From Phycisphaerae bacterium (GTDB taxonomy: Bacteria; Planctomycetota; Phycisphaerae; Phycisphaerales; SM1A02): a stretch of 64,000 bases of DNA. The translations under genes were made by a program, and so were the position numbers. Each line of letters begins with the position of its first letter. Positions within the stretch are counted from its first letter, which is position 1. The stretch covers positions 62,001-126,000 of the forward strand of contig PAQL01000015.1 of NCBI GenBank assembly GCA_002709295.1, in the 5' to 3' direction. Of the stretch, positions 1 through 64,000 are shown one piece after another. Below the pieces are notes generated by a model. That model was not told where the DNA came from, did no database searches, and worked only from the letters and a program-made list of their open reading frames with translations.

Positions 1-873
1 TCAGGTACCCGAGGCTTCGGTGGAGACGCCGGTGTCCGCAGGGGCGGGCGTTTCGGCCTCGGCGGGTGCTTCGGCGGCCGGAGCCTCGGTGGCCGGGTCG
101 CTGGCCCGGAACTGGCTGCGGCTGGAACGGCGTCGCGGAGCGGGGTTGTCGCCGTCCGAATCGCCTTCGCGTTCCGCGGCCGCGGCGAGGGCGGCCTTCT
201 CCCGGCCCTCTCCGGCGGCGTTGCAGAGCTCGCGGACGACCACGTCGATGGATCGCATCGAGTCGTCGTTGCCGGGGATCGGGATGTCGGCGAGGTTGGG
301 GTCGCCGTCGGTGTCGATCAGGCAGATGGTCGGGATGCCCAGGTTGCGGGCCTCGTTGAGGGCGTTCTTCTCGCGGTTCACGTCCACGACGACCATCGCA
401 CCCGGCAGCTTCGACATGTTGCGGATGCCGTTGAGGTTGCGGTGGATCTTCCGCTGCTCGCGGAGGAGCTGCGACTCCATCTTCTTGGAGTAGGACTTGA
501 TCTCGCCGGAGTCGATGAGCTGGTCGAGCTGCTCGAGTCTCTTGAGGCGTTCGCGGATGGTTCGGAAGTTGGTGAGGGTGCCGCCCAGCCACCGCTCGGT
601 GACGTAGGGCTGGTTCGATTCGGCGCAGTGCGTCTCGATCGCGTTCTGTGCCTGTCGCTTGGTGCCCACGAACACGACGTCCCGGCCTTCGCTGGTCACC
701 TTCTGGACGAGCTTGCGGGCGAGGAGGAGGCCCTTGATGGTCTCCTTGATGTCGATGATGTGGATCTGGTTCCTGGTCGCGAAGATGTACGGACGCATCT
801 TCGGGTTCCAGTTGCTTCGACGCTGGCCGAAGTGGATGCCCGCTTCGATGAGTTCCTTGACGAGGGATGCCAT
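1..873 (-). CDS. rpsB: 30S ribosomal protein S2
   Basis: Component of the small ribosomal subunit that helps load S1 and mRNA. The start [17 protein letters not shown] and the internal RYWLGG-like, [10 protein letters not shown] and [11 protein letters not shown] blocks are classic S2. The ATG at 873 begins exactly at the conserved N-terminus, and a GGAAAGG ribosome-binding site lies about 12 bases upstream; the reading frame stays open further upstream, but that part does not resemble protein. The product is 290 residues. The last 67 or so (from about residue 224) form an Ala/Pro/Glu-rich low-complexity tail with an Arg/Ser patch, which E. coli S2 lacks. The usual partner tsf would lie beyond base 1. 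A candidate promoter sits at 1167-1195. Confidence 0.97.
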
Positions 874-1315
874 GGCGATGAGACCTTTCCGCCCGACGAT
901 GCGACGTGGGGCTGCGACGGTCCGGGTGAGCGGACGGCCGCGGAGAATGCAGCGACACCCACGAAGGCTTCCGGTGGCGGGTCTTCCGAAGGGGAGGACC
1001 GGGCGATCGTGCGAGGGCGCTTGACCGGGACGAGGAGAGGGATCCGAAACGACATTCGGAACCCGGGGTGCGACCGGGATGCCGGGCGCAGTCATTCCAG
1101 GGGGCCGCCACGACTCCCTGGCCGGCTCGTCGGGAGGAAAACGATCCAAACGAGGACGAATCGAACAGGATACCCGTCTCCCGCTCCGGAGGCAATGATC
1201 GGATCCGCTGCTCGACCCCGGACCCTCGTACCATGTCCGGGCCCCGAGCCGCCCCTTGGCGGTGTCTCCGCCCCGGCTCGAAACGGCTTCCTTGGCCCCT
1301 GATGGACGGATTTCA
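874..1315. other. Divergent intergenic region between rpsB and phosphohexomutase
   Basis: A 442-base stretch with no convincing gene. On the minus strand it holds a plausible sigma70-type promoter for rpsB (1167-1195), which would give an rpsB leader of nearly 300 bases. A small inverted repeat, TCCGAA/TTCGGA (1043-1048 and 1055-1060), lies in that leader. Long rpsB leaders in other bacteria can bind S2 for autoregulation; whether this one does is only inference. A GGACGGA stretch at 1303-1309 may be the ribosome-binding site of the rightward gene. Confidence 0.5.
1167..1195 (-). promoter_or_regulatory. Candidate sigma70-type promoter for rpsB
   Basis: Read on the minus strand, TTGCCT (1190-1195) and TATCCT (1167-1172) are separated by exactly 17 bases. 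The orientation and position fit transcription into rpsB. This is found by pattern only, in GC-rich DNA where chance matches are less frequent. Confidence 0.4.
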
Positions 1316-2707
1316 GTGATTGGGAAGGTCTTCAAGGCGTACGACGTTCGGGCCATCCACCCCCGGCCCCTCAGCGAGAAGGTGGCCTGGCAGGTGGGCC
1401 ACGGGGCCGCGACCCATCTGATGAACGAGGCACGAAAGGCCGGCCGGCTCGATCCGATGGGTCGTGCGGTCGTGGTCGGCCGGGACATGCGGACCAGCTC
1501 CCCGTCCCTCTCCGCGAGCCTGATCGACGGACTTCGCGACGCTGGGGCGACGGTCATCGACATCGGGCTCGTGGACACTCCGGCCGTCTCCTTCGCCATC
1601 AATCGATACGACACCGCCGGGGGCATCCAGGTCACCGCCAGTCACAATCCGGCGGCCTACAACGGCTTCAAGATCTCGGGCATCGATGCCCGGCCGGTCG
1701 GAACCGGAACCGGACTCGAGGAGGTCAAGCGACTTTCGGCGATGGCCGATCGTCAGAGGACCCCGTCCCGGGACACCCCGGTCGAGCATCGCGACCCCTG
1801 GCCGGAGTACCGGGACTTCCTGCTGGACCGGCTCGACGAGCGGATCCGCAGCGGCTCCCGGCGTCTTCGGATCGCCGTCGACGCCTCCAACGGAATGGCG
1901 GGTGCGATGATTCCGGCGGTCTTCGGCGATGTCCCCGGTCTCGACCTGGTAAGCATCAACTTCGACATGCCGGGCACCTTCGTCCACGATCCGAATCCCC
2001 TGGTCGAGGCCAACCTCGCCCAGGTGCGGGAGGCGGTGGTCGCCGAGAAGGCCGACTTCGGAGTGTGCTTCGACGGTGATGCCGACCGCTGCATGGTCGT
2101 CGACGAGCAGGGCCGGTCGGTGGGCTGCGATCTGCTCCTCGCCTGGATGGTCGGACCGGTCCTCGCCGCTCACCGCGGTGCGTCGATCGTCTACGACCTG
2201 CGTTCGAGCCGCGCGGTTCGGGAGGCGATCGAGCAGGGCGGCGGCACGCCGGTGGAGAGCCGGGTGGGACACGTCTTCATGAAGGCGGCCCTCCGCGAGA
2301 GCGGGGCCCCGATCGGTGGCGAGCTCTCCGGTCACTTCTACTTCCAGGACCACTTCGGGACGGATTCCGGGGCGAGGGCCTTCATCGAGGTCTGCAACCT
2401 GCTTGCCGGAGGCGGCACGGTCTCCGAGGCGATCGCGTCCCACGATCGATACGCCCGCAGCGGCGAGATCAACTTCGAGGTCGAATCGGTCGAGGACGCC
2501 CTCTCCGAGGTCGACCGGAAGTTCGGAGATCACGAGGTCTCACGGCTGGACGGGGTGAGTCACGATCTCGGGGAGTGGTGGAGCAACGTCCGGCCGAGCA
2601 ACACCGAGCCGCTTCTGCGTCTCAACGTGGAGGCGGTCGACGAGGCCACGCTGAAGCAGGCCCTCGACGGGTTCGTCGAGATGTTCGGAACCCCGGTGGA
2701 CCACTGA
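1316..2707 (+). CDS. Phosphomannomutase/phosphoglucomutase (phosphohexomutase)
   Basis: Interconverts hexose 1- and 6-phosphates through a phosphoserine enzyme, feeding nucleotide-sugar synthesis in the cytoplasm. The family signatures are in order: active-site TASHNP around residues 107-112 with the phosphoserine at about 109; metal loop DGDADR at 253-258; sugar-binding GGELSGH; and the phosphate-binding RPSNTEP near residue 426. The length of 463 residues matches the family. GTG at 1316 is chosen because it immediately precedes the conserved [11 protein letters not shown] start and follows GGACGGA; an in-frame start at 1256 would add 20 residues with no family match. PMM versus PGM preference cannot be settled from sequence. 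Confidence 0.92.
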
Positions 2708-2708
2708 A

Positions 2709-2723
2709 CCCCCGCGGCGGGGG
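2709..2723. terminator. Short GC hairpin between convergent genes
   Basis: CCCCCG (2709-2714) and CGGGGG (2718-2723) can pair around a 3-base loop just after the phosphohexomutase stop and before the end of leftward thiG. There is no T-tract, so it is only a weak terminator candidate. Confidence 0.3.
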
Positions 2724-2739
2724 CGGAGCCGGTCGTGGC

Positions 2740-3600
2740 TCACTCCCCGGGGATGTGCGAGATCACGCCGTCCCAGGGACTCGATGCGGTGGCGTAGAGG
2801 CGCTTCGGGATCCGACCAGATCGACATCCCAGCCAGCCGGCATCGCAGGCCAGTCGCATCGCCCGGGCCATCGAGACCGGATCGGCCGCGTGGGCGATGC
2901 CGGTGTTGAGCAGCACACCGTCGGCGCCGAGCTCCATCGCGAGGGTGACGTCGCTGGGGGTTCCCACCCCGGCATCGACGATCACCGGGTAGTCCGGTGA
3001 GCCGCCGTGGGCGGGATCCTTGAGCAGTTCGAGGATGATCCGGATCGCGGCGGGGTTGGCGATGCCGCGGCCGCTTCCGATCGGACTGCCGGCGGGCATG
3101 ACGCTGGTGGCGCCGGCGTCCCGGAGTCGGGCCGCCATGATCGGATCGTCGCTGGAGTAGCAGAGCACGTCGAAGCCGTCGGCGACGAGTTCCCGGCACG
3201 CCTCGAGGGTGCCGACCGGGTCGGGCAGCAGGGTGGTCCTGTCACCCAGCACCTCGAGCTTCACCCAGTCCTTGCCGGGATTGTCGAGCTGATCCAGAAG
3301 CTCCCGGCCCAGACGCGACACCCGCACCGCATCCTCGGCGCTGAAACAGCCGGCGGTGTTGGGCAGCACGGTCATCCGGTCGAGGTCGAGGTCCTCGAGG
3401 AGGGATCGCCCCTCCTCGTTGAAGAGGCGTTCCCGTCGCACGGCCACGGTGACGGCGTCGCAGCCGCTTTCCTGCAGCGCCGCCTGCATGGTCGAGGCAT
3501 CGGCGTACTTCCCGGTTCCGGCCACCAGGCGGCTGCGAAGCTCGAAGCGGCCGATGGGGAGCGGGGGGATGTCGAGGGTCTGGCTGGTGGTGTCTGGCAT
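2740..3600 (-). CDS. thiG: Thiazole synthase ThiG
   Basis: Builds the thiazole phosphate ring of thiamine from 1-deoxyxylulose 5-phosphate, dehydroglycine and ThiS thiocarboxylate. The 286-residue TIM barrel shows [13 protein letters not shown] near residues 20-32, NTAGC at 81-85, the [10 protein letters not shown] segment with the Schiff-base lysine at about 114, [13 protein letters not shown], and a C-terminal [11 protein letters not shown] phosphate-binding loop. The ATG at 3600 begins the family-type N-terminus; the reading frame continues upstream over thiS but that part is not protein-like. It follows thiS by 29 bases, so the two form a thiSG operon. The extra ring-forming genes (thiE, thiF, thiO/H) are not in the window. 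Confidence 0.96.
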
Positions 3601-3629
3601 GGCTGGGCTCGAATCGGTGGCGGAGGGGG

Positions 3630-3830
3630 TCAGCCGCCTCCGACGAGGGTCACGATCTCGATGGCGTCTCCGGACCGCAGGGCGTGCTCGGCGTGGCTTC
3701 TCTTGGGGACGACGACCCGGTTGACCTCCACCGCGCACGGCCTGGAACCGAGTTCCAGGTCGTCCAGGAGCCCCGCGACGGTCACGGAGTCGGGGTACTC
3801 TCGGGCATCGCCATTGACGGTGATCCGCAT
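3630..3830 (-). CDS. thiS: Sulfur carrier protein ThiS
   Basis: A 66-residue ubiquitin-fold sulfur carrier. Its C-terminal glycine is adenylated and converted to a thiocarboxylate, the sulfur donor to ThiG. It begins [13 protein letters not shown], has the expected VAVNR-like strand ([12 protein letters not shown]) and ends VTLVGGG, which supplies the essential Gly-Gly end plus one extra glycine. The ATG at 3830 is chosen for its match to the family start and length. The gene lies directly upstream of thiG in the same direction. Confidence 0.95.
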
Positions 3831-3888
3831 CCGGGCATGATAGGAGGCGAACCGCTCCTGTCTCCGCATTCGTCCAGGGATCCCCAGC

Positions 3889-4719
3889 ATGATTGTCGAC
3901 CTGATGGACAGATCAAGGACCTCCCGCACCGCTCCCGGCCGCCGGGGTGTCGCACGGCTGCTTTCCGGACTGGTCCTGACCGGGCTCGCGGCCGGCTGCG
4001 GAAGCGAGGACTACGACACCTCGACTCCGGAGGCGGTCCTCGCCTCCGCCCGGGCGATGGTCGAGAACGGCGATGCGAACCGGCTTCCCGAGCTGATCCA
4101 CTTCGAGGCCCGGGACATCGAGTTCGACGACGGTGTCACGGAGGCCAGTGCGATCGAGGAGGTCAAGGCCAAGCTCTCCGAACTCATGGGCCGGCTGTGG
4201 GTGATCGGAGAGGAGCTTCAGGCCCGCTTCCCGGACGAGTCACTGGACACCCTGGACGAGGCAGTGACCATGGTCGAGTCCGAGGGCGGGGGTGACTGGA
4301 CCGACATCGTCGGGCAGATCCTCACCAGTCCCTACGAATTCCTCGACGAGGGTGAGGGACGCATCGAGATCCTCGATCTCGGAGACGGCACGGCTGCGGT
4401 GCTCTGGGACGACGAGCCGGCCCTCGGGGGGTTCATCGCGATGCTCGAGACCGACGACGGCTGGCGGGCGAGCGTTCCGATCGAGCTGGTCCGCGACACC
4501 GAGTACTGGCCGCAGACCCGATGGGAGTGGTCGGTCGTCGCCTCGATGCTTCTCTCGATCGAGAACGCGCTCGAGGATTTCGAGAACGACGTCCGAAGCG
4601 ATCGCTTCCGGACCCTCTCGCAGGCCGCGGCCAGCGCCGGTCGCATCGTCGGCGAGTCCGCGGTCGTGCAGGGCATCATCTACGGCATGATGAAGCGGGA
4701 CGTCGACGAGGACGAGTGA
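3889..4719 (+). CDS. Predicted lipoprotein of unknown function
   Basis: A 276-residue protein with an arginine-rich n-region, a hydrophobic stretch and a lipobox LAAGC with the acylated cysteine at residue 37, so it should be a membrane-anchored lipoprotein. The mature part is very acidic and mostly helical or mixed. It opens with [26 protein letters not shown], a pattern common in small exported planctomycete proteins that begin with a helical pair. [24 protein letters not shown] segment resembles the beta-hairpin of NTF2-like folds, but I cannot assign a family. It diverges from thiS across only 58 bases and converges with the Usp gene. Confidence 0.75.
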
Positions 4720-4734
4720 TTCCGGCCCCGTCGT

Positions 4735-5565
4735 TCAGCGCCTGAGGAACAACGGGACCGAACTGGTCTCGAGCAGCGAGGCCGCGGTGTCGCCGGCCGG
4801 CAGGCGGGAGAGACCCCTTCGGCCCACTGCGCCCATCACCACGAGATCGGCCTCGATGTCCGTCGCCTCCGCCAGGATCGCGGTGGAGGGCGGGTCCTCG
4901 AGCACCGCGGTCTCGACCGTGTAGCCGTGGAGTTCCAGATACCCCCGTCCTTCGGCGAGGATCGCATCGGGGTCGCTCTCGTCGTCCCGGCAGTACACCA
5001 GCCGGATCAGCGAGGGATCGAACGCCCTCAGGGTGGTGAAGGAACGAAGAGCGTTGGCCGAGGCCATCGAGCCGTCGTAGGCGACCAGGACCTTCGAGAC
5101 CGGGCGGGCCCCCTCGGGCATCGCGATGATCGGTCGATTGGAGGCGGTGGCGACGCGGGCGATGAAGTCGTCGGCGTGATCCACGGTTCCGTAGTCGAAG
5201 GCATGGCGGATGCCGATGATCGAGAGGTCCGCGAGCTTCATGGCCTCGACCAGCACCTCCTGGGCGTCGCCGTCGGTCCGCTCGGCGCGTCCGGGGAGAC
5301 CGGAGTCGGCGAGGACCCTCTCGAATCGCCCGATCGCGTCGTCGATGGCCTCTTCGATCCTTCGCCGGCGGTCGTCGCGAAGATCCGCCGCCGAGGCGCC
5401 GCCGCCGATCGGGGCGGCCTGGGCGGGATCGACGAGGGTCTCGTCCATGACCGCGAGTCCGATGATCTCGGCGCGGTTGCGGCGGGCGATCTGCACCGCC
5501 TCCGCCATCGCGGAATCCATGTATCGGGACCCACCCAGCGCCACCAACACTCGCTTCAAAGCCAT
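4735..5565 (-). CDS. Tandem universal stress protein (two UspA domains)
   Basis: A 276-residue cytoplasmic protein with two Usp folds, roughly residues 1-148 and 155-276. Each begins with a beta-strand leading to an Asp/Gly loop (RVLVALGGSRYMD and KVLVAYDGSMAS). The second domain ends with the nucleotide-loop pattern G-x2-G-x9-G (GAVGRRGLSRLPAGD), but the residue after the last Gly is Asp rather than the usual Ser/Thr, so ATP binding may be altered. It lies 43 bases downstream of the NhaD-type antiporter on the same strand and is probably cotranscribed; Usp proteins are often coupled to transporters. Start ATG 5565 begins the first Usp strand. Confidence 0.88.
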   Translation of the reverse strand: MALKRVLVALGGSRYMDSAMAEAVQIARRNRAEIIGLAVMDETLVDPAQAAPIGGGASAADLRDDRRRRIEEAIDDAIGRFERVLADSGLPGRAERTDGDAQEVLVEAMKLADLSIIGIRHAFDYGTVDHADDFIARVATASNRPIIAMPEGARPVSKVLVAYDGSMASANALRSFTTLRAFDPSLIRLVYCRDDESDPDAILAEGRGYLELHGYTVETAVLEDPPSTAILAEATDIEADLVVMGAVGRRGLSRLPAGDTAASLLETSSVPLFLRR

Positions 5566-5608
5566 GCCTGGTCTCCCGGACCTCGCGGTCCGCCGTCGAA
5601 CCGCGTGC

Positions 5609-7177
5609 TCAGAGGAAGAGCAGGTGCACGAGCAGGAAGCACGGCACCAGCACGAGGCCACTGTAGATCATGTAGCCGAAGAAGCTCGGCATCCGGACGC
5701 CTTCCTGTTCCGCGATCGACTTCACCATGAAGTTCGGGCCGTTGCCGATGTAGGTGTTGGCTCCCATGAACACCGCGCCGAGGCTGATGCCGATCAGAAG
5801 ATCCTCGCGGATGAACCCGCCCGCGGATCCGGTGAGGGCGACGATGCCGTCTCCGGGTGCGTCGTTCAGGCTTTCCGCGGTCTGGAAGAAGACGAGGTAG
5901 GTCGGGGCGTTGTCGAGAAAGCTCGAGAGGATCCCGGTCAGCCAGTAGAACTGGCCGGAGGTCTCCAGTCCGAGGTCGGCGCCGTGGGCCTTGAGGACCG
6001 CGAGCGGCACCTGCATGGTGATGAAGATGCCGACGAACAGCGCCGCGACCTCGGCGATCGCGTGGTAGTTGAACCGGTTGGCGGCCCGCACCCCCGAGGG
6101 CGTGATGGCGAGGCTCAGACCGGCGAGCCCGAGCATGACCAGTTCCCTCATGAAGGGGAAGGCGTTCCATTCGGTGCCCGGGAGCGGCTTGGAGGGATCC
6201 AGCAGGGCGACGGCGAAGACCACGCCGACCAGCAGCAGGAGATTCACCCAGCCTCGAAGGCGGAGCGGGCGACGCCGGGTGTCGTCCCTCTGCAGATCGC
6301 TCGGCGCCTCGCGGGAGAACATGATGGTGTCCCAGACCCAGTAGACCGCGAGGAGGATCGCGCCCAGGAAGGCCCATTCCTTCCAGAGCATGAGGGTCCA
6401 GGTGAAGGGGACGCCCTTGAGGTAGCCGAGGAACAGCGGGGGATCGCCGATGGGCAGGAGGGTGCCGCCGATGTTGCTGACGAGGAAGATGAAGAAGACG
6501 ACGGTGTGGACCCGGTACCTACGATCCCGGTTGGTCTCCAGCAGCGGTCGGATGAGCAGCATGCTGGCCCCGGTGGTGCCGATGAAGCTCGCGATCAGGG
6601 TGCCCACGAAGATGAAGCTCGCGTTCACCGTGGGGGTCGCCTTGAGATCCCCGCTGATCGAGATCCCGCCCGAGATCACGTAGAGCGAGAACAGCAGCAT
6701 GATGAACGGGACGTACTCGCCCGGGATCGCATGCTCGATCGCGAGCAGGGCGCCGATCGGCGAATCGAGGGTCGCGTAGTAGACGAGGGTGACGAACGCG
6801 AGACCCAGCGAGACCGCCAGTCGATTGGTGTTGCTCTCCCACCAGTGCATGGTCGAGCGGAGCAGCGGCAGGATCGCGATCGCCAGAAGCAGCAGCACGA
6901 AGGGGATGGTGCCGATCTGCCAGAGGTGGGGCACGCCGTGGTCGTGATGGCCGTGATCGTGTCCGGCGTGATCGTGATCGCCCTCTTCGACGCCGCTTTC
7001 CGCGTCCGGGGGTGCGGCTGCCTCGCCGAACGGCTGCGCCGCCTGTTCCATCGCGCCGGCATCGGGCCCGTGCAGATCGACCACCAGGGGGGCGAGCACG
7101 AGCAGGGCGAGAATCGCCAGCCCGATGAGGTTGGGGATCTTGAGCGGGTTGCCTTGGGATTCGGAATGGGCGGTCAT
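5609..7177 (-). CDS. nhaD: NhaD-type Na+/H+ antiporter with His-rich loop
   Basis: A polytopic inner-membrane protein of 522 residues with about 12 hydrophobic helices. NhaD/ion-transporter-superfamily hallmarks include FVGTLIASFIGTTGASMLLIRPLL, SNIGGTLLPIGDPPLFLGYLKGVPF, SSFLDNAPTYLVFFQ and GANTYIGNGPNFMVKSIAE. It probably exchanges Na+ (or Li+) for protons, which suits a marine cell. After helix 1, residues 67-84 form a loop of alternating His and Asp (DHDHAGHDHGHHDH), which is unusual for the family and could bind metal or sense pH. ATG 7177 is the last start before that helix and begins MTAHSESQ. It is upstream of the Usp gene. Confidence 0.85.
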   Translation of the reverse strand: MTAHSESQGNPLKIPNLIGLAILALLVLAPLVVDLHGPDAGAMEQAAQPFGEAAAPPDAESGVEEGDHDHAGHDHGHHDHGVPHLWQIGTIPFVLLLLAIAILPLLRSTMHWWESNTNRLAVSLGLAFVTLVYYATLDSPIGALLAIEHAIPGEYVPFIMLLFSLYVISGGISISGDLKATPTVNASFIFVGTLIASFIGTTGASMLLIRPLLETNRDRRYRVHTVVFFIFLVSNIGGTLLPIGDPPLFLGYLKGVPFTWTLMLWKEWAFLGAILLAVYWVWDTIMFSREAPSDLQRDDTRRRPLRLRGWVNLLLLVGVVFAVALLDPSKPLPGTEWNAFPFMRELVMLGLAGLSLAITPSGVRAANRFNYHAIAEVAALFVGIFITMQVPLAVLKAHGADLGLETSGQFYWLTGILSSFLDNAPTYLVFFQTAESLNDAPGDGIVALTGSAGGFIREDLLIGISLGAVFMGANTYIGNGPNFMVKSIAEQEGVRMPSFFGYMIYSGLVLVPCFLLVHLLFL

Positions 7178-7267
7178 CGGGGGCGGATCCGGCTGCGGGC
7201 GGGTTCGGCGGCGTACTCTACAGAAACCTGCGGGCCGACCCGTTGGATCCCATGGACCAGGATTCCC

Positions 7268-9205
7268 GTGCATCGATTCCTCCACATCATCATCGTTCTG
7301 GGCTCGGTGTTCGCCTCTGCGAACTCGAACATCGCCATGGCCGACCCTTGGAACGGGGGTCAGGACGGGAAGGTGATCCGGGACATCGGCCGATTCGATC
7401 GGCAGATCGACGGGGTCGGGGCGTGCCGGGCCCTGGCCCTCTGGACGCCGGGCCCGGGTGAGGACCCCGTCGTGCTGCTCGTGGACGAGGGGGGCTCCCT
7501 GGTGGGCGGCCCGCATGCCTCCGACATGCACAAGGGCCTTCGCGACGTGGCCGTCTCCGGCGACGGCGTCGTGGTCGTGGGCGGTCATGAGGGGATCTCG
7601 GTCCACGATGTTGAACAACGTCCCGGTCGGGTCGGATGGTGGAGCCCGCCCCTCGACATGCCGGTGGGCTCGGTCTCGGTCGGCGGCGATCCGGTCCGGG
7701 TGTTGGCGATCGGCGCCCCGGGCACCAGCGAGGACGGCACGGTCGTGGCATTCGATCCCCGCCCCGACGGGGATGGGGAGTTCTGGAGACTGCCCCGGGC
7801 GTATCCCGGAGCCCGTGGCCTGGTCGTCCTGCCCGACGGTTCGACCTGGATCGCCGACACCGATCGCCATCGCATCGTCAAGCTCGATCCCGCGGGCCTC
7901 GAGGTTCGAACCATCGGAGACCGGGGGGCGTTCCCGGGACTCTTCAACACCCCGGTGGATCTCGCGGTCCACGGTGATCGTCTCTACGTGGCCGACCACC
8001 TGAACCATCGGGTCTCCGTGCACCGGGTCGAGGATGGTGCGTTTCTCTCCCAGTGGGGCATGCATGCGGTGAAGCCCCGCGAGGGTGCGGGCCGGATCCA
8101 CTACCCCGAAGGGGTGTCGTTGTCGCCGGACGGAGACGAGATCTTCGTGCTGGAACCGTTCGAGCGGCGGTACCAGGTCTTCGGCAGACTCGAGGAGGGG
8201 GAGGATGCCGCCGGGGCCGGGCTTCCCCAGCGGCTCGGAGTCGAGAGTCACTTCGGCACGGACATCGCCGCCGACGGCGACTGGCTCGCGATGTGGGAGC
8301 CGGAAGGCGGAGTGGTGCTCGTGTTCAACACCGCTCACGGCATCCCGCTTCATCTCTCGAACTTCACCAGTGCGGGTCCGCCTCCCGCCGGGGTCGGCCG
8401 GCTCGCGTCGATCGCGGTCGACGGTGAACGCGGCGAGGTCTGGCTCGTCGACGCCGGACATCGGCGTCTTTCCCGCTGGCAACTGCGCCCGGAACGGCCG
8501 GGGGAGCTGGTCTTCGACCCCTTCATGGGACGGCTGGCCCGCGGCTGGTCCTACCGGGCCATCGAGGAGGGGCTCGCCGAGGACCGTGGAGACGATGCCT
8601 GGATCGATCTGGTCGATGCCGAGGTCTCCGGCGGTCGTGTGCACCTTCTGGATGCGGCGGGGCCGGCGATCATCGTCACGGACCGGACCCTCGGCATCGA
8701 GCGGGTGGTGCCGCTTCCGGGGGGCATCCGCCCATCGCAGTTCGCGGCGACCGGCGACGGCCGCGACGGCTGGGTCGTGATCGATCCCGACGCGGGGCAG
8801 GCCTGGTCGATCGACCCGGAGGGCGCGGCGACCTCGAAGTCGCTCCGCTCGCAGGGCATCGAGCGTCCCTTCGGCATCGTGGTGACCGACGACGGATTCG
8901 CGGTCTCGGATCGTGCCACTGATCGCATCGTCATGCTGGACGGAAACCTCGACCTCACGCTGGCCGCGGGGGAGACCGGGGTGTGGGACGGCGCTCTCTG
9001 GCGTCCGGTCGGACTGGCGTCCCTTCCCGGAGGTGCGGTTGCGGTGGTTGACCAGGGCAACCATCGCGCCCAGGCCTTCGATCCCGCGACCGGCGACTGG
9101 CGGATGACCTTCAGTCTCGGTCAGGGACACGATCGGCCGATGCTTCTCAAGGAGGACTTCATGCCCGGCCCGATCCGAAGCGAATCCGAGGAGGTCGACC
9201 CATGA
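7268..9205 (+). CDS. Exported NHL-repeat beta-propeller protein
   Basis: A 645-residue protein starting at GTG 7268. Its signal peptide (VHRFLHIIIVLGSVFASANS or through AMA) predicts periplasmic or cell-surface location. NHL-type blades recur, for example GLVVLPDGSTWIADTDRHRI, DLAVHGDRLYVADHLNHRV and SIAVDGERGEVWLVDAGHRR, so one or two beta-propellers fill the chain. Substrate and partner are unknown. The TGA overlaps the next ATG by four bases, and that gene overlaps a di-haem peroxidase, suggesting one functional unit. GTG is chosen because it gives the signal peptide immediately; the reading frame is open far upstream but antisense to nhaD. Confidence 0.82.
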   Translation: MHRFLHIIIVLGSVFASANSNIAMADPWNGGQDGKVIRDIGRFDRQIDGVGACRALALWTPGPGEDPVVLLVDEGGSLVGGPHASDMHKGLRDVAVSGDGVVVVGGHEGISVHDVEQRPGRVGWWSPPLDMPVGSVSVGGDPVRVLAIGAPGTSEDGTVVAFDPRPDGDGEFWRLPRAYPGARGLVVLPDGSTWIADTDRHRIVKLDPAGLEVRTIGDRGAFPGLFNTPVDLAVHGDRLYVADHLNHRVSVHRVEDGAFLSQWGMHAVKPREGAGRIHYPEGVSLSPDGDEIFVLEPFERRYQVFGRLEEGEDAAGAGLPQRLGVESHFGTDIAADGDWLAMWEPEGGVVLVFNTAHGIPLHLSNFTSAGPPPAGVGRLASIAVDGERGEVWLVDAGHRRLSRWQLRPERPGELVFDPFMGRLARGWSYRAIEEGLAEDRGDDAWIDLVDAEVSGGRVHLLDAAGPAIIVTDRTLGIERVVPLPGGIRPSQFAATGDGRDGWVVIDPDAGQAWSIDPEGAATSKSLRSQGIERPFGIVVTDDGFAVSDRATDRIVMLDGNLDLTLAAGETGVWDGALWRPVGLASLPGGAVAVVDQGNHRAQAFDPATGDWRMTFSLGQGHDRPMLLKEDFMPGPIRSESEEVDP

Positions 9206-9729
9206 ATCGAGCGAGCGATCGAGCGAGCGATCGAGCGAGCGATCAAGCGAGCGGGCAGGCGAAGTCGATCCGATGCTCCCCGACGCCGGGGGGACGCCGC
9301 CGGATCCTGTCGCTGTCGATCGGACTGGGACTTCTCGCCTCCGCATGCGACCGTGGCGAGGAGGGTGTCGCGGCGGAGACGACCGCGGACATCGAATGGC
9401 GGGAGGCCGAGACCGCGGACGGCACCTGGCGGGTCGGCTGGCGTCCGCTGGCCGAACCGATCCCGACCCTCGATCCCTTCGCGGTCGAGGTCCGGGTGAG
9501 CGATCCCCGAGGCGACCTGCCGCCGGAGGGCACCACCATTCTCGTGGACGCCACGATGCCTCATCACGGCCACGGCATGAACGTCGTCCCCCGGATCCTC
9601 AGGCAGGGTGACGCCTGGATCGCGGAGGGGATGCTTCTTCACATGCCGGGTCGTTGGGAGTTCGTGGTCGACGTGGTTCGTGAACATGAATCGGAGCGGG
9701 CGCAGTGGACGCTCATGCTCGACCGGTGA
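9202..9729 (+). CDS. YtkA/FixH-like lipoprotein with repeat-coded n-region
   Basis: A 175-residue protein with a lipobox LASAC (Cys49) followed by a single YtkA-like beta-sandwich: DPFAVEVRVSD, the metal-ligand-like DATMPHHGHGMN, and GMLLHMPGRWEF. These methionine/histidine patterns occur in periplasmic copper or redox-associated proteins. The region before the hydrophobic stretch is unusually long (about 33 residues) and begins with RASD repeats encoded by four copies of a 12-base repeat; no later in-frame ATG or GTG precedes the lipobox. It overlaps the NHL gene by ATGA, and its TGA overlaps the peroxidase start (TGATG). It may act as a partner of the peroxidase; this is inferred from position. 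Confidence 0.8.
   Translation: MNRASDRASDRASDQASGQAKSIRCSPTPGGRRRILSLSIGLGLLASACDRGEEGVAAETTADIEWREAETADGTWRVGWRPLAEPIPTLDPFAVEVRVSDPRGDLPPEGTTILVDATMPHHGHGMNVVPRILRQGDAWIAEGMLLHMPGRWEFVVDVVREHESERAQWTLMLDR
9207..9254. repeat. 12-bp tandem repeat, four copies, inside a coding start
   Basis: Three identical copies of TCGAGCGAGCGA and a fourth diverged one (TCAAGCGAGCGG) lie immediately after the ATG of the YtkA-like lipoprotein and encode RASD/QAS repeats. The unit is a multiple of three, so copy changes keep the frame and only alter the length of the signal-peptide n-region. Confidence 0.9.
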
Positions 9730-11042
9730 TGAGCCGGCGACCGGTCATGGTCGGCCTGATGATCCTTGCCGCGGCGGGATGTGATCGTTCGTCGCCCTCC
9801 GGCACGACGACGAGGACCTCCACTCCGGAGGAGGTCGCGGTGCGGGTCGGGCTCGATGAAGCCGTGGTCCGAAGGGCGATGAGGGCTTCCCCGGTGCCGC
9901 CTCCGCCGGCGGATTCCACCAATCGCGTCGCGGACGATGCGACTGCGGCCGATTTCGGGCGAACCCTCTTCTTCGATCCCGGTCTGTCTGGACGCGGGGA
10001 TGTGAGTTGCGCCACCTGCCATCGGCCGGAGCTGCATTTCACGGATGGGCTGCCCCTGTCCCGGGGCGTCGCGACCGCGGGGCGGCACGCCCCGACCCTG
10101 GTCGATGCCGCGCACCAGCGCTGGTTCAACTGGGACGGACGAAGCGACTCGATGTGGGCCCACGCGATCCGTCCGATCGAACACCCGGACGAGATGGGGG
10201 GGGATCGGACCGCGGTGGTCCGTCATCTCCTCGAGGATCCGGAACGGCGGGCGACCTACGAGGCGATATTCGAGGATCCTCTTCCGGAACTCGATTCGCT
10301 CCCCGAACGGGCGAGGCCGGGGGGGAACGAGTCCGAACGCGAGGCCTGGGCGGCGATGCCGGAGGAGACCCGGCTGGGAATCGACCGGGTCGCGGCGAAC
10401 GTGGGCAAGGCGATGGCCGCGTATCAACGAACCCTGCAGGGCGGCACCTCGTCGTTCGACGACTGGGTCGCGGAGGTCGCGGCCGGCGGCGACGGGAGCG
10501 TCGCACTCGACCCCTCTCAGCGACGTGGCCTCGAGCTCTTCTTCGGGCGGGCCGAATGCTGGGAGTGCCATGCCGGACCGCTGTTCACCGACGGGGAATT
10601 CCACAACATCGGAACCCCGGTGCCGGGCGGATTGCCGAGGGATCCCGGCCGATACGACGGGGCGGCTCTGGTCGTCGACGACCGGTTCAACGCGGCGGGT
10701 CTGCACAGTGACGACCAAGAGGGGGCGCGGGCGATCGTGAGTCGGGGTGTGAAGCGGGATCCCTCCCAGTGGGGCGCCTTTCGGACACCATCCCTGAGGC
10801 ACGTGGGTCGAACCGCGCCGTACATGCACGACGGTTCGATGCCGGACCTGGAGACGGTGGTGCGGTTCTATTCGACGCTCGAGGGGGCCATCCAGCTCGA
10901 TCATCACCAGGAGTCGGTGCTCGCTCCGCTCGACCTCTCCGACGGGGAGATCGCCGATCTGGTCGCATTTCTTCGATCGCTCGACGGCGACATCGAGTTC
11001 GTCACTCCGGGGCCGTTGGCGTCCGATAACACCAAAGACTGA
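9729..11042 (+). CDS. Di-haem cytochrome c peroxidase (MauG/CcpA family) lipoprotein
   Basis: A 437-residue periplasmic enzyme with two c-type haem sites: C-x2-C-H at residues 94-98 (SCATCH) and at 277-281 (CWECH). FDPGLSGRGDVSC, a FNWDGRSDSMW stretch, NIGTPVPGG, FRTPSLRHVGRTAPYMHDGS and LDLSDGEIADLVAFLRSL are standard for this family, which reduces hydrogen peroxide or performs MauG-like oxidation. The start ATG 9729, overlapping the upstream TGA, gives a hydrophobic signal with lipobox AAAGC (Cys18), so it is probably lipid-anchored. It is last in the NHL / YtkA-like trio. The real electron donor is not identifiable here. Confidence 0.92.
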   Translation: MSRRPVMVGLMILAAAGCDRSSPSGTTTRTSTPEEVAVRVGLDEAVVRRAMRASPVPPPPADSTNRVADDATAADFGRTLFFDPGLSGRGDVSCATCHRPELHFTDGLPLSRGVATAGRHAPTLVDAAHQRWFNWDGRSDSMWAHAIRPIEHPDEMGGDRTAVVRHLLEDPERRATYEAIFEDPLPELDSLPERARPGGNESEREAWAAMPEETRLGIDRVAANVGKAMAAYQRTLQGGTSSFDDWVAEVAAGGDGSVALDPSQRRGLELFFGRAECWECHAGPLFTDGEFHNIGTPVPGGLPRDPGRYDGAALVVDDRFNAAGLHSDDQEGARAIVSRGVKRDPSQWGAFRTPSLRHVGRTAPYMHDGSMPDLETVVRFYSTLEGAIQLDHHQESVLAPLDLSDGEIADLVAFLRSLDGDIEFVTPGPLASDNTKD

Positions 11043-11290
11043 TCGATCTGCCGTCCGTCGGGTGGTTTCTGGCTTTTTGGGAACCAGAGGGGGGGAAGCT
11101 GGTCTCTTGGAGTGGCCAAGGGCGGTTTCGTCCCCTAGCCTCATTCCGTGGCCGGACACCGGCCGGGGCGAAAGTCGCCAGTGAGCAGTTCGATGTCGGC
11201 ATCCGGGACCATGGTTTCGTCCCCCAGTCCAGCCCAACCACCAGACCCACCACCAGATCAGCACCACCCTTCCCTGCAGGAAACATTCAT

Positions 11291-13549
11291 ATGGCCAGCC
11301 TGTCGCGAACCATCCTTCGTGCCGCCCCGATCGCCGCTCTCGCCCTCGTGACTGCGGCGACCACGGCCCACGACAACGATCCCAAGAAGAGGACCCGGCC
11401 GCCGATCTACGGCGAGACCATCTACGGAGGCCAGGACGGCATCGCCGGGGGGTGGGGTGGCGCTTCCGACGGGTTCATCTTCTGTGCCCAGATTCCGGTC
11501 AACCAGCTCGGCGGCAGCGGCAACGGCTCCGACTGCTGGGGCTACACCTCGCCGAGTGGTCGTGAGTACGCGATCGTGACCATGGAGTCGGCGGTCGCCT
11601 GGGTCGAAGTCAGCGATCCCTTCAATCCGCAGGTCCTCTACACCTACCAGCGTGGTGGCACCGGCTCGCTCTGGTGCGACGTCAAGGTCGTGGGCTCCCG
11701 GGCCTACGTGGTGGGCGAGGGTGGCGGTTCGATCAAGACCTTCAACATGTCGAACATCGACAATGGAGTCGTGACCTACATCGGCGAGTCGTCCTCCGAC
11801 GGCGGTTCGGCCAGTCACAACATCGCGAGCGTTCCGCAGGCGAACCTGATCGCCCGCTGCGGAGGTGGAAGCAACGGTCTCCGCTTCTACTCGACGTCCT
11901 CCAACCCGAACAACCCCCAGTTCATCGGGGCCTGGAACGACCGGTACGTCCATGACGCCTGCCTCACCGTCTATCCGCAGAACGGCCCCGACGCGGCCTA
12001 CCGCGGCCGGATCATCGGGTTCCTCAACGACGGTCTGAACGGCGGCTCCACCAACACCGGTCTTTCGATCGTCGACTTCGGGACCCCGCAGAACTTCAAC
12101 CCCTCGGGCACCCTGCTCTCCCGCGTCACCTGGCCCGGCGCCGGATACAGCCACCAGAGCTGGCACAACGACGACTTCACCTGGGTGATCTCCAACGACG
12201 AGACGGCGCTCAACTCCACGTGGCAGATGGTCAACATCACCGATCTCGACAATGCCTCGCTCGGCATCCAGCAGAGCATTCCGGGAACGGCCGTCAACCA
12301 CAACAACTACGTTCACGAGGGTCGTCTGTACGCCGCGAACTATTCGATGGGGGTCCGGGTTCTGGACTGCACCAACGGCAACTTCATGACCGAGGTCGCC
12401 TACTTCGACACCTACCCCGAGAACGATGGTGCGAGCTTCAACGGTGTCTGGAGCGTCTATCCCTACTTCGAGAGCGGCACGATCATCGCGAGCGACTTCC
12501 AGCGAGGCCTCTTCGTCCTGAAGCTCGACCTCTCCCCGATCGGCTTCTCCTTCCCCGACGGTCTTCCCGACGTGGTGCCCTCGAGTGGAGCGTCGCTGGT
12601 CATGGAGACCAGCCTCGAGTCCGGATTTGAGGTGGAGTCCGTCGAGATGGCCTACGACTTCGCCGCGGGCGCCGACGGCACCGTCGTCGGACAGGCGATC
12701 GGAAGCAACCGGTACTCGTTCCAGCTTCCGGCCTCCGCCAACTGCCCCGACGAGGTCGAGTTCAGCTTCTCGGCGGCCCTCACCAACGGGGACACCTACT
12801 CGGATCCCGGCGGCACCTACGGGGCGATCGTGGCCGACGGATCGGTGGTCGCCGGTGAATGGAACGGCAATTCCTCGGCGGGCTGGACTCTCGGTCTTCC
12901 CTCCGACACCGCAACCGACGGTCAGTGGGATCGCGGGCAGCCCGACGGCAACAACCGCGGCGATCCGCCGACCGACGGCTCGGGATCCCCCAGCGGTCAG
13001 GCGTTCTTCACCGACCTCGACTCGTCGACGGAGAACAGCGACGTGGACGGTGGATTCACGACCCTGCTGTCCCCGGTGTTCGACGGCACGGCGGTCGAGG
13101 GCGGCGTCATCTCCTACCAGCGGTGGTACGACGACCTCTTCGGCGCGGCGCCCGGTCTCGATCAGATGGACATCTCGATCTCCAACAACGGAGGTTCCAG
13201 CTGGACCCTGCTCGAGACGGTCACCGAAAGCCCCGGCGTCTGGGTCCAGGTCGAGTTCCCGGTCGATGCGGTCCTCACCCCGACCAGTCAGATGCAGCTT
13301 CGTTTCGTGGTCGGCGACTACAACGACGGATCGGTCGTGGAGGCCGGTATCGACAACCTGCGGATCTTCGGCCTCGAGTGCGACGATTCGCTCCCCGGAG
13401 ACCTCAACGGCGACGGGCTGGTCAATGGCGCGGACGTCGGCATCTTCCTCGCCCTCTGGGGCACCAGCAATCCCGATGCCGACCTCAACGGCAACGGAAC
13501 GGTGGAAGGCGGCGACCTCGGGCTGCTCATCGCCAACTGGACCGGCTGA
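11291..13549 (+). CDS. Choice-of-anchor B family exported protein with dockerin-like tail
   Basis: A 752-residue secreted protein. A signal peptide (residues 1-26, ending in TAATTA) is followed by a LVIVD-type propeller typical of choice-of-anchor B proteins (AWVEVSDPFNPQVLYTY, LIARCGGGSNGLRFY, GRLYAANYSMGVRVLDC). A jelly-roll-like region follows (FFTDLDSSTENSDVDGG, ISISNNGGSSWTLLETV). The last 50 residues hold two dockerin-like calcium loops, DLNGDGLVNGADVGIFLALWG and DLNGNGTVEGGDLGLLIANW. The ligand is unknown. AGGAAA just upstream supports ATG 11291. The gene stands alone after a 248-base gap with no other features seen and is followed by a strong hairpin terminator. Confidence 0.85.
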   Translation: MASLSRTILRAAPIAALALVTAATTAHDNDPKKRTRPPIYGETIYGGQDGIAGGWGGASDGFIFCAQIPVNQLGGSGNGSDCWGYTSPSGREYAIVTMESAVAWVEVSDPFNPQVLYTYQRGGTGSLWCDVKVVGSRAYVVGEGGGSIKTFNMSNIDNGVVTYIGESSSDGGSASHNIASVPQANLIARCGGGSNGLRFYSTSSNPNNPQFIGAWNDRYVHDACLTVYPQNGPDAAYRGRIIGFLNDGLNGGSTNTGLSIVDFGTPQNFNPSGTLLSRVTWPGAGYSHQSWHNDDFTWVISNDETALNSTWQMVNITDLDNASLGIQQSIPGTAVNHNNYVHEGRLYAANYSMGVRVLDCTNGNFMTEVAYFDTYPENDGASFNGVWSVYPYFESGTIIASDFQRGLFVLKLDLSPIGFSFPDGLPDVVPSSGASLVMETSLESGFEVESVEMAYDFAAGADGTVVGQAIGSNRYSFQLPASANCPDEVEFSFSAALTNGDTYSDPGGTYGAIVADGSVVAGEWNGNSSAGWTLGLPSDTATDGQWDRGQPDGNNRGDPPTDGSGSPSGQAFFTDLDSSTENSDVDGGFTTLLSPVFDGTAVEGGVISYQRWYDDLFGAAPGLDQMDISISNNGGSSWTLLETVTESPGVWVQVEFPVDAVLTPTSQMQLRFVVGDYNDGSVVEAGIDNLRIFGLECDDSLPGDLNGDGLVNGADVGIFLALWGTSNPDADLNGNGTVEGGDLGLLIANWTG

Positions 13550-13577
13550 CCCCGGCTCCCTCGTTCGAGTCCACTCC

Positions 13578-13611
13578 CACGGTCCCGCGTCCACCCGGAT
13601 GCGGGACCGTG
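13578..13611 (+). terminator. Rho-independent-type hairpin after the anchor-B gene
   Basis: A perfect 11-bp stem, CACGGTCCCGC (13578-13588) with GCGGGACCGTG (13601-13611), encloses a 12-base loop and is followed by TCCTTTC. It lies 29 bases after the stop codon. Confidence 0.7.
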
Positions 13612-13773
13612 TCCTTTCAGGGGCACGACCATGATCGGTTCGGGTCGGGAAGGGTGGACGGCGGGCCCTGCATCGGGGATCATGCACGGACCTCGCCGCT
13701 CCGGTCTTCGGGGCGGTCTTCCGAGGTATCCGCGAACCCCCGGCGATCGTCGTCGGTAGACCAGAACACGGCT

Positions 13774-13794
13774 TCCGGGGGGTACCGCCCCGGA
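13774..13794 (+). promoter_or_regulatory. Small hairpin just upstream of the FGE-like gene
   Basis: TCCGGGG (13774-13780) pairs with CCCCGGA (13788-13794) around a 7-base loop, ending 15 bases before the ATG at 13810. It could affect translation initiation or be chance in GC-rich DNA. Confidence 0.25.
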
Positions 13795-13809
13795 GCTTCA
13801 GGTACCAGC

Positions 13810-14655
13810 ATGATTGCAGAGTCCAGATTCACACTCACCGTGTCCCACGCCGCGGCCTTCGGCGCCCTCCTCGTCACCATGTCCGGCTGTTGCTGGTCTC
13901 GTGAGAAGGCCGGTGACGATCTGGCCGAAGCGACCCCGCCCGTCTCAACGATCGCCACGGTGGACGTCGAGGGTGGGCCGATCACGGTGCCGATCGAGGG
14001 TACGAGCGTGGAGCTCGAGATGATGCCGGTCAACGGTGCCCCCGGAGGCGGGTTCTACGCCGCCACCACCGAGGTGAGCTGGGACCTCTACGACGCATTC
14101 ATCTTCAACCTCGACACCGACGCCGGCGGCAGCACTCCGGAATCGGATGCGGTGACCCGTCCGAGCAAGCCCTACGTCCTGGTCGATCGTGGCTACGGGC
14201 ATGCCGGATACGCGGCGCTGAGCATCAGTCCGAAGGCGGCCGAACAGCTGGCCGAATGGCTGACGGTCAAGACCGGTCGCCGGTTCCGGATCCCCACCGA
14301 GGCGGAGCTCTCGCACCTGATCGCCACCAGCGGCGTGGCCGACGGCGAGGCGCGGCTCGTTCACGGATGGTTCGCGGAGAACTCCGACTACACCACGCAC
14401 GCGATCGGCTCGCTTCCCGCCGATGCCAACGGTCTGCACGACGTGTGGGGCAACGTCAGCGAGTACGCGATCATGCCCGACGGGACGTACGTCGTGATGG
14501 GGGGCTCGTTCATCGACGAGGTCGCCGACGTCGATGGCTCCCTTCGCATCCCGTTCACGCCCCAGTGGAACGCGGACGATCCTCAGATCCCCAAGAGCCC
14601 GTGGTGGCTCGCATCAAACGACTGGGTCGGTGTGCGGATGGTCTGCGATCCCTGA
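13810..14655 (+). CDS. Lipoprotein with formylglycine-generating-enzyme (SUMF1) fold
   Basis: A 281-residue protein with lipobox MSGC around residue 27, followed by a sulfatase-modifying-factor type fold: GGGFYAATTEVSWDLYDAFI, LSISPKAAEQLAEWL, GRRFRIPTEAELSHLI, NANGLHDVWGNVSEY and a final WVGVRMVCDP. True FGE enzymes carry a catalytic Cys pair; here only one Cys lies near the C-terminus, so an enzymatic role is doubtful and a binding or structural role is as likely. ATG 13810 is the start that yields the signal sequence; an open frame further upstream crosses the terminator. It precedes the sugar oxidoreductase genes by 63 bases and may be cotranscribed. Confidence 0.8.
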   Translation: MIAESRFTLTVSHAAAFGALLVTMSGCCWSREKAGDDLAEATPPVSTIATVDVEGGPITVPIEGTSVELEMMPVNGAPGGGFYAATTEVSWDLYDAFIFNLDTDAGGSTPESDAVTRPSKPYVLVDRGYGHAGYAALSISPKAAEQLAEWLTVKTGRRFRIPTEAELSHLIATSGVADGEARLVHGWFAENSDYTTHAIGSLPADANGLHDVWGNVSEYAIMPDGTYVVMGGSFIDEVADVDGSLRIPFTPQWNADDPQIPKSPWWLASNDWVGVRMVCDP

Positions 14656-14670
14656 ACCGCGCCGCCTCCC

Positions 14671-14700
14671 CGACCCGACCCGACCCGACCCGACCCGACC
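14671..14700. repeat. Pentanucleotide tandem repeat (CGACC)6
   Basis: Six perfect copies of CGACC lie between the FGE-like stop and the start of the first Gfo/Idh/MocA gene at 14719, just upstream of its TTGGAG ribosome-binding site. Perfect 5-bp repeats are prone to slippage. Confidence 0.95.
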
Positions 14701-14718
14701 CTGAATCTTGGAGCAATC

Positions 14719-16029
14719 ATGAGCAGTGAGAACACCGTCGACAACGCCCCTTCCCGTCGTGAGTTCGTGAAGGGCACCGCAGCGCTGGGCGCGGGAAGCG
14801 TCGCGGGTCTCGCGATGCCGGTCTGGGGTTCCCTTCCGGCCAGCGGCCGCCTCAAGGTCGGTCTGGTGGGGTGCGGTGGTCGTGGCACCGGAGCCGCCAA
14901 CCAGGCGATCAACGCGGATCCCGGCGTCCTTCTCTGGGCGATGGGCGACGTCTACTCCGACCGTCTCCAGGGCAGCCTCGGCGGGTTGAAGCAGCAGCAC
15001 GGCAACCGGGTCATGGTCGACGAGTCGCGGCAGTTCGTCGGTTTCGACGCCATCGACAAGGTTCTCGACAGCGGCGTCGACGTGATCATCCTCGCCACCC
15101 CTCCCGGCTTCCGACCGGACCACCTCGAGCGTTCGGTCAATGCCGGAACCCACGTCTTCTGCGAGAAGCCGATGGCCACCGACATGCCGGGGCTCCGCCG
15201 GGTCATGGCCAGTGCGAAGAAGGCGAAGGAGCAGGGCACCCAGCTCATGTCCGGCTTCTGCTGGCGGTACTCGATGCCCGAGCGGGCGATGTACGGCGAG
15301 ATCAACGACGGGGCCCTCGGCGAGATCGAGTCGGTCCATTCGACCTATCACACCGGTCCCCTCGGCACGCGTCCCCGCACCGAGGACATGACCGACATGG
15401 ACTTCGAGCTTCGCAACTGGCAGCACTTCAACTGGCTCAGCGGCGACATCATCGTCGAGCAGGCGGTCCACAGCGTGGACAAGATGAACTGGGCGATGAA
15501 CAACGTGCCGCCGGCACGGGCCACCGCGATGGCGGGCCGGGGTCTTCGCAAGGGCCCCGAACGCGGCGACGTGTTCGACCACTTCGCGGTGATCTACGAA
15601 TGGGACAACGGGGCCCGCGGGTTCCTCACCTGTCGTCAGCAGCCCAACTGCTCCAACGACAACAGCGACTGGGTCGCGGGCACCAGGGGCATCGGGAAGA
15701 TCAACGGATGGGCGCCGCGGACCTCGAACCTCAAGTTCGCAGACGGCTCCAAGGAGTTCCGGTACAAGGGCGGCACCCCGAGCATGTACCAGACCGAGCA
15801 CAATGAACTGTTCAAGGCGATCCGTGACGGCGAGCTGATCAACGACGGCGACTGGATGACCCAGTCCTGCGCCATGGGCATCATGGGTCGAGAGGCCGGG
15901 TACAGCGGGCGGACGATCACCTGGGACGAGATCATGAACTCCGAACGGGAGATCGTGCCCGCGAAGCCGGCGTTCGGCGATCGGCCCGCGATCGAGATCG
16001 CCGTCCCGGGTGTCTACCAGTTCAGTTGA
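14719..16029 (+). CDS. Tat-exported Gfo/Idh/MocA family oxidoreductase (copy 1)
   Basis: A 436-residue NAD(P)-dependent oxidoreductase with a twin-arginine signal (SRREFVKGTAALGAGS). The Rossmann loop is VGCGGRGTG, and the family EKP motif is present (CEKPMATDM); a conserved H-S-V-D-K-MNWAMN segment lies in the substrate half. Members oxidise sugars, inositols or glycosides at a secondary hydroxyl; the actual substrate is unknown. The Tat signal implies the folded enzyme with bound cofactor is moved to the periplasm. It is followed by a TIM-barrel isomerase, and the pair is repeated downstream. TTGGAG lies 10-15 bases before ATG. Confidence 0.88.
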   Translation: MSSENTVDNAPSRREFVKGTAALGAGSVAGLAMPVWGSLPASGRLKVGLVGCGGRGTGAANQAINADPGVLLWAMGDVYSDRLQGSLGGLKQQHGNRVMVDESRQFVGFDAIDKVLDSGVDVIILATPPGFRPDHLERSVNAGTHVFCEKPMATDMPGLRRVMASAKKAKEQGTQLMSGFCWRYSMPERAMYGEINDGALGEIESVHSTYHTGPLGTRPRTEDMTDMDFELRNWQHFNWLSGDIIVEQAVHSVDKMNWAMNNVPPARATAMAGRGLRKGPERGDVFDHFAVIYEWDNGARGFLTCRQQPNCSNDNSDWVAGTRGIGKINGWAPRTSNLKFADGSKEFRYKGGTPSMYQTEHNELFKAIRDGELINDGDWMTQSCAMGIMGREAGYSGRTITWDEIMNSEREIVPAKPAFGDRPAIEIAVPGVYQFS

Positions 16030-16096
16030 TTCCAAGTTCAGTGGCTCCGGTCGTGCGGCCGGGCATTCGATCCGGGCGACTTCTGGAGCATCAGGG

Positions 16097-16996
16097 ATGC
16101 CGAGACACCTCGCTGTGCTGGTCGGAATCGGACTGGCGATCGTCGCTGCCGCGACGGAACCGGTCCGGGCGGAGGAGCGTGCGGTGAAGAAGGCCGTCAA
16201 GATCGAGATGGTCGCCGACGGCGAGACGCTCGAGGAGAAGTTCGCTCTTCTCAAGGAGCTGGGATTCGACGGCGTCGAACTGCCCAGCCCCAACGGATGG
16301 ACCGTCGAGGAGGTGGTTGCGGCGCGTGATGCGACCGGTCTTCCCGTCCACGGCGTGGTCTGCAGCGAGCACTGGAAGAGTCCCCTGAACCATCCCGACC
16401 CCGCGGTGCGGGACCGGTGCGTGGCCGCGATCCGCGAGGCGATCTCCGACGCCGCCGCCTACGGCGCCTCCTCGGTGCTGGTGGTTCCGGCCGTCGTGAA
16501 CAAGTCGATGCCGTACGACGACGCATGGAGACTCTCCCGGGAATCGATCGCCCGGATCGTCCCCGAGGCGGAGCGGGCGGGCATCGACATCGCCTTCGAG
16601 AACGTCTGGAACAACTTCCTCCTGAGCCCTCGAGAAGCGGCGGACTACGTCGACTCCTTCGAAAGCGAACGGGTGGGCTGGTACTTCGACGTCGGAAACC
16701 TGGTGGCCTACGGCTGGCCGGAGCAGTGGATCCGGGTGCTGGGGCCGAGGATCATGAAGATCGACGTCAAGGAGTACAGTCGAAAGAAGCTCGACGACGA
16801 GGGCCGCTGGGCTGGTTTCAGCGTCAAGCTGACCGAGGGGGACTGCGACTGGCCTTCAGTGATGAAGGCGCTGGACGACGTCGGATACGAGGGATGGATG
16901 ACCGCGGAGATCCAGGGGGGGGACAGGGTCTGGCTGGAGGATGTCGCAGCCAGGATGGACCGTATCGCCGCTTCCGGCGAGTCCGAGTCGAAGTGA
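16097..16996 (+). CDS. Exported sugar phosphate isomerase/epimerase (TIM barrel)
   Basis: A 299-residue AP-endonuclease-2-like (xylose isomerase-like) TIM barrel with an N-terminal signal peptide (MPRHLAVLVGIGLAIVAAAT). Barrel signatures include ELGFDGVELPSPNGW, VLVVPAVVNKSM, IDIAFENVWNNFL, GWYFDVGNLVAYG and GWMTAEIQGGD, which carry the metal-ligand Glu, His/Asp and Glu positions of the family. It probably isomerises or epimerises a keto-sugar made by the neighbouring oxidoreductase. ATG 16097 follows CTGGAG; a start at 16010 is in frame but would delete the signal-like N-terminus. The spacing to neighbours is about 65 bases on both sides. Confidence 0.85.
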   Translation: MPRHLAVLVGIGLAIVAAATEPVRAEERAVKKAVKIEMVADGETLEEKFALLKELGFDGVELPSPNGWTVEEVVAARDATGLPVHGVVCSEHWKSPLNHPDPAVRDRCVAAIREAISDAAAYGASSVLVVPAVVNKSMPYDDAWRLSRESIARIVPEAERAGIDIAFENVWNNFLLSPREAADYVDSFESERVGWYFDVGNLVAYGWPEQWIRVLGPRIMKIDVKEYSRKKLDDEGRWAGFSVKLTEGDCDWPSVMKALDDVGYEGWMTAEIQGGDRVWLEDVAARMDRIAASGESESK

Positions 16997-17060
16997 CCAC
17001 CAACCCCGGCGGCACCCCGCCGGACACCGGCCGGAACCTCGGCCAAGAATTGGAGATTCG

Positions 17061-18377
<1,317 letters not shown>

Positions 18378-18378
18378 C

Positions 18379-19308
18379 ATGGGTTCCGACACCACCAGCA
18401 GGCGAGGTTTCATCGGTGCCGCGGGAGCGGCTGCGGCGGTGGGTGCCTCGCTTCCCTCGGCCGCCGAGGCGGCCGGGCGTCAGGATGCCGGCGCCTTCAA
18501 ACTCGACTACGCCCCGCACTTCGGGATGTTCAACGCGGTCAGCGGTGATGATCGGCTCGACCAGATCCGTTACGCCCACGACCAGGGCTTCCGGTCCTGG
18601 GAGGACAACGGCATGCCCGGCCGCTCGCCCGAGGAGCAGACGAGGATCGGCGACGAGCTCCGTCGACTCGGCATGAGGATGGGCGTGTTCGTCTCCGAGG
18701 CGGACTTCGGCAACGAGACCTTCGTGCTCCCTTTCGATCGGCAGCGTGACCGGCTGAAGAAGAAGATGGAGGACGCCATCGAGGTGGCGGGCCGTTGCGG
18801 GGCCAGGTGGACCACGGTCGTGCCCGGCCGCTACTCGCAGCGACTGGCTCCGGACTTCCAGACCGCCAACTGCATCGACAACCTCAGGTTCTGTGCCGAG
18901 ATCCTCGAGCCCCACGACATCGTGATGGTGCTCGAGCCTCTGAACCGACGCGATCATCCGGGCCTCTTCCTCACCGGGGTCCCGCAGGCCTATCAGATCT
19001 GTCGTGCGGTCGGCAGTCCGTCGTGTCGGATCCTCGACGATCTCTACCACCAGCAGATCACCGAGGGGAATCTGATTCCCTACATGGATGCGGCGTGGAG
19101 CGAGATCGACTACATCCAGGTCGGCGACAATCCCGGGCGACGTGAACCCACCACCGGCGAGATCGACTATCGCAACATCTTCCGACATCTCCATGGCAGG
19201 AACTTCAAGGGGATCGTGGGCATGGAGCACGGCATGAGCCGCGGGGGCAGGGAGGGCGTCGAGCGACTCGTCGCCGCCTATCGAGAGTGCGACGACTTCA
19301 GGGATTGA
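18379..19308 (+). CDS. Tat-exported hydroxypyruvate-isomerase-like TIM barrel
   Basis: A 309-residue isomerase with a Tat signal (SRRGFIGAAGAAAAVG). The barrel is hydroxypyruvate-isomerase-like: FKLDYAPHFGMFNAV, HDQGFRSWEDNGMPG, RMGVFVSEADFG, IVMVLEPLNRRDHPGLFL, CRILDDLYHQQITEGNL and YIQVGDNPGRREPTTGEI, with the Glu and Asp metal ligands in the expected positions. It probably interconverts a keto-acid or keto-sugar produced by copy 2. It starts one base after that gene ends and overlaps the next gene by 22 bases. Confidence 0.88.
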   Translation: MGSDTTSRRGFIGAAGAAAAVGASLPSAAEAAGRQDAGAFKLDYAPHFGMFNAVSGDDRLDQIRYAHDQGFRSWEDNGMPGRSPEEQTRIGDELRRLGMRMGVFVSEADFGNETFVLPFDRQRDRLKKKMEDAIEVAGRCGARWTTVVPGRYSQRLAPDFQTANCIDNLRFCAEILEPHDIVMVLEPLNRRDHPGLFLTGVPQAYQICRAVGSPSCRILDDLYHQQITEGNLIPYMDAAWSEIDYIQVGDNPGRREPTTGEIDYRNIFRHLHGRNFKGIVGMEHGMSRGGREGVERLVAAYRECDDFRD

Positions 19309-21137
19309 TCCTCGCCGTCGTGTTCATGGCGCCGTTCTCGTGCGCCTCGACCGGCACTGATGACCACCTCCGAGCCGACCTGATGAAGGTCACGGACCGG
19401 CGGATCGTCATGGGCGTGGAATCGAGGATCGTCACCTGGGCGCCGTCCGAGACGATCGCGAGGGAGGCGACCCGGGCCGCGTTCGCCCGGATGGCCGCTC
19501 TCGAGCAGGCGATCAGCGACCATCGGTCGCGAAGCGAATCGATGATCGCGGTCGAGTCGGTGGGGGAACCGGTCCCGATCTCCGAGGACTTCGCCCTGGC
19601 GATGTCGCGGTCACGGGTCTGGCGTCATCGATCAGGGGGTGCGTTCGACCCCACGATCGGACCGTTGACCGCACTGTGGCGCGACTCCCGCCGTTCGGGA
19701 AGGACGCCGGCGGCTCGTGACGTCGAGTTCGCGGCAACCACGGTCGGCTGGTCGAAGCTGGATTTCGACGAGCAGGCTCGCACGATCGAGTTCCTCACGG
19801 CGGCGATGCGGCTCGACTTCGGTGGCATCGGGAAGGGGCTGGCCGCCGACCTCGCCCTCGAGACGATGCGTGCCCATGGCCTGCCGCGAACGCTGATCGA
19901 GGTCGGTGGGGACCTCGTGGCCGGTTCGCCTCCACCGGGCCGGACGGGTTGGAAGGTCCGGATAGAGACCGTGCCCTGGGACGACGAGGTCGAGATGGAG
20001 CTTGCCGATGCGGCGATCGCGACCAGCGGCGACGTGGAGCAGTTCCTCGAGGTCGAGGAGGACGGCGCCATGGTCAGGCTCGGGCATCTGCTCGATCCGA
20101 GGACCGGTCGACCGATCCGCACCCGACGCGAGGCGACTGCCATCGTGCGCGGTGGCGGTGCGTTCAACGGTGCCGACGCGGATGCGCTCGCGAGCGTGGG
20201 GGTGGTCCTCGGGTTGCGAGGCGCCGCGCGGGTCGCGGACGGCACCCTGGACGCGGAACTCCGTGTGGTCGAGGCCTCCCGCCGGGACGCCGACGGATCG
20301 ACGCCCGACGGCTGGCGGGTCGAGAGACTTCGCATCGCGTCCGATCCCGCCTGGGCGGGTGAATGCGATGTCGAAGTCGTCTGCGACGGCTTCGCATTCA
20401 CCGAAGGGCCGGTGGTTCGAGCGGATGGATCGGTCTGGTTCACGGATCAGCCGAACGACCGGATCGTGCGATGGTCGCCGGAGAACGGCTGCGAGACGGT
20501 GATCCAACCGGCGCTCCGGGCGAACGGCCTGGCCGTGGACGGGGAGGGCCGTCTCATCGCCTGTGCCGAGGCGAGGAACGAACTCGTCGGCTTCGAAGCC
20601 GATGGCAGGGTCATCGTCCTGGCGACCGGCGAGGGAGCGCCATTCAACGGGCCGAACGATCTCTGGACGGCACCGGACGACTCGATCTGGTTCACCGATC
20701 CCTGGTACCGGCGATCGTGGCACGAGGGGGACGAGCCTCGGCGTTCCCCCGCGGTCCACCGTCGTCTCCCCGACGGCGTGATCCACGAGGTGGCCGGGGA
20801 CTTCGGCCGGCCGAACGGGATCGTCGGAACTCCGGACGGAGAAACCCTCTACGTCGCGGACATCGATCGTGATCGACTCTGGTCGTACCCGATCGAGGGA
20901 GGGAGGACGCTGGGGCCGCGTCGCATGGTGGTGCCGATCGGTTCGGACGGCATGGCGATCGCCGAGGATGGCATGGTGCTCCTGACCGGACGGGGCGTGT
21001 TCGTGGTGGACCCGGAACGACGAGCCTTGATCCGCACTCTCGTTCCCGACGAGTCATGGTGCGCGAACGTGGCGGTGGGAGAGGGCGGCATCTGGATCAC
21101 GGCCGGAGACCGTCTGCTCCGCATCCACGCCCCCTGA
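19287..21137 (+). CDS. ApbE-like flavin transferase fused to SMP-30/gluconolactonase
   Basis: A 616-residue exported protein. Residues about 25-345 match ApbE (FAD:protein FMN transferase): the GGAFDPTIGPLTALW block, DFGGIGKGLAADLALE, IEVGGDLVAG and DLADAAIATSGDVEQFLE then GHLLDPRTGRPI, the Thr/Asp-rich FAD and Mg sites. Residues about 360-616 are an SMP-30/gluconolactonase six-blade propeller (CDGFAFTEGPVVRADGSVWFTDQP, FNGPNDLWTAPDDSIWFTDPW, GRPNGIVGTPDGETLYVADID). ApbE flavinylates proteins such as Rnf/Nqr subunits; SMP-30 hydrolyses sugar lactones. The GTG start at 19287 overlaps the preceding gene by 22 bases. The N-terminus is a weak signal with PFSC, an imperfect lipobox. A frameshift joining two genes is not suggested by the sequence. 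Confidence 0.82.
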   Translation: MRRLQGLILAVVFMAPFSCASTGTDDHLRADLMKVTDRRIVMGVESRIVTWAPSETIAREATRAAFARMAALEQAISDHRSRSESMIAVESVGEPVPISEDFALAMSRSRVWRHRSGGAFDPTIGPLTALWRDSRRSGRTPAARDVEFAATTVGWSKLDFDEQARTIEFLTAAMRLDFGGIGKGLAADLALETMRAHGLPRTLIEVGGDLVAGSPPPGRTGWKVRIETVPWDDEVEMELADAAIATSGDVEQFLEVEEDGAMVRLGHLLDPRTGRPIRTRREATAIVRGGGAFNGADADALASVGVVLGLRGAARVADGTLDAELRVVEASRRDADGSTPDGWRVERLRIASDPAWAGECDVEVVCDGFAFTEGPVVRADGSVWFTDQPNDRIVRWSPENGCETVIQPALRANGLAVDGEGRLIACAEARNELVGFEADGRVIVLATGEGAPFNGPNDLWTAPDDSIWFTDPWYRRSWHEGDEPRRSPAVHRRLPDGVIHEVAGDFGRPNGIVGTPDGETLYVADIDRDRLWSYPIEGGRTLGPRRMVVPIGSDGMAIAEDGMVLLTGRGVFVVDPERRALIRTLVPDESWCANVAVGEGGIWITAGDRLLRIHAP

Positions 21138-21247
21138 CCACACCGGAAGATGAACCGGCGGCTTCACGGGTTGGAGTGTCCGAACGGTTCATTCGGCCGG
21201 ATCACGAAGATGGGCTCGAAAACGGGGCCGGTGCGTTGTTCCGGTCT

Positions 21248-22648
21248 TCAGGGCATCGCATTCTTCGCCGCCTTGAACGCCTCGATGGCGCGGACTCGCG
21301 CCTGCTTCAAGTCGACCACCGGCGGTCGGGCGGTGCCGTCGAGGTGTTCCGGAGCCCAGCGACGGATGTAGTCGCCCTTCGGATCGAAGCGGTCCCGTTG
21401 CGTGTCGGGGTTGAACACCCGGAAGTAGGGGGCGGCGTCGGTGCCGGTCGAGGCCGCCCACTGCCAGCCGCCGTTGTTGCTGGGGAAGTCGGCATCCGCC
21501 AGCGAACGGAGGAAGAACCGCTCCCCCTTCCGCCAGTCCACGAGGAGATGCTTGGTGAGGAAGGTGGCCACGATCATGCGCCCCCGGTTGTGCATCCAGC
21601 CGGTCTTCGCGAGCTGGTGCATGCCGGCATCGACGATGGCGATCCCGGTCCGTCCCTCCCGCCAGAGGTCGAACGCGTCCGCGTCATCGTTCCAGGCGAC
21701 CCGGTCGGTCCAGCCGTGCAGCGGACGGTCCATGGAAAGCCTGGGGATCCCGTCCATCGCATGCCGGTAGAACTCCCTCCAGACGAGTTCGCTCAGCCAG
21801 GTGGCCGGCCCCTCGGACCATCCGGAGGGATCGGATCCGAACCGTTCGACCATCGCGTGCAGAGCGCGACGTGGGGAGAGGCTTCCGCACGCCAGCCAGG
21901 GGGAGAGCGTGCTGGTTCCGTCGAGGGCGGGAGGATCCCGGTCGTCGTGGTAGGTCTCGACCGGACCATCCAGGAAGCGTTGGAGTCTGCGACGGGGTTC
22001 GTCCTCCCCGGGGGGGAAGTCGCCGGAAGGATGCCGTCCGGTGAACGCCTCCGTGGTGATCTCGCCGTCGAGGACGCCGACCTCGACGTCGACTCCGGAG
22101 GCCGGCGGGGCGACGGGTGCGGGAATCCCCGATGCCGCCAGCAGCTTCAACCATGTCCGCTTGAAGGGGGTGAAGACGGTGTAGGGGGTGCCTCCGCCCG
22201 AGCGGATGTCGCGGACGGGCAGGATGACCTGGTTCTCATGTTCGACGAGCACACGGCCGTCCCGCCCGAGTGCGGCAGCGACCGCCTCGTCACGGCGGGT
22301 CTCGTCGATTCCGAACTCGCGTCCGACATGGACCTCGTCGGCCCCCATGCGTTCCGCGATTCCAGCGACCGTCGCGGCCACGTCCCGGTCACTCTCCACC
22401 TCCACCACTCGAAGGGCGAGGCCGCGATCCGCGAGTTCCGACTGCAGGGCGGCGATCCCGCCTGCGATCATCGCAAGGCGTGGCGATCCCAGATGGTGTC
22501 TCTCCCATGTTTCCGGGGTGACGAGGAACAGGGGGAGGCAGCCGCCCTCGCCGCGGCTCATCGCGGCATGCAGCACCGGCTGGTCGTCGATCCGAAGATC
22601 GTCGCGGAACCAGGCGATCGTGCGGCGAGGTTGGGAGATCGAGGTCAT
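21248..22648 (-). CDS. phrB: Class I CPD photolyase
   Basis: A 466-residue light-driven enzyme that splits cyclobutane pyrimidine dimers using FADH- and an antenna. The N-terminal Rossmann half starts IAWFRDDLRIDDQPVL. The catalytic half has WLSELVWREFYRHAM with the conserved Glu and Trp, GWMHNRGRMIVATFLTKHLL, and NNGGWQWAASTG at residues 391 onward. This last motif carries the Asn next to flavin N5 and the proximal Trp of the electron-transfer triad, consistent with an active photolyase. It is the last gene of the leftward island; the FAD oxidoreductase upstream ends nine bases before it. Confidence 0.95.
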   Translation of the reverse strand: MTSISQPRRTIAWFRDDLRIDDQPVLHAAMSRGEGGCLPLFLVTPETWERHHLGSPRLAMIAGGIAALQSELADRGLALRVVEVESDRDVAATVAGIAERMGADEVHVGREFGIDETRRDEAVAAALGRDGRVLVEHENQVILPVRDIRSGGGTPYTVFTPFKRTWLKLLAASGIPAPVAPPASGVDVEVGVLDGEITTEAFTGRHPSGDFPPGEDEPRRRLQRFLDGPVETYHDDRDPPALDGTSTLSPWLACGSLSPRRALHAMVERFGSDPSGWSEGPATWLSELVWREFYRHAMDGIPRLSMDRPLHGWTDRVAWNDDADAFDLWREGRTGIAIVDAGMHQLAKTGWMHNRGRMIVATFLTKHLLVDWRKGERFFLRSLADADFPSNNGGWQWAASTGTDAAPYFRVFNPDTQRDRFDPKGDYIRRWAPEHLDGTARPPVVDLKQARVRAIEAFKAAKNAMP

Positions 22649-22657
22649 GCGGGCGAC

Positions 22658-23878
22658 TCACTCATCGATGAGTTCGCGGGCGGTCTCGATGCCGATTCGG
22701 ACCGAGTTCTCGATCGAGGGGTCGTCCATCCAGTCTCCGGCGATTCGAATGCCCGGCGGAGCGTGCCTGTCTGGAGCCGATCCGGGTCGGGGGAGGGCAT
22801 GGGGGACGTTGGTGGTGATCAGATGTCGCCAGCCGCCGCCGTCGACTCCGAGGAGATCCGCGGCCTCTGCACGGATGGCGTCCGGATCGATGTCCGCGGC
22901 GTCGCGGTGGCCGGGACGCAGGCTCACCAGGACCGAATGGGTGCCTGCGGGAGCGATGCCGGGAGCGACTTCGCTGGGACTGCAAACGAGATTGACCTGT
23001 CCACGGCCCCGCCCGTCGAGCACGATGATCGGTTCCTCGATCACCCGATCCGTGGAGGCGAAGTGGACCGCGGTGGTGCCGGACCATCCCTCGGTGCTCG
23101 AAGGCGAAGTTCCGCCCAGCAGGCGTGCAGTCACGTCGAAGGGGGTCGCCAGGACGATCTCGGCGGCCTCGAGTCGACTTCCATCCTCGAGGACGACTTC
23201 ACCGGGGACGACGGAGGCCACGGTGGATTCCAGTCGGATGTCCCCCTCGATCGGAGCGGCGAGGGCGTCTGCGAGCGACTGCATGCCGCCGGCGGGCAGC
23301 TCCGCCGAACCCGTGGCGAAGCGGTGCAGCGTGCGAAGGAAGCGATCCGCCGGCACGTCGAGGTCCTCGTCGAGCATCACGCCTCCGAAGAACGGACGGA
23401 GGAACGATTCGGTGAAACCGGACGAGAACCCGGCGGACTCGATGCAGGACATGCCCGTGCCGTTCGCGTGGCCGCCCGCCGAGACCGCGGCCGCCGCTCG
23501 ACGGCAACGAAGCGCGGCCCGGAGATCACGGAATCTCGCGAGTCCGCTCCACCAGGCCTTCAGCCCGGCGAGAGGTTCGCGTCCGGGATCCACCATTCGA
23601 ATCCGTCTGTCCTCGGTCACCACGATCGCCCCGGAGGTGAAGGCGTGCCGGGGCGCGGCGTTCCTCGGAGCGAGTTCCTCGAGCGTGGTGTAGTTCGACA
23701 TGGAGACCTGGAAGCCCAGATCGCAGACGATCCCCTCGACCACGGTGCTGCCGAGACGGCCTCCGACCCTCGAGGACGATTCGATGACCGTCACGTCCCG
23801 CCCGGCATCCCGAAGGGTCCTTGCACAGGCGAGCCCGGTGGGGCCGGCTCCGACGATCAGGACTGGGGGGTTCGACAT
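22658..23878 (-). CDS. FAD-dependent amine-oxidase-like protein
   Basis: A 406-residue flavoprotein with an N-terminal dinucleotide fold, VLIVGAGPTGLACARTLRDAG near residues 6-26, followed by ESSSRVGGRLGS (the second FAD contact) and a C-terminal GIRIAGDWMDDPSIENSV FAD-binding motif. It resembles protoporphyrinogen-oxidase-like or monoamine-oxidase-like NAD(P)/FAD proteins that are frequent beside photolyase genes. The substrate is unknown. ATG 23878 is preferred because it lies next to the fold; an in-frame start at 23893 (MDDRG) adds five residues. It starts 31 bases after folE and lies nine bases upstream of phrB. Confidence 0.85.
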   Translation of the reverse strand: MSNPPVLIVGAGPTGLACARTLRDAGRDVTVIESSSRVGGRLGSTVVEGIVCDLGFQVSMSNYTTLEELAPRNAAPRHAFTSGAIVVTEDRRIRMVDPGREPLAGLKAWWSGLARFRDLRAALRCRRAAAAVSAGGHANGTGMSCIESAGFSSGFTESFLRPFFGGVMLDEDLDVPADRFLRTLHRFATGSAELPAGGMQSLADALAAPIEGDIRLESTVASVVPGEVVLEDGSRLEAAEIVLATPFDVTARLLGGTSPSSTEGWSGTTAVHFASTDRVIEEPIIVLDGRGRGQVNLVCSPSEVAPGIAPAGTHSVLVSLRPGHRDAADIDPDAIRAEAADLLGVDGGGWRHLITTNVPHALPRPGSAPDRHAPPGIRIAGDWMDDPSIENSVRIGIETARELIDE

Positions 23879-23909
23879 GCCGCGATCATCCACGCCCGGA
23901 GCCGGTTCA

Positions 23910-24635
23910 TCAACCCGACCCGGTCATGATGTCCTGGATCTCCCGCCGTCCGGCGGCGTCCCGGACCCACAGGCCGCCGGCCGAGCGGGTCCTCATGACC
24001 GAACCGCAGCTCTTCACCCCTCTCAGCTGCATGCAGGAATGGGTGGCCTCGACCATCACCAGGCACGCGGCGGGCCGGAGATGCTCCTCGATGGCCTCGC
24101 GGATCTGTCTCGTCAATCGCTCCTGCTGCTGGGGTCGCCGGGCGAGGATCTGCACCGTTCTGGCGAGCTTGGAAAGACCGACCACCCGGTCGTGCTGGGG
24201 CTGATAGGCCACGTGCGCCACGCCGGTGAACGGCAGGAGATGGTGTTCGCACATGCTGGTGAAGGGAATGTCGCTGAGCATCACAGGATCGTTGCCGTCC
24301 TGGTCGAACTGTCTCGCCAGGTGCACGCCGGGATCCTCGCTGATGCCGCCGAAGAGTTCGCCGTAGGCCTTCGCCACGCGGCGCGGCGTGTCGAGAAGTC
24401 CCTCGCGATCGGGATCCTCGCCGATGCCCAGGAGGATCTCCCGGACCGCGTTCCGGATGCGGGGAAGATCGAAACCGGATTCGTCGGTGTCTCCGGTGTC
24501 GACCTCGTCGTGGGGTCTGAGGTCATGAATCACGCGAGCATTCCTTGCATGGGGAGTTGGAGTTGCTGACGGGAGAGGTTTCGAGGAAGCCTTGATCCGG
24601 GATTCGCACATCGGGACGACTTTTCGAGCGGGCAT
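23910..24635 (-). CDS. folE: GTP cyclohydrolase I
   Basis: Converts GTP to 7,8-dihydroneopterin triphosphate, the first step to folates and pterins, as a toroidal homodecamer. The zinc site is intact: Cys129 and His132 in MCEHHLLPF, and Cys201 in THSCMQLRG. The catalytic core is complete, and the length is 241 residues from ATG 24635, with a disordered 45-residue N-terminus; a second in-frame ATG at 24611 gives 233. Its position between photolyase and flavoprotein genes suggests a supply of pterin or folate (for example, a methenyl-THF antenna) for the photolyases; that is inference. Confidence 0.94.
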   Translation of the reverse strand: MPARKVVPMCESRIKASSKPLPSATPTPHARNARVIHDLRPHDEVDTGDTDESGFDLPRIRNAVREILLGIGEDPDREGLLDTPRRVAKAYGELFGGISEDPGVHLARQFDQDGNDPVMLSDIPFTSMCEHHLLPFTGVAHVAYQPQHDRVVGLSKLARTVQILARRPQQQERLTRQIREAIEEHLRPAACLVMVEATHSCMQLRGVKSCGSVMRTRSAGGLWVRDAAGRREIQDIMTGSG

Positions 24636-24640
24636 GGTGT

Positions 24641-25021
24641 TCAGTCCCTGACGAGACGGATCTGAAAGGATCCCCGCGCCCGATCCGGATCCACCACCCG
24701 GCGACCCTGCATCATCACGACCCGTTCCTGATCCACCAGTCGTCGCACCGCTCTTCGGACCGGCTCGAGCCCGGACTTCCAGTTCTCCGGATCGATGCGT
24801 CGAGCGACATCGGTGAGGCATATCGAATCGGAGGGACCTCGGCCTCGAAGCATGTCGATCACGGTCTTCTCGATGCTTCGATCACGATCGCGCACCGGAT
24901 GACTTCGACAGGCCTTCGAGCAGTGCAGGACCGAATCCCAGTCCCTGGCCCACTTCTTCCGCCAGGTGAAGGAGCGGCCGCAGGTCACGCAGACGCGGGT
25001 TGGCAGGGGGGATCGTCTCAT
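24641..25021 (-). CDS. DUF2256/DUF3253-like small zinc-ribbon protein
   Basis: A 126-residue protein. Its N-terminus is a treble-clef-like DUF2256 motif with cysteines 11, 14, 34 and 38: C-V-T-CGRSFTWRKKW followed by C-S-K-A-C. Residues 47-126 form a small winged-helix-like domain of the DUF3253 type (IEKTVIDMLRGRGPSD, LTDVARRID, VRRAVRRLVDQERVV, MQGRRVVDPD). DUF2256 proteins have been noted as neighbours of cryptochrome/photolyase genes; their function is unknown. The ATG (25019-25021) overlaps the upstream gene's TGA (ATGA), and only five bases separate it from folE. Confidence 0.85.
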   Translation of the reverse strand: MRRSPLPTRVCVTCGRSFTWRKKWARDWDSVLHCSKACRSHPVRDRDRSIEKTVIDMLRGRGPSDSICLTDVARRIDPENWKSGLEPVRRAVRRLVDQERVVMMQGRRVVDPDRARGSFQIRLVRD

Positions 25022-27486
25022 GCGTCCTGGAACAGGGTGCCGGCGGCGGCATCGACCCGCGAGGCCCCGAGATCCCTGAGGATGCATCCAGCGGCGGCGA
25101 TGCCGCTCTCGATCGCGTGCTCGACCCGGTTGCCGAGGCACCAGTCGCCGCAGACGGCCAGGGATCGGTCCGCCGATCGGAGGTGATCGACGCCCGCGGG
25201 CCTGGAGACCAGCGAGAACCGCCATCGGTGTGCATCCCCGGGTGGGACCTCGCATCCGAGGATCCTTGCCGTGATCTCGCGGAGGAGTGGTTCGACCTCC
25301 TTGCGGTCCAGTTCGAGATGTCGTCGGGTCCAGTCCGGTGTCGCGTGCATGGTCCAGGCGCCGTGATCGTCCCGTCCCGGACGGCTGGCCTCGCGACAGA
25401 GCCAGCTGACGTCGGGGTCGGGGTCGGTCGCGACGTCGAAGCCCGGGTCGACCTCCACGCCATGGGTCATGAGCGTCCACGTGGGGTCGAAGTCCACCGC
25501 ACTCATGGTCCGGATCATCTCCGCGTCGATGGTCCGGCCCGGGTCTTCCACCAGGGGCTCCAGCAGACGCCGGGCCTGGGGTGCGGGGAGGGCGAGGACC
25601 ATGCGGCGGGCGGATTCGATGCGCTCGCCGTTCTCGTCGAGGGCGTGCCAGCCGTCGTCATGTCTCCGGATCGCGGCGACCGCATGGCCGAAGCGGACCC
25701 GCAGGTCGGACTGCAGATGTGCCACCAGTCCCTTCATCCCCGAGGTCCCGACGTACCAGTCGTCGGCGGGCGGTCGCACGGTGCCGTCGATCAGCCTGAC
25801 GCGTGGTCGCCATTCAGTGACGACACCGTCCCGGATCCAGCTCTCGGTGAGGGGGCGACGATGATCGCCGCGAAGGCGCAGCACCTGGCAGCCGTGGTCG
25901 TGCGCGACACGACGGCCCTCTCCCCGGCGTCGGGTGCTGGACCGTCCGCCCGGACCTCGTCCCTTGTCGAGCAGCACCACGTCGTGGCCGTGATCCAGCA
26001 GGGTCCTCGCGGCCATCGATCCGGCGACACCGGCTCCGACGACCAGGACCCGGTCTCTGGAGATGTGGCCGCGGATTCGATGGCGCAGTCGGTCCGGATC
26101 GAGACGTCGCGCGTGTGCGGCGGTCGGTCGGGTTCGAAGGGAGCCGGTCACCGGACGGTCCTCGGGGAACGGACGATCGAAGAGACCGAGGCACCACAGA
26201 AGGCCGCCGATCGAGTTCGGATCCCGTCCGTCGAGGGCGTAGCGATCGTTGAGATCGAGCAGTCTCTCGAGCATCTCAGGGGCATCGGCGCACCATTCGA
26301 GGATCGCCTTGCCCCAGGTCATGCGAAGATTGTTGTGCAGCCAGCCGCGTTCCCGCAGGGAGCTCTGTGCGAGATCCCACAGTCCGTCGCCGGTCCGGCT
26401 CCGGGACATCGCCTCCCATGATCGCATCGAGCGGGGATCATTCCGGTGCGCCTCCAGGGTCCTCCTCGCCCAGGCGGGCACGGCGCCGATGCGGTCGTGG
26501 CCGGGCTCGGTCCGGCAGAAGTGATGGGAGAGCTCCCGCCAGACCAGCAGCTCGTCGAGGAACTTGTCGCACCCGTCGCCGCCTCGGGCGGCAGCCTCCC
26601 TCGCCATTCGGAAGGGGGAGATCGATCCATGATGGATCCAGGGTGAGAGCCCGCTGGTCCCGTCGTCGGTGGCATCGTTTCTTCGGCGGTGGTAGCGGTC
26701 GATGTCCGTCTCGAGGAACCGGTTCCAGCGGGCGCGGGCTTCAGCCTCCCCGCCGTTCATCCCCGGGACCGGGCCGACCGAGTGGTCGACCGGCCAGGAC
26801 CCGACGAGGTCGCGGAGGTCCTGATCGGATCGGCCCATGAGATCGAGGGCTCCCGGCGGCAGGTCGGCCTCTCCGGCCACGGGTGCCTCCAGTCCGCAGG
26901 CCGGCCACTCGCGGTGGATCCTCGCGTTCCATCCGGACTCGCAGGCGCTTCGGAACTTGAAGGCCCGATCATGGATCCCCTGCACCATCCGGCCCGGCAG
27001 GACGCAGGAGGCGTCGACCGCGATCACGGGGCCGTGGACATGGGCCGCGATGGCCCGCGTCCAGGCGGGATAGGGGTTGCGGGGGTGGTCCTCGGTCACC
27101 AGCATGCGGGCTCGTCCGGCAAGGTGCCGCAGGCCGCTGGTGCCACCGGAGTCCGGGGGCGTGATCGACATGGCGATGCCACGTTCTCGAAGATCTGCCT
27201 GGAGTCCGGCCCATCCCTGAAGCATGAAGAGGGTCTGGCGGTCGTTGGCGAAGTCGTGACGGCCGCCGAAGCCGGCGTGGACCACCAGCGGGGAGTTGGT
27301 CGACCTCGCCGCGTGGCAGGCGACCTCGAGCACCGGGTTCTCGTCGATGCGGCAGGCATGATGCAGCCATGCGACGACCACCGGTGAGGGTGGTGGGGCT
27401 CCGGTGCTTCCCTCGGAGATCGCCGCGCATCGTTCCGCGAGGTGGTCGGGCAGGCCGAGCCTGAGAATGGTCCCGTGATCGCTCAA
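25018..27486 (-). CDS. Class II-like photolyase fused to a renalase-like flavin oxidoreductase
   Basis: An 822-residue fusion. Residues about 35-470 form a photolyase/cryptochrome fold (VVAWLHHACRIDENPVLE, DELLVWRELSHHFC, GWLHNNLRMTWGKAILEW, ALDGRDPNSIGGLLWCLG), closest by eye to class II photolyases. Residues 480-822 are an FAD/NAD(P) oxidoreductase of the renalase type: VVGAGVAGSMAARTLLDHG (GxGxxG at 484-489), LDKGRGPGGRSSTRR, GTSGMKGLVAHL and a final VCGDWCLGNRVEHAIESG. TTG 27486 is chosen because it overlaps the SDR stop (TTGA) and leaves a short N-terminal tail; GTG 27381 is an alternative starting at VVVAW. Either order gives a two-flavin protein with light-linked potential. Confidence 0.75.
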   Translation of the reverse strand: MSDHGTILRLGLPDHLAERCAAISEGSTGAPPPSPVVVAWLHHACRIDENPVLEVACHAARSTNSPLVVHAGFGGRHDFANDRQTLFMLQGWAGLQADLRERGIAMSITPPDSGGTSGLRHLAGRARMLVTEDHPRNPYPAWTRAIAAHVHGPVIAVDASCVLPGRMVQGIHDRAFKFRSACESGWNARIHREWPACGLEAPVAGEADLPPGALDLMGRSDQDLRDLVGSWPVDHSVGPVPGMNGGEAEARARWNRFLETDIDRYHRRRNDATDDGTSGLSPWIHHGSISPFRMAREAAARGGDGCDKFLDELLVWRELSHHFCRTEPGHDRIGAVPAWARRTLEAHRNDPRSMRSWEAMSRSRTGDGLWDLAQSSLRERGWLHNNLRMTWGKAILEWCADAPEMLERLLDLNDRYALDGRDPNSIGGLLWCLGLFDRPFPEDRPVTGSLRTRPTAAHARRLDPDRLRHRIRGHISRDRVLVVGAGVAGSMAARTLLDHGHDVVLLDKGRGPGGRSSTRRRGEGRRVAHDHGCQVLRLRGDHRRPLTESWIRDGVVTEWRPRVRLIDGTVRPPADDWYVGTSGMKGLVAHLQSDLRVRFGHAVAAIRRHDDGWHALDENGERIESARRMVLALPAPQARRLLEPLVEDPGRTIDAEMIRTMSAVDFDPTWTLMTHGVEVDPGFDVATDPDPDVSWLCREASRPGRDDHGAWTMHATPDWTRRHLELDRKEVEPLLREITARILGCEVPPGDAHRWRFSLVSRPAGVDHLRSADRSLAVCGDWCLGNRVEHAIESGIAAAGCILRDLGASRVDAAAGTLFQDA

Positions 27487-28229
27487 CCGGATCGGACCCG
27501 ACTGAGGCCGCCGTCGACGCCGATCACCTGTCCGGTGATCCAGCCCGAATCCTCGGTGGCCAGCCACTCGATCGCGGGTGAGACGTCTTCCGGGGTCCCG
27601 ATCCTGCCGAGGGGGTGCATCTTCCGGGAGTGCTCGAGGGCCCGCTCGCTGGAGGTGATCCTCGATGCCATCGGCGTGTCCACCAGCGCCGGTGCCACGA
27701 CGTTGACGCGGAGCCCCCGACCGGCGTAGGTCGCGGCGGCCGACCGGGCAAGGCCCTCCACACCGGCTCCCGCCGCGGCGATCGCCTCGTGGTTCGCGAG
27801 GCCGATGCCCGCGGCCACCGTTGACACCAGCACCACGCTTCCGCCTTCCTTCATGTGCCTTCCGGCGCTTCGCACGCAGGTGAAGGCGGTCGTCAGCTTC
27901 TGGGCGATCGTGTCGTTCCAGGTCTTCTCGTCGATCAGATGAGCCGGCTTCAGCGTGATGCATCCGGCGAGATTGATGATGGCCCCGAGGGGCGGACGCT
28001 CGGGGTCCTCGACGATCGAGCGGACCACCTCGTCCAGATCCTCGAAGGAGGTCGCGTCGCAGACCCGCCGCTCGTCCAGACCCTCGACCTCGTTCAGGCG
28101 ATCCTGGTTCCGGCCTATTCCCACCATGGCGAATCCCCGCCCCGACAACCGCCGAACCACGCTCCGTCCGATGCCGCCTCCGGCGCCGACCACCAGTGCG
28201 GTGGCGGGCCGGTCTTCGTGACCATTCAT
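27483..28229 (-). CDS. SDR-family protein with a degenerate active site
   Basis: A 248-residue short-chain dehydrogenase fold. The cofactor loop is intact (VVGAGGGIGRSVVRRL, GAGGGIG), as are INLAGC and DDNNG-like elements and VDTPMA and GQVIGVDGG near the end. The stretch SSV/ STVAAGIGLANHEAIAAAGAGVEGL aligns with the usual S...YxxxK region, but both the catalytic Tyr (here Ile) and Lys (here Gly) appear replaced. It may bind NAD(P) without classic dehydrogenase chemistry. It is the first leftward gene of the island and diverges from the cryptochrome gene across 147 bases. ATG 28229 is chosen near the fold; a longer start at 28352 is less likely. Confidence 0.82.
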   Translation of the reverse strand: MNGHEDRPATALVVGAGGGIGRSVVRRLSGRGFAMVGIGRNQDRLNEVEGLDERRVCDATSFEDLDEVVRSIVEDPERPPLGAIINLAGCITLKPAHLIDEKTWNDTIAQKLTTAFTCVRSAGRHMKEGGSVVLVSTVAAGIGLANHEAIAAAGAGVEGLARSAAATYAGRGLRVNVVAPALVDTPMASRITSSERALEHSRKMHPLGRIGTPEDVSPAIEWLATEDSGWITGQVIGVDGGLSRVRSG

Positions 28230-28376
28230 CCGATTCACGGGCAGGATTCCTTCCTCGATGCTGACGCCATGGACTTCGACGACCCTGTCGGGACCCGACG
28301 TTCGATTCCGTCTTCGTCCGTCGTCGCGGAAGGTTTCATCCGGATTGGTCACGAACTATCCCGTCGGAGGGTGGCG

Positions 28377-29939
28377 ATGACGACCACCGGCCGGGCCACC
28401 GCGTTGGAGGGGACGGGCCGCTCGATCGGAACGGACCGGATCGCCGTCGTCTGGTTCAAGCGCGACCTTCGTCTGCATGATCACCGGGCCCTGGTCGCGG
28501 CGGCGGAGGGTCATCGCATCCTTCCGCTGTTCATCCGGGAGCCCGACATCGCCCGGGCGGAGGGAGTCGATCCGGCCACCACCGACTTCGGCATGGCCTG
28601 CGCCGCGGAGCTCGATCGCGGTCTGAGGCGACTGGGCGGTCGGCTGGTTCTTCGAACCGGGGATGCGGTGAGGGTGCTGGAGGAGCTCCATCGGGAACTG
28701 TCCTTCGACGTCGTTCACGCCCATGAGGAGACCGGAGGCATGCACACCTGGGATCGGGACCGAGCGGTCGCCCGCTGGTGTCGAGGTCGAGGTGTCGACT
28801 TCATCGAGCATCCTCAGCACGGGGTGATCCGGCGGCTCGACACCCGCGATGGCTGGGCCGCTCGATGGAATCGAACGATGCGGACGTCGGAGAGTCCGGA
28901 CCCGTCGGCCCCCGATTCCGACATCCGACTGCGATTCGCGATGGTGGAGGACCCCGGCCGGTTCGATGACACGGATTCACACGACGCCGATCGCATTCCC
29001 CGGCTCCAGGTCCAGCCTGCGGGGGAGCAGCATGCGCTGCGGACCCTGGACGACTTCCTCCATCGTCGCGGTCGCGACTATCGGGGTGGGATGTCCAGCC
29101 CGGTCACCGCGGCGGAGGCATGCTCCCGCATCAGTCCGCATCTGGCGTGGGGCTCCCTGTCGATCCGCCGGGCCCACCAGGCCGCGGCGGTGAGGCAGGC
29201 CGAGGTCCGGGAGCTGGGACGACGCGACGGATGGGCGGGTTCCCTTGCCAGTTTCCAGTCGCGACTCCGCTGGCACTGTCACTTCATGCAGAAGCTGGAG
29301 GACGAGCCCACCCTTGAGACCCGATGCATGAATCCCGCGTTCGAGGGACTTCGGGAGGAGTGGAGCGAAGCACATCTGGAAGCATGGAAGAACGGCATGA
29401 CCGGTTTTCCGATGGTGGATGCCGTGATGCGATCCCTTGCCGCCACCGGATGGGCGACCTTCCGGATGAGGGCGATGGTGGTCAGCTTCGCCTGCCATCA
29501 TCTGCAGATCGACTGGCGGCCGGTCGGCCGCCACCTTGCGGCGCTCTTCATCGACTACGAGCCCGGCATCCACTGGAGCCAGTGTCAGATGCAGGCGGGG
29601 GTCACGGGCATCAACACGGTCCGGATCTACTCTCCCGGCAAGCAGGTCGTCGATCAGGATCCCACCGGCGTGTTCATCCGAAAGTGGGTCCCGGAGCTCC
29701 TCGACGTGCCCGACGAGCACCTTGCGGACCCCGGTCTCATGCCCGACATGACCCAGCGATTCGCGAGATGCCGGATCGGCCGGGACTACCCCATGCCGCT
29801 GGTCGATCATGCGACGGCCTATCGCCGTGCTCGAGAGGTGATTCAACGACGACGATCCGGTCCGGGCACGCGGGATGCGTCCCGCGCCGTCCAGCGGAAG
29901 CATGGAAGCCGACGCCGCAGCCCGAGCCGAAAGAGGTGA
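28377..29939 (+). CDS. Photolyase/cryptochrome homologue with altered flavin pocket
   Basis: A 520-residue protein with the photolyase N-terminal half (AVVWFKRDLRLHDHRALVAAAE) and a helical FAD domain (MVDAVMRSLAATGWATFRMRAMVVSFACHHL, INTVRIYSPGKQVVDQDP, GVFIRKWVPELLDV). Where class I photolyases have NNGGWQW, this one reads HWSQCQM (residues 399-405), so the usual Asn at flavin N5 and the proximal Trp are not there; I believe related bacterial proteins share this WSQxQMQ pattern. Function could be DNA repair, another photoreaction or light sensing. GGAGGGT sits nine bases before ATG 28377. A PNPOx-like gene follows after ten bases. Confidence 0.85.
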   Translation: MTTTGRATALEGTGRSIGTDRIAVVWFKRDLRLHDHRALVAAAEGHRILPLFIREPDIARAEGVDPATTDFGMACAAELDRGLRRLGGRLVLRTGDAVRVLEELHRELSFDVVHAHEETGGMHTWDRDRAVARWCRGRGVDFIEHPQHGVIRRLDTRDGWAARWNRTMRTSESPDPSAPDSDIRLRFAMVEDPGRFDDTDSHDADRIPRLQVQPAGEQHALRTLDDFLHRRGRDYRGGMSSPVTAAEACSRISPHLAWGSLSIRRAHQAAAVRQAEVRELGRRDGWAGSLASFQSRLRWHCHFMQKLEDEPTLETRCMNPAFEGLREEWSEAHLEAWKNGMTGFPMVDAVMRSLAATGWATFRMRAMVVSFACHHLQIDWRPVGRHLAALFIDYEPGIHWSQCQMQAGVTGINTVRIYSPGKQVVDQDPTGVFIRKWVPELLDVPDEHLADPGLMPDMTQRFARCRIGRDYPMPLVDHATAYRRAREVIQRRRSGPGTRDASRAVQRKHGSRRRSPSRKR

Positions 29940-29949
29940 CAATGACGCC

Positions 29950-30582
29950 ATGACGTCCTCCTCTGAAGAAAACGATCGATCGATGGATGCACTGCTCGCC
30001 GACGCCTGGGGAAGTCTTCAGGCGGCGGTTCGAGACGCCCGGCACGAGTGGCACCTTCCCGTCGTCTCCAACGTCGATGCCGAGGGGCGTCCCACCGCCC
30101 GGGTGGTCGTGCTCCGGGATGTCCGGGTCGACGCTCCCGCCGGACCGGTGCTGGCCTGCCACACCGACCGCCGCAGTCGAAAGGTCGCCGAGCTCGACGG
30201 GGGCGCCGGCCAGGTCGCGTGGACGTTCTACGAACGGGAACGCAAGGTCCAGCTCCGGGCGGTCGGACGAAGCGTGGTGCATCTCGACGACGAGGTCGCC
30301 GACGAGGCATGGTCCCGATCCTCGGCGAGCAGCCGACGGTGCTACATGGCCCCTCACGGTCCGTCCGAGGTCCTCGAGGCGTGGGATCCCAATCTTCCCG
30401 AAGCGTGGATGAAGTCGGTGCCGGATCAGGCCTCCTCCGAGACCGGCCGGGTCAATTTCGCGGTGGTCAGGACGACCGTCGACACCCTCGAGCGACTCGA
30501 ACTCCATCACGACGGACACATCCGTTGTCGATGGAGGTGGAGCGGGCCGGAGCTGATCGAATCCTCATGGCTGGCGCCCTGA
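29950..30582 (+). CDS. Pyridoxamine 5'-phosphate oxidase-like flavoprotein (Alr4036 type)
   Basis: A 210-residue split-beta-barrel FMN protein of the PNPOx superfamily, Alr4036-like subgroup: HEWHLPVVSNVDAEGRPTARVVVLRDV with the FMN-contact Arg, LACHTDRRSRKVAEL, WTFYERERKVQLRAVG, and a C-terminal RTTVDTLERLEL/CRWRWSGPELIESSWLAP. It need not be a vitamin B6 enzyme; many of these bind FMN or haem and have no known substrate. ATG 29950 follows a GAGGTG. It is cotranscribed with the photolyase homologue, so it could be its reductase or partner (inferred). Confidence 0.8.
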   Translation: MTSSSEENDRSMDALLADAWGSLQAAVRDARHEWHLPVVSNVDAEGRPTARVVVLRDVRVDAPAGPVLACHTDRRSRKVAELDGGAGQVAWTFYERERKVQLRAVGRSVVHLDDEVADEAWSRSSASSRRCYMAPHGPSEVLEAWDPNLPEAWMKSVPDQASSETGRVNFAVVRTTVDTLERLELHHDGHIRCRWRWSGPELIESSWLAP

Positions 30583-30587
30583 GGCGA

Positions 30588-31031
30588 TCACGCACCGGTC
30601 GAGGGACGGGCTCTTCCCGCCGCGAGCAGCATGCAGCCGAAGGGCACCCACCAGAGCAGGTCGTTGGTGAGAATGGTCCACCCGAAGGACCAGTCGATGC
30701 CGCCGCGAGCCGCGGTCCAGATGAAGCCGATCGGCCCGCAGATCTTGCCGATGAGGCCGACGAGGACGATCGGCCAGTGTCGGATCGGATCGCGACTGGC
30801 CGCCAGATATCCGATGCCGTAGCCCCCGATGACCATGCCGAGGCACTGCCAGATGGCCCGGCCGGGATCGGTCAGAGGGGCCATCCCGAAGAGCTGGAAG
30901 GGAAGATCCGGCAGCAGGATGACGGTGATGCCCCACACCAGGTTGTAGATCCCGGCGGCGATCAGCCACCGGCGCATCCATGAGGGGAATGCGGGGGAGG
31001 GGATCGAGGAGGCGTCGGCAGTCGTGGACAT
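30588..31031 (-). CDS. Small four-helix membrane protein of unknown function
   Basis: A 147-residue protein with four hydrophobic segments: IAAGIYNLVWGITVIL, AIWQCLGMVIGGYGIGYLAA, WPIVLVGLIGKICGPIGFIWT and LLWWVPFGCMLLAA. The charged ends and Gly-rich helices resemble small integral-membrane proteins that often stand beside photolyase or redox genes, but I know no function. It converges with the PNPOx-like gene six bases away. ATG 31031 is chosen as the first start before the soluble 25-residue N-terminus. Confidence 0.75.
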   Translation of the reverse strand: MSTTADASSIPSPAFPSWMRRWLIAAGIYNLVWGITVILLPDLPFQLFGMAPLTDPGRAIWQCLGMVIGGYGIGYLAASRDPIRHWPIVLVGLIGKICGPIGFIWTAARGGIDWSFGWTILTNDLLWWVPFGCMLLAAGRARPSTGA

Positions 31032-31094
31032 CGGATACGTGTTCGTCGTGGGCCGTCCGTGGATGTGCAGCGGACGGAGTCGTTCGGACGTTTC

Positions 31095-32345
31095 TCAGCG
31101 TCGGAGACGGGCCCGGGCGGTGCTTTCGATCGGTGCCGCGATGATGACCCGGTCGAGTCGGGCGTCGGTCCGATCCCTCTGGATCAGCTTCCGCATGATC
31201 ATGCCGTCGATCACCATGGAGGCATCGTTCTCCAGTCGGATGATCGCATCGGGGCACCACGCCACTCCGGGGACGAGGGCCGAACCTCTGTTCGTCAGGG
31301 CCACCGAGTCGGTCTTGGGTGCGATCAGGAAGACGTCGTCCCAGTCTCCTCCGGTCGGCGGGGTGCCGTTGAGCGAACCCATGCCATCGATGACGAGCGT
31401 TCCGGTGTCCAGGAGCTGGATGGTGGCGTCGATCAGTTCGATCGTGGCACTGCCGCTGATCCGAAGTCCGGAACCTCCGAACTGATGGAGGCCGGGCAGC
31501 AGTCGGACGGTGCCCTGCTCGATCAGAAGGCCCTCGGGATGTCTGCCGGGTTCGAGGGTCGAGACGCTTTCCGGACCGAGGAGGTCCGGACCTTCGGAGA
31601 CCGGGAGAAGGGGGGGCTGGGCGATCGCCTCGAAGGGGTCGTCGAGGATGACCGCGTCGGTCTCGATGAACCCGTCCACGGCATCTCCACTGTCGCCCTG
31701 GAGTCCCCCGGCGACCCTGAGGGTCGCGACCGTCATCGAGGCGTTGCCGCGAATTCGGACCGCATTGGAATCCGATGACGCGACTTCGATGTCACCGAAG
31801 GAATCCAACACCACGTTGCCACTGAGATCGACGGTCCGGGGGCTCGTCTCCTCGGTGCACAGCATGGATGCGGATGCGGGTGCGGGGTTCATGGTCGCGA
31901 CGCTGGACCGCCGAAACGTGGCGTCCACCAGCTCGAGGATGTTGGGCAGGATGTATCCGGGAGAGGCGTTGGGGGCTCCGGCGCCGATGCGGACGGTCAC
32001 TTCGACCGCATCCATGGCGTTCGGATCCGCCGTGAACAGGCGGGCATCGGGATCCCAGGTGCCCACGATCAGATCCCCGCCCGCATTGTCCATCGCCACC
32101 TGTATGGCCATGCCTCCGGACGGGCCGGGGTTGGCCGCGGCCGCAAGAACCGCGGCATCGCCGTAGGTCTCGAAATCCGAAGTGAGCCGTGCAGCCGCGG
32201 CGAGGGCCGCGGCATCGGCGGCGGACTTGGCCTGCTGGATCGCTCGCAGGACAAGGCCGAACTCGATCCCCAGCCATGAAGAGACAAGGATCGCAGGCAA
32301 CGCGACCAGGAGCTTGATGCTCGAAATGCCTCTTCGGGCTCGCAT
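31095..32345 (-). CDS. TadG-like exported pilus protein
   Basis: A 416-residue protein with one N-terminal membrane helix (residues 6-30, GISSIKLLVALPAILVSSW) preceded by RARR, then a long exported region. Motifs such as AADAAALAAAARL and DAAVLAAAANPG right after the helix are typical of TadG/Tad-domain proteins, which sit in the pilus assembly complex. The G6|ISSIK site resembles the prepilin-processing site of the nearby pilins, but the +5 residue is Lys instead of Glu. A beta-rich C-terminal half (IRLENDASMVIDGMIMRK) is unlike classic TadG. ATG 32345 follows AAAAAGG. It is divergent from cpaA/tadV. Confidence 0.7.
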   Translation of the reverse strand: MRARRGISSIKLLVALPAILVSSWLGIEFGLVLRAIQQAKSAADAAALAAAARLTSDFETYGDAAVLAAAANPGPSGGMAIQVAMDNAGGDLIVGTWDPDARLFTADPNAMDAVEVTVRIGAGAPNASPGYILPNILELVDATFRRSSVATMNPAPASASMLCTEETSPRTVDLSGNVVLDSFGDIEVASSDSNAVRIRGNASMTVATLRVAGGLQGDSGDAVDGFIETDAVILDDPFEAIAQPPLLPVSEGPDLLGPESVSTLEPGRHPEGLLIEQGTVRLLPGLHQFGGSGLRISGSATIELIDATIQLLDTGTLVIDGMGSLNGTPPTGGDWDDVFLIAPKTDSVALTNRGSALVPGVAWCPDAIIRLENDASMVIDGMIMRKLIQRDRTDARLDRVIIAAPIESTARARLRR

Positions 32346-32511
32346 GGGGCCTTTTTCTCGCTCTCTCGGAGTGCTGGCGATCATCGTTGTGGAGACGTTC
32401 CGACAACCGATACGTACATCATCCCCTCGATCGACCGGCAAGGCCAGCGGATTCCTGTCTTCACGAGGTATGGTCATCATCTCCCCGGGGCGCCCACGGA
32501 GTTCCTCACGC

Positions 32512-33129
32512 ATGGATCTGGATGTCACTCCAATCGCCTCCGCCGTCCCGCCGGTCTGGATCTGGGGCCTGCTCTGCCTCGCGGGGATCGTCGCCAGCAT
32601 CACGGACATCCGGGAGACCCGGATTCCGAACTGGCTGACCTTTCCGCTGATTCTGAGCGGTCTGATCCAGGCTCCCGTGTTCGGGGGCTGGGTCGGTACC
32701 GGAGATGCCCTGCTGGGCATGCTGGTGGCCAGTGGCCTGTTCATCTGGGCTTACCTGTTCCATGGCGGGGGGGCCGGGGATGCCAAGATGATGATGGGGG
32801 TGGGCCTCTGGCTTGGATTCGAGGCCTCCATCGTGGTGACGGTCGCGGTCACGGTGGTCGGATTCGTGTTCGCCATGATCGGGGTGGTGGTTCGCGGCGA
32901 CATTCGAGACGTGCCCGTGGTGATCATCACCGGCTGGATCAGGACCGGGCAGGCCGTTCGCCGTCTGATCACGGGGAAGCTGGTCGAACGGACGGAGGAG
33001 GAGATCGAGGCGGCATCGATCAAGGGTCGACGTCGCCCGAAGGGCTGGATCCCGTTTGCACCTGCGATCCTTGGAGGCACCTTGGTAGGGTGGTGGTATC
33101 TCGTCAACCACGGGCCGCTCTCGCCATGA
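32512..33129 (+). CDS. Prepilin peptidase, TadV/CpaA type
   Basis: A 205-residue membrane aspartic protease of the A24 family that cleaves and may methylate the Flp prepilins. The two catalytic aspartates are present: Asp32 in TDIRETRIPNW and Asp90 in GGGAGDAKMMM. About six membrane helices are visible. It is the first gene of the rightward Tad operon and overlaps tadE by ATGA. ATG 32512 begins MDLDVTP just before helix 1; an earlier in-frame ATG at 32470 is possible. A longer reading frame upstream has no family match. Confidence 0.88.
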   Translation: MDLDVTPIASAVPPVWIWGLLCLAGIVASITDIRETRIPNWLTFPLILSGLIQAPVFGGWVGTGDALLGMLVASGLFIWAYLFHGGGAGDAKMMMGVGLWLGFEASIVVTVAVTVVGFVFAMIGVVVRGDIRDVPVVIITGWIRTGQAVRRLITGKLVERTEEEIEAASIKGRRRPKGWIPFAPAILGGTLVGWWYLVNHGPLSP

Positions 33130-33545
33130 ACCACGAATCCAGGACAATTCGGAGCTCTCGCCGCCGAGGCATCGAATCCATCGAGTTGCTGCTGGGCCTT
33201 CCAGTCCTGCTCCTGGTGGTCGCCGCAGGCATCGAGTACGGCTGGATGATCCTGAGGTCCAGCCAGTTGGATCATGCCGCGAGGGTGGGGGCTCGAGCGG
33301 CGTCGCTGGCCGATGCGGACGGGATCTCGGTCACGGCTCGGGTCAACCAGACCCTCGCGGCGTCCGGGATCGAGACGGCCTTCGTGGACTTTCTGCCCGG
33401 TGATCCGGGTTCGATCCCTTCCGGCGAGGTCATCACCGTCGTGGTCTCGCTCGATTACTCGGACGCTGGCCTTCTCGGTCTGGGATCCTTCATGCCCCTT
33501 CCCGACACCCTGGCGGGGCGTGCCGCCATGGTGCGCGAGCCCTGA
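33126..33545 (+). CDS. TadE-like pseudopilin
   Basis: A 139-residue pseudopilin of the Tad (Flp) system. After a short basic leader (RRRG), the cleavage site is Gly15|IESIE, with Glu20 at +5, followed by the helix LLLGLPVLLLVVAAGIEYGW. The C-terminal domain is small and beta-rich. Pseudopilins such as TadE/F help build the pilus base and are processed by the peptidase encoded directly upstream. The start overlaps that gene by ATGA (33126-33129). Confidence 0.85.
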   Translation: MNHESRTIRSSRRRGIESIELLLGLPVLLLVVAAGIEYGWMILRSSQLDHAARVGARAASLADADGISVTARVNQTLAASGIETAFVDFLPGDPGSIPSGEVITVVVSLDYSDAGLLGLGSFMPLPDTLAGRAAMVREP

Positions 33546-33563
33546 TTCCCCTTTCAGGGCCCG

Positions 33564-33587
33564 GGGACCGGTCCTTGAGAAGGTCCC
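33564..33587 (+). terminator. Weak hairpin after tadE
   Basis: GGGACC (33564-33569) can pair with GGTCCC (33582-33587) around a 12-base loop, followed by TCTCGG. A modest attenuator or terminator between tadE and cpaB is possible. Confidence 0.25.
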
Positions 33588-33629
33588 TCTCGGGGGGATG
33601 ACGGCTTCGTCCAACTCGAAGACTCCCAC

Positions 33630-33657
33630 GTGACTCCCGGCTGGCTCGGTGTAAACT
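33630..33657 (+). promoter_or_regulatory. Candidate promoter upstream of cpaB
   Basis: GTGACT (33630-33635) and TAAACT (33652-33657) are 16 bases apart in a 210-base gap between tadE and cpaB. Together with the small hairpin upstream, this could start a second transcript for cpaB-tadC. Pattern match only. Confidence 0.3.
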
Positions 33658-33755
33658 GGAGTGTTGGCTTCGTCGGCCCCGTACTGCCGGGCGGCTGAGC
33701 TGGGAATGGTGTGGCGATCCACGCCCGAGACGTCGGCTCCGGAGGACTTGATGAG

Positions 33756-34688
33756 ATGAGACAGGTCACGATCATCGTTCTTGGTCTGGGGTTGGCCTTT
33801 GCGGCTGCTGCCCTCGTCTCGGTGCTTCAATCCGGACTCATGACATCCAGCTCGGCCGAGGCGGCGGGATCGGCGGGAAGCGCCACACCGGTCTCGCCAA
33901 GCGGTCCCGACGAGGTCCTGGTCGTGGTGCTGGCCCGGGATCTTCCCGCCGGTCATCGGCTGACTCCCGACGACCTCTCCGTGGACATCATTCCGGCCGC
34001 CTCCAAGGTGAAGGGGGTCGTCGAGACGCCCCTCGCGGTGGTGGGCCAGGTCCTGACCGTGGCCGGAGTCAAGGGTGAACTGCTTCGCGACACGAATCTG
34101 GCCCGTCCCGGAACCGGTGCTTCCATCGCGGCTCAGCTCGGCCCCAACGACCGGGCCGCGACCGTGACCCTCAAGGACGTCGGTTCCAAGGTCATCCTTT
34201 ACCCCGGGGCCAGAGTGGACGTCCTTGCGACCCTCGACGTCCCCGACGGTCAGCGACAGCGAACCACCTCGACGGGCATCATCCTCGAGGATCGCAGGGT
34301 GCTCGCCGTCGACGACGAGATCGCCGGAGGCGGCGGAGGTGGCGTGGTGATCGGTGACGACGGTCGTCGTCGGCCGGTGGCACGGTCCATCACCGTCACC
34401 CTTGCGGTGCGGCCGGGCGAGGTGGAGAAGCTGGCCCTGGCCAGCGAGCAGGGCACCATCGGCCTGGTGCTCAGGCCCATGGAGGACGGACGTGCCGGAG
34501 CGGGCCCGATGGTCACTCCGGAGACGATCTTCGGCGATCCCGGCTGGAAGAACCGCCGCTCCGATGAAGAAAGCGCTCCCGCTCGGCCCTCGGCACCGCG
34601 ACCCTCCTGGTGGGAGATCGTGGTGATCCGGGATGGTGAGCAGGAACAGCATCGCTTCCCCGACGAGCCCGTCGAGCGGGACAACTGA
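33756..34688 (+). CDS. cpaB: Flp pilus assembly protein CpaB/RcpC
   Basis: A 310-residue exported protein with an N-terminal membrane helix (RQVTIIVLGLGLAFAAAALV) and an SAF domain at about residues 50-120 (LARDLPAGHRLTPDDLSVDIIP). It is followed by the RcpC-type domain (TVTLKDVGSKVILYPGARVDVLATLD, ITVTLAVRPGEVEKLALASEQG). CpaB helps stabilise or regulate the secretin in the periplasm. GGAGGA at 33741-33746 is nine bases before ATG 33756. The secretin gene follows after 30 bases. Confidence 0.9.
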   Translation: MRQVTIIVLGLGLAFAAAALVSVLQSGLMTSSSAEAAGSAGSATPVSPSGPDEVLVVVLARDLPAGHRLTPDDLSVDIIPAASKVKGVVETPLAVVGQVLTVAGVKGELLRDTNLARPGTGASIAAQLGPNDRAATVTLKDVGSKVILYPGARVDVLATLDVPDGQRQRTTSTGIILEDRRVLAVDDEIAGGGGGGVVIGDDGRRRPVARSITVTLAVRPGEVEKLALASEQGTIGLVLRPMEDGRAGAGPMVTPETIFGDPGWKNRRSDEESAPARPSAPRPSWWEIVVIRDGEQEQHRFPDEPVERDN

Positions 34689-34718
34689 CGAACAACCGTC
34701 CGGGGCGAGGATCGATTG

Positions 34719-36239
34719 ATGACCGAGTTTCTGACTGCAGCGGTGGCGAGCCTCCTCCTTCTCGCCCACGGTGAGGCGTCCGCAGGCACCGAGGATGTCG
34801 AACCGAGGAGATTCGCCGCATCCGGCATGGACGATGTCGAGGAGGTTCGACTGGCGGTCGGTCAGTCCTCGCTGATCTCCATCGGTGAACGTGTGCAGCA
34901 GGTCGTGGTGATCGATGGCGACATCGCGGATGCCCAGCCGATGGACGCGGACGAGGTCCTCCTCATCGGCAAGCTCGCGGGGTCGACCGACGTGGTCCTC
35001 CGACTGGAATCCGGCGACACGATCTGTCGACGGGTGGTCGTGGACTTCGACTCCGAGGGACTCGAGAGTTCGCTGGCCCGCCTCTTCGGCATTCGAGTCG
35101 ATGTGGAACAGGTGGGTGACACGCTCGCGGTCCGCGGGATGCTTCCGGACGTCCGGACTGCCGAGATGCTGACCGAATTCATGACCAGGCTCGGACACGA
35201 CTGGGTCGACATGACCAGGATCCCCGGAGTCCGGCAGGTGCAGCTCCGGGTCCGGATCGCGGAGGCCAGTCGCACGGCTCTCAGAGAACTTGCCTTCGGC
35301 GGAGTCGCGGGTGGCAGCAGCTTCTTCGGTGGCGTGCAGGCTCCCGGCGGCCTGCCCTTCCAGTCCACGGGGATCGCGCCGGCAGATGGTGCGGCCGTGG
35401 GTGATGCCGACTTCAGATTCCAGAACATGGGGGTCTCCAGCGCGACGACGCTGTTCGCCGGCGTCCCCGGCGCGAATCTCGAGGTCTTTCTCCAGGCCCT
35501 CGATCAGAACCAGTACGTCCGGGTCCTCGCGGAACCGAACCTCGTCGCCGCCAGCGGCGAGGAGGCCACGTTCCTCGTGGGTGGTGAATTTCCGATTCCC
35601 GTGGTGCAGGGCAGTGATGCCGGCGGAGGAGCGACGGTCACCATCGAGTACAAGGAGTTCGGGGTGCAGCTGGTCTTCCGTCCCGAAGTCCTCGGTGACG
35701 GTCGCATCCGACTCGATGTGGCTCCCGAGGTCAGCGAACTCAGCGAGATCGGAGCGGTCACGATCCAGGGTTTCAAGGTTCCGGGCGTGACCACGCGACG
35801 ATCAAGCACCACCGTCGAGCTGGGTGGCGGACAGTCCTTCGCCATGGCAGGCCTGCTTCGCAGCGTCGAACAGGGCCGGACCGCGAGGGTCCCGCTGCTC
35901 GGCGACCTTCCGATTCTGGGCACGCTCTTCCGGAGCGTTCGCTACAACAAGAAGGAGACGGAGCTTCTGGTGATCGTCACCGCGGATCTGGTCGAGCCGC
36001 TGGACGACGGATTCGATCGTCCCGTGCCCGGGGATCTGCATCAGACCCCCGACGACTGGGATCTGTTCGTCGAGGGCCGACTCGACGGCGAGATCCCCCA
36101 TCTCAGCCCCCTCGCTCGACTGGAAGCCCTCGGACTGGACGGTCTCGTCGGACCCGGGGCATGGCGTCGTCCGGACGACACCCGGGAGGCCGCCGGTGAT
36201 CCTCTTCCCACCGGACCCGTGAAACAGGGCGACGATTGA
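34719..36239 (+). CDS. cpaC: Tad secretin CpaC/RcpA
   Basis: A 506-residue outer-membrane secretin that forms the channel for the Flp pilus. A signal peptide (ATG 34719; TTG 34716 is also possible) is followed by the pilus N-domain (VRLAVGQSSLISIGERVQQVVV), a BON-like region (DTLAVRGMLPDV) and the secretin domain (VRVLAEPNLVAASGEEATFLVGGEFPIPV, RLDVAPEVSELS, VELGGGQSFAMAGLL, VPLLGDLPILGTLFRS and ETELLVIVTADLVEPL). The last block is the gate/barrel signature. The tail from about residue 430 is extra and proline-rich. Confidence 0.93.
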   Translation: MTEFLTAAVASLLLLAHGEASAGTEDVEPRRFAASGMDDVEEVRLAVGQSSLISIGERVQQVVVIDGDIADAQPMDADEVLLIGKLAGSTDVVLRLESGDTICRRVVVDFDSEGLESSLARLFGIRVDVEQVGDTLAVRGMLPDVRTAEMLTEFMTRLGHDWVDMTRIPGVRQVQLRVRIAEASRTALRELAFGGVAGGSSFFGGVQAPGGLPFQSTGIAPADGAAVGDADFRFQNMGVSSATTLFAGVPGANLEVFLQALDQNQYVRVLAEPNLVAASGEEATFLVGGEFPIPVVQGSDAGGGATVTIEYKEFGVQLVFRPEVLGDGRIRLDVAPEVSELSEIGAVTIQGFKVPGVTTRRSSTTVELGGGQSFAMAGLLRSVEQGRTARVPLLGDLPILGTLFRSVRYNKKETELLVIVTADLVEPLDDGFDRPVPGDLHQTPDDWDLFVEGRLDGEIPHLSPLARLEALGLDGLVGPGAWRRPDDTREAAGDPLPTGPVKQGDD

Positions 36240-36258
36240 GGCGCCCTCGAGCCACGCG

Positions 36259-37560
36259 ATGATCCCGCCGAAAGACGAGCTTCAGCTTGAATCGATCCGC
36301 CGCGACGTGCAGTCGGGGCTCATCGATCTTCTGGATCCGAATCTCGGTGGGGATTTCCCGGACGGAGACCTTCGGGCTCATTGCGAGGCGCGGGTCGAGA
36401 AGCTCGTGTCCCGGCTGGGCCGTGGTATCGACGAGGAGGACCGGGTTCGAATCGCGACCGAGGTGATCGCGGATGCCTTCGGTCTCGGCCCTCTCGATGG
36501 ATTGCTCGAGGACGAGCTGGTCACCGACATCCTGATCAACGCTCCGGACCGGATCTTCATCGAGAAGGAGGGCCGTCTCATCCGCACCGGGGTCGGCTTC
36601 CGCGACGAGGCGCATCTCATGCATGTGGTCCAGAGACTGGTGAGACGGTCGGGGCGACGGCTGGACGAGCGCAGTCCGATGGTCGATGCCCGGCTTCCGG
36701 ACGGATCCAGAGTCAACATCATCATTCCGCCTCTGGCCCTCGAGGGTCCCCAGGTCAGCATCCGGCGGTTCGCGAAGGTCCCGTTCGATCTGGATCGACT
36801 GGTCCGCTTCGGCTCGATGGCGGTGGACACCGCCCGCCTGCTCGGATGTCTGGTGGCGGGGCGATTGAACATCGCGATCACCGGAGGGGCGGGATCGGGA
36901 AAGACGACGCTTCTGAATGCGCTCTCCGGCTTCATCGACACCGGTGAACGGGTGATCACCATCGAGGATGCCGCGGAACTCCGTCTCGCGGGAGAGCACG
37001 TGGTGAGGCTGGAGACCCGGGCTGCGAACCTCGAGGGCGTCGGATCCGTCGATGCCAGCGCGCTGGTTCGCAACTCGCTTCGCATGCGACCCGACCGGAT
37101 CATCGTCGGAGAATGCCGTGGAGCCGAGACCTTCGACATGCTTCAGGCGATGAACACCGGCCACGAAGGCTCGATGACCACGTTGCACGCCAACTCGGCC
37201 CGTGACGCCATGTTCCGAATGGAGTCCATGCTCACCATGAGCGGTTTCGAGGCGCCGATCTCGGTGCTGCGCGAATACCTGGGCTCGGCCCTGGATGTGG
37301 TGGTCCACATCGAACGACTTCCCGGTGGACAACGGGTGATCTCCGCGATCTCGGAGGTGGGGGTGGCCGAGGACCGGTCCATCGAGCTCCGGGAGATCCA
37401 CCGTTTCCGGCTCGAGCGGGTCGAGGACGGCATCGGGCAGGGCGTCTTCGAGGCCACGGGCACGGTTCCGTGTTTCATCGAGAGGCTTCGTTCCCGTGGA
37501 CACGCCGTCCCCGACGAGGTCTTCGAGGCGGGTGAACTCCCGGTGGGAGGTCGATCATGA
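36259..37560 (+). CDS. cpaF: Tad assembly ATPase CpaF/TadA
   Basis: A 433-residue secretion ATPase driving pilin polymerisation from the cytoplasmic face. Walker A GGAGSGKT is at residues 209-216; the Asp box (VITIEDAAELRL), Walker B-like DRIIVGECRGAETFDMLQAMNTGHEGS and His box (TTLHANS) follow in order. The N-terminal domain (residues 1-150) carries PLDGLLEDELVTDILIN, characteristic of CpaF. It overlaps tadB by ATGA at 37557-37560. No TadZ/CpaE gene was found between cpaC and cpaF. Confidence 0.95.
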   Translation: MIPPKDELQLESIRRDVQSGLIDLLDPNLGGDFPDGDLRAHCEARVEKLVSRLGRGIDEEDRVRIATEVIADAFGLGPLDGLLEDELVTDILINAPDRIFIEKEGRLIRTGVGFRDEAHLMHVVQRLVRRSGRRLDERSPMVDARLPDGSRVNIIIPPLALEGPQVSIRRFAKVPFDLDRLVRFGSMAVDTARLLGCLVAGRLNIAITGGAGSGKTTLLNALSGFIDTGERVITIEDAAELRLAGEHVVRLETRAANLEGVGSVDASALVRNSLRMRPDRIIVGECRGAETFDMLQAMNTGHEGSMTTLHANSARDAMFRMESMLTMSGFEAPISVLREYLGSALDVVVHIERLPGGQRVISAISEVGVAEDRSIELREIHRFRLERVEDGIGQGVFEATGTVPCFIERLRSRGHAVPDEVFEAGELPVGGRS

Positions 37561-38399
37561 TCGCCTTCCTTCAGGCGGCCCTGCTCCCGGTCGCGGTCTT
37601 CCTCCTGGTCACCGGGCTCTGGTTGAAGCTGGTCTTCCCCTCCGAGAAGGAGGCGCGGAGCCCGAGGAGCCGTGCGAAGTTCGATGCCCTCGTGGTCTCG
37701 CTGCTTCCCGCCATCGCGGTCGGTGCCTTCGGCGGGCTGGTCTGGTACTTCACCGGCGAGGCGATCTTCGCGACCATCGCCTTCGGCAGCGGTTTCGCGA
37801 TCGCGACGCTGTTGCGTCGCAGCGGACGCCGGCGTGCCGAGGTCCAGGAGGGGCGAAACGCACTCGCCGCCATCGAGACCGCCACCCGCGTGCTCCGAGC
37901 GGGCATCCCCATGCCGGGAATGCTGGAGGTCCTGGCCCGGGACGCCGAGGGGGATGCGGGGGCGTCCTTCAAGGAGGTCCTGCGACGGGAGGAGCTCGGA
38001 GAACCGCTGGCCGATGCGATCCGCAGCACCCTGCTCAGGTCCGATCTGGCGGAACTCCGCGCCTTCGGCATGGCACTGCTGGTCCACGTCGAGGTGGGCG
38101 GCAATCTGGTCGACATCTGCGATCGGCTCGGCAAGACGATTCTCGAGCGCGGCCGCATCCAGCGACGGGCCGAGGCCATCGTGACCTACGGAAGGATCGC
38201 CGGCGGCGTGCTCTCCATCGCCCCCTTCGTGGTGGTTCCGGTGGTCGGCATCTCCATCGACGACTACTTCGATCTCCTCTTCAACCGCCCGGTCGGCAAT
38301 GCTCTGCTGGTCGTGGCTCTGGTGATGGTGATCGTCGGAACCTTCATGCTTCAACGGATGGCCCAGGTCATTCCCGACCAGGCGAGGGAGATCGCATGA
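37557..38399 (+). CDS. tadB: Tad membrane platform protein TadB
   Basis: A 280-residue T2SS-F type inner-membrane protein with two N-terminal helices, a cytoplasmic helical domain at about residues 110-200 (AAIETATRVLRAGIPMPGMLEVLA, LADAIRSTLLRSDLAELRAFGMALLVHVEVGGNLVDIC) and two C-terminal helices. The GGNLVDIxDRL block and overall size match TadB, which with TadC anchors the motor ATPase. It is translationally coupled at both ends (ATGA overlaps at 37557 and 38396). Confidence 0.92.
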   Translation: MIAFLQAALLPVAVFLLVTGLWLKLVFPSEKEARSPRSRAKFDALVVSLLPAIAVGAFGGLVWYFTGEAIFATIAFGSGFAIATLLRRSGRRRAEVQEGRNALAAIETATRVLRAGIPMPGMLEVLARDAEGDAGASFKEVLRREELGEPLADAIRSTLLRSDLAELRAFGMALLVHVEVGGNLVDICDRLGKTILERGRIQRRAEAIVTYGRIAGGVLSIAPFVVVPVVGISIDDYFDLLFNRPVGNALLVVALVMVIVGTFMLQRMAQVIPDQAREIA

Positions 38400-39226
38400 T
38401 CACACCGAACGCCATGGTTGCGATCTTCTCGTTGCTCGCCGCATCCGTCGCCGCCGTCATCCTCCTCGGCCGACGACCGGCGACGGTCGGGCCGCCCTCG
38501 AGGGACGGCACCGCCGGACTGCCACGGGGCTTCATCAGGCTCGTCCGCCGCGCCGGCTACCGGCCCGACCGGGAGGGCTGGACCTTCATGCTGGCCTTCA
38601 TCCTCGCGGGCTTCGCGGGGGCGGGCCTCGGTTTCATCGCCTCGGAGGCCATCGAACGTCGGCCCGAGGTGGTCCTCCTCGGCCTGATCTGCGGATTCGG
38701 CGTCGGCATCGTCCTTCCGATCGCATGGCTTCGAGGGCGGGCGGGTCAGCGGGTGCGGACCCTGAACGTCGACTTCGCCATGATGCTCGACCTGCTGCAG
38801 CTGGCGCTGCTCGGTGGAAAGAGCCTCTCGGCGGCATGGTCGACGGTGATCGAATCGATTCGTGACGGCATGCCCCAGCTCGCCTCGGAGATGAGGGCGG
38901 TCAGGGTCGAGGTCTCGGTCGGACGCGGCTGGGACGAGGCTCTGGAGGCGACCTCGGAACGAAGCGGCTGCGAGGACTTCAAGTTCCTCGGCCGCATTCT
39001 CGAGCAATCGGAGCGATTCGGCACCGACCTTTCCCACGCCATCGGCGCACATGCGGATTCCATCCGCCACGAGGAGTTCCAGGCCATCGAGGAGCGGGCC
39101 CACCGGGAATCGGTCCGGATGCTCTTCCCGATGATCCTGTTGCTGCTTCCTGCCACCCTGCTGCTGCTGATCGGTCCCCTGGTCCTTCTGCTGATCGAGG
39201 CACTCGACGGCGTCACGGCGGATTAG
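38396..39226 (+). CDS. tadC: Tad membrane platform protein TadC
   Basis: A 276-residue T2SS-F type protein, partner of TadB. Hydrophobic segments at about residues 5-25, 62-82, 88-110 and 245-270 flank the cytoplasmic domain (LDLLQLALLGGKSLSAAWSTV, GCEDFKFLGRILEQSERFGTDLSHAIGAHADSIR) ending in LFPMILLLLPATLLLLIGPLVLLLIEAL. The ATG lies within the stop of tadB. The next gene begins 25 bases later. Confidence 0.92.
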   Translation: MITPNAMVAIFSLLAASVAAVILLGRRPATVGPPSRDGTAGLPRGFIRLVRRAGYRPDREGWTFMLAFILAGFAGAGLGFIASEAIERRPEVVLLGLICGFGVGIVLPIAWLRGRAGQRVRTLNVDFAMMLDLLQLALLGGKSLSAAWSTVIESIRDGMPQLASEMRAVRVEVSVGRGWDEALEATSERSGCEDFKFLGRILEQSERFGTDLSHAIGAHADSIRHEEFQAIEERAHRESVRMLFPMILLLLPATLLLLIGPLVLLLIEALDGVTAD

Positions 39227-39251
39227 TCAAGAGAGAGTTCACGGAGACGAC

Positions 39252-39797
39252 ATGAATCCCTTTTCTCGCATGATTCCAATACTTCTTCTCGCCGTGTTCG
39301 CGGCCGGGTGCCGGTCGGCGTCCAGTGAATCCCGGGAGGGGCACGATGTTCGCCCGGACGTCGACGGGATCCGGGCCGCGGATGCCGCCATGGCGACCTC
39401 GTTCTTCGACGATCAGGCTCGTCGCGGGATCGAGGTCCAGCGGTCGATCTTCGAGTACCACTTCCGCCCGCACTCCGCGGAGCTGACCAGCCTGGGGCGC
39501 AAGGTCGTCCTCGTGATCGCCGATGCTCTGGAGCGGGACGGTGGCCGGATCTCGGTCCAGCGAGGAGTCGCCTCGCCAGATCTCTACGCGGCTCGCATCA
39601 TCGTGGTCCGGGAGAGTCTTCGGGCCGGTGGAGTCGGTCTGGAACGGATCGTCATCGAGGACGGCACCCCCGGTGGAAGAGGGACCACGAGTCGCGATGC
39701 GGTCCGGATCCGGTCCGAGACGAGACTGAACGACATCAAGATCCCCGATGGCACCATGCTCTCGCCGTCCGGTGGATCCGGGGAGGTGATGCAATGA
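39252..39797 (+). CDS. Tad-locus lipoprotein, possibly CpaD/RcpB-like
   Basis: A 181-residue lipoprotein with lipobox FAAGC (Cys20). The mature part has an OmpA/CpaD-like pattern: EYHFRPHSAELTSLGRKVVLVIADAL and ARIIVVRESLRAGGVGLERIVIEDG. CpaD/RcpB lipoproteins help the secretin in Tad systems, and this gene is in the right place, but the match is weak. It overlaps the following TPR lipoprotein by ATGA (39794-39797). Confidence 0.65.
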   Translation: MNPFSRMIPILLLAVFAAGCRSASSESREGHDVRPDVDGIRAADAAMATSFFDDQARRGIEVQRSIFEYHFRPHSAELTSLGRKVVLVIADALERDGGRISVQRGVASPDLYAARIIVVRESLRAGGVGLERIVIEDGTPGGRGTTSRDAVRIRSETRLNDIKIPDGTMLSPSGGSGEVMQ

Positions 39798-40426
39798 AAC
39801 TGCGATCGACCCTTGGAAGCATGCTGGCATGCGGGCTCCTGGTGTCCGTGTTCGGATGGAGTCCGGGATGCACCACCTCGGCGGACAAGGATGGTGACTG
39901 GTTCGCGGGGGGAGCCGAGCTTCCTCCCAGCGAGGACACGCTGAGGATGACCGCGAGGATCCTCGCTGCCAAGGGGGAGTACGCCAAGGCGGGGAATGCC
40001 GTCGATCGGATGATCGCCGAGCATCCCCGAAATCCCTCCTCCTACACCGAAGGGGCGGAGATCCTGCTGCAGCAGGGGCGGGTGCTGGACGCCATCCAGC
40101 TGCTTGATCTGGGCCTGGAACGCCTGCCCGGCAACCCCGTACTGCTCAACGATCGTGGGCTGTGCCGACTTCTGGAGGCCGATCTGCCCGGGGCCACGAT
40201 CGATTTCGCGGCCGCCCTCGATGTCGATCCCCGTGACGCCGATTATGTGGCCAACATGGCCCTGGTCCTCGCTCTCGCCGGTGATGAGGAGGCATCGCGG
40301 TCTCTCTGGTCCCGCGTTCTCCCACCGGATGCCGTGGAATCGAACCTGAAGCTCGCCCGGGAGGCCAGGGCTCGTTTCTCGTCGGTGGAAGCCGGACATC
40401 CAACCACCGTTGAAATCGATGGATAA
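39794..40426 (+). CDS. TadD-like TPR lipoprotein
   Basis: A 210-residue exported protein with a putative lipobox (SPGC, Cys26) and several tetratricopeptide-like helices (ARILAAKGEYAKAGNAVDRMIAEHP, GAEILLQQGRVLDAIQLLDLGLERLPGNPVLLNDRGLCRLLEADLPGATIDFAAALDVDP). TadD lipoproteins aid secretin assembly or localisation. It is coupled to the preceding lipoprotein by ATGA. The 118 bases after it contain no clear gene other than the pilin leader region. Confidence 0.8.
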   Translation: MKLRSTLGSMLACGLLVSVFGWSPGCTTSADKDGDWFAGGAELPPSEDTLRMTARILAAKGEYAKAGNAVDRMIAEHPRNPSSYTEGAEILLQQGRVLDAIQLLDLGLERLPGNPVLLNDRGLCRLLEADLPGATIDFAAALDVDPRDADYVANMALVLALAGDEEASRSLWSRVLPPDAVESNLKLAREARARFSSVEAGHPTTVEIDG

Positions 40427-40544
40427 GGTGGAAAAAAGGCGGGTTGAAGAGTCCGAGTTGGTTATTCTGGCGGTTCGTCCTCAGTAGGGGACGGGTCATT
40501 CCTCTTGTCACAGCGGAACATCCGCTCACCCTGGAGAAAACGAA

Positions 40545-40721
40545 ATGAAGAACATGATCATGAACTTCGTCAAGGACGAACGTGGTGTCGAGTCGGCCGA
40601 GTTCGCGGTTGCTGCCGTGACCGTGGCCGGTGGTACCGCCGCCACCTTCACCGCCATCAAGACCAACCTCAAGGACAAGGGCGACGCCCTCATCCAGGCC
40701 ATCGAGGTCGACGCCGGCTGA
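40545..40721 (+). CDS. Small Flp-type pilin
   Basis: A 58-residue prepilin. After MKNMIMNFVKDERG the processing site is Gly14|VESAE with Glu19 at +5, then a hydrophobic stretch FAVAAVTVAGGTAATFTAIK and a short polar tail. This is the Flp/Fap pilin design: a tiny protein whose helix packs into the pilus. GGAG at 40532-40535 is ten bases before the ATG. It sits at the end of the Tad gene series and just before a strong hairpin. Confidence 0.85.
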   Translation: MKNMIMNFVKDERGVESAEFAVAAVTVAGGTAATFTAIKTNLKDKGDALIQAIEVDAG

Positions 40722-40783
40722 TCGCCGTCGTCCCCTTGATCGACTCCGCACGGTGCTTGCGCCGATGCGAGTCGGTCGGTCTC

Positions 40784-40825
40784 ATCATGGGGCTGGTGTG
40801 ACGGATGTCACGCCAGCCCCATGAT
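40784..40825 (+). terminator. Strong hairpin terminator between the two pilin genes
   Basis: A 19-bp stem (40784-40802 with 40807-40825, one T-G wobble) has a GGAT loop and is followed by CCCTTTT. It lies 63 bases after the first pilin and 42 before the next. It fits a rho-independent terminator, possibly with partial read-through. Confidence 0.8.
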
Positions 40826-40866
40826 CCCTTTTCGAACCCTCCGTCATCTCGAATCGAGCAGAGAGA

Positions 40867-41058
40867 ATGCGATCCGTTGCTTCCAGATTTGCACGTTCAC
40901 TGCGGCGATTCATCGCCGAGGAACAGGGACTCGAATCCGTCGAGTGGCTGACCCTCGCGATCCTCATGGCGTCCATCGTCATCTACATCGGACGTGATCT
41001 GCTGACCCAGATCTTCGATGTCTTTCTCGAGGCGTTCATCCCCGTCGGTCCGAACTGA
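40867..41058 (+). CDS. Second small Flp-type pilin-like protein
   Basis: A 63-residue protein beginning MRSVASRFARSLRRFIAEEQG, with a candidate processing site Gly21|LESVE (Glu26 at +5) then a helix LTLAILMASIVIYIGRDLL and a short end. It closely follows the Flp pattern of the preceding gene (same G-x-E-S-x-E). It may be a minor pilin or a paralogue. The separation by a terminator suggests separate expression; GAGAGA lies upstream of ATG 40867. Confidence 0.75.
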   Translation: MRSVASRFARSLRRFIAEEQGLESVEWLTLAILMASIVIYIGRDLLTQIFDVFLEAFIPVGPN

Positions 41059-41274
41059 CCTCGTCCCTCCATTTCATGGCTTCCGGCCACCCATCGCTGC
41101 GGCGTGGGGGTTGTTCTCGTCACGGGCGGGGCTCAGGTCCCAGAACGCGGCCAGTCCGGACAGGCGGTCCTGCGGGAGCATGAACATCACGATCCGGGGA
41201 AACCCGCCTGAGAACCGACATTTCGACGCCGATCCGACTCCGGGTCCCGTTTCGGGATCGGGAGGGAGATCGTC
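41059..41274. other. Spacer between pilins and a decaying prepilin-like ORF
   Basis: Together with 41275-41623 this is a 565-base stretch without a firm gene. In the spacer itself I see no clear coding signal. On the minus strand the last 35 residues of an open frame read MLPQDRLSGLAAFWDLSPARDEN... which is faintly protein-like, but the rest of that frame is low-complexity. Confidence 0.3.
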
Positions 41275-41775
41275 GTGTTCGGACGGCGCGGTTTCAACCT
41301 GTTGGAGGTGCTGCTGGTCAAGGTCCTGCTGGTCGCGGCCGCGATCGCCGTTCGTGGTGTCGTGAATCACGCCGGCGCGGGAACCATGGCCCGGGCAATC
41401 GAGGCGATCGGCGACGCGACTCCGGAGGCTCGGGAGCCGATCCGGATCCGAGCGTCGACCGGTGGACTGCCGGCGCGGTCGGTGATGATCGCGCCCTGGG
41501 CGGCGGATTTCCGATCGGTTCATCCTCGAACGTCGGATGCTGCGATCCGGCACGTCGGATCCATGAGGTCTTCGGGGCCTGCAAGTCGTCTTGCAGTGCG
41601 TTTCCAGGGAAAGGGAATCAGACATGAGAATCAAGACGGGTATGGCCCTGGGGGCCGTGTGCTGTTCGGGCGCGACGGCGGACTTCGTGGAGATGGTGGG
41701 CGGACAGACCAGTGTTCTTCTGGACTTCCAGCTCATCGAGGACGCCACCGGGCTGCAGTTCGCGGGAGTGAGTGA
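41275..41775 (+). pseudogene. Type IV prepilin-like ORF, probably degenerate
   Basis: Opens at GTG with VFGRRGFNLLEVLLVKVLLVAAAI, a textbook type IVa/T2SS prepilin start: Gly6|FNLLE with Glu11 at +5 and a hydrophobic helix. GGGAGG lies a few bases upstream. After about residue 60 the codon pattern loosens and the frame runs into and overlaps the exported protein gene at 41624 by 152 bases, so it is likely a truncated or decaying pilin. The prepilin class differs from the Flp pilins nearby, so it would belong to a different machinery. Confidence 0.45.
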
Positions 41776-42274
41776 AGGCGTCATCACGCCCGGCAACCTG
41801 GGCGAGGGATCCGTCGCCTTCGGAATCACCTCTCCGTTCGCCGCGTCCGAACCGACCACCTTCGGCTACGCGCCCACGGACTTCTTCGGCACCTTCCAGG
41901 GCTCCATCGAACACCGCGGGGCGGTGTACTTCGGCGGGGCCGCGGATCTGACGGTCGGAAACTTCTCCATCGGCTGGGATGATGCGGAGGGATTCCAGGT
42001 CGTGGACACCATCGACCTCGACATCGCCCTCTTCGACGTGAACATCCTGGCCGCGAGCCCCCTGGCCGGAACCTTCGATCTCGATGCGGATCTTCTGATC
42101 TCGAACACCTTCGCCGATCTTCTGATCGATCTCGGTCTGACCGAGACGGATCTCTCGGGAACGGATGTCGGCGATGCCAGGGTCCAGGGGATCAATCGGG
42201 TGATTCCGTCGCCCGCCGCGGCCGGCGCCCTGCTGATCGCCGGCCTCTTCACCGGCCGAAGGCGTCGGAACTGA
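41624..42274 (+). CDS. Exported PEP-CTERM-like sorted protein
   Basis: A 216-residue protein with a short hydrophobic start (MRIKTGMALGAVCCSGATA, probably a signal peptide) and a C-terminal tail VIPSPAAAGALLIAGLFTGRRRRN. This tail has the P-x-P, hydrophobic helix and terminal Arg cluster of PEP-CTERM-like sorting signals as they appear in planctomycetes. The middle is acidic and beta-rich (DFFGTFQGSIEHRGAVYFGGAADLTVG, LDADLLISNTFADLLIDLGL) with no known family. GGGAAAGGG lies upstream of ATG 41624. A strong terminator follows. Confidence 0.75.
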   Translation: MRIKTGMALGAVCCSGATADFVEMVGGQTSVLLDFQLIEDATGLQFAGVSEGVITPGNLGEGSVAFGITSPFAASEPTTFGYAPTDFFGTFQGSIEHRGAVYFGGAADLTVGNFSIGWDDAEGFQVVDTIDLDIALFDVNILAASPLAGTFDLDADLLISNTFADLLIDLGLTETDLSGTDVGDARVQGINRVIPSPAAAGALLIAGLFTGRRRRN

Positions 42275-42291
42275 TCAGGACGTCGACGAAT

Positions 42292-42330
42292 GAAGAACGC
42301 CTCGTCGGCTCCGTCGACGAGGCGTTCTTC
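42292..42330. terminator. Bidirectional hairpin between convergent genes
   Basis: A perfect 16-bp stem, 42292-42307 with 42315-42330, and a 7-base loop lie 17 bases after the PEP-CTERM-like gene and about 40 bases downstream of the msr gene. The ends read GAAGAA/TTCTTC, giving a T-rich exit on both strands. Confidence 0.85.
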
Positions 42331-42369
42331 TCATGTCGGCCCGTCCCGGAATCGTTCCGGGCTCGGAGG

Positions 42370-43497
42370 TCAGTGTCCGGTCGAACCGGTGGTGGGCTGG
42401 AGATCCGCGGCCCTGAAGGCACCGTCGATGTCCACGTGGCAGGCACGACCGGTCCGCTCGATGTAGTCCTGGTGATAGTCCTCGGCGGGGTAGAAGGTCT
42501 CCGCGGGTTCGACCTCGGTCACGATCCTGCGACCGGTGAACTCGGGTGATTCCTGCAGATCCTTCAGGACCTTCGTCGCGATCTTCTGCTGATCGGGTCC
42601 CACGGTGTAGATCCCGGAGCGGTACTGGGTGCCGAAGTCGGGGCCCTGGCGGTTGAGCTGGGTGGGATCGTGCAACACCATGAAGAACCGGGTGAGCTGC
42701 TCGAAGCTGACCTTGGAGGGGTCGAAGACGACCTTGACGCTCTCGGCATGTCCGGTGTCCCCGTTGCAGACCTGGCGGTAGCTGGGGTTCCTGACCTCGC
42801 CCTGCTGATAGCCGCTCTCGACGCTGAAGACGCCGGGGATCATCTGGAAGGCGTGCTCGACCCCCCAGAAGCAGCCTCCTGCGAAGTAGGCCTCCTCGGT
42901 CTTCTTCACCGGCCGTGACGCTTCGGGCACCGGGTCGCCCTTCTCGACGAACTCCAGCGACTCGCTGTTGAGGCAGTAGCGCTGTCCGGTGGGCGGCGGT
43001 CCGTCTGAAAAGACGTGCCCGAGGTGGGCGTCGCAGCGTGCGCAGTTGATCTCGGTACGGACCATGCCGTAGCTGGTGTCGGTCTTCTCCGAGATGTGTG
43101 CCGGGTCGTAGCCGACGAAGAAGCTGGGCCAGCCGGTGCCGGAGGTGAACTTGTGCTCGCTCTTGAAGAGGGGAAGGCCGCAGACCACGCAGGTGTACAT
43201 GCCGTCCTTCTTGTTGTCGAGGAGGGTGCCGCAGAAGGCCTGCTCGGTTCCCGAGTTCTGGGTGATGCGGTACTGCTCTGGAGTCAGCTTCTCGGCCAGT
43301 TCGGCGACCTTCTCGCGGGAGAGGGGGGTGACGTCGTGTCCCGCCGCGGAGATGATCCGGCCCTGGTCGTCGGTGGTGGTGCGCACGGCGGTCTCCTTGC
43401 GTGCCGATCCGGTCGAAGGCGGGCCGAAGGCGGCCCCGAGACCCACGACCAGGATGGCGGCGGCGGTGAACGTGGTGATGGTGGTGGTTGTCCGCAT
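42370..43497 (-). CDS. Exported methionine sulfoxide reductase fusion, MsrB then MsrA
   Basis: A 375-residue protein that repairs oxidised methionine in the envelope. An N-terminal hydrophobic segment ([25 protein letters not shown]) serves as signal or anchor. Residues about 45-185 are MsrB: zinc ligands CVVCG and [12 protein letters not shown], with RYCLNS at the active site. Residues about 195-360 are MsrA with the GGCFWG motif (Cys209) and [12 protein letters not shown]. MsrA acts on S- and MsrB on R-sulfoxides, so one chain repairs both. It stands alone on this strand and is convergent with the PEP-CTERM-like gene. Confidence 0.93.
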
Positions 43498-43623
43498 GGG
43501 AGCTCCTGACGATCGGATGGTCGGACCGAATCGAGTGGTCGTCCCACAGACACGGTACGTCGGGCATGGTGCCTGGTGCGAAGGTTCGTTTCAGGATCGG
43601 CTGCCCGGTGAGGCTCTCTCCAG

Positions 43624-43646
43624 CCCTTCCCGAGGGGTTCGAAGGG
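43624..43646 (-). terminator. Weak hairpin downstream of the RND/MBL operon
   Basis: CCCTTC (43624-43629) and GAAGGG (43641-43646) form a 6-bp stem about 25 bases past the MBL gene stop in its direction. No T-tract follows, so termination is uncertain. Confidence 0.25.
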
Positions 43647-43668
43647 GGCCGATCGCGGATTCAGGCCC

Positions 43669-44583
43669 TCAGCGGCCGGTTGCGGCGTGCTCGAGATGGC
43701 GGCGAACACCCCCCAGGTTCATCGAGAGCAGGCCGCGATTCACGAAGGCCCGGAAGCGGTCCTCGGGGATGTTGTCGCCGTCGGCCTCCTCTTCCAGCCA
43801 CTGCCGGTAGAGCGAGATCCGTGCGGAGTCCTCGAGGCTGTCGTCGCGCACCAGCCGGGTGACGAGGTCGGTCTCCCGGCGAACCCGGTCCCGGACCCTG
43901 GCCAGATGTCGGGAGGGATCGTCCACGGGGCCGAAGTGGGTCAGGTGAAGACGGTCGAAGTCCAGGGCATCGAGTCGGTCGACGGAACGGATCCAGGTCT
44001 CGGGTTCGAACTCGGGCGGGGCGAGGGGAAGGGTGACGAAGTCCGATCCCGGAATCCGCATCCCCGCCACGTCGCCGGTGAAGCACTGGCGCATCCCGTC
44101 GAGATCGAGCATCCACGCATGGTGATGGCGGGCATGGCCGGGGGTCTCGATCGCGACCAGGTCGATGCCTCCGAACGAGATGGTCTTGCCGTCCTCGATC
44201 GGATGGACTCGATCCTCCGGGCAGGGGTGCATCTCGCCGAAGAGATCGTCGAGCTCGTCACCGTAGATCCGGCGGGCGCTGGCGTTGAGTCGGGACGGGT
44301 CGACGAGGTGCCGGCAGCCGAGGGGGTGCACGAGGACGTCGGCCCCGCGTTCCGCGAACCATCCGGCGGCTCCGGCGTGGTCGAGATGGATGTGGGTCAG
44401 CACGACCAGCTCGATCGACTCCGGATCCACCTCGAGGGTCTCCAGCTCTCTCTGGAGCGCGGGCAGGGTCGACATCGGACCGGTCTCGATCAGCATCGGG
44501 CCGTCGTCGGTCCGGATGAGGTGGCTCGCGGCGGCCCCCTCCAGGCCGTGATACCCGAGGTCGATGGTTCGAATGCGCTTCAT
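43669..44583 (-). CDS. Metallo-beta-lactamase-fold hydrolase
   Basis: A 304-residue MBL-fold enzyme with the metal motif THIHLDHAG (His64, His66, Asp68, His69), [15 protein letters not shown] and FTGDVAG supplying further ligands. Such proteins cleave thioesters, lactones or phosphodiesters; the substrate here is unknown. It ends the RND efflux operon, with its ATG overlapping the RND stop codon (ATGA), so it is likely translated with the pump. It has no signal peptide and should be cytoplasmic. Confidence 0.88.
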
Positions 44584-47500
44584 GAGGACTCCTGATTCGG
44601 AGATGACTTCGGACCGAATCGCTCGCTCGACCGCTGGATGATCGCGTAGAGCACCGGCACCATCAGGAGGCTGATCACGGTGGCGGCGATCATCCCCCCG
44701 AAGACGGTGGCGCCCATCGCCTTCCGACTCATGGCTCCGGCTCCGGTCGCGACCAGGAGCGGAAGCACCCCGAGGATGAAGCTGAAAGCGGTCATCAGCA
44801 CGGCACGGAAACGCATCCTTGCCGCGTCCACCGCCGCCTCTTCGGGCGACACGCCCTCCTCGCGGCGGGTCTTCGCGAACTCGACGATGAGGATCGACGA
44901 TTTGGCGGCCAGGCCGATGAGCAGGACGATGCCGACCTGGACGTACAGATCGATCGGCATGGAGGCGACCATGAGTGCGGTCACCACCCCGACCAGGGCG
45001 GTCGGCACGCTGAGCACCACGGAGATCGGAAGCGTCCAGCTCTCGTACTGGGCGGCCAGCACCAGGAAGACGAGGATCACCGCGAGTCCGAAGGTCGTCG
45101 CCAGACCGCCGGTGGCGAGCTTCTGCTGGAACGCGAGGTCCCGCCAGGCGAATCCGATTCCGGGGGGCAGATCCTGTTCCCCGATCTGTTCCATGATGTC
45201 CAGGGCCTGTCCACCGGAGAAGCCCGGCGCCGGTCCCGCGGTCACCCGGGCCGAGGGATAGATGTTGAAGTGGTACACGCTCTCCGGACCGAAGGTCTGC
45301 TGGATGGAGGCGATCGAACCGATCGGGAGCATCCTGCCTTCACGATTCCGAACCTGGAGTCGTGCGATGTCCTGGGGTTCGGTCCGGAATCTCGGTTCGG
45401 CGCTGGTCCGGACCTGGTAGATGCGTCCGAAGTTCGTGAAGTCGTTGACGTAGTAGCTTCCGAGGTTCGCCGAGAGGGTCTGGAAGATCTCGGAGAGCTC
45501 GATGCCGCGCGAGAGCGCCTGTTCCCGGTCGATGTCGACGAAGACCTGGGGCACCCGGGCGCTGAAGGTCGTGATCGCGCGGCTGATCGTCGACTGTCCG
45601 TTCGCGGCGTCGACGTAACCGTCGACCGCGCCCTGGAGGAAGTCCATGCCTCGTCCCGAACGGTCCTGGATCTCGAGCGAGAGTCCGGCACTGGCGCCCA
45701 GTCCCGGCAGGGAGGGGACGGGGAAGGCGACCACGAGGCCCTCCTGGATCCCGCCCCCGATCGCATTCAGCTGTCCGATGATCGACTGCTGGAAGAGTTC
45801 GGGGTCGGGGCGGTCGTCCCAGGAGTCGAAGACCACCACGATGGTGGCGGCGTTGGAGGCCGCGGCGCCGGAGAGCAGGGAGAAGCCGTTGAGGGCGAGG
45901 ACCTTGTCCACGCCGGGGACCTCCCGGACCTGATCGACCACGCGATCGACCACGTCCTGGGTCCGCGACGAACTGGCGGCGTCGGGGAGCTGCACGTTCA
46001 TGATGCAGTAGCCCTCGTCCTCCTGGGGGACGAAGCCGGTTGGAAGGCGGCTGAAGCCGAGCCCGCCGAGGACGACGAGTGCGACGAAGGCGGCGATGGT
46101 CACCGGCCAGACCCTCAGGAGGGCGCCGACGGAACCGGCGTATCCCCGGGTCACCCGGCCGAGCATGTCGTCGAACCAGCGGAAGAACGAGTTCTTCCGG
46201 TCGCTGGTGGGTCTGAGGATCACGCCGGCGAGGGCGGGGCTCAGGGTGAGGGCGTTCAGGGAGCTGAACAGGGTCGCGATCGAGATGGTCAGTGCGAACT
46301 GCTTGAGCAGGCTGCCGGTGATGCCGGCCACGAAGGCGGCCGGCACGAAGACCGCGAGCAGGACGATGGTGGTCGCGACCACCGGCCCGGAGACCTCTGC
46401 CATCGCCTTGCGGGCGGCCTCCCGGGGCGGAAGCTTCTCCTCGTCGAGGATCCGGATCACGTTCTCGACCACCACGATCGCATCGTCGACCACGATGCCC
46501 ACCGCGAGCACCAGTCCGAAGAGGGTGAGGAGGTTGAGGCTGAATCCCATCAACTGCATGACGGCGAAGGTGCCGATGAGCGAGACGGGGATGGTGACGG
46601 CGGGGATCAGCGTCGCACGGAGGTTCTGCAGGAAGATGTAGACCGTGAGGATCACCAGGATGATGGTGATCAGCAGCGTGATCTGCAGTTCGGCGAGGCT
46701 GGTCCGGATGATGAGGGTGCCGTCGAACACGATGGTGTGCTCGACCCCCTCGGGGAAGCCGCGGGCCGCCTTCTCGAGGACCGCGGTGCAACCGTCGGCC
46801 ACGTCGATCGCGTTGGCCCCGGGAAGCTGGTAGATGGCGAGGGTCGCGGCGGGCAGGCCGTCGAGATCGCTGGAGAGGGTGTAGCTCTGTGAACCGAGTT
46901 CGATCCGTGCGACGTCCCGAAGCTGGACGGTCGCACCGTTCTCGCCGGTCCTCACCACGATGCTTTCGAACTGCTCCTGGGTCTGAAGGCGACCCGAGGT
47001 CGTGACGGTGAGGTCGAAGACCTGGCCGGGAGGGGCGGGTTGCGCGCCGATCCGGCCCGCCGCGACCTCTACGTTCTGGCTTCGGATGGCGGCGACCACC
47101 TCGTTGGTGGTCATGTCGAGCGATCGCAGCGTCTCGGGATCCAGCCAGATCCGCATGCTGTAGCTGCCCACGCCGAAGATCTGCAGGTCGCCCACACCGG
47201 GGACCCTGGTCAGTTCGTCCCGAAGCTGGGCCTCCGCGTAGTTGTTCAGGAAGAGGGCGTCGTACTCGTCGGTGTTCGAGATCAGCGACGCGTACATGAT
47301 GATGTCGGTGGACTGCTTCTTGGTGAGGACGCCCTGTCTCTGGACCTCCTCGGGCAGCTTGGGGATCGCGGAGGCCACCCGGTTCTGCACGAGGACGTTG
47401 GCGATGTCGAGGTCGGTGCCGACCTCGAAGGTCACGGTGATGCTGCACGAGCCGTCGCTGGCCGAGACGCTGCTCATGTAGAGCATCCCGTCGACCCCGT

Positions 47501-47711
47501 TCACCTCCTGCTCGATGGGGGTGGCGACCGTCTCCCCGATCGTGGTGGCGCTCGCTCCGGGATAGAACGCCGAGACCTGGATGGTGGGCGGCGCGATGTC
47601 GGGGTACCTGGCCCTCGGCAGCGCGTCGTAGGAGATGGCGCCGAGGATCACGATCACGATCGAGATGACCGCGGCGAAGATCGGGCGCTTGATGAACGTG
47701 TTGCTGATCAT
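44580..47711 (-). CDS. RND multidrug efflux transporter (AcrB/HAE1 family)
   Basis: A 1043-residue inner-membrane proton-driven pump. It begins [28 protein letters not shown], typical of AcrB/MexB, and carries the proton-relay pair in TM4 ([14 protein letters not shown]), and [14 protein letters not shown] in TM10 where the conserved Lys is. Two large periplasmic loops are present in the usual places. It probably exports drugs, lipophilic compounds or metabolites. The adaptor gene lies 27 bases upstream in the operon; no outer-membrane TolC-like gene is in the window, so a TolC partner must come from elsewhere. Confidence 0.95.
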
Positions 47712-47738
47712 GACGTGGTCCTCGCCGAAAAGGCGGGG

Positions 47739-48929
47739 TCAGGGGGTCTCGGCGATCTTCGATCCGGGATCGATCCGTTCCATGGCCTCCTTCAGGCCGA
47801 CGATTTCCGGCGTGACCGGGGCTCCGGGGCGGGCCCGGAGGATGCCGTCCACGATCACCACGCTGTTCTCGTCGATTCCCTTGAGGACCTCGGTGAGTCC
47901 GTCGATGGTCACGCCGATCTCCACCCCCTGGCGACTGACGATGTCGTCGGGACCGACCAGGTAGACGTACTCGCCCGCCATGTCCACGAGGATCGCGGAT
48001 TCAGGAAGGGCGAGGGTCTCCTGGGAAGGCTGCTCGAGCCTCGCCCGGACGAAGAGACCGTCACGAAGAATGCCGTCGGGATTGGGGATCGTCCCCCGCA
48101 TCCGCATGGTGCCTGTGCTTCGGTCGATCTCGTTGTCGATGAAGTCCAGGCGGCCTTCGATGCCGTAGGGTCTGCCGTTGGGCAGGATGAGCTTGAAGGG
48201 ATAGGTCCGGAGTTCGTCGGGGTCCCTGCCCGCGGCTCGCGTGCGGGACCGGAAGTCGAGGTAGCCCTTCTCCGGGACGTCGAAGTAGACCTTCATGGGA
48301 TCGATGGTCGAGACCTTCGCGAGAAGGGTCGGATCCCCGCGTCCCACGAGGTTGCCGACGCTGACCAGCTCCTCGCCGATCCTCCCGTCGATCGGACAGG
48401 TCACCGTGGTGTAGGAGAGGTCGAGCTCCGCTCTCTCGAGCTTCGCCTGAGCCTGCTGGACGGCCGCGGCCGAGACCTCCACCCTGGCCCGGGACTCGAG
48501 GAGTTCGTAGTCGGTGGCGGCGCCCTCGTCATAGGCGTTCTGATACTTCCGGCTGAGTTCGACGTCGAGCTGGTAACCGGCGTTCGCGGCCGCGAGATCC
48601 GCCCTCGCCCCGTTCACCGCGGCCTGGTACTCGTTGGTCTCGAGGGTGAAGAGGACGTCGTCACGGCTGACCTCCTGGCCGGGGGTGAAATCCCTCGTCT
48701 TCAGGAATCCCGAGACCCTCGCCCGAACCTCGATCGTCTCCACCGGACGGACCGTGGCGACGATGTCCTGGTAGGGCGTGAAGGTGTGAAGGGGCGGCTT
48801 GATGGCGGTGACGGAAGGAGGCGGGGGGGCCTGGTAGGCATTCTCCTCGCCACCGCATGCGGTCAGGAGGATGGACGCCGCCATGCAGGCGAGTCCTCCC
48901 AGTCTGCTTGATCTGCCTTGGTGGAGCAT
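47739..48929 (-). CDS. RND periplasmic adaptor (membrane-fusion lipoprotein)
   Basis: A 396-residue membrane-fusion lipoprotein that bridges the RND pump and an outer-membrane channel. The lipobox is LLTAC (about Cys25). The barrel-sandwich/lipoyl halves are IEVRARVSGFLKTRDFTPGQEVSRDDVLFTLE and LSYTTVTCPIDGRIGEELVSVGNLVGRGDPTLLAKVS, flanking an alpha-hairpin; the beta-barrel domain follows (DPMKVYFDVPEK). It starts the three-gene RND operon. Divergent S8 peptidase gene 200 bases away. Confidence 0.93.
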   Translation of the reverse strand: MLHQGRSSRLGGLACMAASILLTACGGEENAYQAPPPPSVTAIKPPLHTFTPYQDIVATVRPVETIEVRARVSGFLKTRDFTPGQEVSRDDVLFTLETNEYQAAVNGARADLAAANAGYQLDVELSRKYQNAYDEGAATDYELLESRARVEVSAAAVQQAQAKLERAELDLSYTTVTCPIDGRIGEELVSVGNLVGRGDPTLLAKVSTIDPMKVYFDVPEKGYLDFRSRTRAAGRDPDELRTYPFKLILPNGRPYGIEGRLDFIDNEIDRSTGTMRMRGTIPNPDGILRDGLFVRARLEQPSQETLALPESAILVDMAGEYVYLVGPDDIVSRQGVEIGVTIDGLTEVLKGIDENSVVIVDGILRARPGAPVTPEIVGLKEAMERIDPGSKIAETP

Positions 48930-49046
48930 GTTGACCTCGGTGTGGGTTCTTTGACGAGGATGGTACCGCCCACGGCGATTCCATCCGGCTCCGGAGTGCG
49001 AAACCCGTCGTCATCGTCGTTCTCGCCGTTTCCGCGTAATCGCTTG

Positions 49047-49075
49047 TTGCTCCGGTCGGTCCGGTTCGGGATACT
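49047..49075 (+). promoter_or_regulatory. Candidate sigma70-type promoter for the S8 peptidase
   Basis: TTGCTC (49047-49052) and GATACT (49070-49075) are separated by exactly 17 bases, 55 bases before ATG 49130. This is in the 200-base divergent gap shared with the RND operon. Confidence 0.5.
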
Positions 49076-49129
49076 TGATTCGGACCCGTCCGATCCCCCC
49101 CCCGAAACCTCGAGAGGAAGACCCCAGAG

Positions 49130-50812
49130 ATGACCGGCCACCGATCCGCATTGCTCGCCTGTTCGATCCTTGCCTGCAGCCTGCCGGCCTTCTCCGCACA
49201 ACAGGTGCCGGTGGAGACCGGAGTGGTCGAGGATTTCGACCTTTCCCGCATCATCGCCGTCTACCGTGATCCGGCCGCGCCGGGAGCGGGGGTCGTCGAC
49301 GCCCTGGCAAGGCTGGGTCATCCGGCCGACCGCGTCCAGCCCGGCGGTGTGCCGGGATGGGCCTACGTGGTCCTCGATCGGGATCCGCGGTCCGAGCTCG
49401 CCCGGCTCTCCCGGAGCGGCACGATCGACATGGTCACTCCGATCCTTCCCGAGGACGGGAACCTGCCTCGATTCCCCACCCGGGATCTTCTGGTCCAGTT
49501 CGAGGTCGACGGTGCACCGGTGATGCTCGGCGACGAGTTCGAGATTCTCGATCGGGACTTCGCGGGCACGCCGGGTCTGACCCGGGTCCGCACCGGAGCC
49601 CGGACCGGCGCCGAGGCGAAGGCGATCGCCGCGGGCATCGCCGCCCGTCCGGGCGTGGAGTTCGCGCATCCGGATTCGATCTACTGGGCGCGTCGACACG
49701 GCGGGGGATACGTCCCCAACGATCCCCAGTTCTCCAGCCAGTGGGGTCTCGATCAGGCCAACGACCACGACATGAACGCACCCGAGGCGTGGATGATGAC
49801 CACCGGCGATCCCGCCATCGAGGTCGTGGTCTTCGACTCGGGCATCCAGGCCGGCCATCCCGACCTCTCGCTCGTCCCGGGTCAGGACTTCACCGGCGGC
49901 AACTCCGACGGCTCGCCGAACTCGACCTGCGACAACCACGGCACCGCGGTGGCGGGCTGCGTCGCGGCCACCATCGACAACGGAATCGGGATCGTCGGGA
50001 TCGCCCCGGACTGCCGGGTGAAGTCGGGCAAGATCTTCAACGAGATCTTCTTCATCGCCTTCTGCCTTCCCTTCCTCGAGTCCCAGGACTCCTGGACCGT
50101 CGCGGGCATCAACTGGGCCGCCGACTCCGGCGCCCGGGTCACCAACTCATCCTGGGGCGGTGGCACCGGATCGGCCGCGGTCTCCGGCGCCTTCGCTTCG
50201 ACGCGGGAGGCCGGCGTGCTGCACTTCGCCTCGACCGGAAACGACGGGACGAGCACCATCGGCTTCCCCGCCAACCTGCCCTCGATCAACGCGGTCTCGG
50301 CGATCCAGAGCAGCGGAGCCATCGCGTCCTTCAGCACGATCGGGAACGGCAACTTCATCTGCGCCCCCGGCGTGTCGATCCTGACCACCGATCGAACCGG
50401 CGGCGACGGCTACGGTTCGGGTGACACGACCTCGATCGATGGAACGTCCTTCTCCTCGCCCTACGCCGCCGGCGTGGCGGCCCTCGTCCTCGCCGCGGAT
50501 CCGTCCCTCACTCCCGAAGAGGTCGAGCAGGTGCTCGCCGACACCGCCAAGGATCGCGGCGCCGCGGGTTACGACACCACCTTCGGCTGGGGACTCGTGG
50601 ATGCCGCCGCGGCGGTCGCCGCGGTTTGGAACGACGAGGAGCCCTGTTTCGGCGATCTCAACGGCGACGGCTCCGTCAACGGCGGGGACCTTGGATTCGT
50701 GATCGCGGACTGGGGCGCGTGCCCGGGTTGTCTCGGAGATCTCGACGGTGACGGATTGGTCACCGGCGCGGATCTCGGCCTGATGATCTCGGCCTTCGGC
50801 CCCTGTCCCTGA
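49130..50812 (+). CDS. Secreted subtilisin-like S8 peptidase with dockerin-like tail
   Basis: A 560-residue secreted protease. Signal peptide MTGHRSALLACSILACSLPAFSA. The catalytic triad is Asp236 (VVVFDSGI), His270 (NHGTAVAG) and Ser440 (GTSFSSPYAAG), with Asn in STGNDG as the oxyanion partner. Residues 27-190 resemble an inhibitor/propeptide region. Residues about 508-560 hold two dockerin-like loops (DLNGDGSVNGGDLGFVIADWG and DLDGDGLVTGADLGLMISAFG) with four nearby cysteines. It probably degrades extracellular proteins or processes surface proteins. It ends six bases from the end of the convergent S9 peptidase gene. Confidence 0.94.
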   Translation: MTGHRSALLACSILACSLPAFSAQQVPVETGVVEDFDLSRIIAVYRDPAAPGAGVVDALARLGHPADRVQPGGVPGWAYVVLDRDPRSELARLSRSGTIDMVTPILPEDGNLPRFPTRDLLVQFEVDGAPVMLGDEFEILDRDFAGTPGLTRVRTGARTGAEAKAIAAGIAARPGVEFAHPDSIYWARRHGGGYVPNDPQFSSQWGLDQANDHDMNAPEAWMMTTGDPAIEVVVFDSGIQAGHPDLSLVPGQDFTGGNSDGSPNSTCDNHGTAVAGCVAATIDNGIGIVGIAPDCRVKSGKIFNEIFFIAFCLPFLESQDSWTVAGINWAADSGARVTNSSWGGGTGSAAVSGAFASTREAGVLHFASTGNDGTSTIGFPANLPSINAVSAIQSSGAIASFSTIGNGNFICAPGVSILTTDRTGGDGYGSGDTTSIDGTSFSSPYAAGVAALVLAADPSLTPEEVEQVLADTAKDRGAAGYDTTFGWGLVDAAAAVAAVWNDEEPCFGDLNGDGSVNGGDLGFVIADWGACPGCLGDLDGDGLVTGADLGLMISAFGPCP

Positions 50813-50818
50813 GTCGGC

Positions 50819-53416
50819 TCACCGAGTCCAGAGCGTCCGAGCGAAGAGCTCGTGGATCCGACGGTATTCGTCGATCCACGAGCTCGTCTCCTTGAATCCG
50901 TGCCCCTCGACCGGATACGCCGCGACCTCCCAGTCGATCCTGCCGAGCTCGATGAGCCGCTGGGCGAGCCGGACGGTGTCGGAGTAGGGGACGTTGGCAT
51001 CGACCATGCCGTGGCAGATCAGGAGCTCGTCCTCGAGGCCTTGGGCGTGTTCGATGGGGGAGCTGCGTCGATAGGCCATCGGATCGTCCTGCGGTGTGTT
51101 CAGGATGTTGGCGGTGTACCCGTCGTTGTAGAACGACCAGTCGGTGACCGGCCGCAGGGCGGCACCGGCCTTGAAGACTCCCGGTCGGGTGAAGAGGCCC
51201 ATCAGGGTGGTGAAGCCGCCGTAGCTTCCACCGTAGATCCCGATCCGTCCGGGGTCCACGTCGTGATGCTCGGCGAGCCAGGCGATGCCGTCCTCGTAGT
51301 CGTCGAGTTCGCTGGGGCCCATGTCGCGGGCGATGGCGGTCCGCCAGTCCCGTCCGTAGCCCGAGCTCGCCCGGTAGTCCAGGTCGAGAACCACGAAGCC
51401 TTCCCCGGCGAGTATGTCGTGGAAGAACCCCTCCCGGAAGTACCGGCTCCATCCGGCGTGGGCGTTCTGCAGGTATCCCGCGCCGTGCACGAAGAGCACT
51501 GCGGGGCGTCGCCCGTCCGCAAGCGTCGGAGCGTCCGGTGGCGGCAGATGCAGTCGTCCCCGGATGTCGCGCCCATGACGGCCCGGCACGTCGATGAGCG
51601 TCGCGGGTTCCCAGTCGAGTCCGGAGAAGGCCTCGGAAGCCGAATCGGTCAGACGACGAGGGGCGGCCGGCCTCTCGCCCTCGGCGGGAAGTTCGACGAC
51701 GAAGAGCTCCGCGGGGAGATCAAGAAACGACTCGGTGAAGGCGACCGCCGTGCCGTCCGGTGAGACCGTGAACCGTTCGACCATCCCTTCGCCGCCCGCG
51801 ACCGTCTCGCTCCCGCCCGTCGAGGGATCCAGTCGTTCCAGCCGCCAGATGCTGGGGTCGTCGCGATTGGATCTGAACAGCAGCGTGCCGTCGATCGGGT
51901 GCTCCTCCACGCCTCGAACCTCGAAGGGACCGCCGACCAGGGCGCGGGTACCGTCATCCGGTGTCCAGCCCATGAGATCCGACCATCCCGATGCCTCGCT
52001 GAGGAACCACATCATCGAACCGTCGCGAGTCCAGTCCATCTCGTTGAAGCTCCAGTTGATCCATCCGGGATCGAACAGGTGCTCGACGATGGTGATCGGC
52101 GAAACGGATTCCTCGTCGGGTGTCTCCTTTTCCGCATCGGTGACGATCGATTCCGGATCGATCATCGCGATCCACCGATCCTTGTTGTCATGGCTGCGGA
52201 TCATCACGGCGGCACGGGTGCCGTCGGGATGCCATGCCACCCGGACGATGGAGACCGGACGGGGATCGGCCATCTCCGCCTCGGTCGTCGTTTCCGGATT
52301 CGAATCCGAGGCGGACTCGGCCAGTCGGGTCACGATCTCAAGGGGTGACGACCCGGTGGCGTCGGCTTCGCCGTCGGCGGGGTCCGTCTCCGAAGCCACC
52401 GCCACTCCGTCCGAATCCTCCTCCTCCATGGTCTCGAGCCAGATCCGGTTCTCCTCCCGGACCGATGCCAGTCGATCGGTGTGTCGTTCCGGAAGATCGT
52501 CGAGCACCACGTCGTGGGCCTCGCCGGTCTCCAGGTCAACCAGGACGAGGCGTTCCGGTCGTCGATCCCGGGTGCCGACCTTGGGCCGAAGGGCGCTGCT
52601 GGTCACGTAGCCGTCGTCGGTCACCCAGATCGCCATGTCGTCTCGCCGGGCATCGGGTTCGTTCCTCGGCGTGACCTCGAGCAGCATCCAGCGGGCATCG
52701 GGGGAGAGGTGTCGCCCCGACTCCCGTTCACTCGAGGGAAGGTGCACCGGCCCGAGGACGACGTGACGCTTCGCCTCGCGGGTCTCCTCGCCACGGAGCC
52801 TTGCCGCTTCACGCCGTGCGGCGTCATCGCTCAGCACGGTGAAGAGACGTCGTTGATCCGCCGCGAGTCCCTCCGGCTCCTCGGGCGGTTCCGGTGGTTC
52901 TCCGAACCGCACGATGACGGGTTCGACCTCGATCCCGGTGTCCAGGTCCCGGATGATCGTGTTTCCGTCGCGTTCGAACACGATGCGCCCGTCCGCGAGC
53001 CATCGGGGCGAGGATTCGCGATCCGTGGTCCGGGTCAGCTGGGTCGTCGTCCCCTTCGTGTCGACGATGACGAGATCGCCGTCGCGGGTGGTCGCCATCA
53101 GGGAGCGGTCACGGTTCCATCGCCCGTCCGGGATCACGGTCACTCGTTCCTCGAGGGGAAGCACCCGCAGATCGCCGGTGGCCGGGTCGACCTCGACGGT
53201 CTCCACTTCTTCGGTGTCTCCGACCGGACGATCGAAGAGGAGGCGTCCATCCGCGGTCCACCGCGGGTTCCGGGGAAAGGCCCCGAGCCAGGCGGGGTCG
53301 GCCATCGCGGTCGGGAGGTCGAGACGGTCGGCTTCCCCTCCGTCGGCGGGGGGCATGGCCGGGCCGTTGAAACCGAGGACCAGGGGGATCAAGAGGAGTG
53401 GCGCGGGGCTGGGCAT
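50819..53416 (-). CDS. S9 family (prolyl oligopeptidase-type) peptidase
   Basis: An 865-residue peptidase with a signal peptide (MPSPAPLLLIPLVLGFNGPA), an N-terminal seven-blade propeller (residues about 50-590, for example PRWLADGRIVFERDGN, FTVSPDGTAVAFTES) and a C-terminal alpha/beta-hydrolase domain. The catalytic triad is Ser731 (GGSYGG), Asp806 (MVDANVP) and His839 (VEGHGF). It resembles acylaminoacyl peptidases and dipeptidyl peptidases. The propeller has two long acidic inserts (around residues 330-400) that normal members lack. It probably completes peptide breakdown outside the cytoplasm together with the neighbouring S8 protease. Confidence 0.92.
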   Translation of the reverse strand: MPSPAPLLLIPLVLGFNGPAMPPADGGEADRLDLPTAMADPAWLGAFPRNPRWTADGRLLFDRPVGDTEEVETVEVDPATGDLRVLPLEERVTVIPDGRWNRDRSLMATTRDGDLVIVDTKGTTTQLTRTTDRESSPRWLADGRIVFERDGNTIIRDLDTGIEVEPVIVRFGEPPEPPEEPEGLAADQRRLFTVLSDDAARREAARLRGEETREAKRHVVLGPVHLPSSERESGRHLSPDARWMLLEVTPRNEPDARRDDMAIWVTDDGYVTSSALRPKVGTRDRRPERLVLVDLETGEAHDVVLDDLPERHTDRLASVREENRIWLETMEEEDSDGVAVASETDPADGEADATGSSPLEIVTRLAESASDSNPETTTEAEMADPRPVSIVRVAWHPDGTRAAVMIRSHDNKDRWIAMIDPESIVTDAEKETPDEESVSPITIVEHLFDPGWINWSFNEMDWTRDGSMMWFLSEASGWSDLMGWTPDDGTRALVGGPFEVRGVEEHPIDGTLLFRSNRDDPSIWRLERLDPSTGGSETVAGGEGMVERFTVSPDGTAVAFTESFLDLPAELFVVELPAEGERPAAPRRLTDSASEAFSGLDWEPATLIDVPGRHGRDIRGRLHLPPPDAPTLADGRRPAVLFVHGAGYLQNAHAGWSRYFREGFFHDILAGEGFVVLDLDYRASSGYGRDWRTAIARDMGPSELDDYEDGIAWLAEHHDVDPGRIGIYGGSYGGFTTLMGLFTRPGVFKAGAALRPVTDWSFYNDGYTANILNTPQDDPMAYRRSSPIEHAQGLEDELLICHGMVDANVPYSDTVRLAQRLIELGRIDWEVAAYPVEGHGFKETSSWIDEYRRIHELFARTLWTR

Positions 53417-53508
53417 GGATGAGGTGGCTTTCCGTGACGGAGGGGGGGAGGTCGACGATCGGTGGCCCTAGGGTATGCCGGGGGGGTGTCCGGTTCCGGG
53501 CGTTCCGG

Positions 53509-54477
53509 TCACCGGAGGATGTCGAGGGCCTCGCGGGTCGGGATCGCCATCCACCCTGGTGAGAGCATGCGGGCCGCGAAGCGATGCTCCCGGGATCCCG
53601 GTTCCAGTTCCGGACGACCCGCCAGTCCGCTCACCAGTCCGGCGTAGGCCAGGAGCACGCTCCTGGCGAGCCGAGCGGGCGTGGTGCGGGTCTCGGGCCG
53701 GCGCTCGCAGATCTCGAGCAGCGAATCGATCGTGTGGTCCGGTCCCGACTCCAGGGTCAGTCGGACCACGTCGTCGACGGGATCCCCGATCGAGGCGGTC
53801 TGCCAGTCGAGGACCCGCGGCCCGGACTCGGAGAAGACGACGTTGTCCAGGTGGAGGTCGCCGTGGATCAGTCTCGACGGGAGATCATCCGGCACCGAGG
53901 CGATCGTCTCGAAGCGGTCGCCGATCGTCTCCGCGAGGTGATCGTGTTGCGCTGCGAGCTGCGGGAAGCGCTCCCTCATCCGGCGGCTGCGGCGGATGAA
54001 CCGGGTCGCTCGGCGATGGTGGGGACGGCAGGTGGTGGTGCCCCGTCCCCAGTCCGGCAGCTTCAGCGGTTCGAGATCCGGATCCCCGGCCCTGATCCTC
54101 CAGGCGATGGCCATGCGATCGAGGATCGAATCGATTCGATCCTTCTCCTCGCCCCGAAGGGAATCTCCCGGGGTCCCCTCGACGGCCTCGAGGACGATGA
54201 TGCAGCGATGGGATCGTTCGTCGGTCTCGCCCGCGATCAGTCGTGGCGCCAGCCCGCGGAGTCGGTCGCCGATCGCGCGGAGGACATGGAGTTCCCGGGT
54301 CGCTCTCTCGTGAAGATCCGCCCGATCCGCGACCTTGGCCACCATCCTCCGGTCACCGGCGATCACATCGTGGACTCGACAGGTCGAGCCCGGATGCCCG
54401 ATTCGTTCCCGGATCGAACCCACCGGTCCGATGTCCGCGTGATCGAGCACCGCCGCGATCCCGGACGCATCGCTCAT
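53509..54477 (-). CDS. Aminoglycoside-phosphotransferase-like kinase
   Basis: A 322-residue APH/choline-kinase-fold protein with the catalytic loop LIHGDLHLDNVVF and the metal-binding VLDWQTASIGDPVDDVVRL. The N-lobe is short and starts with a nucleotide-like region (RRMVAKVADRADLHERATRELHVLRAI). The substrate is unknown; members of this fold phosphorylate choline, sugars, antibiotics or homoserine-type small molecules. It overlaps the upstream DUF819 gene by ATGA (54474-54477), which suggests a link to a transported substrate. Confidence 0.85.
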   Translation of the reverse strand: MSDASGIAAVLDHADIGPVGSIRERIGHPGSTCRVHDVIAGDRRMVAKVADRADLHERATRELHVLRAIGDRLRGLAPRLIAGETDERSHRCIIVLEAVEGTPGDSLRGEEKDRIDSILDRMAIAWRIRAGDPDLEPLKLPDWGRGTTTCRPHHRRATRFIRRSRRMRERFPQLAAQHDHLAETIGDRFETIASVPDDLPSRLIHGDLHLDNVVFSESGPRVLDWQTASIGDPVDDVVRLTLESGPDHTIDSLLEICERRPETRTTPARLARSVLLAYAGLVSGLAGRPELEPGSREHRFAARMLSPGWMAIPTREALDILR

Positions 54478-55751
54478 CCGCCGCTCGCGATCCGCATCAG
54501 CTGGGCGGCGAGCCAGGCTCCGTAGGTTCCCAGGGCGTAGCCGACCACCGCAAGGAGCACGCCCACCGGAGCGAGTCGGGGATCGAACGCCGCCGCGACC
54601 ACGGGGGCGCTCGCGGCGCCGCCGATGTTGGCCTGGCTGCCCACCGCGGCGAAGAAGATCGGGGCTCGCAGAAGGACCGTCGCGGTCAGCACGAAGACCG
54701 CCTGGATGGAGATCCAGACCAGTCCGACCACGAAGATGCCGGGTCGCTCGCCGATCGCCATGAGATCCATCTTGAGTCCGATGGTGGCGACCAGCAGGTA
54801 GAGGAACACGGTGGCGATCCGACTGGCGCCGGTGGATTCAAGGCTTCGGACCCTTCGAGAGAACGACAGGGCCACGCCGATGGTGGTGGCGATCACCACC
54901 AGCCAGAAGAAGGGGCTGGTGAGGCTGAACCTGGACGCCCACGGCGCGGTCTCGGCGAACCGACCCGCCAGCCATCCTCCGAGGAGCGAGGCGATGCCGG
55001 TGGCCAGGAAGCCGATCGCGCAGATCGTCATCAGGTCGCTGGTCAGGGCGGGACGTGGAGGTGCCTGCCGTTCGACCCTGGCGAGCCGGTCATTGAGGGC
55101 GTCGAGCTGTCGGCGGTCGGCCTTGATCAGACGATCGATCATGAGGTTCGACCCCGCCATCCACAGCAGCACGCCCATCCAGAGATTGGCGACGATGACG
55201 TCCACCGCGACCATCGCCGAGAACAGATCGTCGCTGGGCCCGAAGACCTCCTTCATGGCGGCCTGGTTGGCGCCTCCGCCGATCCAGCTGCCTGCCACGG
55301 TCGAGAGTCCTCGCCAGACTGCATCTGCATCGGCGCCGCCGACGGTCTCGGGGGAGATGGTTCCGACGATGAGGACGGCGAGCGGTGCGCCGATGATCAC
55401 GCCGGCGGTCGAGGCCAGGAAGACACCGAGCATCTTGGGGCCGAGCCGGAGGATGCCCGGCAGGTCCGCGGTCATGGTCAACATGACCAGGCAGGCGGGA
55501 AGCAGGTACCGGCTCGCGACGTGGTAGAGGCGTCCCCGGTCGTCACCCACCAGTTCCGTGGTGGCCAGCAGCCCCGGGACGAAGTAGCACAGAAGCAGGG
55601 CCGGGACCACGCGGTAGAAGCCGCGCATCGTGGGATGCTCGGAACTCTTGAAGATGACCGCAAGGATCACCAGCAGGATGCCCAGCACCATGGCTGGGTT
55701 CGTGATCAGTGCCTCGGAGGGGCCGGCGTCGGCGGCGAGGAGGATAGCCAT
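54474..55751 (-). CDS. DUF819 family membrane protein
   Basis: A 425-residue polytopic protein with about 11 hydrophobic segments, of the YjcL/DUF819 family, thought to be a transporter of unknown substrate. Family-like blocks include GSWIGGGANQAAMKEVF, a conserved MVAVDVIVANLWMGVLLW and SQANIGGAASAPVVAAAF. The APH-like gene directly downstream could phosphorylate the imported substrate (inferred). Start ATG 55751 gives a short hydrophobic lead. Confidence 0.85.
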   Translation of the reverse strand: MAILLAADAGPSEALITNPAMVLGILLVILAVIFKSSEHPTMRGFYRVVPALLLCYFVPGLLATTELVGDDRGRLYHVASRYLLPACLVMLTMTADLPGILRLGPKMLGVFLASTAGVIIGAPLAVLIVGTISPETVGGADADAVWRGLSTVAGSWIGGGANQAAMKEVFGPSDDLFSAMVAVDVIVANLWMGVLLWMAGSNLMIDRLIKADRRQLDALNDRLARVERQAPPRPALTSDLMTICAIGFLATGIASLLGGWLAGRFAETAPWASRFSLTSPFFWLVVIATTIGVALSFSRRVRSLESTGASRIATVFLYLLVATIGLKMDLMAIGERPGIFVVGLVWISIQAVFVLTATVLLRAPIFFAAVGSQANIGGAASAPVVAAAFDPRLAPVGVLLAVVGYALGTYGAWLAAQLMRIASGG

Positions 55752-55783
55752 GCGGAGATGCTACCGGCCCCGCGGGATCCGAT

Positions 55784-58700
55784 TCAGCAGGGGCCCCACA
55801 TGACGAGGAACACCCCGAAGTCCTGCCCGTCGACCAGGCCGTCGCCGTTGAGGTCGGCGCTGGCGTTGGACTGGTTCCACGCGAGGAGGAACTGGCCGAG
55901 GTCGGAGCCGCTCACGATGCCGTCCCCGTCGTAGTCGGCGGGACAGATCGGTTCGCACTCGTCCGGGCGACCGTCGAGGTCGCCATCCTGCGAGATTCCG
56001 GCGGCGATGTCGCACTCGTCGAGCTGGAGGTTCTCGTTGCAGTCGTACAGCGGAGGATCGCCTTCGAGGCCGGCCCGCATGATCCATTCGCCCGCCACTC
56101 CCAGTCCACCCAGGCTGTAGGAGGCGGTGATGTCGCCGAGGGAACCACCACGTCCCATGAAGGAGCGACCCTCGAAGACGATGGTGTCCGCCACGGTGGG
56201 CAGGAGGGGTTCGACCATGGCCACATGGGCGGCGACGAAGAAGGAGGTGCCGGTCGGTCCGATCTCGATGGGATCGAAGTCGAATCTGGTCAGGACCGGA
56301 GCGCCCTGTCCGGGCTGGTTGGGTCCGGCCGGTTCCAGAGTGATGGTGCGCAGGGGGATCATGTCGTCCGGCGAGCGGTCCTGGTTCGGATCCGCCATCA
56401 GGCCGATCTCCACGACGCCGCCGAGGCCCAGATCGCCGACCGCGACCTCGATGTGGTCGATCATGCCGCCACCGGGGCCGACGTCGTACTGAACCGCCCA
56501 CCAGGTGTCGCCCCCGCCACCGAAGCCGTAGTTGTCGGAGACGTAACCGGTGTCGATCCGGTAGCCCGGGTGTCCTCCCATCTGGCAGTCGTCGATCACT
56601 CCGTCGAGATTGCAGTCCTCGGCGGTTCCTTCCGCGATCTCGCAGGAGTCGAGGATCCCGTTGCCGTCGCAGTCGAGGATGGCGGGCTCGCAGGCGTCGG
56701 GGGCGCCGTTGCCGTCGCAGTCGGTGAGACCGTTGAAGGCGTTCTGGCAGTCGTCGGGGATGCCGTCCCCGTTGCAGTCGACGGACTGTCCGCAGCCGGT
56801 GTCCCAGATCGATCCGCAGTCGCCGGCACAGGTCAGTTCGCAGGCGTCGACCACGCCGTCTCCGTCGCAGTCCTCGCAGGCATCGGCGATGCCGTTCCCG
56901 TCCAGGTCGAGGAGGTCGCCGTCGAGGATCTGGCAGATGTCCGGCACACCGTCGTTGTCGCAGTCGCCGGTGGACGTCTCGTAGTCGAATCGCAGGATCC
57001 AGTTGCTCCACCAGACGCCGGGCCCCAGACTGTCGAGTCGATTGAACTCGATCACGCCCTCGCCATCGAGATCATCCGGGTCGAGGGGCAGTTCGGATCC
57101 GATGATCCAGCTTCCCCCCGCATAGGCGGTCGTCGCGTCGAGAGCGGCGGGGAAGTCCTCCTCGGTCACGCCCGCCATCATCGCGCCGATGAAGTACGAG
57201 CCGCCCGACGGACCGAGGTCGATCGGTGGCAGCAGGACCCTGTCCCGCACGCCTGCCTCGTTCGAGACCACCTGGGTGTAGACCCGGTGCACGAGTTCTG
57301 CGTCCCGGGGATCCCCGTCGCCGTCGGGGTCGCGCCACAGGCAGACGCGTGCGGGCCTTCCCACGGCCGCGAAGACGAAGTCGACCTCGATCGCCACCGC
57401 CCTGGCATGGGATTCCCGGATCTGGACGTGCTGGAGCCAGGCCATGTAGGTGCCCGCGGCGCGGACGCCGTATTCCGGCACGCCGTCATCGACCATGTAG
57501 GTCTCCACATCTCCCACCTGGCAGTCGTCGAGGATCCCGTCTCCCTGGCAGTCGGCAGCGCCGTCGGCGAGTTCGCAGTCGTCCGGCACGCCGTCGGCGT
57601 TGCAGTCGTTCGCCTCGAGTTCGCACCAGTCGAACACGCCGTCTCCGTCACAGTCCACGGCGTCGGCCTCGCACACGTCGAGTCTTCCGTTGGCGTTGCA
57701 GTCCAGTGAGGGATCCTGTGCAAGCTGGCAGCCGTCGGACTGGCCGTCGAGGTCGCAGTCGATGTACGGCCGCATGCTCGAGCCGGGCAGGATCTCGCGG
57801 TCGCCGAAGGGAGGCTTCCACTCGAGGACGCACAGTGCCCCGCCGTAGTTGTCGAACCACTCCAGCGTGAAGCTGTGTCGGCCCGCGGTCAGGAACACGC
57901 CGGTGGCGACCTCCTCCGGGCTGTGGTCCCGCCAGTCGTCGATCAGCATCTCGCCGTCGATGCTCAGTCGGATGCCGTCGTCCGAATTGATCCAGAAGGA
58001 GTAGAACCCGGTGTAGGGCGCATCGAGTTCCCCCATCCAGCGGGCGGCGAAGTTGCTGAAGCCGGCGCCCACCCAGGGTTCTCCATCGCCGATGTCGAGG
58101 TTGACCTCCTGCTCGATGCGGGACCGGATAGGGGTCGCGAGATCCGAGAAGGTGTAGTACGTCACGAGGAAGCCGGAGGCGTCCGGCGACTCGCATGCAT
58201 CGTCAAGAAGATTCCCGTTGCAGTCCGTCTTGGGATTCTCGATCGCGCCGCAGGTGTCGATCACTCCATCGTCGTTGCAGTCCTGCCAGGGGTTGAGCAG
58301 GATCTCGACGGCGTCCGGTCGTCCGTTGCCGTCGCAGTCGACGGACTGGCATTCGTCCGGGACCCCGTCCCCATCGAGGTCGAGGCTTTCGCCGTCGAGG
58401 ATGTCGATGTCGTCGGGATAGAAGTTGGAGTTGCAGTCGACGTCGCCGACCTCCACGATCGAATGCAGCTGGATCTCCCCGTCGATGGCCTGGTCGCCGT
58501 CGGCATCCTTCCAACGGCCGTTGGGGGACATGTAGGCATGATTGCGACGGGGGCTGTCGGTCGGGAAGCCGTTTTCCCAAGAGGTGAACAGCCTGCTCTC
58601 CCCGGTGGCCCATCGCCAGTCGCCCTCGGTCGTCCCGTCGGAGAGTCCGATCCAGCAGTAGCGAGGGATGTCGTTCCAGCTGGAGAGCGCCTCGCGGACC

Positions 58701-58915
58701 GAGACCAGCTCCTGGTTCGACTCGAAGGACACGAGTCTGCCGCCGAGAGCGGCAGCGGCCTCGTCCGCCTCGGAGACGTTCGAGGGAGAGAGCAGGTAGT
58801 ACTGATGAACGCTGCCGGGAATCGTGACCGGACCCGCGATGATCTCGGGTTGAGCGGCGTGAGCGCCCGAGCAGGCCAGAACGGCAAGGGTCACGGTCGT
58901 CACGATCTTCAGCAT
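55784..58915 (-). CDS. Large exported lectin/PA14 protein with calcium-repeat arms
   Basis: A 1043-residue surface protein. Signal peptide MLKIVTTVTLAVLACSGAHAA; residues about 36-152 a C-type-lectin-like domain (QYYLLSPSNVSEADEAAAALGG, RYCWIGLSDGTTEGDWRW, NGRWKDADGDQ). Then dockerin/thrombospondin-3-like DxDGxG loops, a PA14 domain at about residues 248-385 (TYYTFSDLATPIRSR, FYSFWINSDDGIRLSIDGEMLIDDW), more calcium loops, and two jelly-roll-like regions (SFFVAAHVAMVEPLLPTV). The chain ends in two dockerin-like repeats (DYDGDGIVSGSDLGQFLLAW, DLNGDGLVDGQDFGVFLVMWG). It likely binds sugars and calcium. ATG 58915 begins the signal peptide; the frame is open upstream without protein-like features. 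Confidence 0.85.
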   Translation of the reverse strand: MLKIVTTVTLAVLACSGAHAAQPEIIAGPVTIPGSVHQYYLLSPSNVSEADEAAAALGGRLVSFESNQELVSVREALSSWNDIPRYCWIGLSDGTTEGDWRWATGESRLFTSWENGFPTDSPRRNHAYMSPNGRWKDADGDQAIDGEIQLHSIVEVGDVDCNSNFYPDDIDILDGESLDLDGDGVPDECQSVDCDGNGRPDAVEILLNPWQDCNDDGVIDTCGAIENPKTDCNGNLLDDACESPDASGFLVTYYTFSDLATPIRSRIEQEVNLDIGDGEPWVGAGFSNFAARWMGELDAPYTGFYSFWINSDDGIRLSIDGEMLIDDWRDHSPEEVATGVFLTAGRHSFTLEWFDNYGGALCVLEWKPPFGDREILPGSSMRPYIDCDLDGQSDGCQLAQDPSLDCNANGRLDVCEADAVDCDGDGVFDWCELEANDCNADGVPDDCELADGAADCQGDGILDDCQVGDVETYMVDDGVPEYGVRAAGTYMAWLQHVQIRESHARAVAIEVDFVFAAVGRPARVCLWRDPDGDGDPRDAELVHRVYTQVVSNEAGVRDRVLLPPIDLGPSGGSYFIGAMMAGVTEEDFPAALDATTAYAGGSWIIGSELPLDPDDLDGEGVIEFNRLDSLGPGVWWSNWILRFDYETSTGDCDNDGVPDICQILDGDLLDLDGNGIADACEDCDGDGVVDACELTCAGDCGSIWDTGCGQSVDCNGDGIPDDCQNAFNGLTDCDGNGAPDACEPAILDCDGNGILDSCEIAEGTAEDCNLDGVIDDCQMGGHPGYRIDTGYVSDNYGFGGGGDTWWAVQYDVGPGGGMIDHIEVAVGDLGLGGVVEIGLMADPNQDRSPDDMIPLRTITLEPAGPNQPGQGAPVLTRFDFDPIEIGPTGTSFFVAAHVAMVEPLLPTVADTIVFEGRSFMGRGGSLGDITASYSLGGLGVAGEWIMRAGLEGDPPLYDCNENLQLDECDIAAGISQDGDLDGRPDECEPICPADYDGDGIVSGSDLGQFLLAWNQSNASADLNGDGLVDGQDFGVFLVMWGPC

Positions 58916-59084
58916 GATGAAGGTCTCGAGGGGGGGCGAACTGGCGTGGAGGGCATTTCCGGAAAACGCCATCGTAGCCTGGGGTCTCCCGAGGTTGAAA
59001 GATAAAGGGGATGAGATCCCGGTACGAGTCGAAATCCGCGGTTGTGAGGAGGGAATCCGCCGGTGATCCATAAACGAAGGTTTG

Positions 59085-59090
59085 TATATT
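59085..59090 (+). promoter_or_regulatory. Possible -10 element giving a nearly leaderless transcript
   Basis: TATATT at 59085-59090 stands out in an unusually AT-rich patch and ends eight bases before the ATG at 59099. Initiation about 7 bases downstream would start transcription around 59097, giving almost no 5' leader. No good -35 was found. Confidence 0.4.
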
Positions 59091-59098
59091 GACTCGTC

Positions 59099-60325
59099 AT
59101 GCAACCCACGGACACGATTCGCCAGGGCCAGAGTTTTCCCGTCGCCGCCGCGACGGTGATGACCAATCTGAAGACCACCCTGGCCGGCACGCTTGATTCA
59201 TGCTCCTGCCTCGACGGAACCCGTCCCATCGACATCGCGAAGGGACTCGGCATCGACATGAAGCTTGCCTGGAAGGCCTCTCACCTGGCCAACGCGACCC
59301 AGCCGTTCGATTCGGTTCGCCATCTGCCCGGAATCGCGGGCATGCGGATCCTTCTCGACGCGGCGGTCGCCAGGGGCGCCGATCCCGCCATCGTCGGGCG
59401 GACGCTCGAGTCCTTCAAGGCGGTGCAGTCCTTCATCTCCAGGAACTGCGGCAGCCGGAGGGCGTTCGAGTCGATGGTGGCCGGCCTCGACGAGCTCGGA
59501 GACCGTCGGCTTGAACAGGAGCATCGCCGCACCCTCTTCCACGGGGCCCGATCCGTGTGGGGACTCAAGGCCGATGTCCTGCACCGTCTCGACGTCCTGT
59601 TTCCGAGTTCCATCGATCCTCTGATCGATTGTGCGACGATTCGGACGCTCGGCGGAGCACGGCGCCTTCGCGGCGGGGTTCCCCTGGTGTTTCCGCGGCC
59701 GCGGGTGGTCGACGACAGGGGAGTGGAGAGTCGGACCGGCCTGCGCGAGCCTCTGGACTCCTCGGTGAAGAGAGGGGAGCTTCCGATCGTCCACCGTCTC
59801 TGCTCTGGAGAGGTGCCGGAGATCAAGGTCCGGGAGCGCGAGGAGGGGATCATCTACGAGGCGCCGCCTCTGGAGGTCGCCGATGCGATGCCCTACACCT
59901 TCTCCACCGGGGAACTGCTGCGTGCGGTCCAGCCGACGGTGGTCCACGGCGATTCCCATGGCATCTACCAGCTGATGCGACTGCGGATCCCATCGCCGCT
60001 GGCGGTCTTCGACGTGCTCGTCGACACCGAACTCCTCGAGTCGGACAGCAAGCCCGACTCGTATCTCGCGAGCGAGCTTCACGTGTCCGCGAATTTCATC
60101 CGGAACGTCCGGCACGTGCGGTTGCCGGTCGCCATCCGCACCCGCGAGATCAGCAACGGACTCGACATCGAGGTTCCGGGTCTGAAGGACATGGGCGAAC
60201 GCCTGCAGGTCGCCCTGGAGGCGACCCAGCGTCCGCTGTCACGCTTCCGCTGGTTCCGGCTCGAGGTCGAGTACCCGCCGATCTGCAGTCTCATCGCCTT
60301 CGAATGCGAGCAGACCTTCGGTTGA
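59099..60325 (+). CDS. Uncharacterised protein with possible N-terminal HTH
   Basis: A 408-residue protein I do not recognise. Residues about 30-65 (CLDGTRPIDIAKGLGIDMKLAWKASHLANA) could be a helix-turn-helix; residues 70-170 are helical. The second half is beta-rich (IVHRLCSGEVPEIKVREREEGIIYEAPPLEVAD, LAVFDVLVDTELLESDSKPDSYLASELH, FRWFRLEVEYPPICSLIAFECEQTFG). It lacks a signal peptide. A transcription or signalling role is possible but not shown. It diverges from the large lectin protein across 183 bases and converges with the sulfotransferase gene after 42. Confidence 0.7.
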   Translation: MQPTDTIRQGQSFPVAAATVMTNLKTTLAGTLDSCSCLDGTRPIDIAKGLGIDMKLAWKASHLANATQPFDSVRHLPGIAGMRILLDAAVARGADPAIVGRTLESFKAVQSFISRNCGSRRAFESMVAGLDELGDRRLEQEHRRTLFHGARSVWGLKADVLHRLDVLFPSSIDPLIDCATIRTLGGARRLRGGVPLVFPRPRVVDDRGVESRTGLREPLDSSVKRGELPIVHRLCSGEVPEIKVREREEGIIYEAPPLEVADAMPYTFSTGELLRAVQPTVVHGDSHGIYQLMRLRIPSPLAVFDVLVDTELLESDSKPDSYLASELHVSANFIRNVRHVRLPVAIRTREISNGLDIEVPGLKDMGERLQVALEATQRPLSRFRWFRLEVEYPPICSLIAFECEQTFG

Positions 60326-60367
60326 TGGGATCCGATCCCGCCGGAGCTCCGCGCCTCGACGGCTTCC

Positions 60368-61291
60368 TCAGGCCCGCCAGCCCAGCCCTTCGAGATCGAT
60401 CCCCATCCTCTCCGCCAGAAGGCGGTTGGAGGTCCGGAAGTCGATGGCTTCGAGGGAACGAGTGATCGCCTTCCGGGCTCTTCCCCGTCGTCGCGCCTCG
60501 CCCGAAGCGGTGGCGGTGCGACCGATCATCCGGGCGAACCGTCGACCGGCCGGTTCCAGGTGCGGGAGTGGCGGGGCGCGGTGCAGCGAGCTTCGGGTGG
60601 TCAGAAGGTTCACCCTCCTCAGAACCGCGACCTCGAGGAAGGACGGGGCCGCGTAGACGGGCCGGTTGTCCGCGGGTGGGGGGAATGCGATCCCGGAGAA
60701 CGATTCGATCCTCTCGAGATAGGCGCTCGGATCCGCTCGAAGCAGCTCGAAGGGCAGGACCAGGACGTCGTCGGATCCGAAGAGGTCGTCGAGGAACGCG
60801 ACGAATCGATGGAACTCGAGGAACCGTGCATCCGGAACCGGAAGCCGGTGGTCGCCGCGTTCCGCGGGGCGCAGAAAATCCTCGATGCCGCTGATCCCCC
60901 CGATCCTGATCTGCTGCAGCCACATCGATTCGAGGAGCGAGGTCTGCTCGCGGACCACGAGCATGACCCGCGCATCGGGCATGAGGCCCGCGAGTCTGGT
61001 GGCGGTTCGTTCGGCATCGTGCCAGCCCGAGGCGGGATTTCCGCTGAACCGCTCGTTCGAGATCACCGGCGCGTGGCCCCGGTTCTCCGACTCGGCCAGT
61101 CGATCGAGCACCCAGGCTCGAGTGGTCTCAGGCTCGTAGTCGAGGTCCCGCGGAAGGACGATCCGGGCGGTCGATTCCGCCCGGTCGTCGATGGCGTTGA
61201 CCGGCCGGCCGTCCCGGCCGTCGAGGATCGACTTCTGGAACCAGGTCGATCCGGTCCGGTGCATGCCGAGATGGACGAGAGGGCGGGTCAA
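60368..61291 (-). CDS. Sulfotransferase
   Basis: A 307-residue PAPS-dependent sulfotransferase. The 5'-phosphosulfate loop is HLGMHRTGSTWFQKS near residues 7-21, and the 3'-phosphate site is VVREQTSLLESMW, followed by a helical C-terminus. Target glycans or other hydroxyls cannot be named. TTG 61291 is chosen because it overlaps the TGA of DUF2304 (TTGA) and keeps the P-loop's lead strand; the first in-frame ATG (61264) would cut inside the loop. It ends the GT2 / DUF2304 operon. Confidence 0.85.
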   Translation of the reverse strand: MTRPLVHLGMHRTGSTWFQKSILDGRDGRPVNAIDDRAESTARIVLPRDLDYEPETTRAWVLDRLAESENRGHAPVISNERFSGNPASGWHDAERTATRLAGLMPDARVMLVVREQTSLLESMWLQQIRIGGISGIEDFLRPAERGDHRLPVPDARFLEFHRFVAFLDDLFGSDDVLVLPFELLRADPSAYLERIESFSGIAFPPPADNRPVYAAPSFLEVAVLRRVNLLTTRSSLHRAPPLPHLEPAGRRFARMIGRTATASGEARRRGRARKAITRSLEAIDFRTSNRLLAERMGIDLEGLGWRA

Positions 61292-61671
61292 GGATCGGAG
61301 GGTGGGGGGTCGTTCGACCGCGGGCCGGCTCCGGGGCGGGGTGCACCGGGAGCCTCGAGGATGGCGAGGCGACGGACCAGGAGCGTCAGTTCCCGTCTGA
61401 CCTTGCGCAGTCGAAGATAGAAGATGAAGAAGCCCTGCAGCACGACCAGGGTCATGAGATACAGGATCAGATCGGTGCCTCGGTCGATTCCCAGCGCCCG
61501 GGCGATCACCGTGGTTCGATCGGGATCGATGGCGGCGAGGATGCCGACCGTCAGGACCACGAGGACGAGGACCGCGACCGGTCTCCCGATCGACTTGCGG
61601 GCGCCGGCGACGACCGTGAGCACGACGAGTGCGCCCAGCACCGCGATCAGGATGATCTGGAACATGTTCAT
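61288..61671 (-). CDS. DUF2304 membrane protein
   Basis: A 127-residue protein with about three membrane helices (MNMFQIILIAVLGALVVLTVVAG, GRPVAVLVLVVLTVGILAAI, DLILYLMTLVVLQGFFIFYL) and a basic C-terminal helix (RLRKVRRELTLLVRRLAIL), typical of DUF2304. Family members lie beside GT2 glycosyltransferases and may help membrane glycan transfer. It overlaps GT2 by ATGA (61668-61671) and the sulfotransferase start by TTGA. Confidence 0.85.
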   Translation of the reverse strand: MNMFQIILIAVLGALVVLTVVAGARKSIGRPVAVLVLVVLTVGILAAIDPDRTTVIARALGIDRGTDLILYLMTLVVLQGFFIFYLRLRKVRRELTLLVRRLAILEAPGAPRPGAGPRSNDPPPSDP

Positions 61672-62402
61672 TCGACGATCCGGCCGACAAGATAGTGGAA
61701 GAGGATCCGGAAGCCGCCGGTCCACCGCTGACCCTTGGCCACCGAGTATTCGTCGTATCTGATGGTGACCGGATACTCCCGCACGCGAAATCCGCTGTGG
61801 GCGATCAGGTCGATCAGTTCGCTTGCATGAGCCATCCGGTCGGCAGTGATCTCGATGGATTCGGCGGCCCGGCGATCGAACACCCGCAGGCCATTGTGGA
61901 CGTCGTTGAGGCTGATGCCGCTCAGCAGGCGATGGAACAGCACCGCGAGTCTGAGCAGGAGACGGCGGGAGGCTGGAATGGTCGACGTGTCGCCGGCGAA
62001 TCGGTCGCCGAGGGCGATGTCGCACTCTCCGGCGGCCACGCCCCGGGTCATGGTCCAGAGGTCCTCGAGTCGGTGCTGACCATCGGCGTCGAAGTGGGCG
62101 ATCCGACGGGCTCCGGATCGAAGGGCGAAATCCGTGCCGGTCTGAATTGCCGCTCCCTGACCCCGGTTGACCAGATGCCGCAGGGGGTGGGCGTCGGTCT
62201 GCTGCAGGGCCTCCCAGGAATCGTCCGACGATCCGTCGTCAACTGCCACGACATTCCGGAAATACGGCGTGATCGAGCCGATGACATCTGCAATCACCGG
62301 CCCCTCGTTGTAGACGGGGATCACGATCCAGGTATCGGCGGCCACGGCGGGGTCGAAATCCGGGAGATCGGACTGATTTGGATTCAAGGCTGGAATGGCC
62401 AT
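61668..62402 (-). CDS. Family 2 glycosyltransferase (DPM1-like)
   Basis: A 244-residue GT-A fold enzyme: WIVIPVYNEGPVIADVIG, VVAVDDGSSDDSW, the nucleotide-binding HFDADGQHRLED with a DxD motif, and a downstream NDVHNGLRVFDRRA block as in dolichyl-phosphate-mannose synthases and their bacterial relatives. It probably transfers a sugar to a lipid carrier at the membrane. It is first in a three-gene leftward operon with DUF2304 and sulfotransferase and diverges from the TMTC-like gene across 28 bases. Confidence 0.92.
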   Translation of the reverse strand: MAIPALNPNQSDLPDFDPAVAADTWIVIPVYNEGPVIADVIGSITPYFRNVVAVDDGSSDDSWEALQQTDAHPLRHLVNRGQGAAIQTGTDFALRSGARRIAHFDADGQHRLEDLWTMTRGVAAGECDIALGDRFAGDTSTIPASRRLLLRLAVLFHRLLSGISLNDVHNGLRVFDRRAAESIEITADRMAHASELIDLIAHSGFRVREYPVTIRYDEYSVAKGQRWTGGFRILFHYLVGRIVE

Positions 62403-62430
62403 GGGAACACCGTAACCTTAAATCTCACAG

Positions 62431-64000
62431 ATGCTTCGAGTAACCCCGAGCAATCAGAGCAAGCAGGCCTTACGGGCCGCACAGGCGGACCAGGCCGCCG
62501 AGTCCACCGGTCCCAAACGATCGTTCAGGCTCCCTGTCGCCCTGGTGGCCGGTGGCGTGATGCTGGCCGTGCTGGCAGTCTTCTGGTCGTCCCTGGAGGC
62601 GGGTTTCGTCTACGACGACCTCCCCCGGATCGTCCAGGCCGAGGGGCGTCTGGGCTCGATCTGGCCGCCGGACTGGCTCTTCGATGGTCAGCGGCCCGTG
62701 GTGCAGCTCAGCCTGGTGCTGAACCACATGGCCGGTGGGATGGATCCCCGTGGGTATCACCTGTTCAATCTCCTCGTTCATGTCGCGTCCACGGGGCTGG
62801 TCTGCCTGGTCATGCTGCAGGGCGGGCGTCGACTGGCGGAACGGGGTGTCATCGGGCTCGGTGACCGTGGTCTGCTGGCCGTCGCGGCGGCCGTCGCCCT
62901 GGTGTGGGCGCTGCACCCGGTGCAGACCGCCACGGCGACCTACGTGATTCAGCGAGCGGAATCCCTTGCCGCATCGTTCTCCCTGCTCGCCATCCTCCTG
63001 CTGCTCGGTGCCGGTCGTCGCCCCGGAGCATGGCGAAACATTCTGATTCTCGTCTCGATCGTGATGGCCCTGGGTTCCAAGCCGACCGCGGTGGTGCTGC
63101 CGGCCTTGCTGCTTCTGGTCGACTGGAGCATCGTCGCCGGATCCTGGCGGGTGTTGCTCGACCGACGACGGGGACTTCATGTCGCGGCCTGGTCGTGTCT
63201 TCTCGTCCTGATGGGCACGGGGGCCGTGCAGTCGCTGTGGAGATCGGAAGGACTCGCGGGGGTCGGATTCGATGGTGTCGGCACCACGCCGATCGCCTAC
63301 GCGATCTCGCAGGTGTCCGCGGCGGGTGTCTATGCAAGGGTGCTGATCGATCCTGCCGCGATGAGCATCGATCACGGGGTCGAGGCGCTCCAGCCGACAT
63401 GGACGTCGATCTCCGGCATCCTGATCATCACGACGCTGCTCGTTCTGCTGGTGATCGCGATCGTCCGGCGGGCCTGGTGGGTGGTGATCCCCGGGGCCGT
63501 CCTTCTGTGCATGCTTCCGACCTCGAGTGTCGTGCCTCTGGTCGATCCGGTGGCCGACCATCGTCTTCATCTCGCGCTCCTTCCCATCGTGATCGGAGTG
63601 GTCGCGGTGGCGGCCCGGACCCTGAAGGCGCTGCCTGCGGCCGGCCGGCCGGCGGGGGCGGGCCTCGCGGCGGTCCTGCTCGCGGCGATCCTGGTGGGAG
63701 AGGGCCTCGCGGTGCGTCACCGCAACGCCGACTACGCCGACCCGGTCCGTCTCTGGAACACGGTGGCCGAACGCCGCCCCCGGCACGTGCGGGGTCTGGT
63801 GAATCGGGCCGCGATCGCGCTGCAGGACGGACGATACGAGGATGCCTCCCGGGATCTCTCGGCCGCGGAGGTCCTGCAGCCCACGAATCCGGTGGTGCTG
63901 GTGAACCTCGCCCTGGTGGATCTTCACGACCAGAAGCCTGAATCGGCGCTGCGAAGACTCGCCGTCGCCTCGTCCGTTCGTGCCGACGATCCGGTGCTTC
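62431..64000 (+). CDS. TMTC-like membrane glycosyltransferase with TPRs (3' truncated)
   Basis: Open to the window end (523 codons visible). A short cytoplasmic N-terminus leads to about 10 membrane helices. The segment AGFVYDDLPRIVQAEG with DD, RPVVQLSLVLNHMAGGMDPRGYHLFNLLVH and LWALHPVQTATATYVIQRAESLAA matches protein-O-mannosyltransferase-like TMTC proteins. After VEGLAVRHRNADYADPVRLWNTVAERRPRHV, TPR repeats begin near residue 450 (GLVNRAAIALQDGRYEDASRDLSAAEVLQP). It likely transfers lipid-linked sugars to exported proteins, possibly using the product of the divergent GT2 (inferred). Confidence 0.82.
   Translation, partial: MLRVTPSNQSKQALRAAQADQAAESTGPKRSFRLPVALVAGGVMLAVLAVFWSSLEAGFVYDDLPRIVQAEGRLGSIWPPDWLFDGQRPVVQLSLVLNHMAGGMDPRGYHLFNLLVHVASTGLVCLVMLQGGRRLAERGVIGLGDRGLLAVAAAVALVWALHPVQTATATYVIQRAESLAASFSLLAILLLLGAGRRPGAWRNILILVSIVMALGSKPTAVVLPALLLLVDWSIVAGSWRVLLDRRRGLHVAAWSCLLVLMGTGAVQSLWRSEGLAGVGFDGVGTTPIAYAISQVSAAGVYARVLIDPAAMSIDHGVEALQPTWTSISGILIITTLLVLLVIAIVRRAWWVVIPGAVLLCMLPTSSVVPLVDPVADHRLHLALLPIVIGVVAVAARTLKALPAAGRPAGAGLAAVLLAAILVGEGLAVRHRNADYADPVRLWNTVAERRPRHVRGLVNRAAIALQDGRYEDASRDLSAAEVLQPTNPVVLVNLALVDLHDQKPESALRRLAVASSVRADDPVL

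What the first reader, a model, noticed from the sequence alone, without database searches (positions are those of the whole stretch)
19287..21137. ApbE flavin transferase fused to a gluconolactonase-type propeller
Both halves have their signature motifs (DFGGIGKGLAAD, ATSGD, DPRTGRP; then GFAFTEGPV and GPNDLWTAPDDSIWFTDPW). ApbE normally flavinylates electron-transport proteins; linking it to a lactonase at the end of a sugar-oxidation operon hints at a flavinylated sugar-oxidising system in the periplasm.
Basis: partly seen in the sequence, partly recalled or inferred. Interest (0 to 1): 0.65.

Follow-up and report, generated by a model that had tools for sequence, protein, structure and literature searches.

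The report
Flavin transferase–lactonase fusion in sugar-oxidation operon
A real single gene joins an exported flavin-attaching enzyme (ApbE) to a sugar-lactone-opening enzyme; the fusion is a recent local event, but the ApbE part belongs to an older, order-wide partnership with an exported sugar-oxidation gene cluster in bacteria that mostly lack every known target of ApbE.

Summary
Window 19287-21137 (+) is one 616-aa ORF with an exported ApbE domain (residues 42-319) and a complete SMP-30/gluconolactonase propeller (371-598). The fusion, with no stop at the junction, recurs in 9 of 181 genomes of the same family (two genera), in the same gene context wherever read, so it is not an assembly or sequencing artefact. 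The stated refuter was not found: relatives have either the fusion or ApbE alone, never a separate lactonase beside it.

The gene ends a run of exported proteins: diheme cytochrome, LVIVD protein, SUMF1-like lipoprotein, Gfo/Idh-A, TIM barrel, Gfo/Idh-B, TIM barrel, then ApbE-lactonase. Unfused ApbEs of the same clade sit beside the same cluster across the order. ApbE-cluster coupling is therefore older than the fusion. Yet this genome has no FMN_bind, DUF2271 or DUF3570 protein, and no cluster protein carries a conserved flavinylation motif. The target, if any, is unknown.

Best reading: a lineage-specific enzyme fusion serving an exported sugar-oxidation route, with an 'orphan' ApbE that points to an unrecognised substrate or a flavin-trafficking role. 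It is a new variant of a known kind.

The parts
19287..21137 (+). fused gene ApbE::SMP-30/gluconolactonase, 616 aa, GTG start
   Evidence: relatives
19287..19349 (+). N-terminal signal sequence MRRLQGLILAVVFMAPFSC (lipoprotein-like but weak lipobox; relatives L016/L153 show a Sec-type signal)
   Evidence: read from sequence; no signal-peptide predictor was available
19410..20243 (+). ApbE (FAD:protein FMN transferase) domain, residues 42-319
   Evidence: PF02424 1.5e-52; PF02424 181.7 bits in the genome search; active-site columns
20244..20396 (+). linker, low model confidence, present in all fused relatives aligned
20397..21080 (+). SMP-30/gluconolactonase six-bladed propeller, residues 371-598; putative metal ligands E373, N457, N510, D554 invariant in the fused proteins aligned
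   Evidence: PF08450 2.6e-27; alignment; 3e5z alignment
18379..19308 (+). TIM2, exported (Tat-type) xylose-isomerase-like TIM barrel; overlaps the fusion gene by 22 nt
16941..18377 (+). GfoB, Gfo/Idh/MocA oxidoreductase with Tat-type signal (true start may be internal)
16010..16996 (+). TIM1, exported xylose-isomerase-like TIM barrel
14719..16029 (+). GfoA, Gfo/Idh/MocA oxidoreductase with Tat-type signal
13810..14655 (+). SUMF1/FGE-sulfatase-like secreted lipoprotein, conserved beside the cluster in 32 of 59 ApbE loci
   Evidence: PF03781 23.5 bits, just over cut-off; relative L099 69 bits
11291..13549 (+). secreted LVIVD-type protein with dockerin-like C-terminus (window copy: dockerin only, below Pfam cut-off; LVIVD called in relative L111)
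9705..11042 (+). MauG/CCP-type diheme cytochrome c peroxidase, same position upstream of the cluster in 4 relatives
   Evidence: PF03150 9.6e-38

Best explanation
This is a two-domain exported enzyme at the end of an exported sugar-oxidation operon. Shown: the fusion is real and arose once, in a lineage whose ApbE was already linked to a conserved cluster (SUMF1-like lipoprotein, GfoA, TIM1, GfoB, TIM2, in some genomes preceded by an LVIVD protein and a diheme cytochrome c). Inferred: GfoA and GfoB are exported folded by Tat with bound NAD(P) and oxidise a sugar or glycoside outside the cytosol; the TIM barrels isomerise or epimerise the keto-sugar; the propeller hydrolyses a lactone made by the oxidation, as gluconolactonase does for the founding Gfo family member, glucose-fructose oxidoreductase. 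Inferred: the ApbE domain uses periplasmic FAD and Mg2+ to provide flavin for the same route, most likely by attaching FMN to an acceptor protein not yet recognised, so that Gfo-bound hydride can pass via flavin to cytochrome. The fusion would fix the lactonase to the same place and stoichiometry as ApbE.
For: Fusion without stop in 9 of 181 family genomes and two genera. Conserved synteny and 22-nt overlap. ApbE tree: a 44-row clade (100/97) of which 35 rows sit beside GfoA/B/TIM homologues; fused rows are one clade (100/97) whose sister (98/79) is G002, which has the same operon without the lactonase. ApbE lies divergent, convergent or co-directional to the cluster yet stays adjacent. Where present, GfoA/B-like copies number about two per genome, so adjacency is not explained by abundance. 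Co-occurrence in 37 genomes: all 28 with GfoB have ApbE (one as a contig-cut fusion) against 1 of 9 without (Fisher 2e-6 counting the cut copy as absent, not corrected for phylogeny). Conserved His base, Asp/Ser-Thr metal site and Lys; conserved lactonase ligands. TIM2 weakly resembles a 3-keto-D-glucoside 4-epimerase, 6wn6, E 4e-9.
Against: No known ApbE target family in the genome and no conserved target motif in the cluster. The Rossmann loop of the Gfo proteins reads TGAA, lacking the acceptor Ser/Thr. The window protein has His79 where other fused proteins have Tyr, at the residue that stacks on the isoalloxazine ring; Y60A and Y60N in the E. coli enzyme turn it into an FAD hydrolase (PMC4767422). 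Some clade members (for example L122, L124, L127) are not beside Gfo genes. Sugar substrates and lactone formation are not shown.
Confidence: 0.5

Rival explanations
1. The ApbE domain is not a protein flavinylator here but a periplasmic FAD pyrophosphatase or flavin-trafficking enzyme (like Treponema Ftp) that turns FAD into FMN and AMP for soluble use by the cluster's enzymes.
For: No target protein found. The window has His at the Y60 position, and loss of Tyr there gives FAD hydrolysis in E. coli Ftp (PMC4767422). Top structural matches include Treponema Ftp 4xdt/4xdr.
Against: Nine fused relatives keep Tyr, and unfused clade members keep Tyr or Trp, the FAD-binding pattern. No FMN-using partner is seen in the cluster.
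Confidence: 0.25
2. ApbE flavinylates an ordinary target elsewhere in the genome and its place by the Gfo cluster only reflects co-regulation. The lactonase fusion is a neutral read-through joining.
For: ApbE need not lie next to its target (own knowledge). The genome is 95% complete, so a target could lie in missing sequence.
Against: All three known target families are not detected and most relatives lack FMN_bind too. Co-occurrence with GfoA/B is near perfect. The fusion has stayed open at 53-57% identity with both active sites conserved.
Confidence: 0.15
3. The fusion is an assembly or sequencing artefact, or a wrong stop call at the junction.
For: The named relatives all come from metagenome bins.
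Against: Independent genomes, two genera, same architecture and synteny, no stops.
Confidence: 0.01

Closest known systems
ApbE / FAD:protein FMN transferase (E. coli and V. cholerae ApbE, Listeria FmnB, Pseudomonas stutzeri ApbE, Treponema Ftp)
   Same: domain, fold, His base, metal-site Asp and Ser/Thr, exported
   Different: C-terminal lactonase; no FMN_bind, DUF2271 or DUF3570 partner in the genome; partner cluster is Gfo/Idh-TIM; His at the isoalloxazine-stacking position in the window copy
SMP-30/gluconolactonase family (3e5z, 3dr2 XC5397, RPA3624 lactonase)
   Same: six-bladed propeller and conserved putative metal ligands
   Different: the relatives found outside the fused clade are stand-alone proteins; here fused behind ApbE
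ApbE fused to its substrate (ApbE-DUF2271; trypanosomatid ApbE-fumarate reductase; PMC8238504, PMC12052999)
   Same: ApbE joined to a second domain in one polypeptide
   Different: those partners carry the flavinylation site; the lactonase half carries no [ST]GA[ST] motif
Zymomonas glucose-fructose oxidoreductase plus gluconolactonase (own knowledge)
   Same: exported Gfo/Idh/MocA enzyme paired with a lactonase
   Different: no ApbE; the window Gfo proteins are only distant homologues, and GfoB's best PDB hits are inositol dehydrogenases

Membership tests
ApbE flavin transferase | PF02424 domain above cut-off, full length | tested here: met
   179 bits against cut-off 25.6
ApbE flavin transferase | catalytic His, metal-site Asp and Ser/Thr, conserved Lys | tested here: met
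ApbE flavin transferase | aromatic residue stacking on flavin (Tyr60 of E. coli) | tested here: inconclusive
   His79 in the window, Tyr in 9 other fused copies, Tyr or Trp in unfused clade members
ApbE flavin transferase | FMN transfer to a D-x-x-[ST]-G-A-[ST] target protein | tested here: inconclusive
   no FMN_bind, DUF2271 or DUF3570 in the genome; no conserved motif in the cluster; transfer itself needs an assay
SMP-30/gluconolactonase | PF08450 propeller above cut-off | tested here: met
   96 bits against cut-off 26.3
SMP-30/gluconolactonase | metal ligands Glu, Asn, Asn, Asp | tested here: met
   E373, N457, N510, D554 invariant in the fused proteins and aligned with 3e5z; ligand roles from own knowledge
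SMP-30/gluconolactonase | lactone hydrolysis | not testable with these tools
   needs assay
known flavinylation-based electron-transfer systems (RNF, NQR, NosR, EET, PepSY-like and others) | FMN_bind, DUF2271 or DUF3570 substrate in the genome | tested here: not met
   NqrB/RnfD-type PF03116 was not searched separately

The most novel reading that the evidence does not exclude
ApbE in this order is dedicated to exported Gfo/Idh/MocA sugar oxidation through a flavinylated protein of an unrecognised class (or a new use of ApbE), giving NAD(P)-bound periplasmic dehydrogenases a flavin link to cytochromes. The lactonase fusion physically marks that link.
Probability: 0.35. Interest if true: 0.72.

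Novelty: new variant of a known kind. Interest (0 to 1): 0.5.

Why it matters
About 4% of genomes in the 2021 survey were left as 'orphans', with an apbE but no known target (PMC8238504). Here much of an order carries such orphan ApbEs tied to one defined exported sugar-oxidation cluster, which gives a short list of partners in which to look for a new substrate or a new ApbE role. It would also address how periplasmic Gfo/Idh/MocA enzymes get rid of their electrons.

Tried and rejected
(1) Separate lactonase gene next to ApbE in relatives: not found in 61 genomes or in the loci read. (2) FMN_bind, DUF2271, DUF3570 as targets: not detected. (3) Flavinylation motif inside cluster proteins: only the Gfo Rossmann loop TGAA recurs, and it lacks the acceptor residue. 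(4) Genome-wide motif by DNA pattern: strict form 4 hits against 2 in the reversed control; loose form 108 against 50. Twenty loci were read: many hits lie in short or non-coding-like frames, and those in long frames are mostly internal to large proteins. (5) L190, an exported protein with DSITGAS right after its signal: homologues lack the motif, so rejected. (6) L158 DSSSGATST: in a shadow frame inside an SCO1-like gene. (8) My first query for the SUMF1-like gene used a wrong frame, corrected.

Full report
Observation. Window 19287-21137 (+) is one ORF of 616 aa with a GTG start. Pfam finds ApbE at 42-319 (1.5e-52) and SGL at 371-598 (2.6e-27). The closest solved proteins are flavin transferases (7esa, 5mgy, 1vrm, 4ifu) for the first half and gluconolactonases (3e5z, 3dr2) for the second. 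An AlphaFold model (mean pLDDT 79.7, pTM 0.54) shows both domains at high confidence with an uncertain stretch around 280-355. Foldseek matches each half to the same two families. The mutual orientation of the halves is not reliable.

Not an artefact. In 61 relatives the full-length match is found in G035, and in G001 up to a contig end. A scan of 84,980 species' genomes gave four full-length fused loci plus the cut one, all Phycisphaerales or Phycisphaerae MAGs. In the window's family 9 of 181 genomes carry the fusion, in 2 of 45 genera, and no match contains a stop.

Context. Upstream on the same strand lie TIM2 (18379-19308), GfoB (16941-18377), TIM1 (16010-16996), GfoA (14719-16029), a SUMF1-like lipoprotein (13810-14655), an LVIVD/dockerin secreted protein (11291-13549) and a MauG/CCP diheme cytochrome (9705-11042). 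By inspection all carry export signals; GfoA, GfoB and TIM2 carry twin-arginine-type ones. The ApbE gene overlaps TIM2 by 22 nt at the same codons in the fused relatives and in the unfused G002. A photolyase block follows on the other strand, also conserved.

The older partnership. I fetched the surroundings of ApbE genes in the relatives. Of 59 ApbE loci (including the window), 37 have strong GfoA, GfoB or TIM homologues within 7.5 kb and 32 have the SUMF1-like gene. Gene order is conserved, while ApbE itself may be divergent, convergent or co-directional. Where present, GfoA/B-like genes number about two per genome, so this is not a by-product of an abundant family. In 37 genomes, all 28 with GfoB have ApbE (one seen only as the cut fusion) against 1 of 9 without. 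Fisher's test gives 2e-6 with the cut copy counted as absent; it ignores phylogeny, and most of the genomes without come from two families. A maximum-likelihood tree puts the cluster-linked ApbEs in one clade of 44 rows (100/97), with the fused ones as one clade inside it (100/97) and G002's unfused ApbE as sister (98/79). The lactonase was therefore gained by an ApbE already tied to the cluster (or gained slightly earlier and lost in G002).

Catalytic state. The His base, metal Asp, Ser/Thr and Lys are conserved in the fused clade. The residue that stacks on the flavin ring is Tyr in nine other fused copies, Tyr or Trp in unfused clade members, but His79 in the window (numbering inferred from the 2o18 and 5mgy alignments). 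In E. coli Ftp, Y60A and Y60N convert the enzyme to FAD hydrolysis (PMC4767422), so the window copy might lean that way. The lactonase's putative metal ligands E373, N457, N510 and D554 are conserved.

Missing target. Meheust and colleagues list FMN_bind, DUF2271 and DUF3570 as substrates and note that 4% of genomes remain orphans (PMC8238504). Here FMN_bind is absent from the own genome and from 51 of 61 genomes searched, DUF2271 from all 61 and DUF3570 from the own genome. Aligned cluster proteins have no conserved [ST]GA[ST]; the Gfo Rossmann loop reads TGAA. Genome-wide pattern hits were near chance in the strict form, and those read were in unlikely frames, inside large proteins, or (L190) not conserved. 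The own genome's only detected ApbE is the fused one.

Interpretation. Shown: the fusion, its spread, its single origin on the tree, and the ApbE-Gfo cluster link. Inferred from family knowledge: exported Gfo enzymes oxidise a sugar, TIM barrels rearrange it (TIM2 weakly resembles a 3-keto-D-glucoside 4-epimerase), the propeller opens a lactone, and ApbE supplies flavin. Whether ApbE attaches FMN to an unknown protein or only processes FAD is open. I rate the first at about 0.5 and the second at 0.25.

Novelty. No paper in the open library holds both 'ApbE' and 'gluconolactonase'. The eLife survey's text has no mention of Gfo, lactonase or planctomycetes, and the 2024 survey has none of Gfo, MocA or planctomycetes. 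Subscription papers and domain-architecture databases could not be checked. Both domains are ordinary; the architecture and the partner cluster are the new part.

Noticed in passing
L141:6709-11000, L137:5744-10155; also L133, L135, L110, L119, L140, L143: A second, separate ApbE clade, without a signal peptide in the two read in full, lies between two Gfo/Idh genes with Tat-type signals and upstream of a membrane protein with one CxxCH heme motif; a similar ApbE-Gfo layout occurs in L020 (record titled Chthonomonas). It is another ApbE-Gfo link.
   Followed up: partly
window 25018-27963 (-): ORF with a photolyase-like N-terminal part and a renalase-like FAD amine-oxidase C-terminal part in one frame; possible fusion.
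   Followed up: no
window 21248-29939: Light-repair block: two clear photolyases, FAD amine oxidase, GTP cyclohydrolase I, a DUF2256-DUF3253 protein and a short-chain dehydrogenase; part of it is syntenic with the fused gene in relatives.
   Followed up: no
window 5609-9346 (-): 1245-aa ORF whose C-terminal third is a CitMHS_2 transporter; the N-terminal 800 residues have no Pfam match and may be a wrong start.
   Followed up: no
window 13810-14655 (+) and relatives: SUMF1-like secreted lipoprotein kept beside the Gfo cluster in 32 of 59 ApbE loci; its role there is unexplained.
   Followed up: partly
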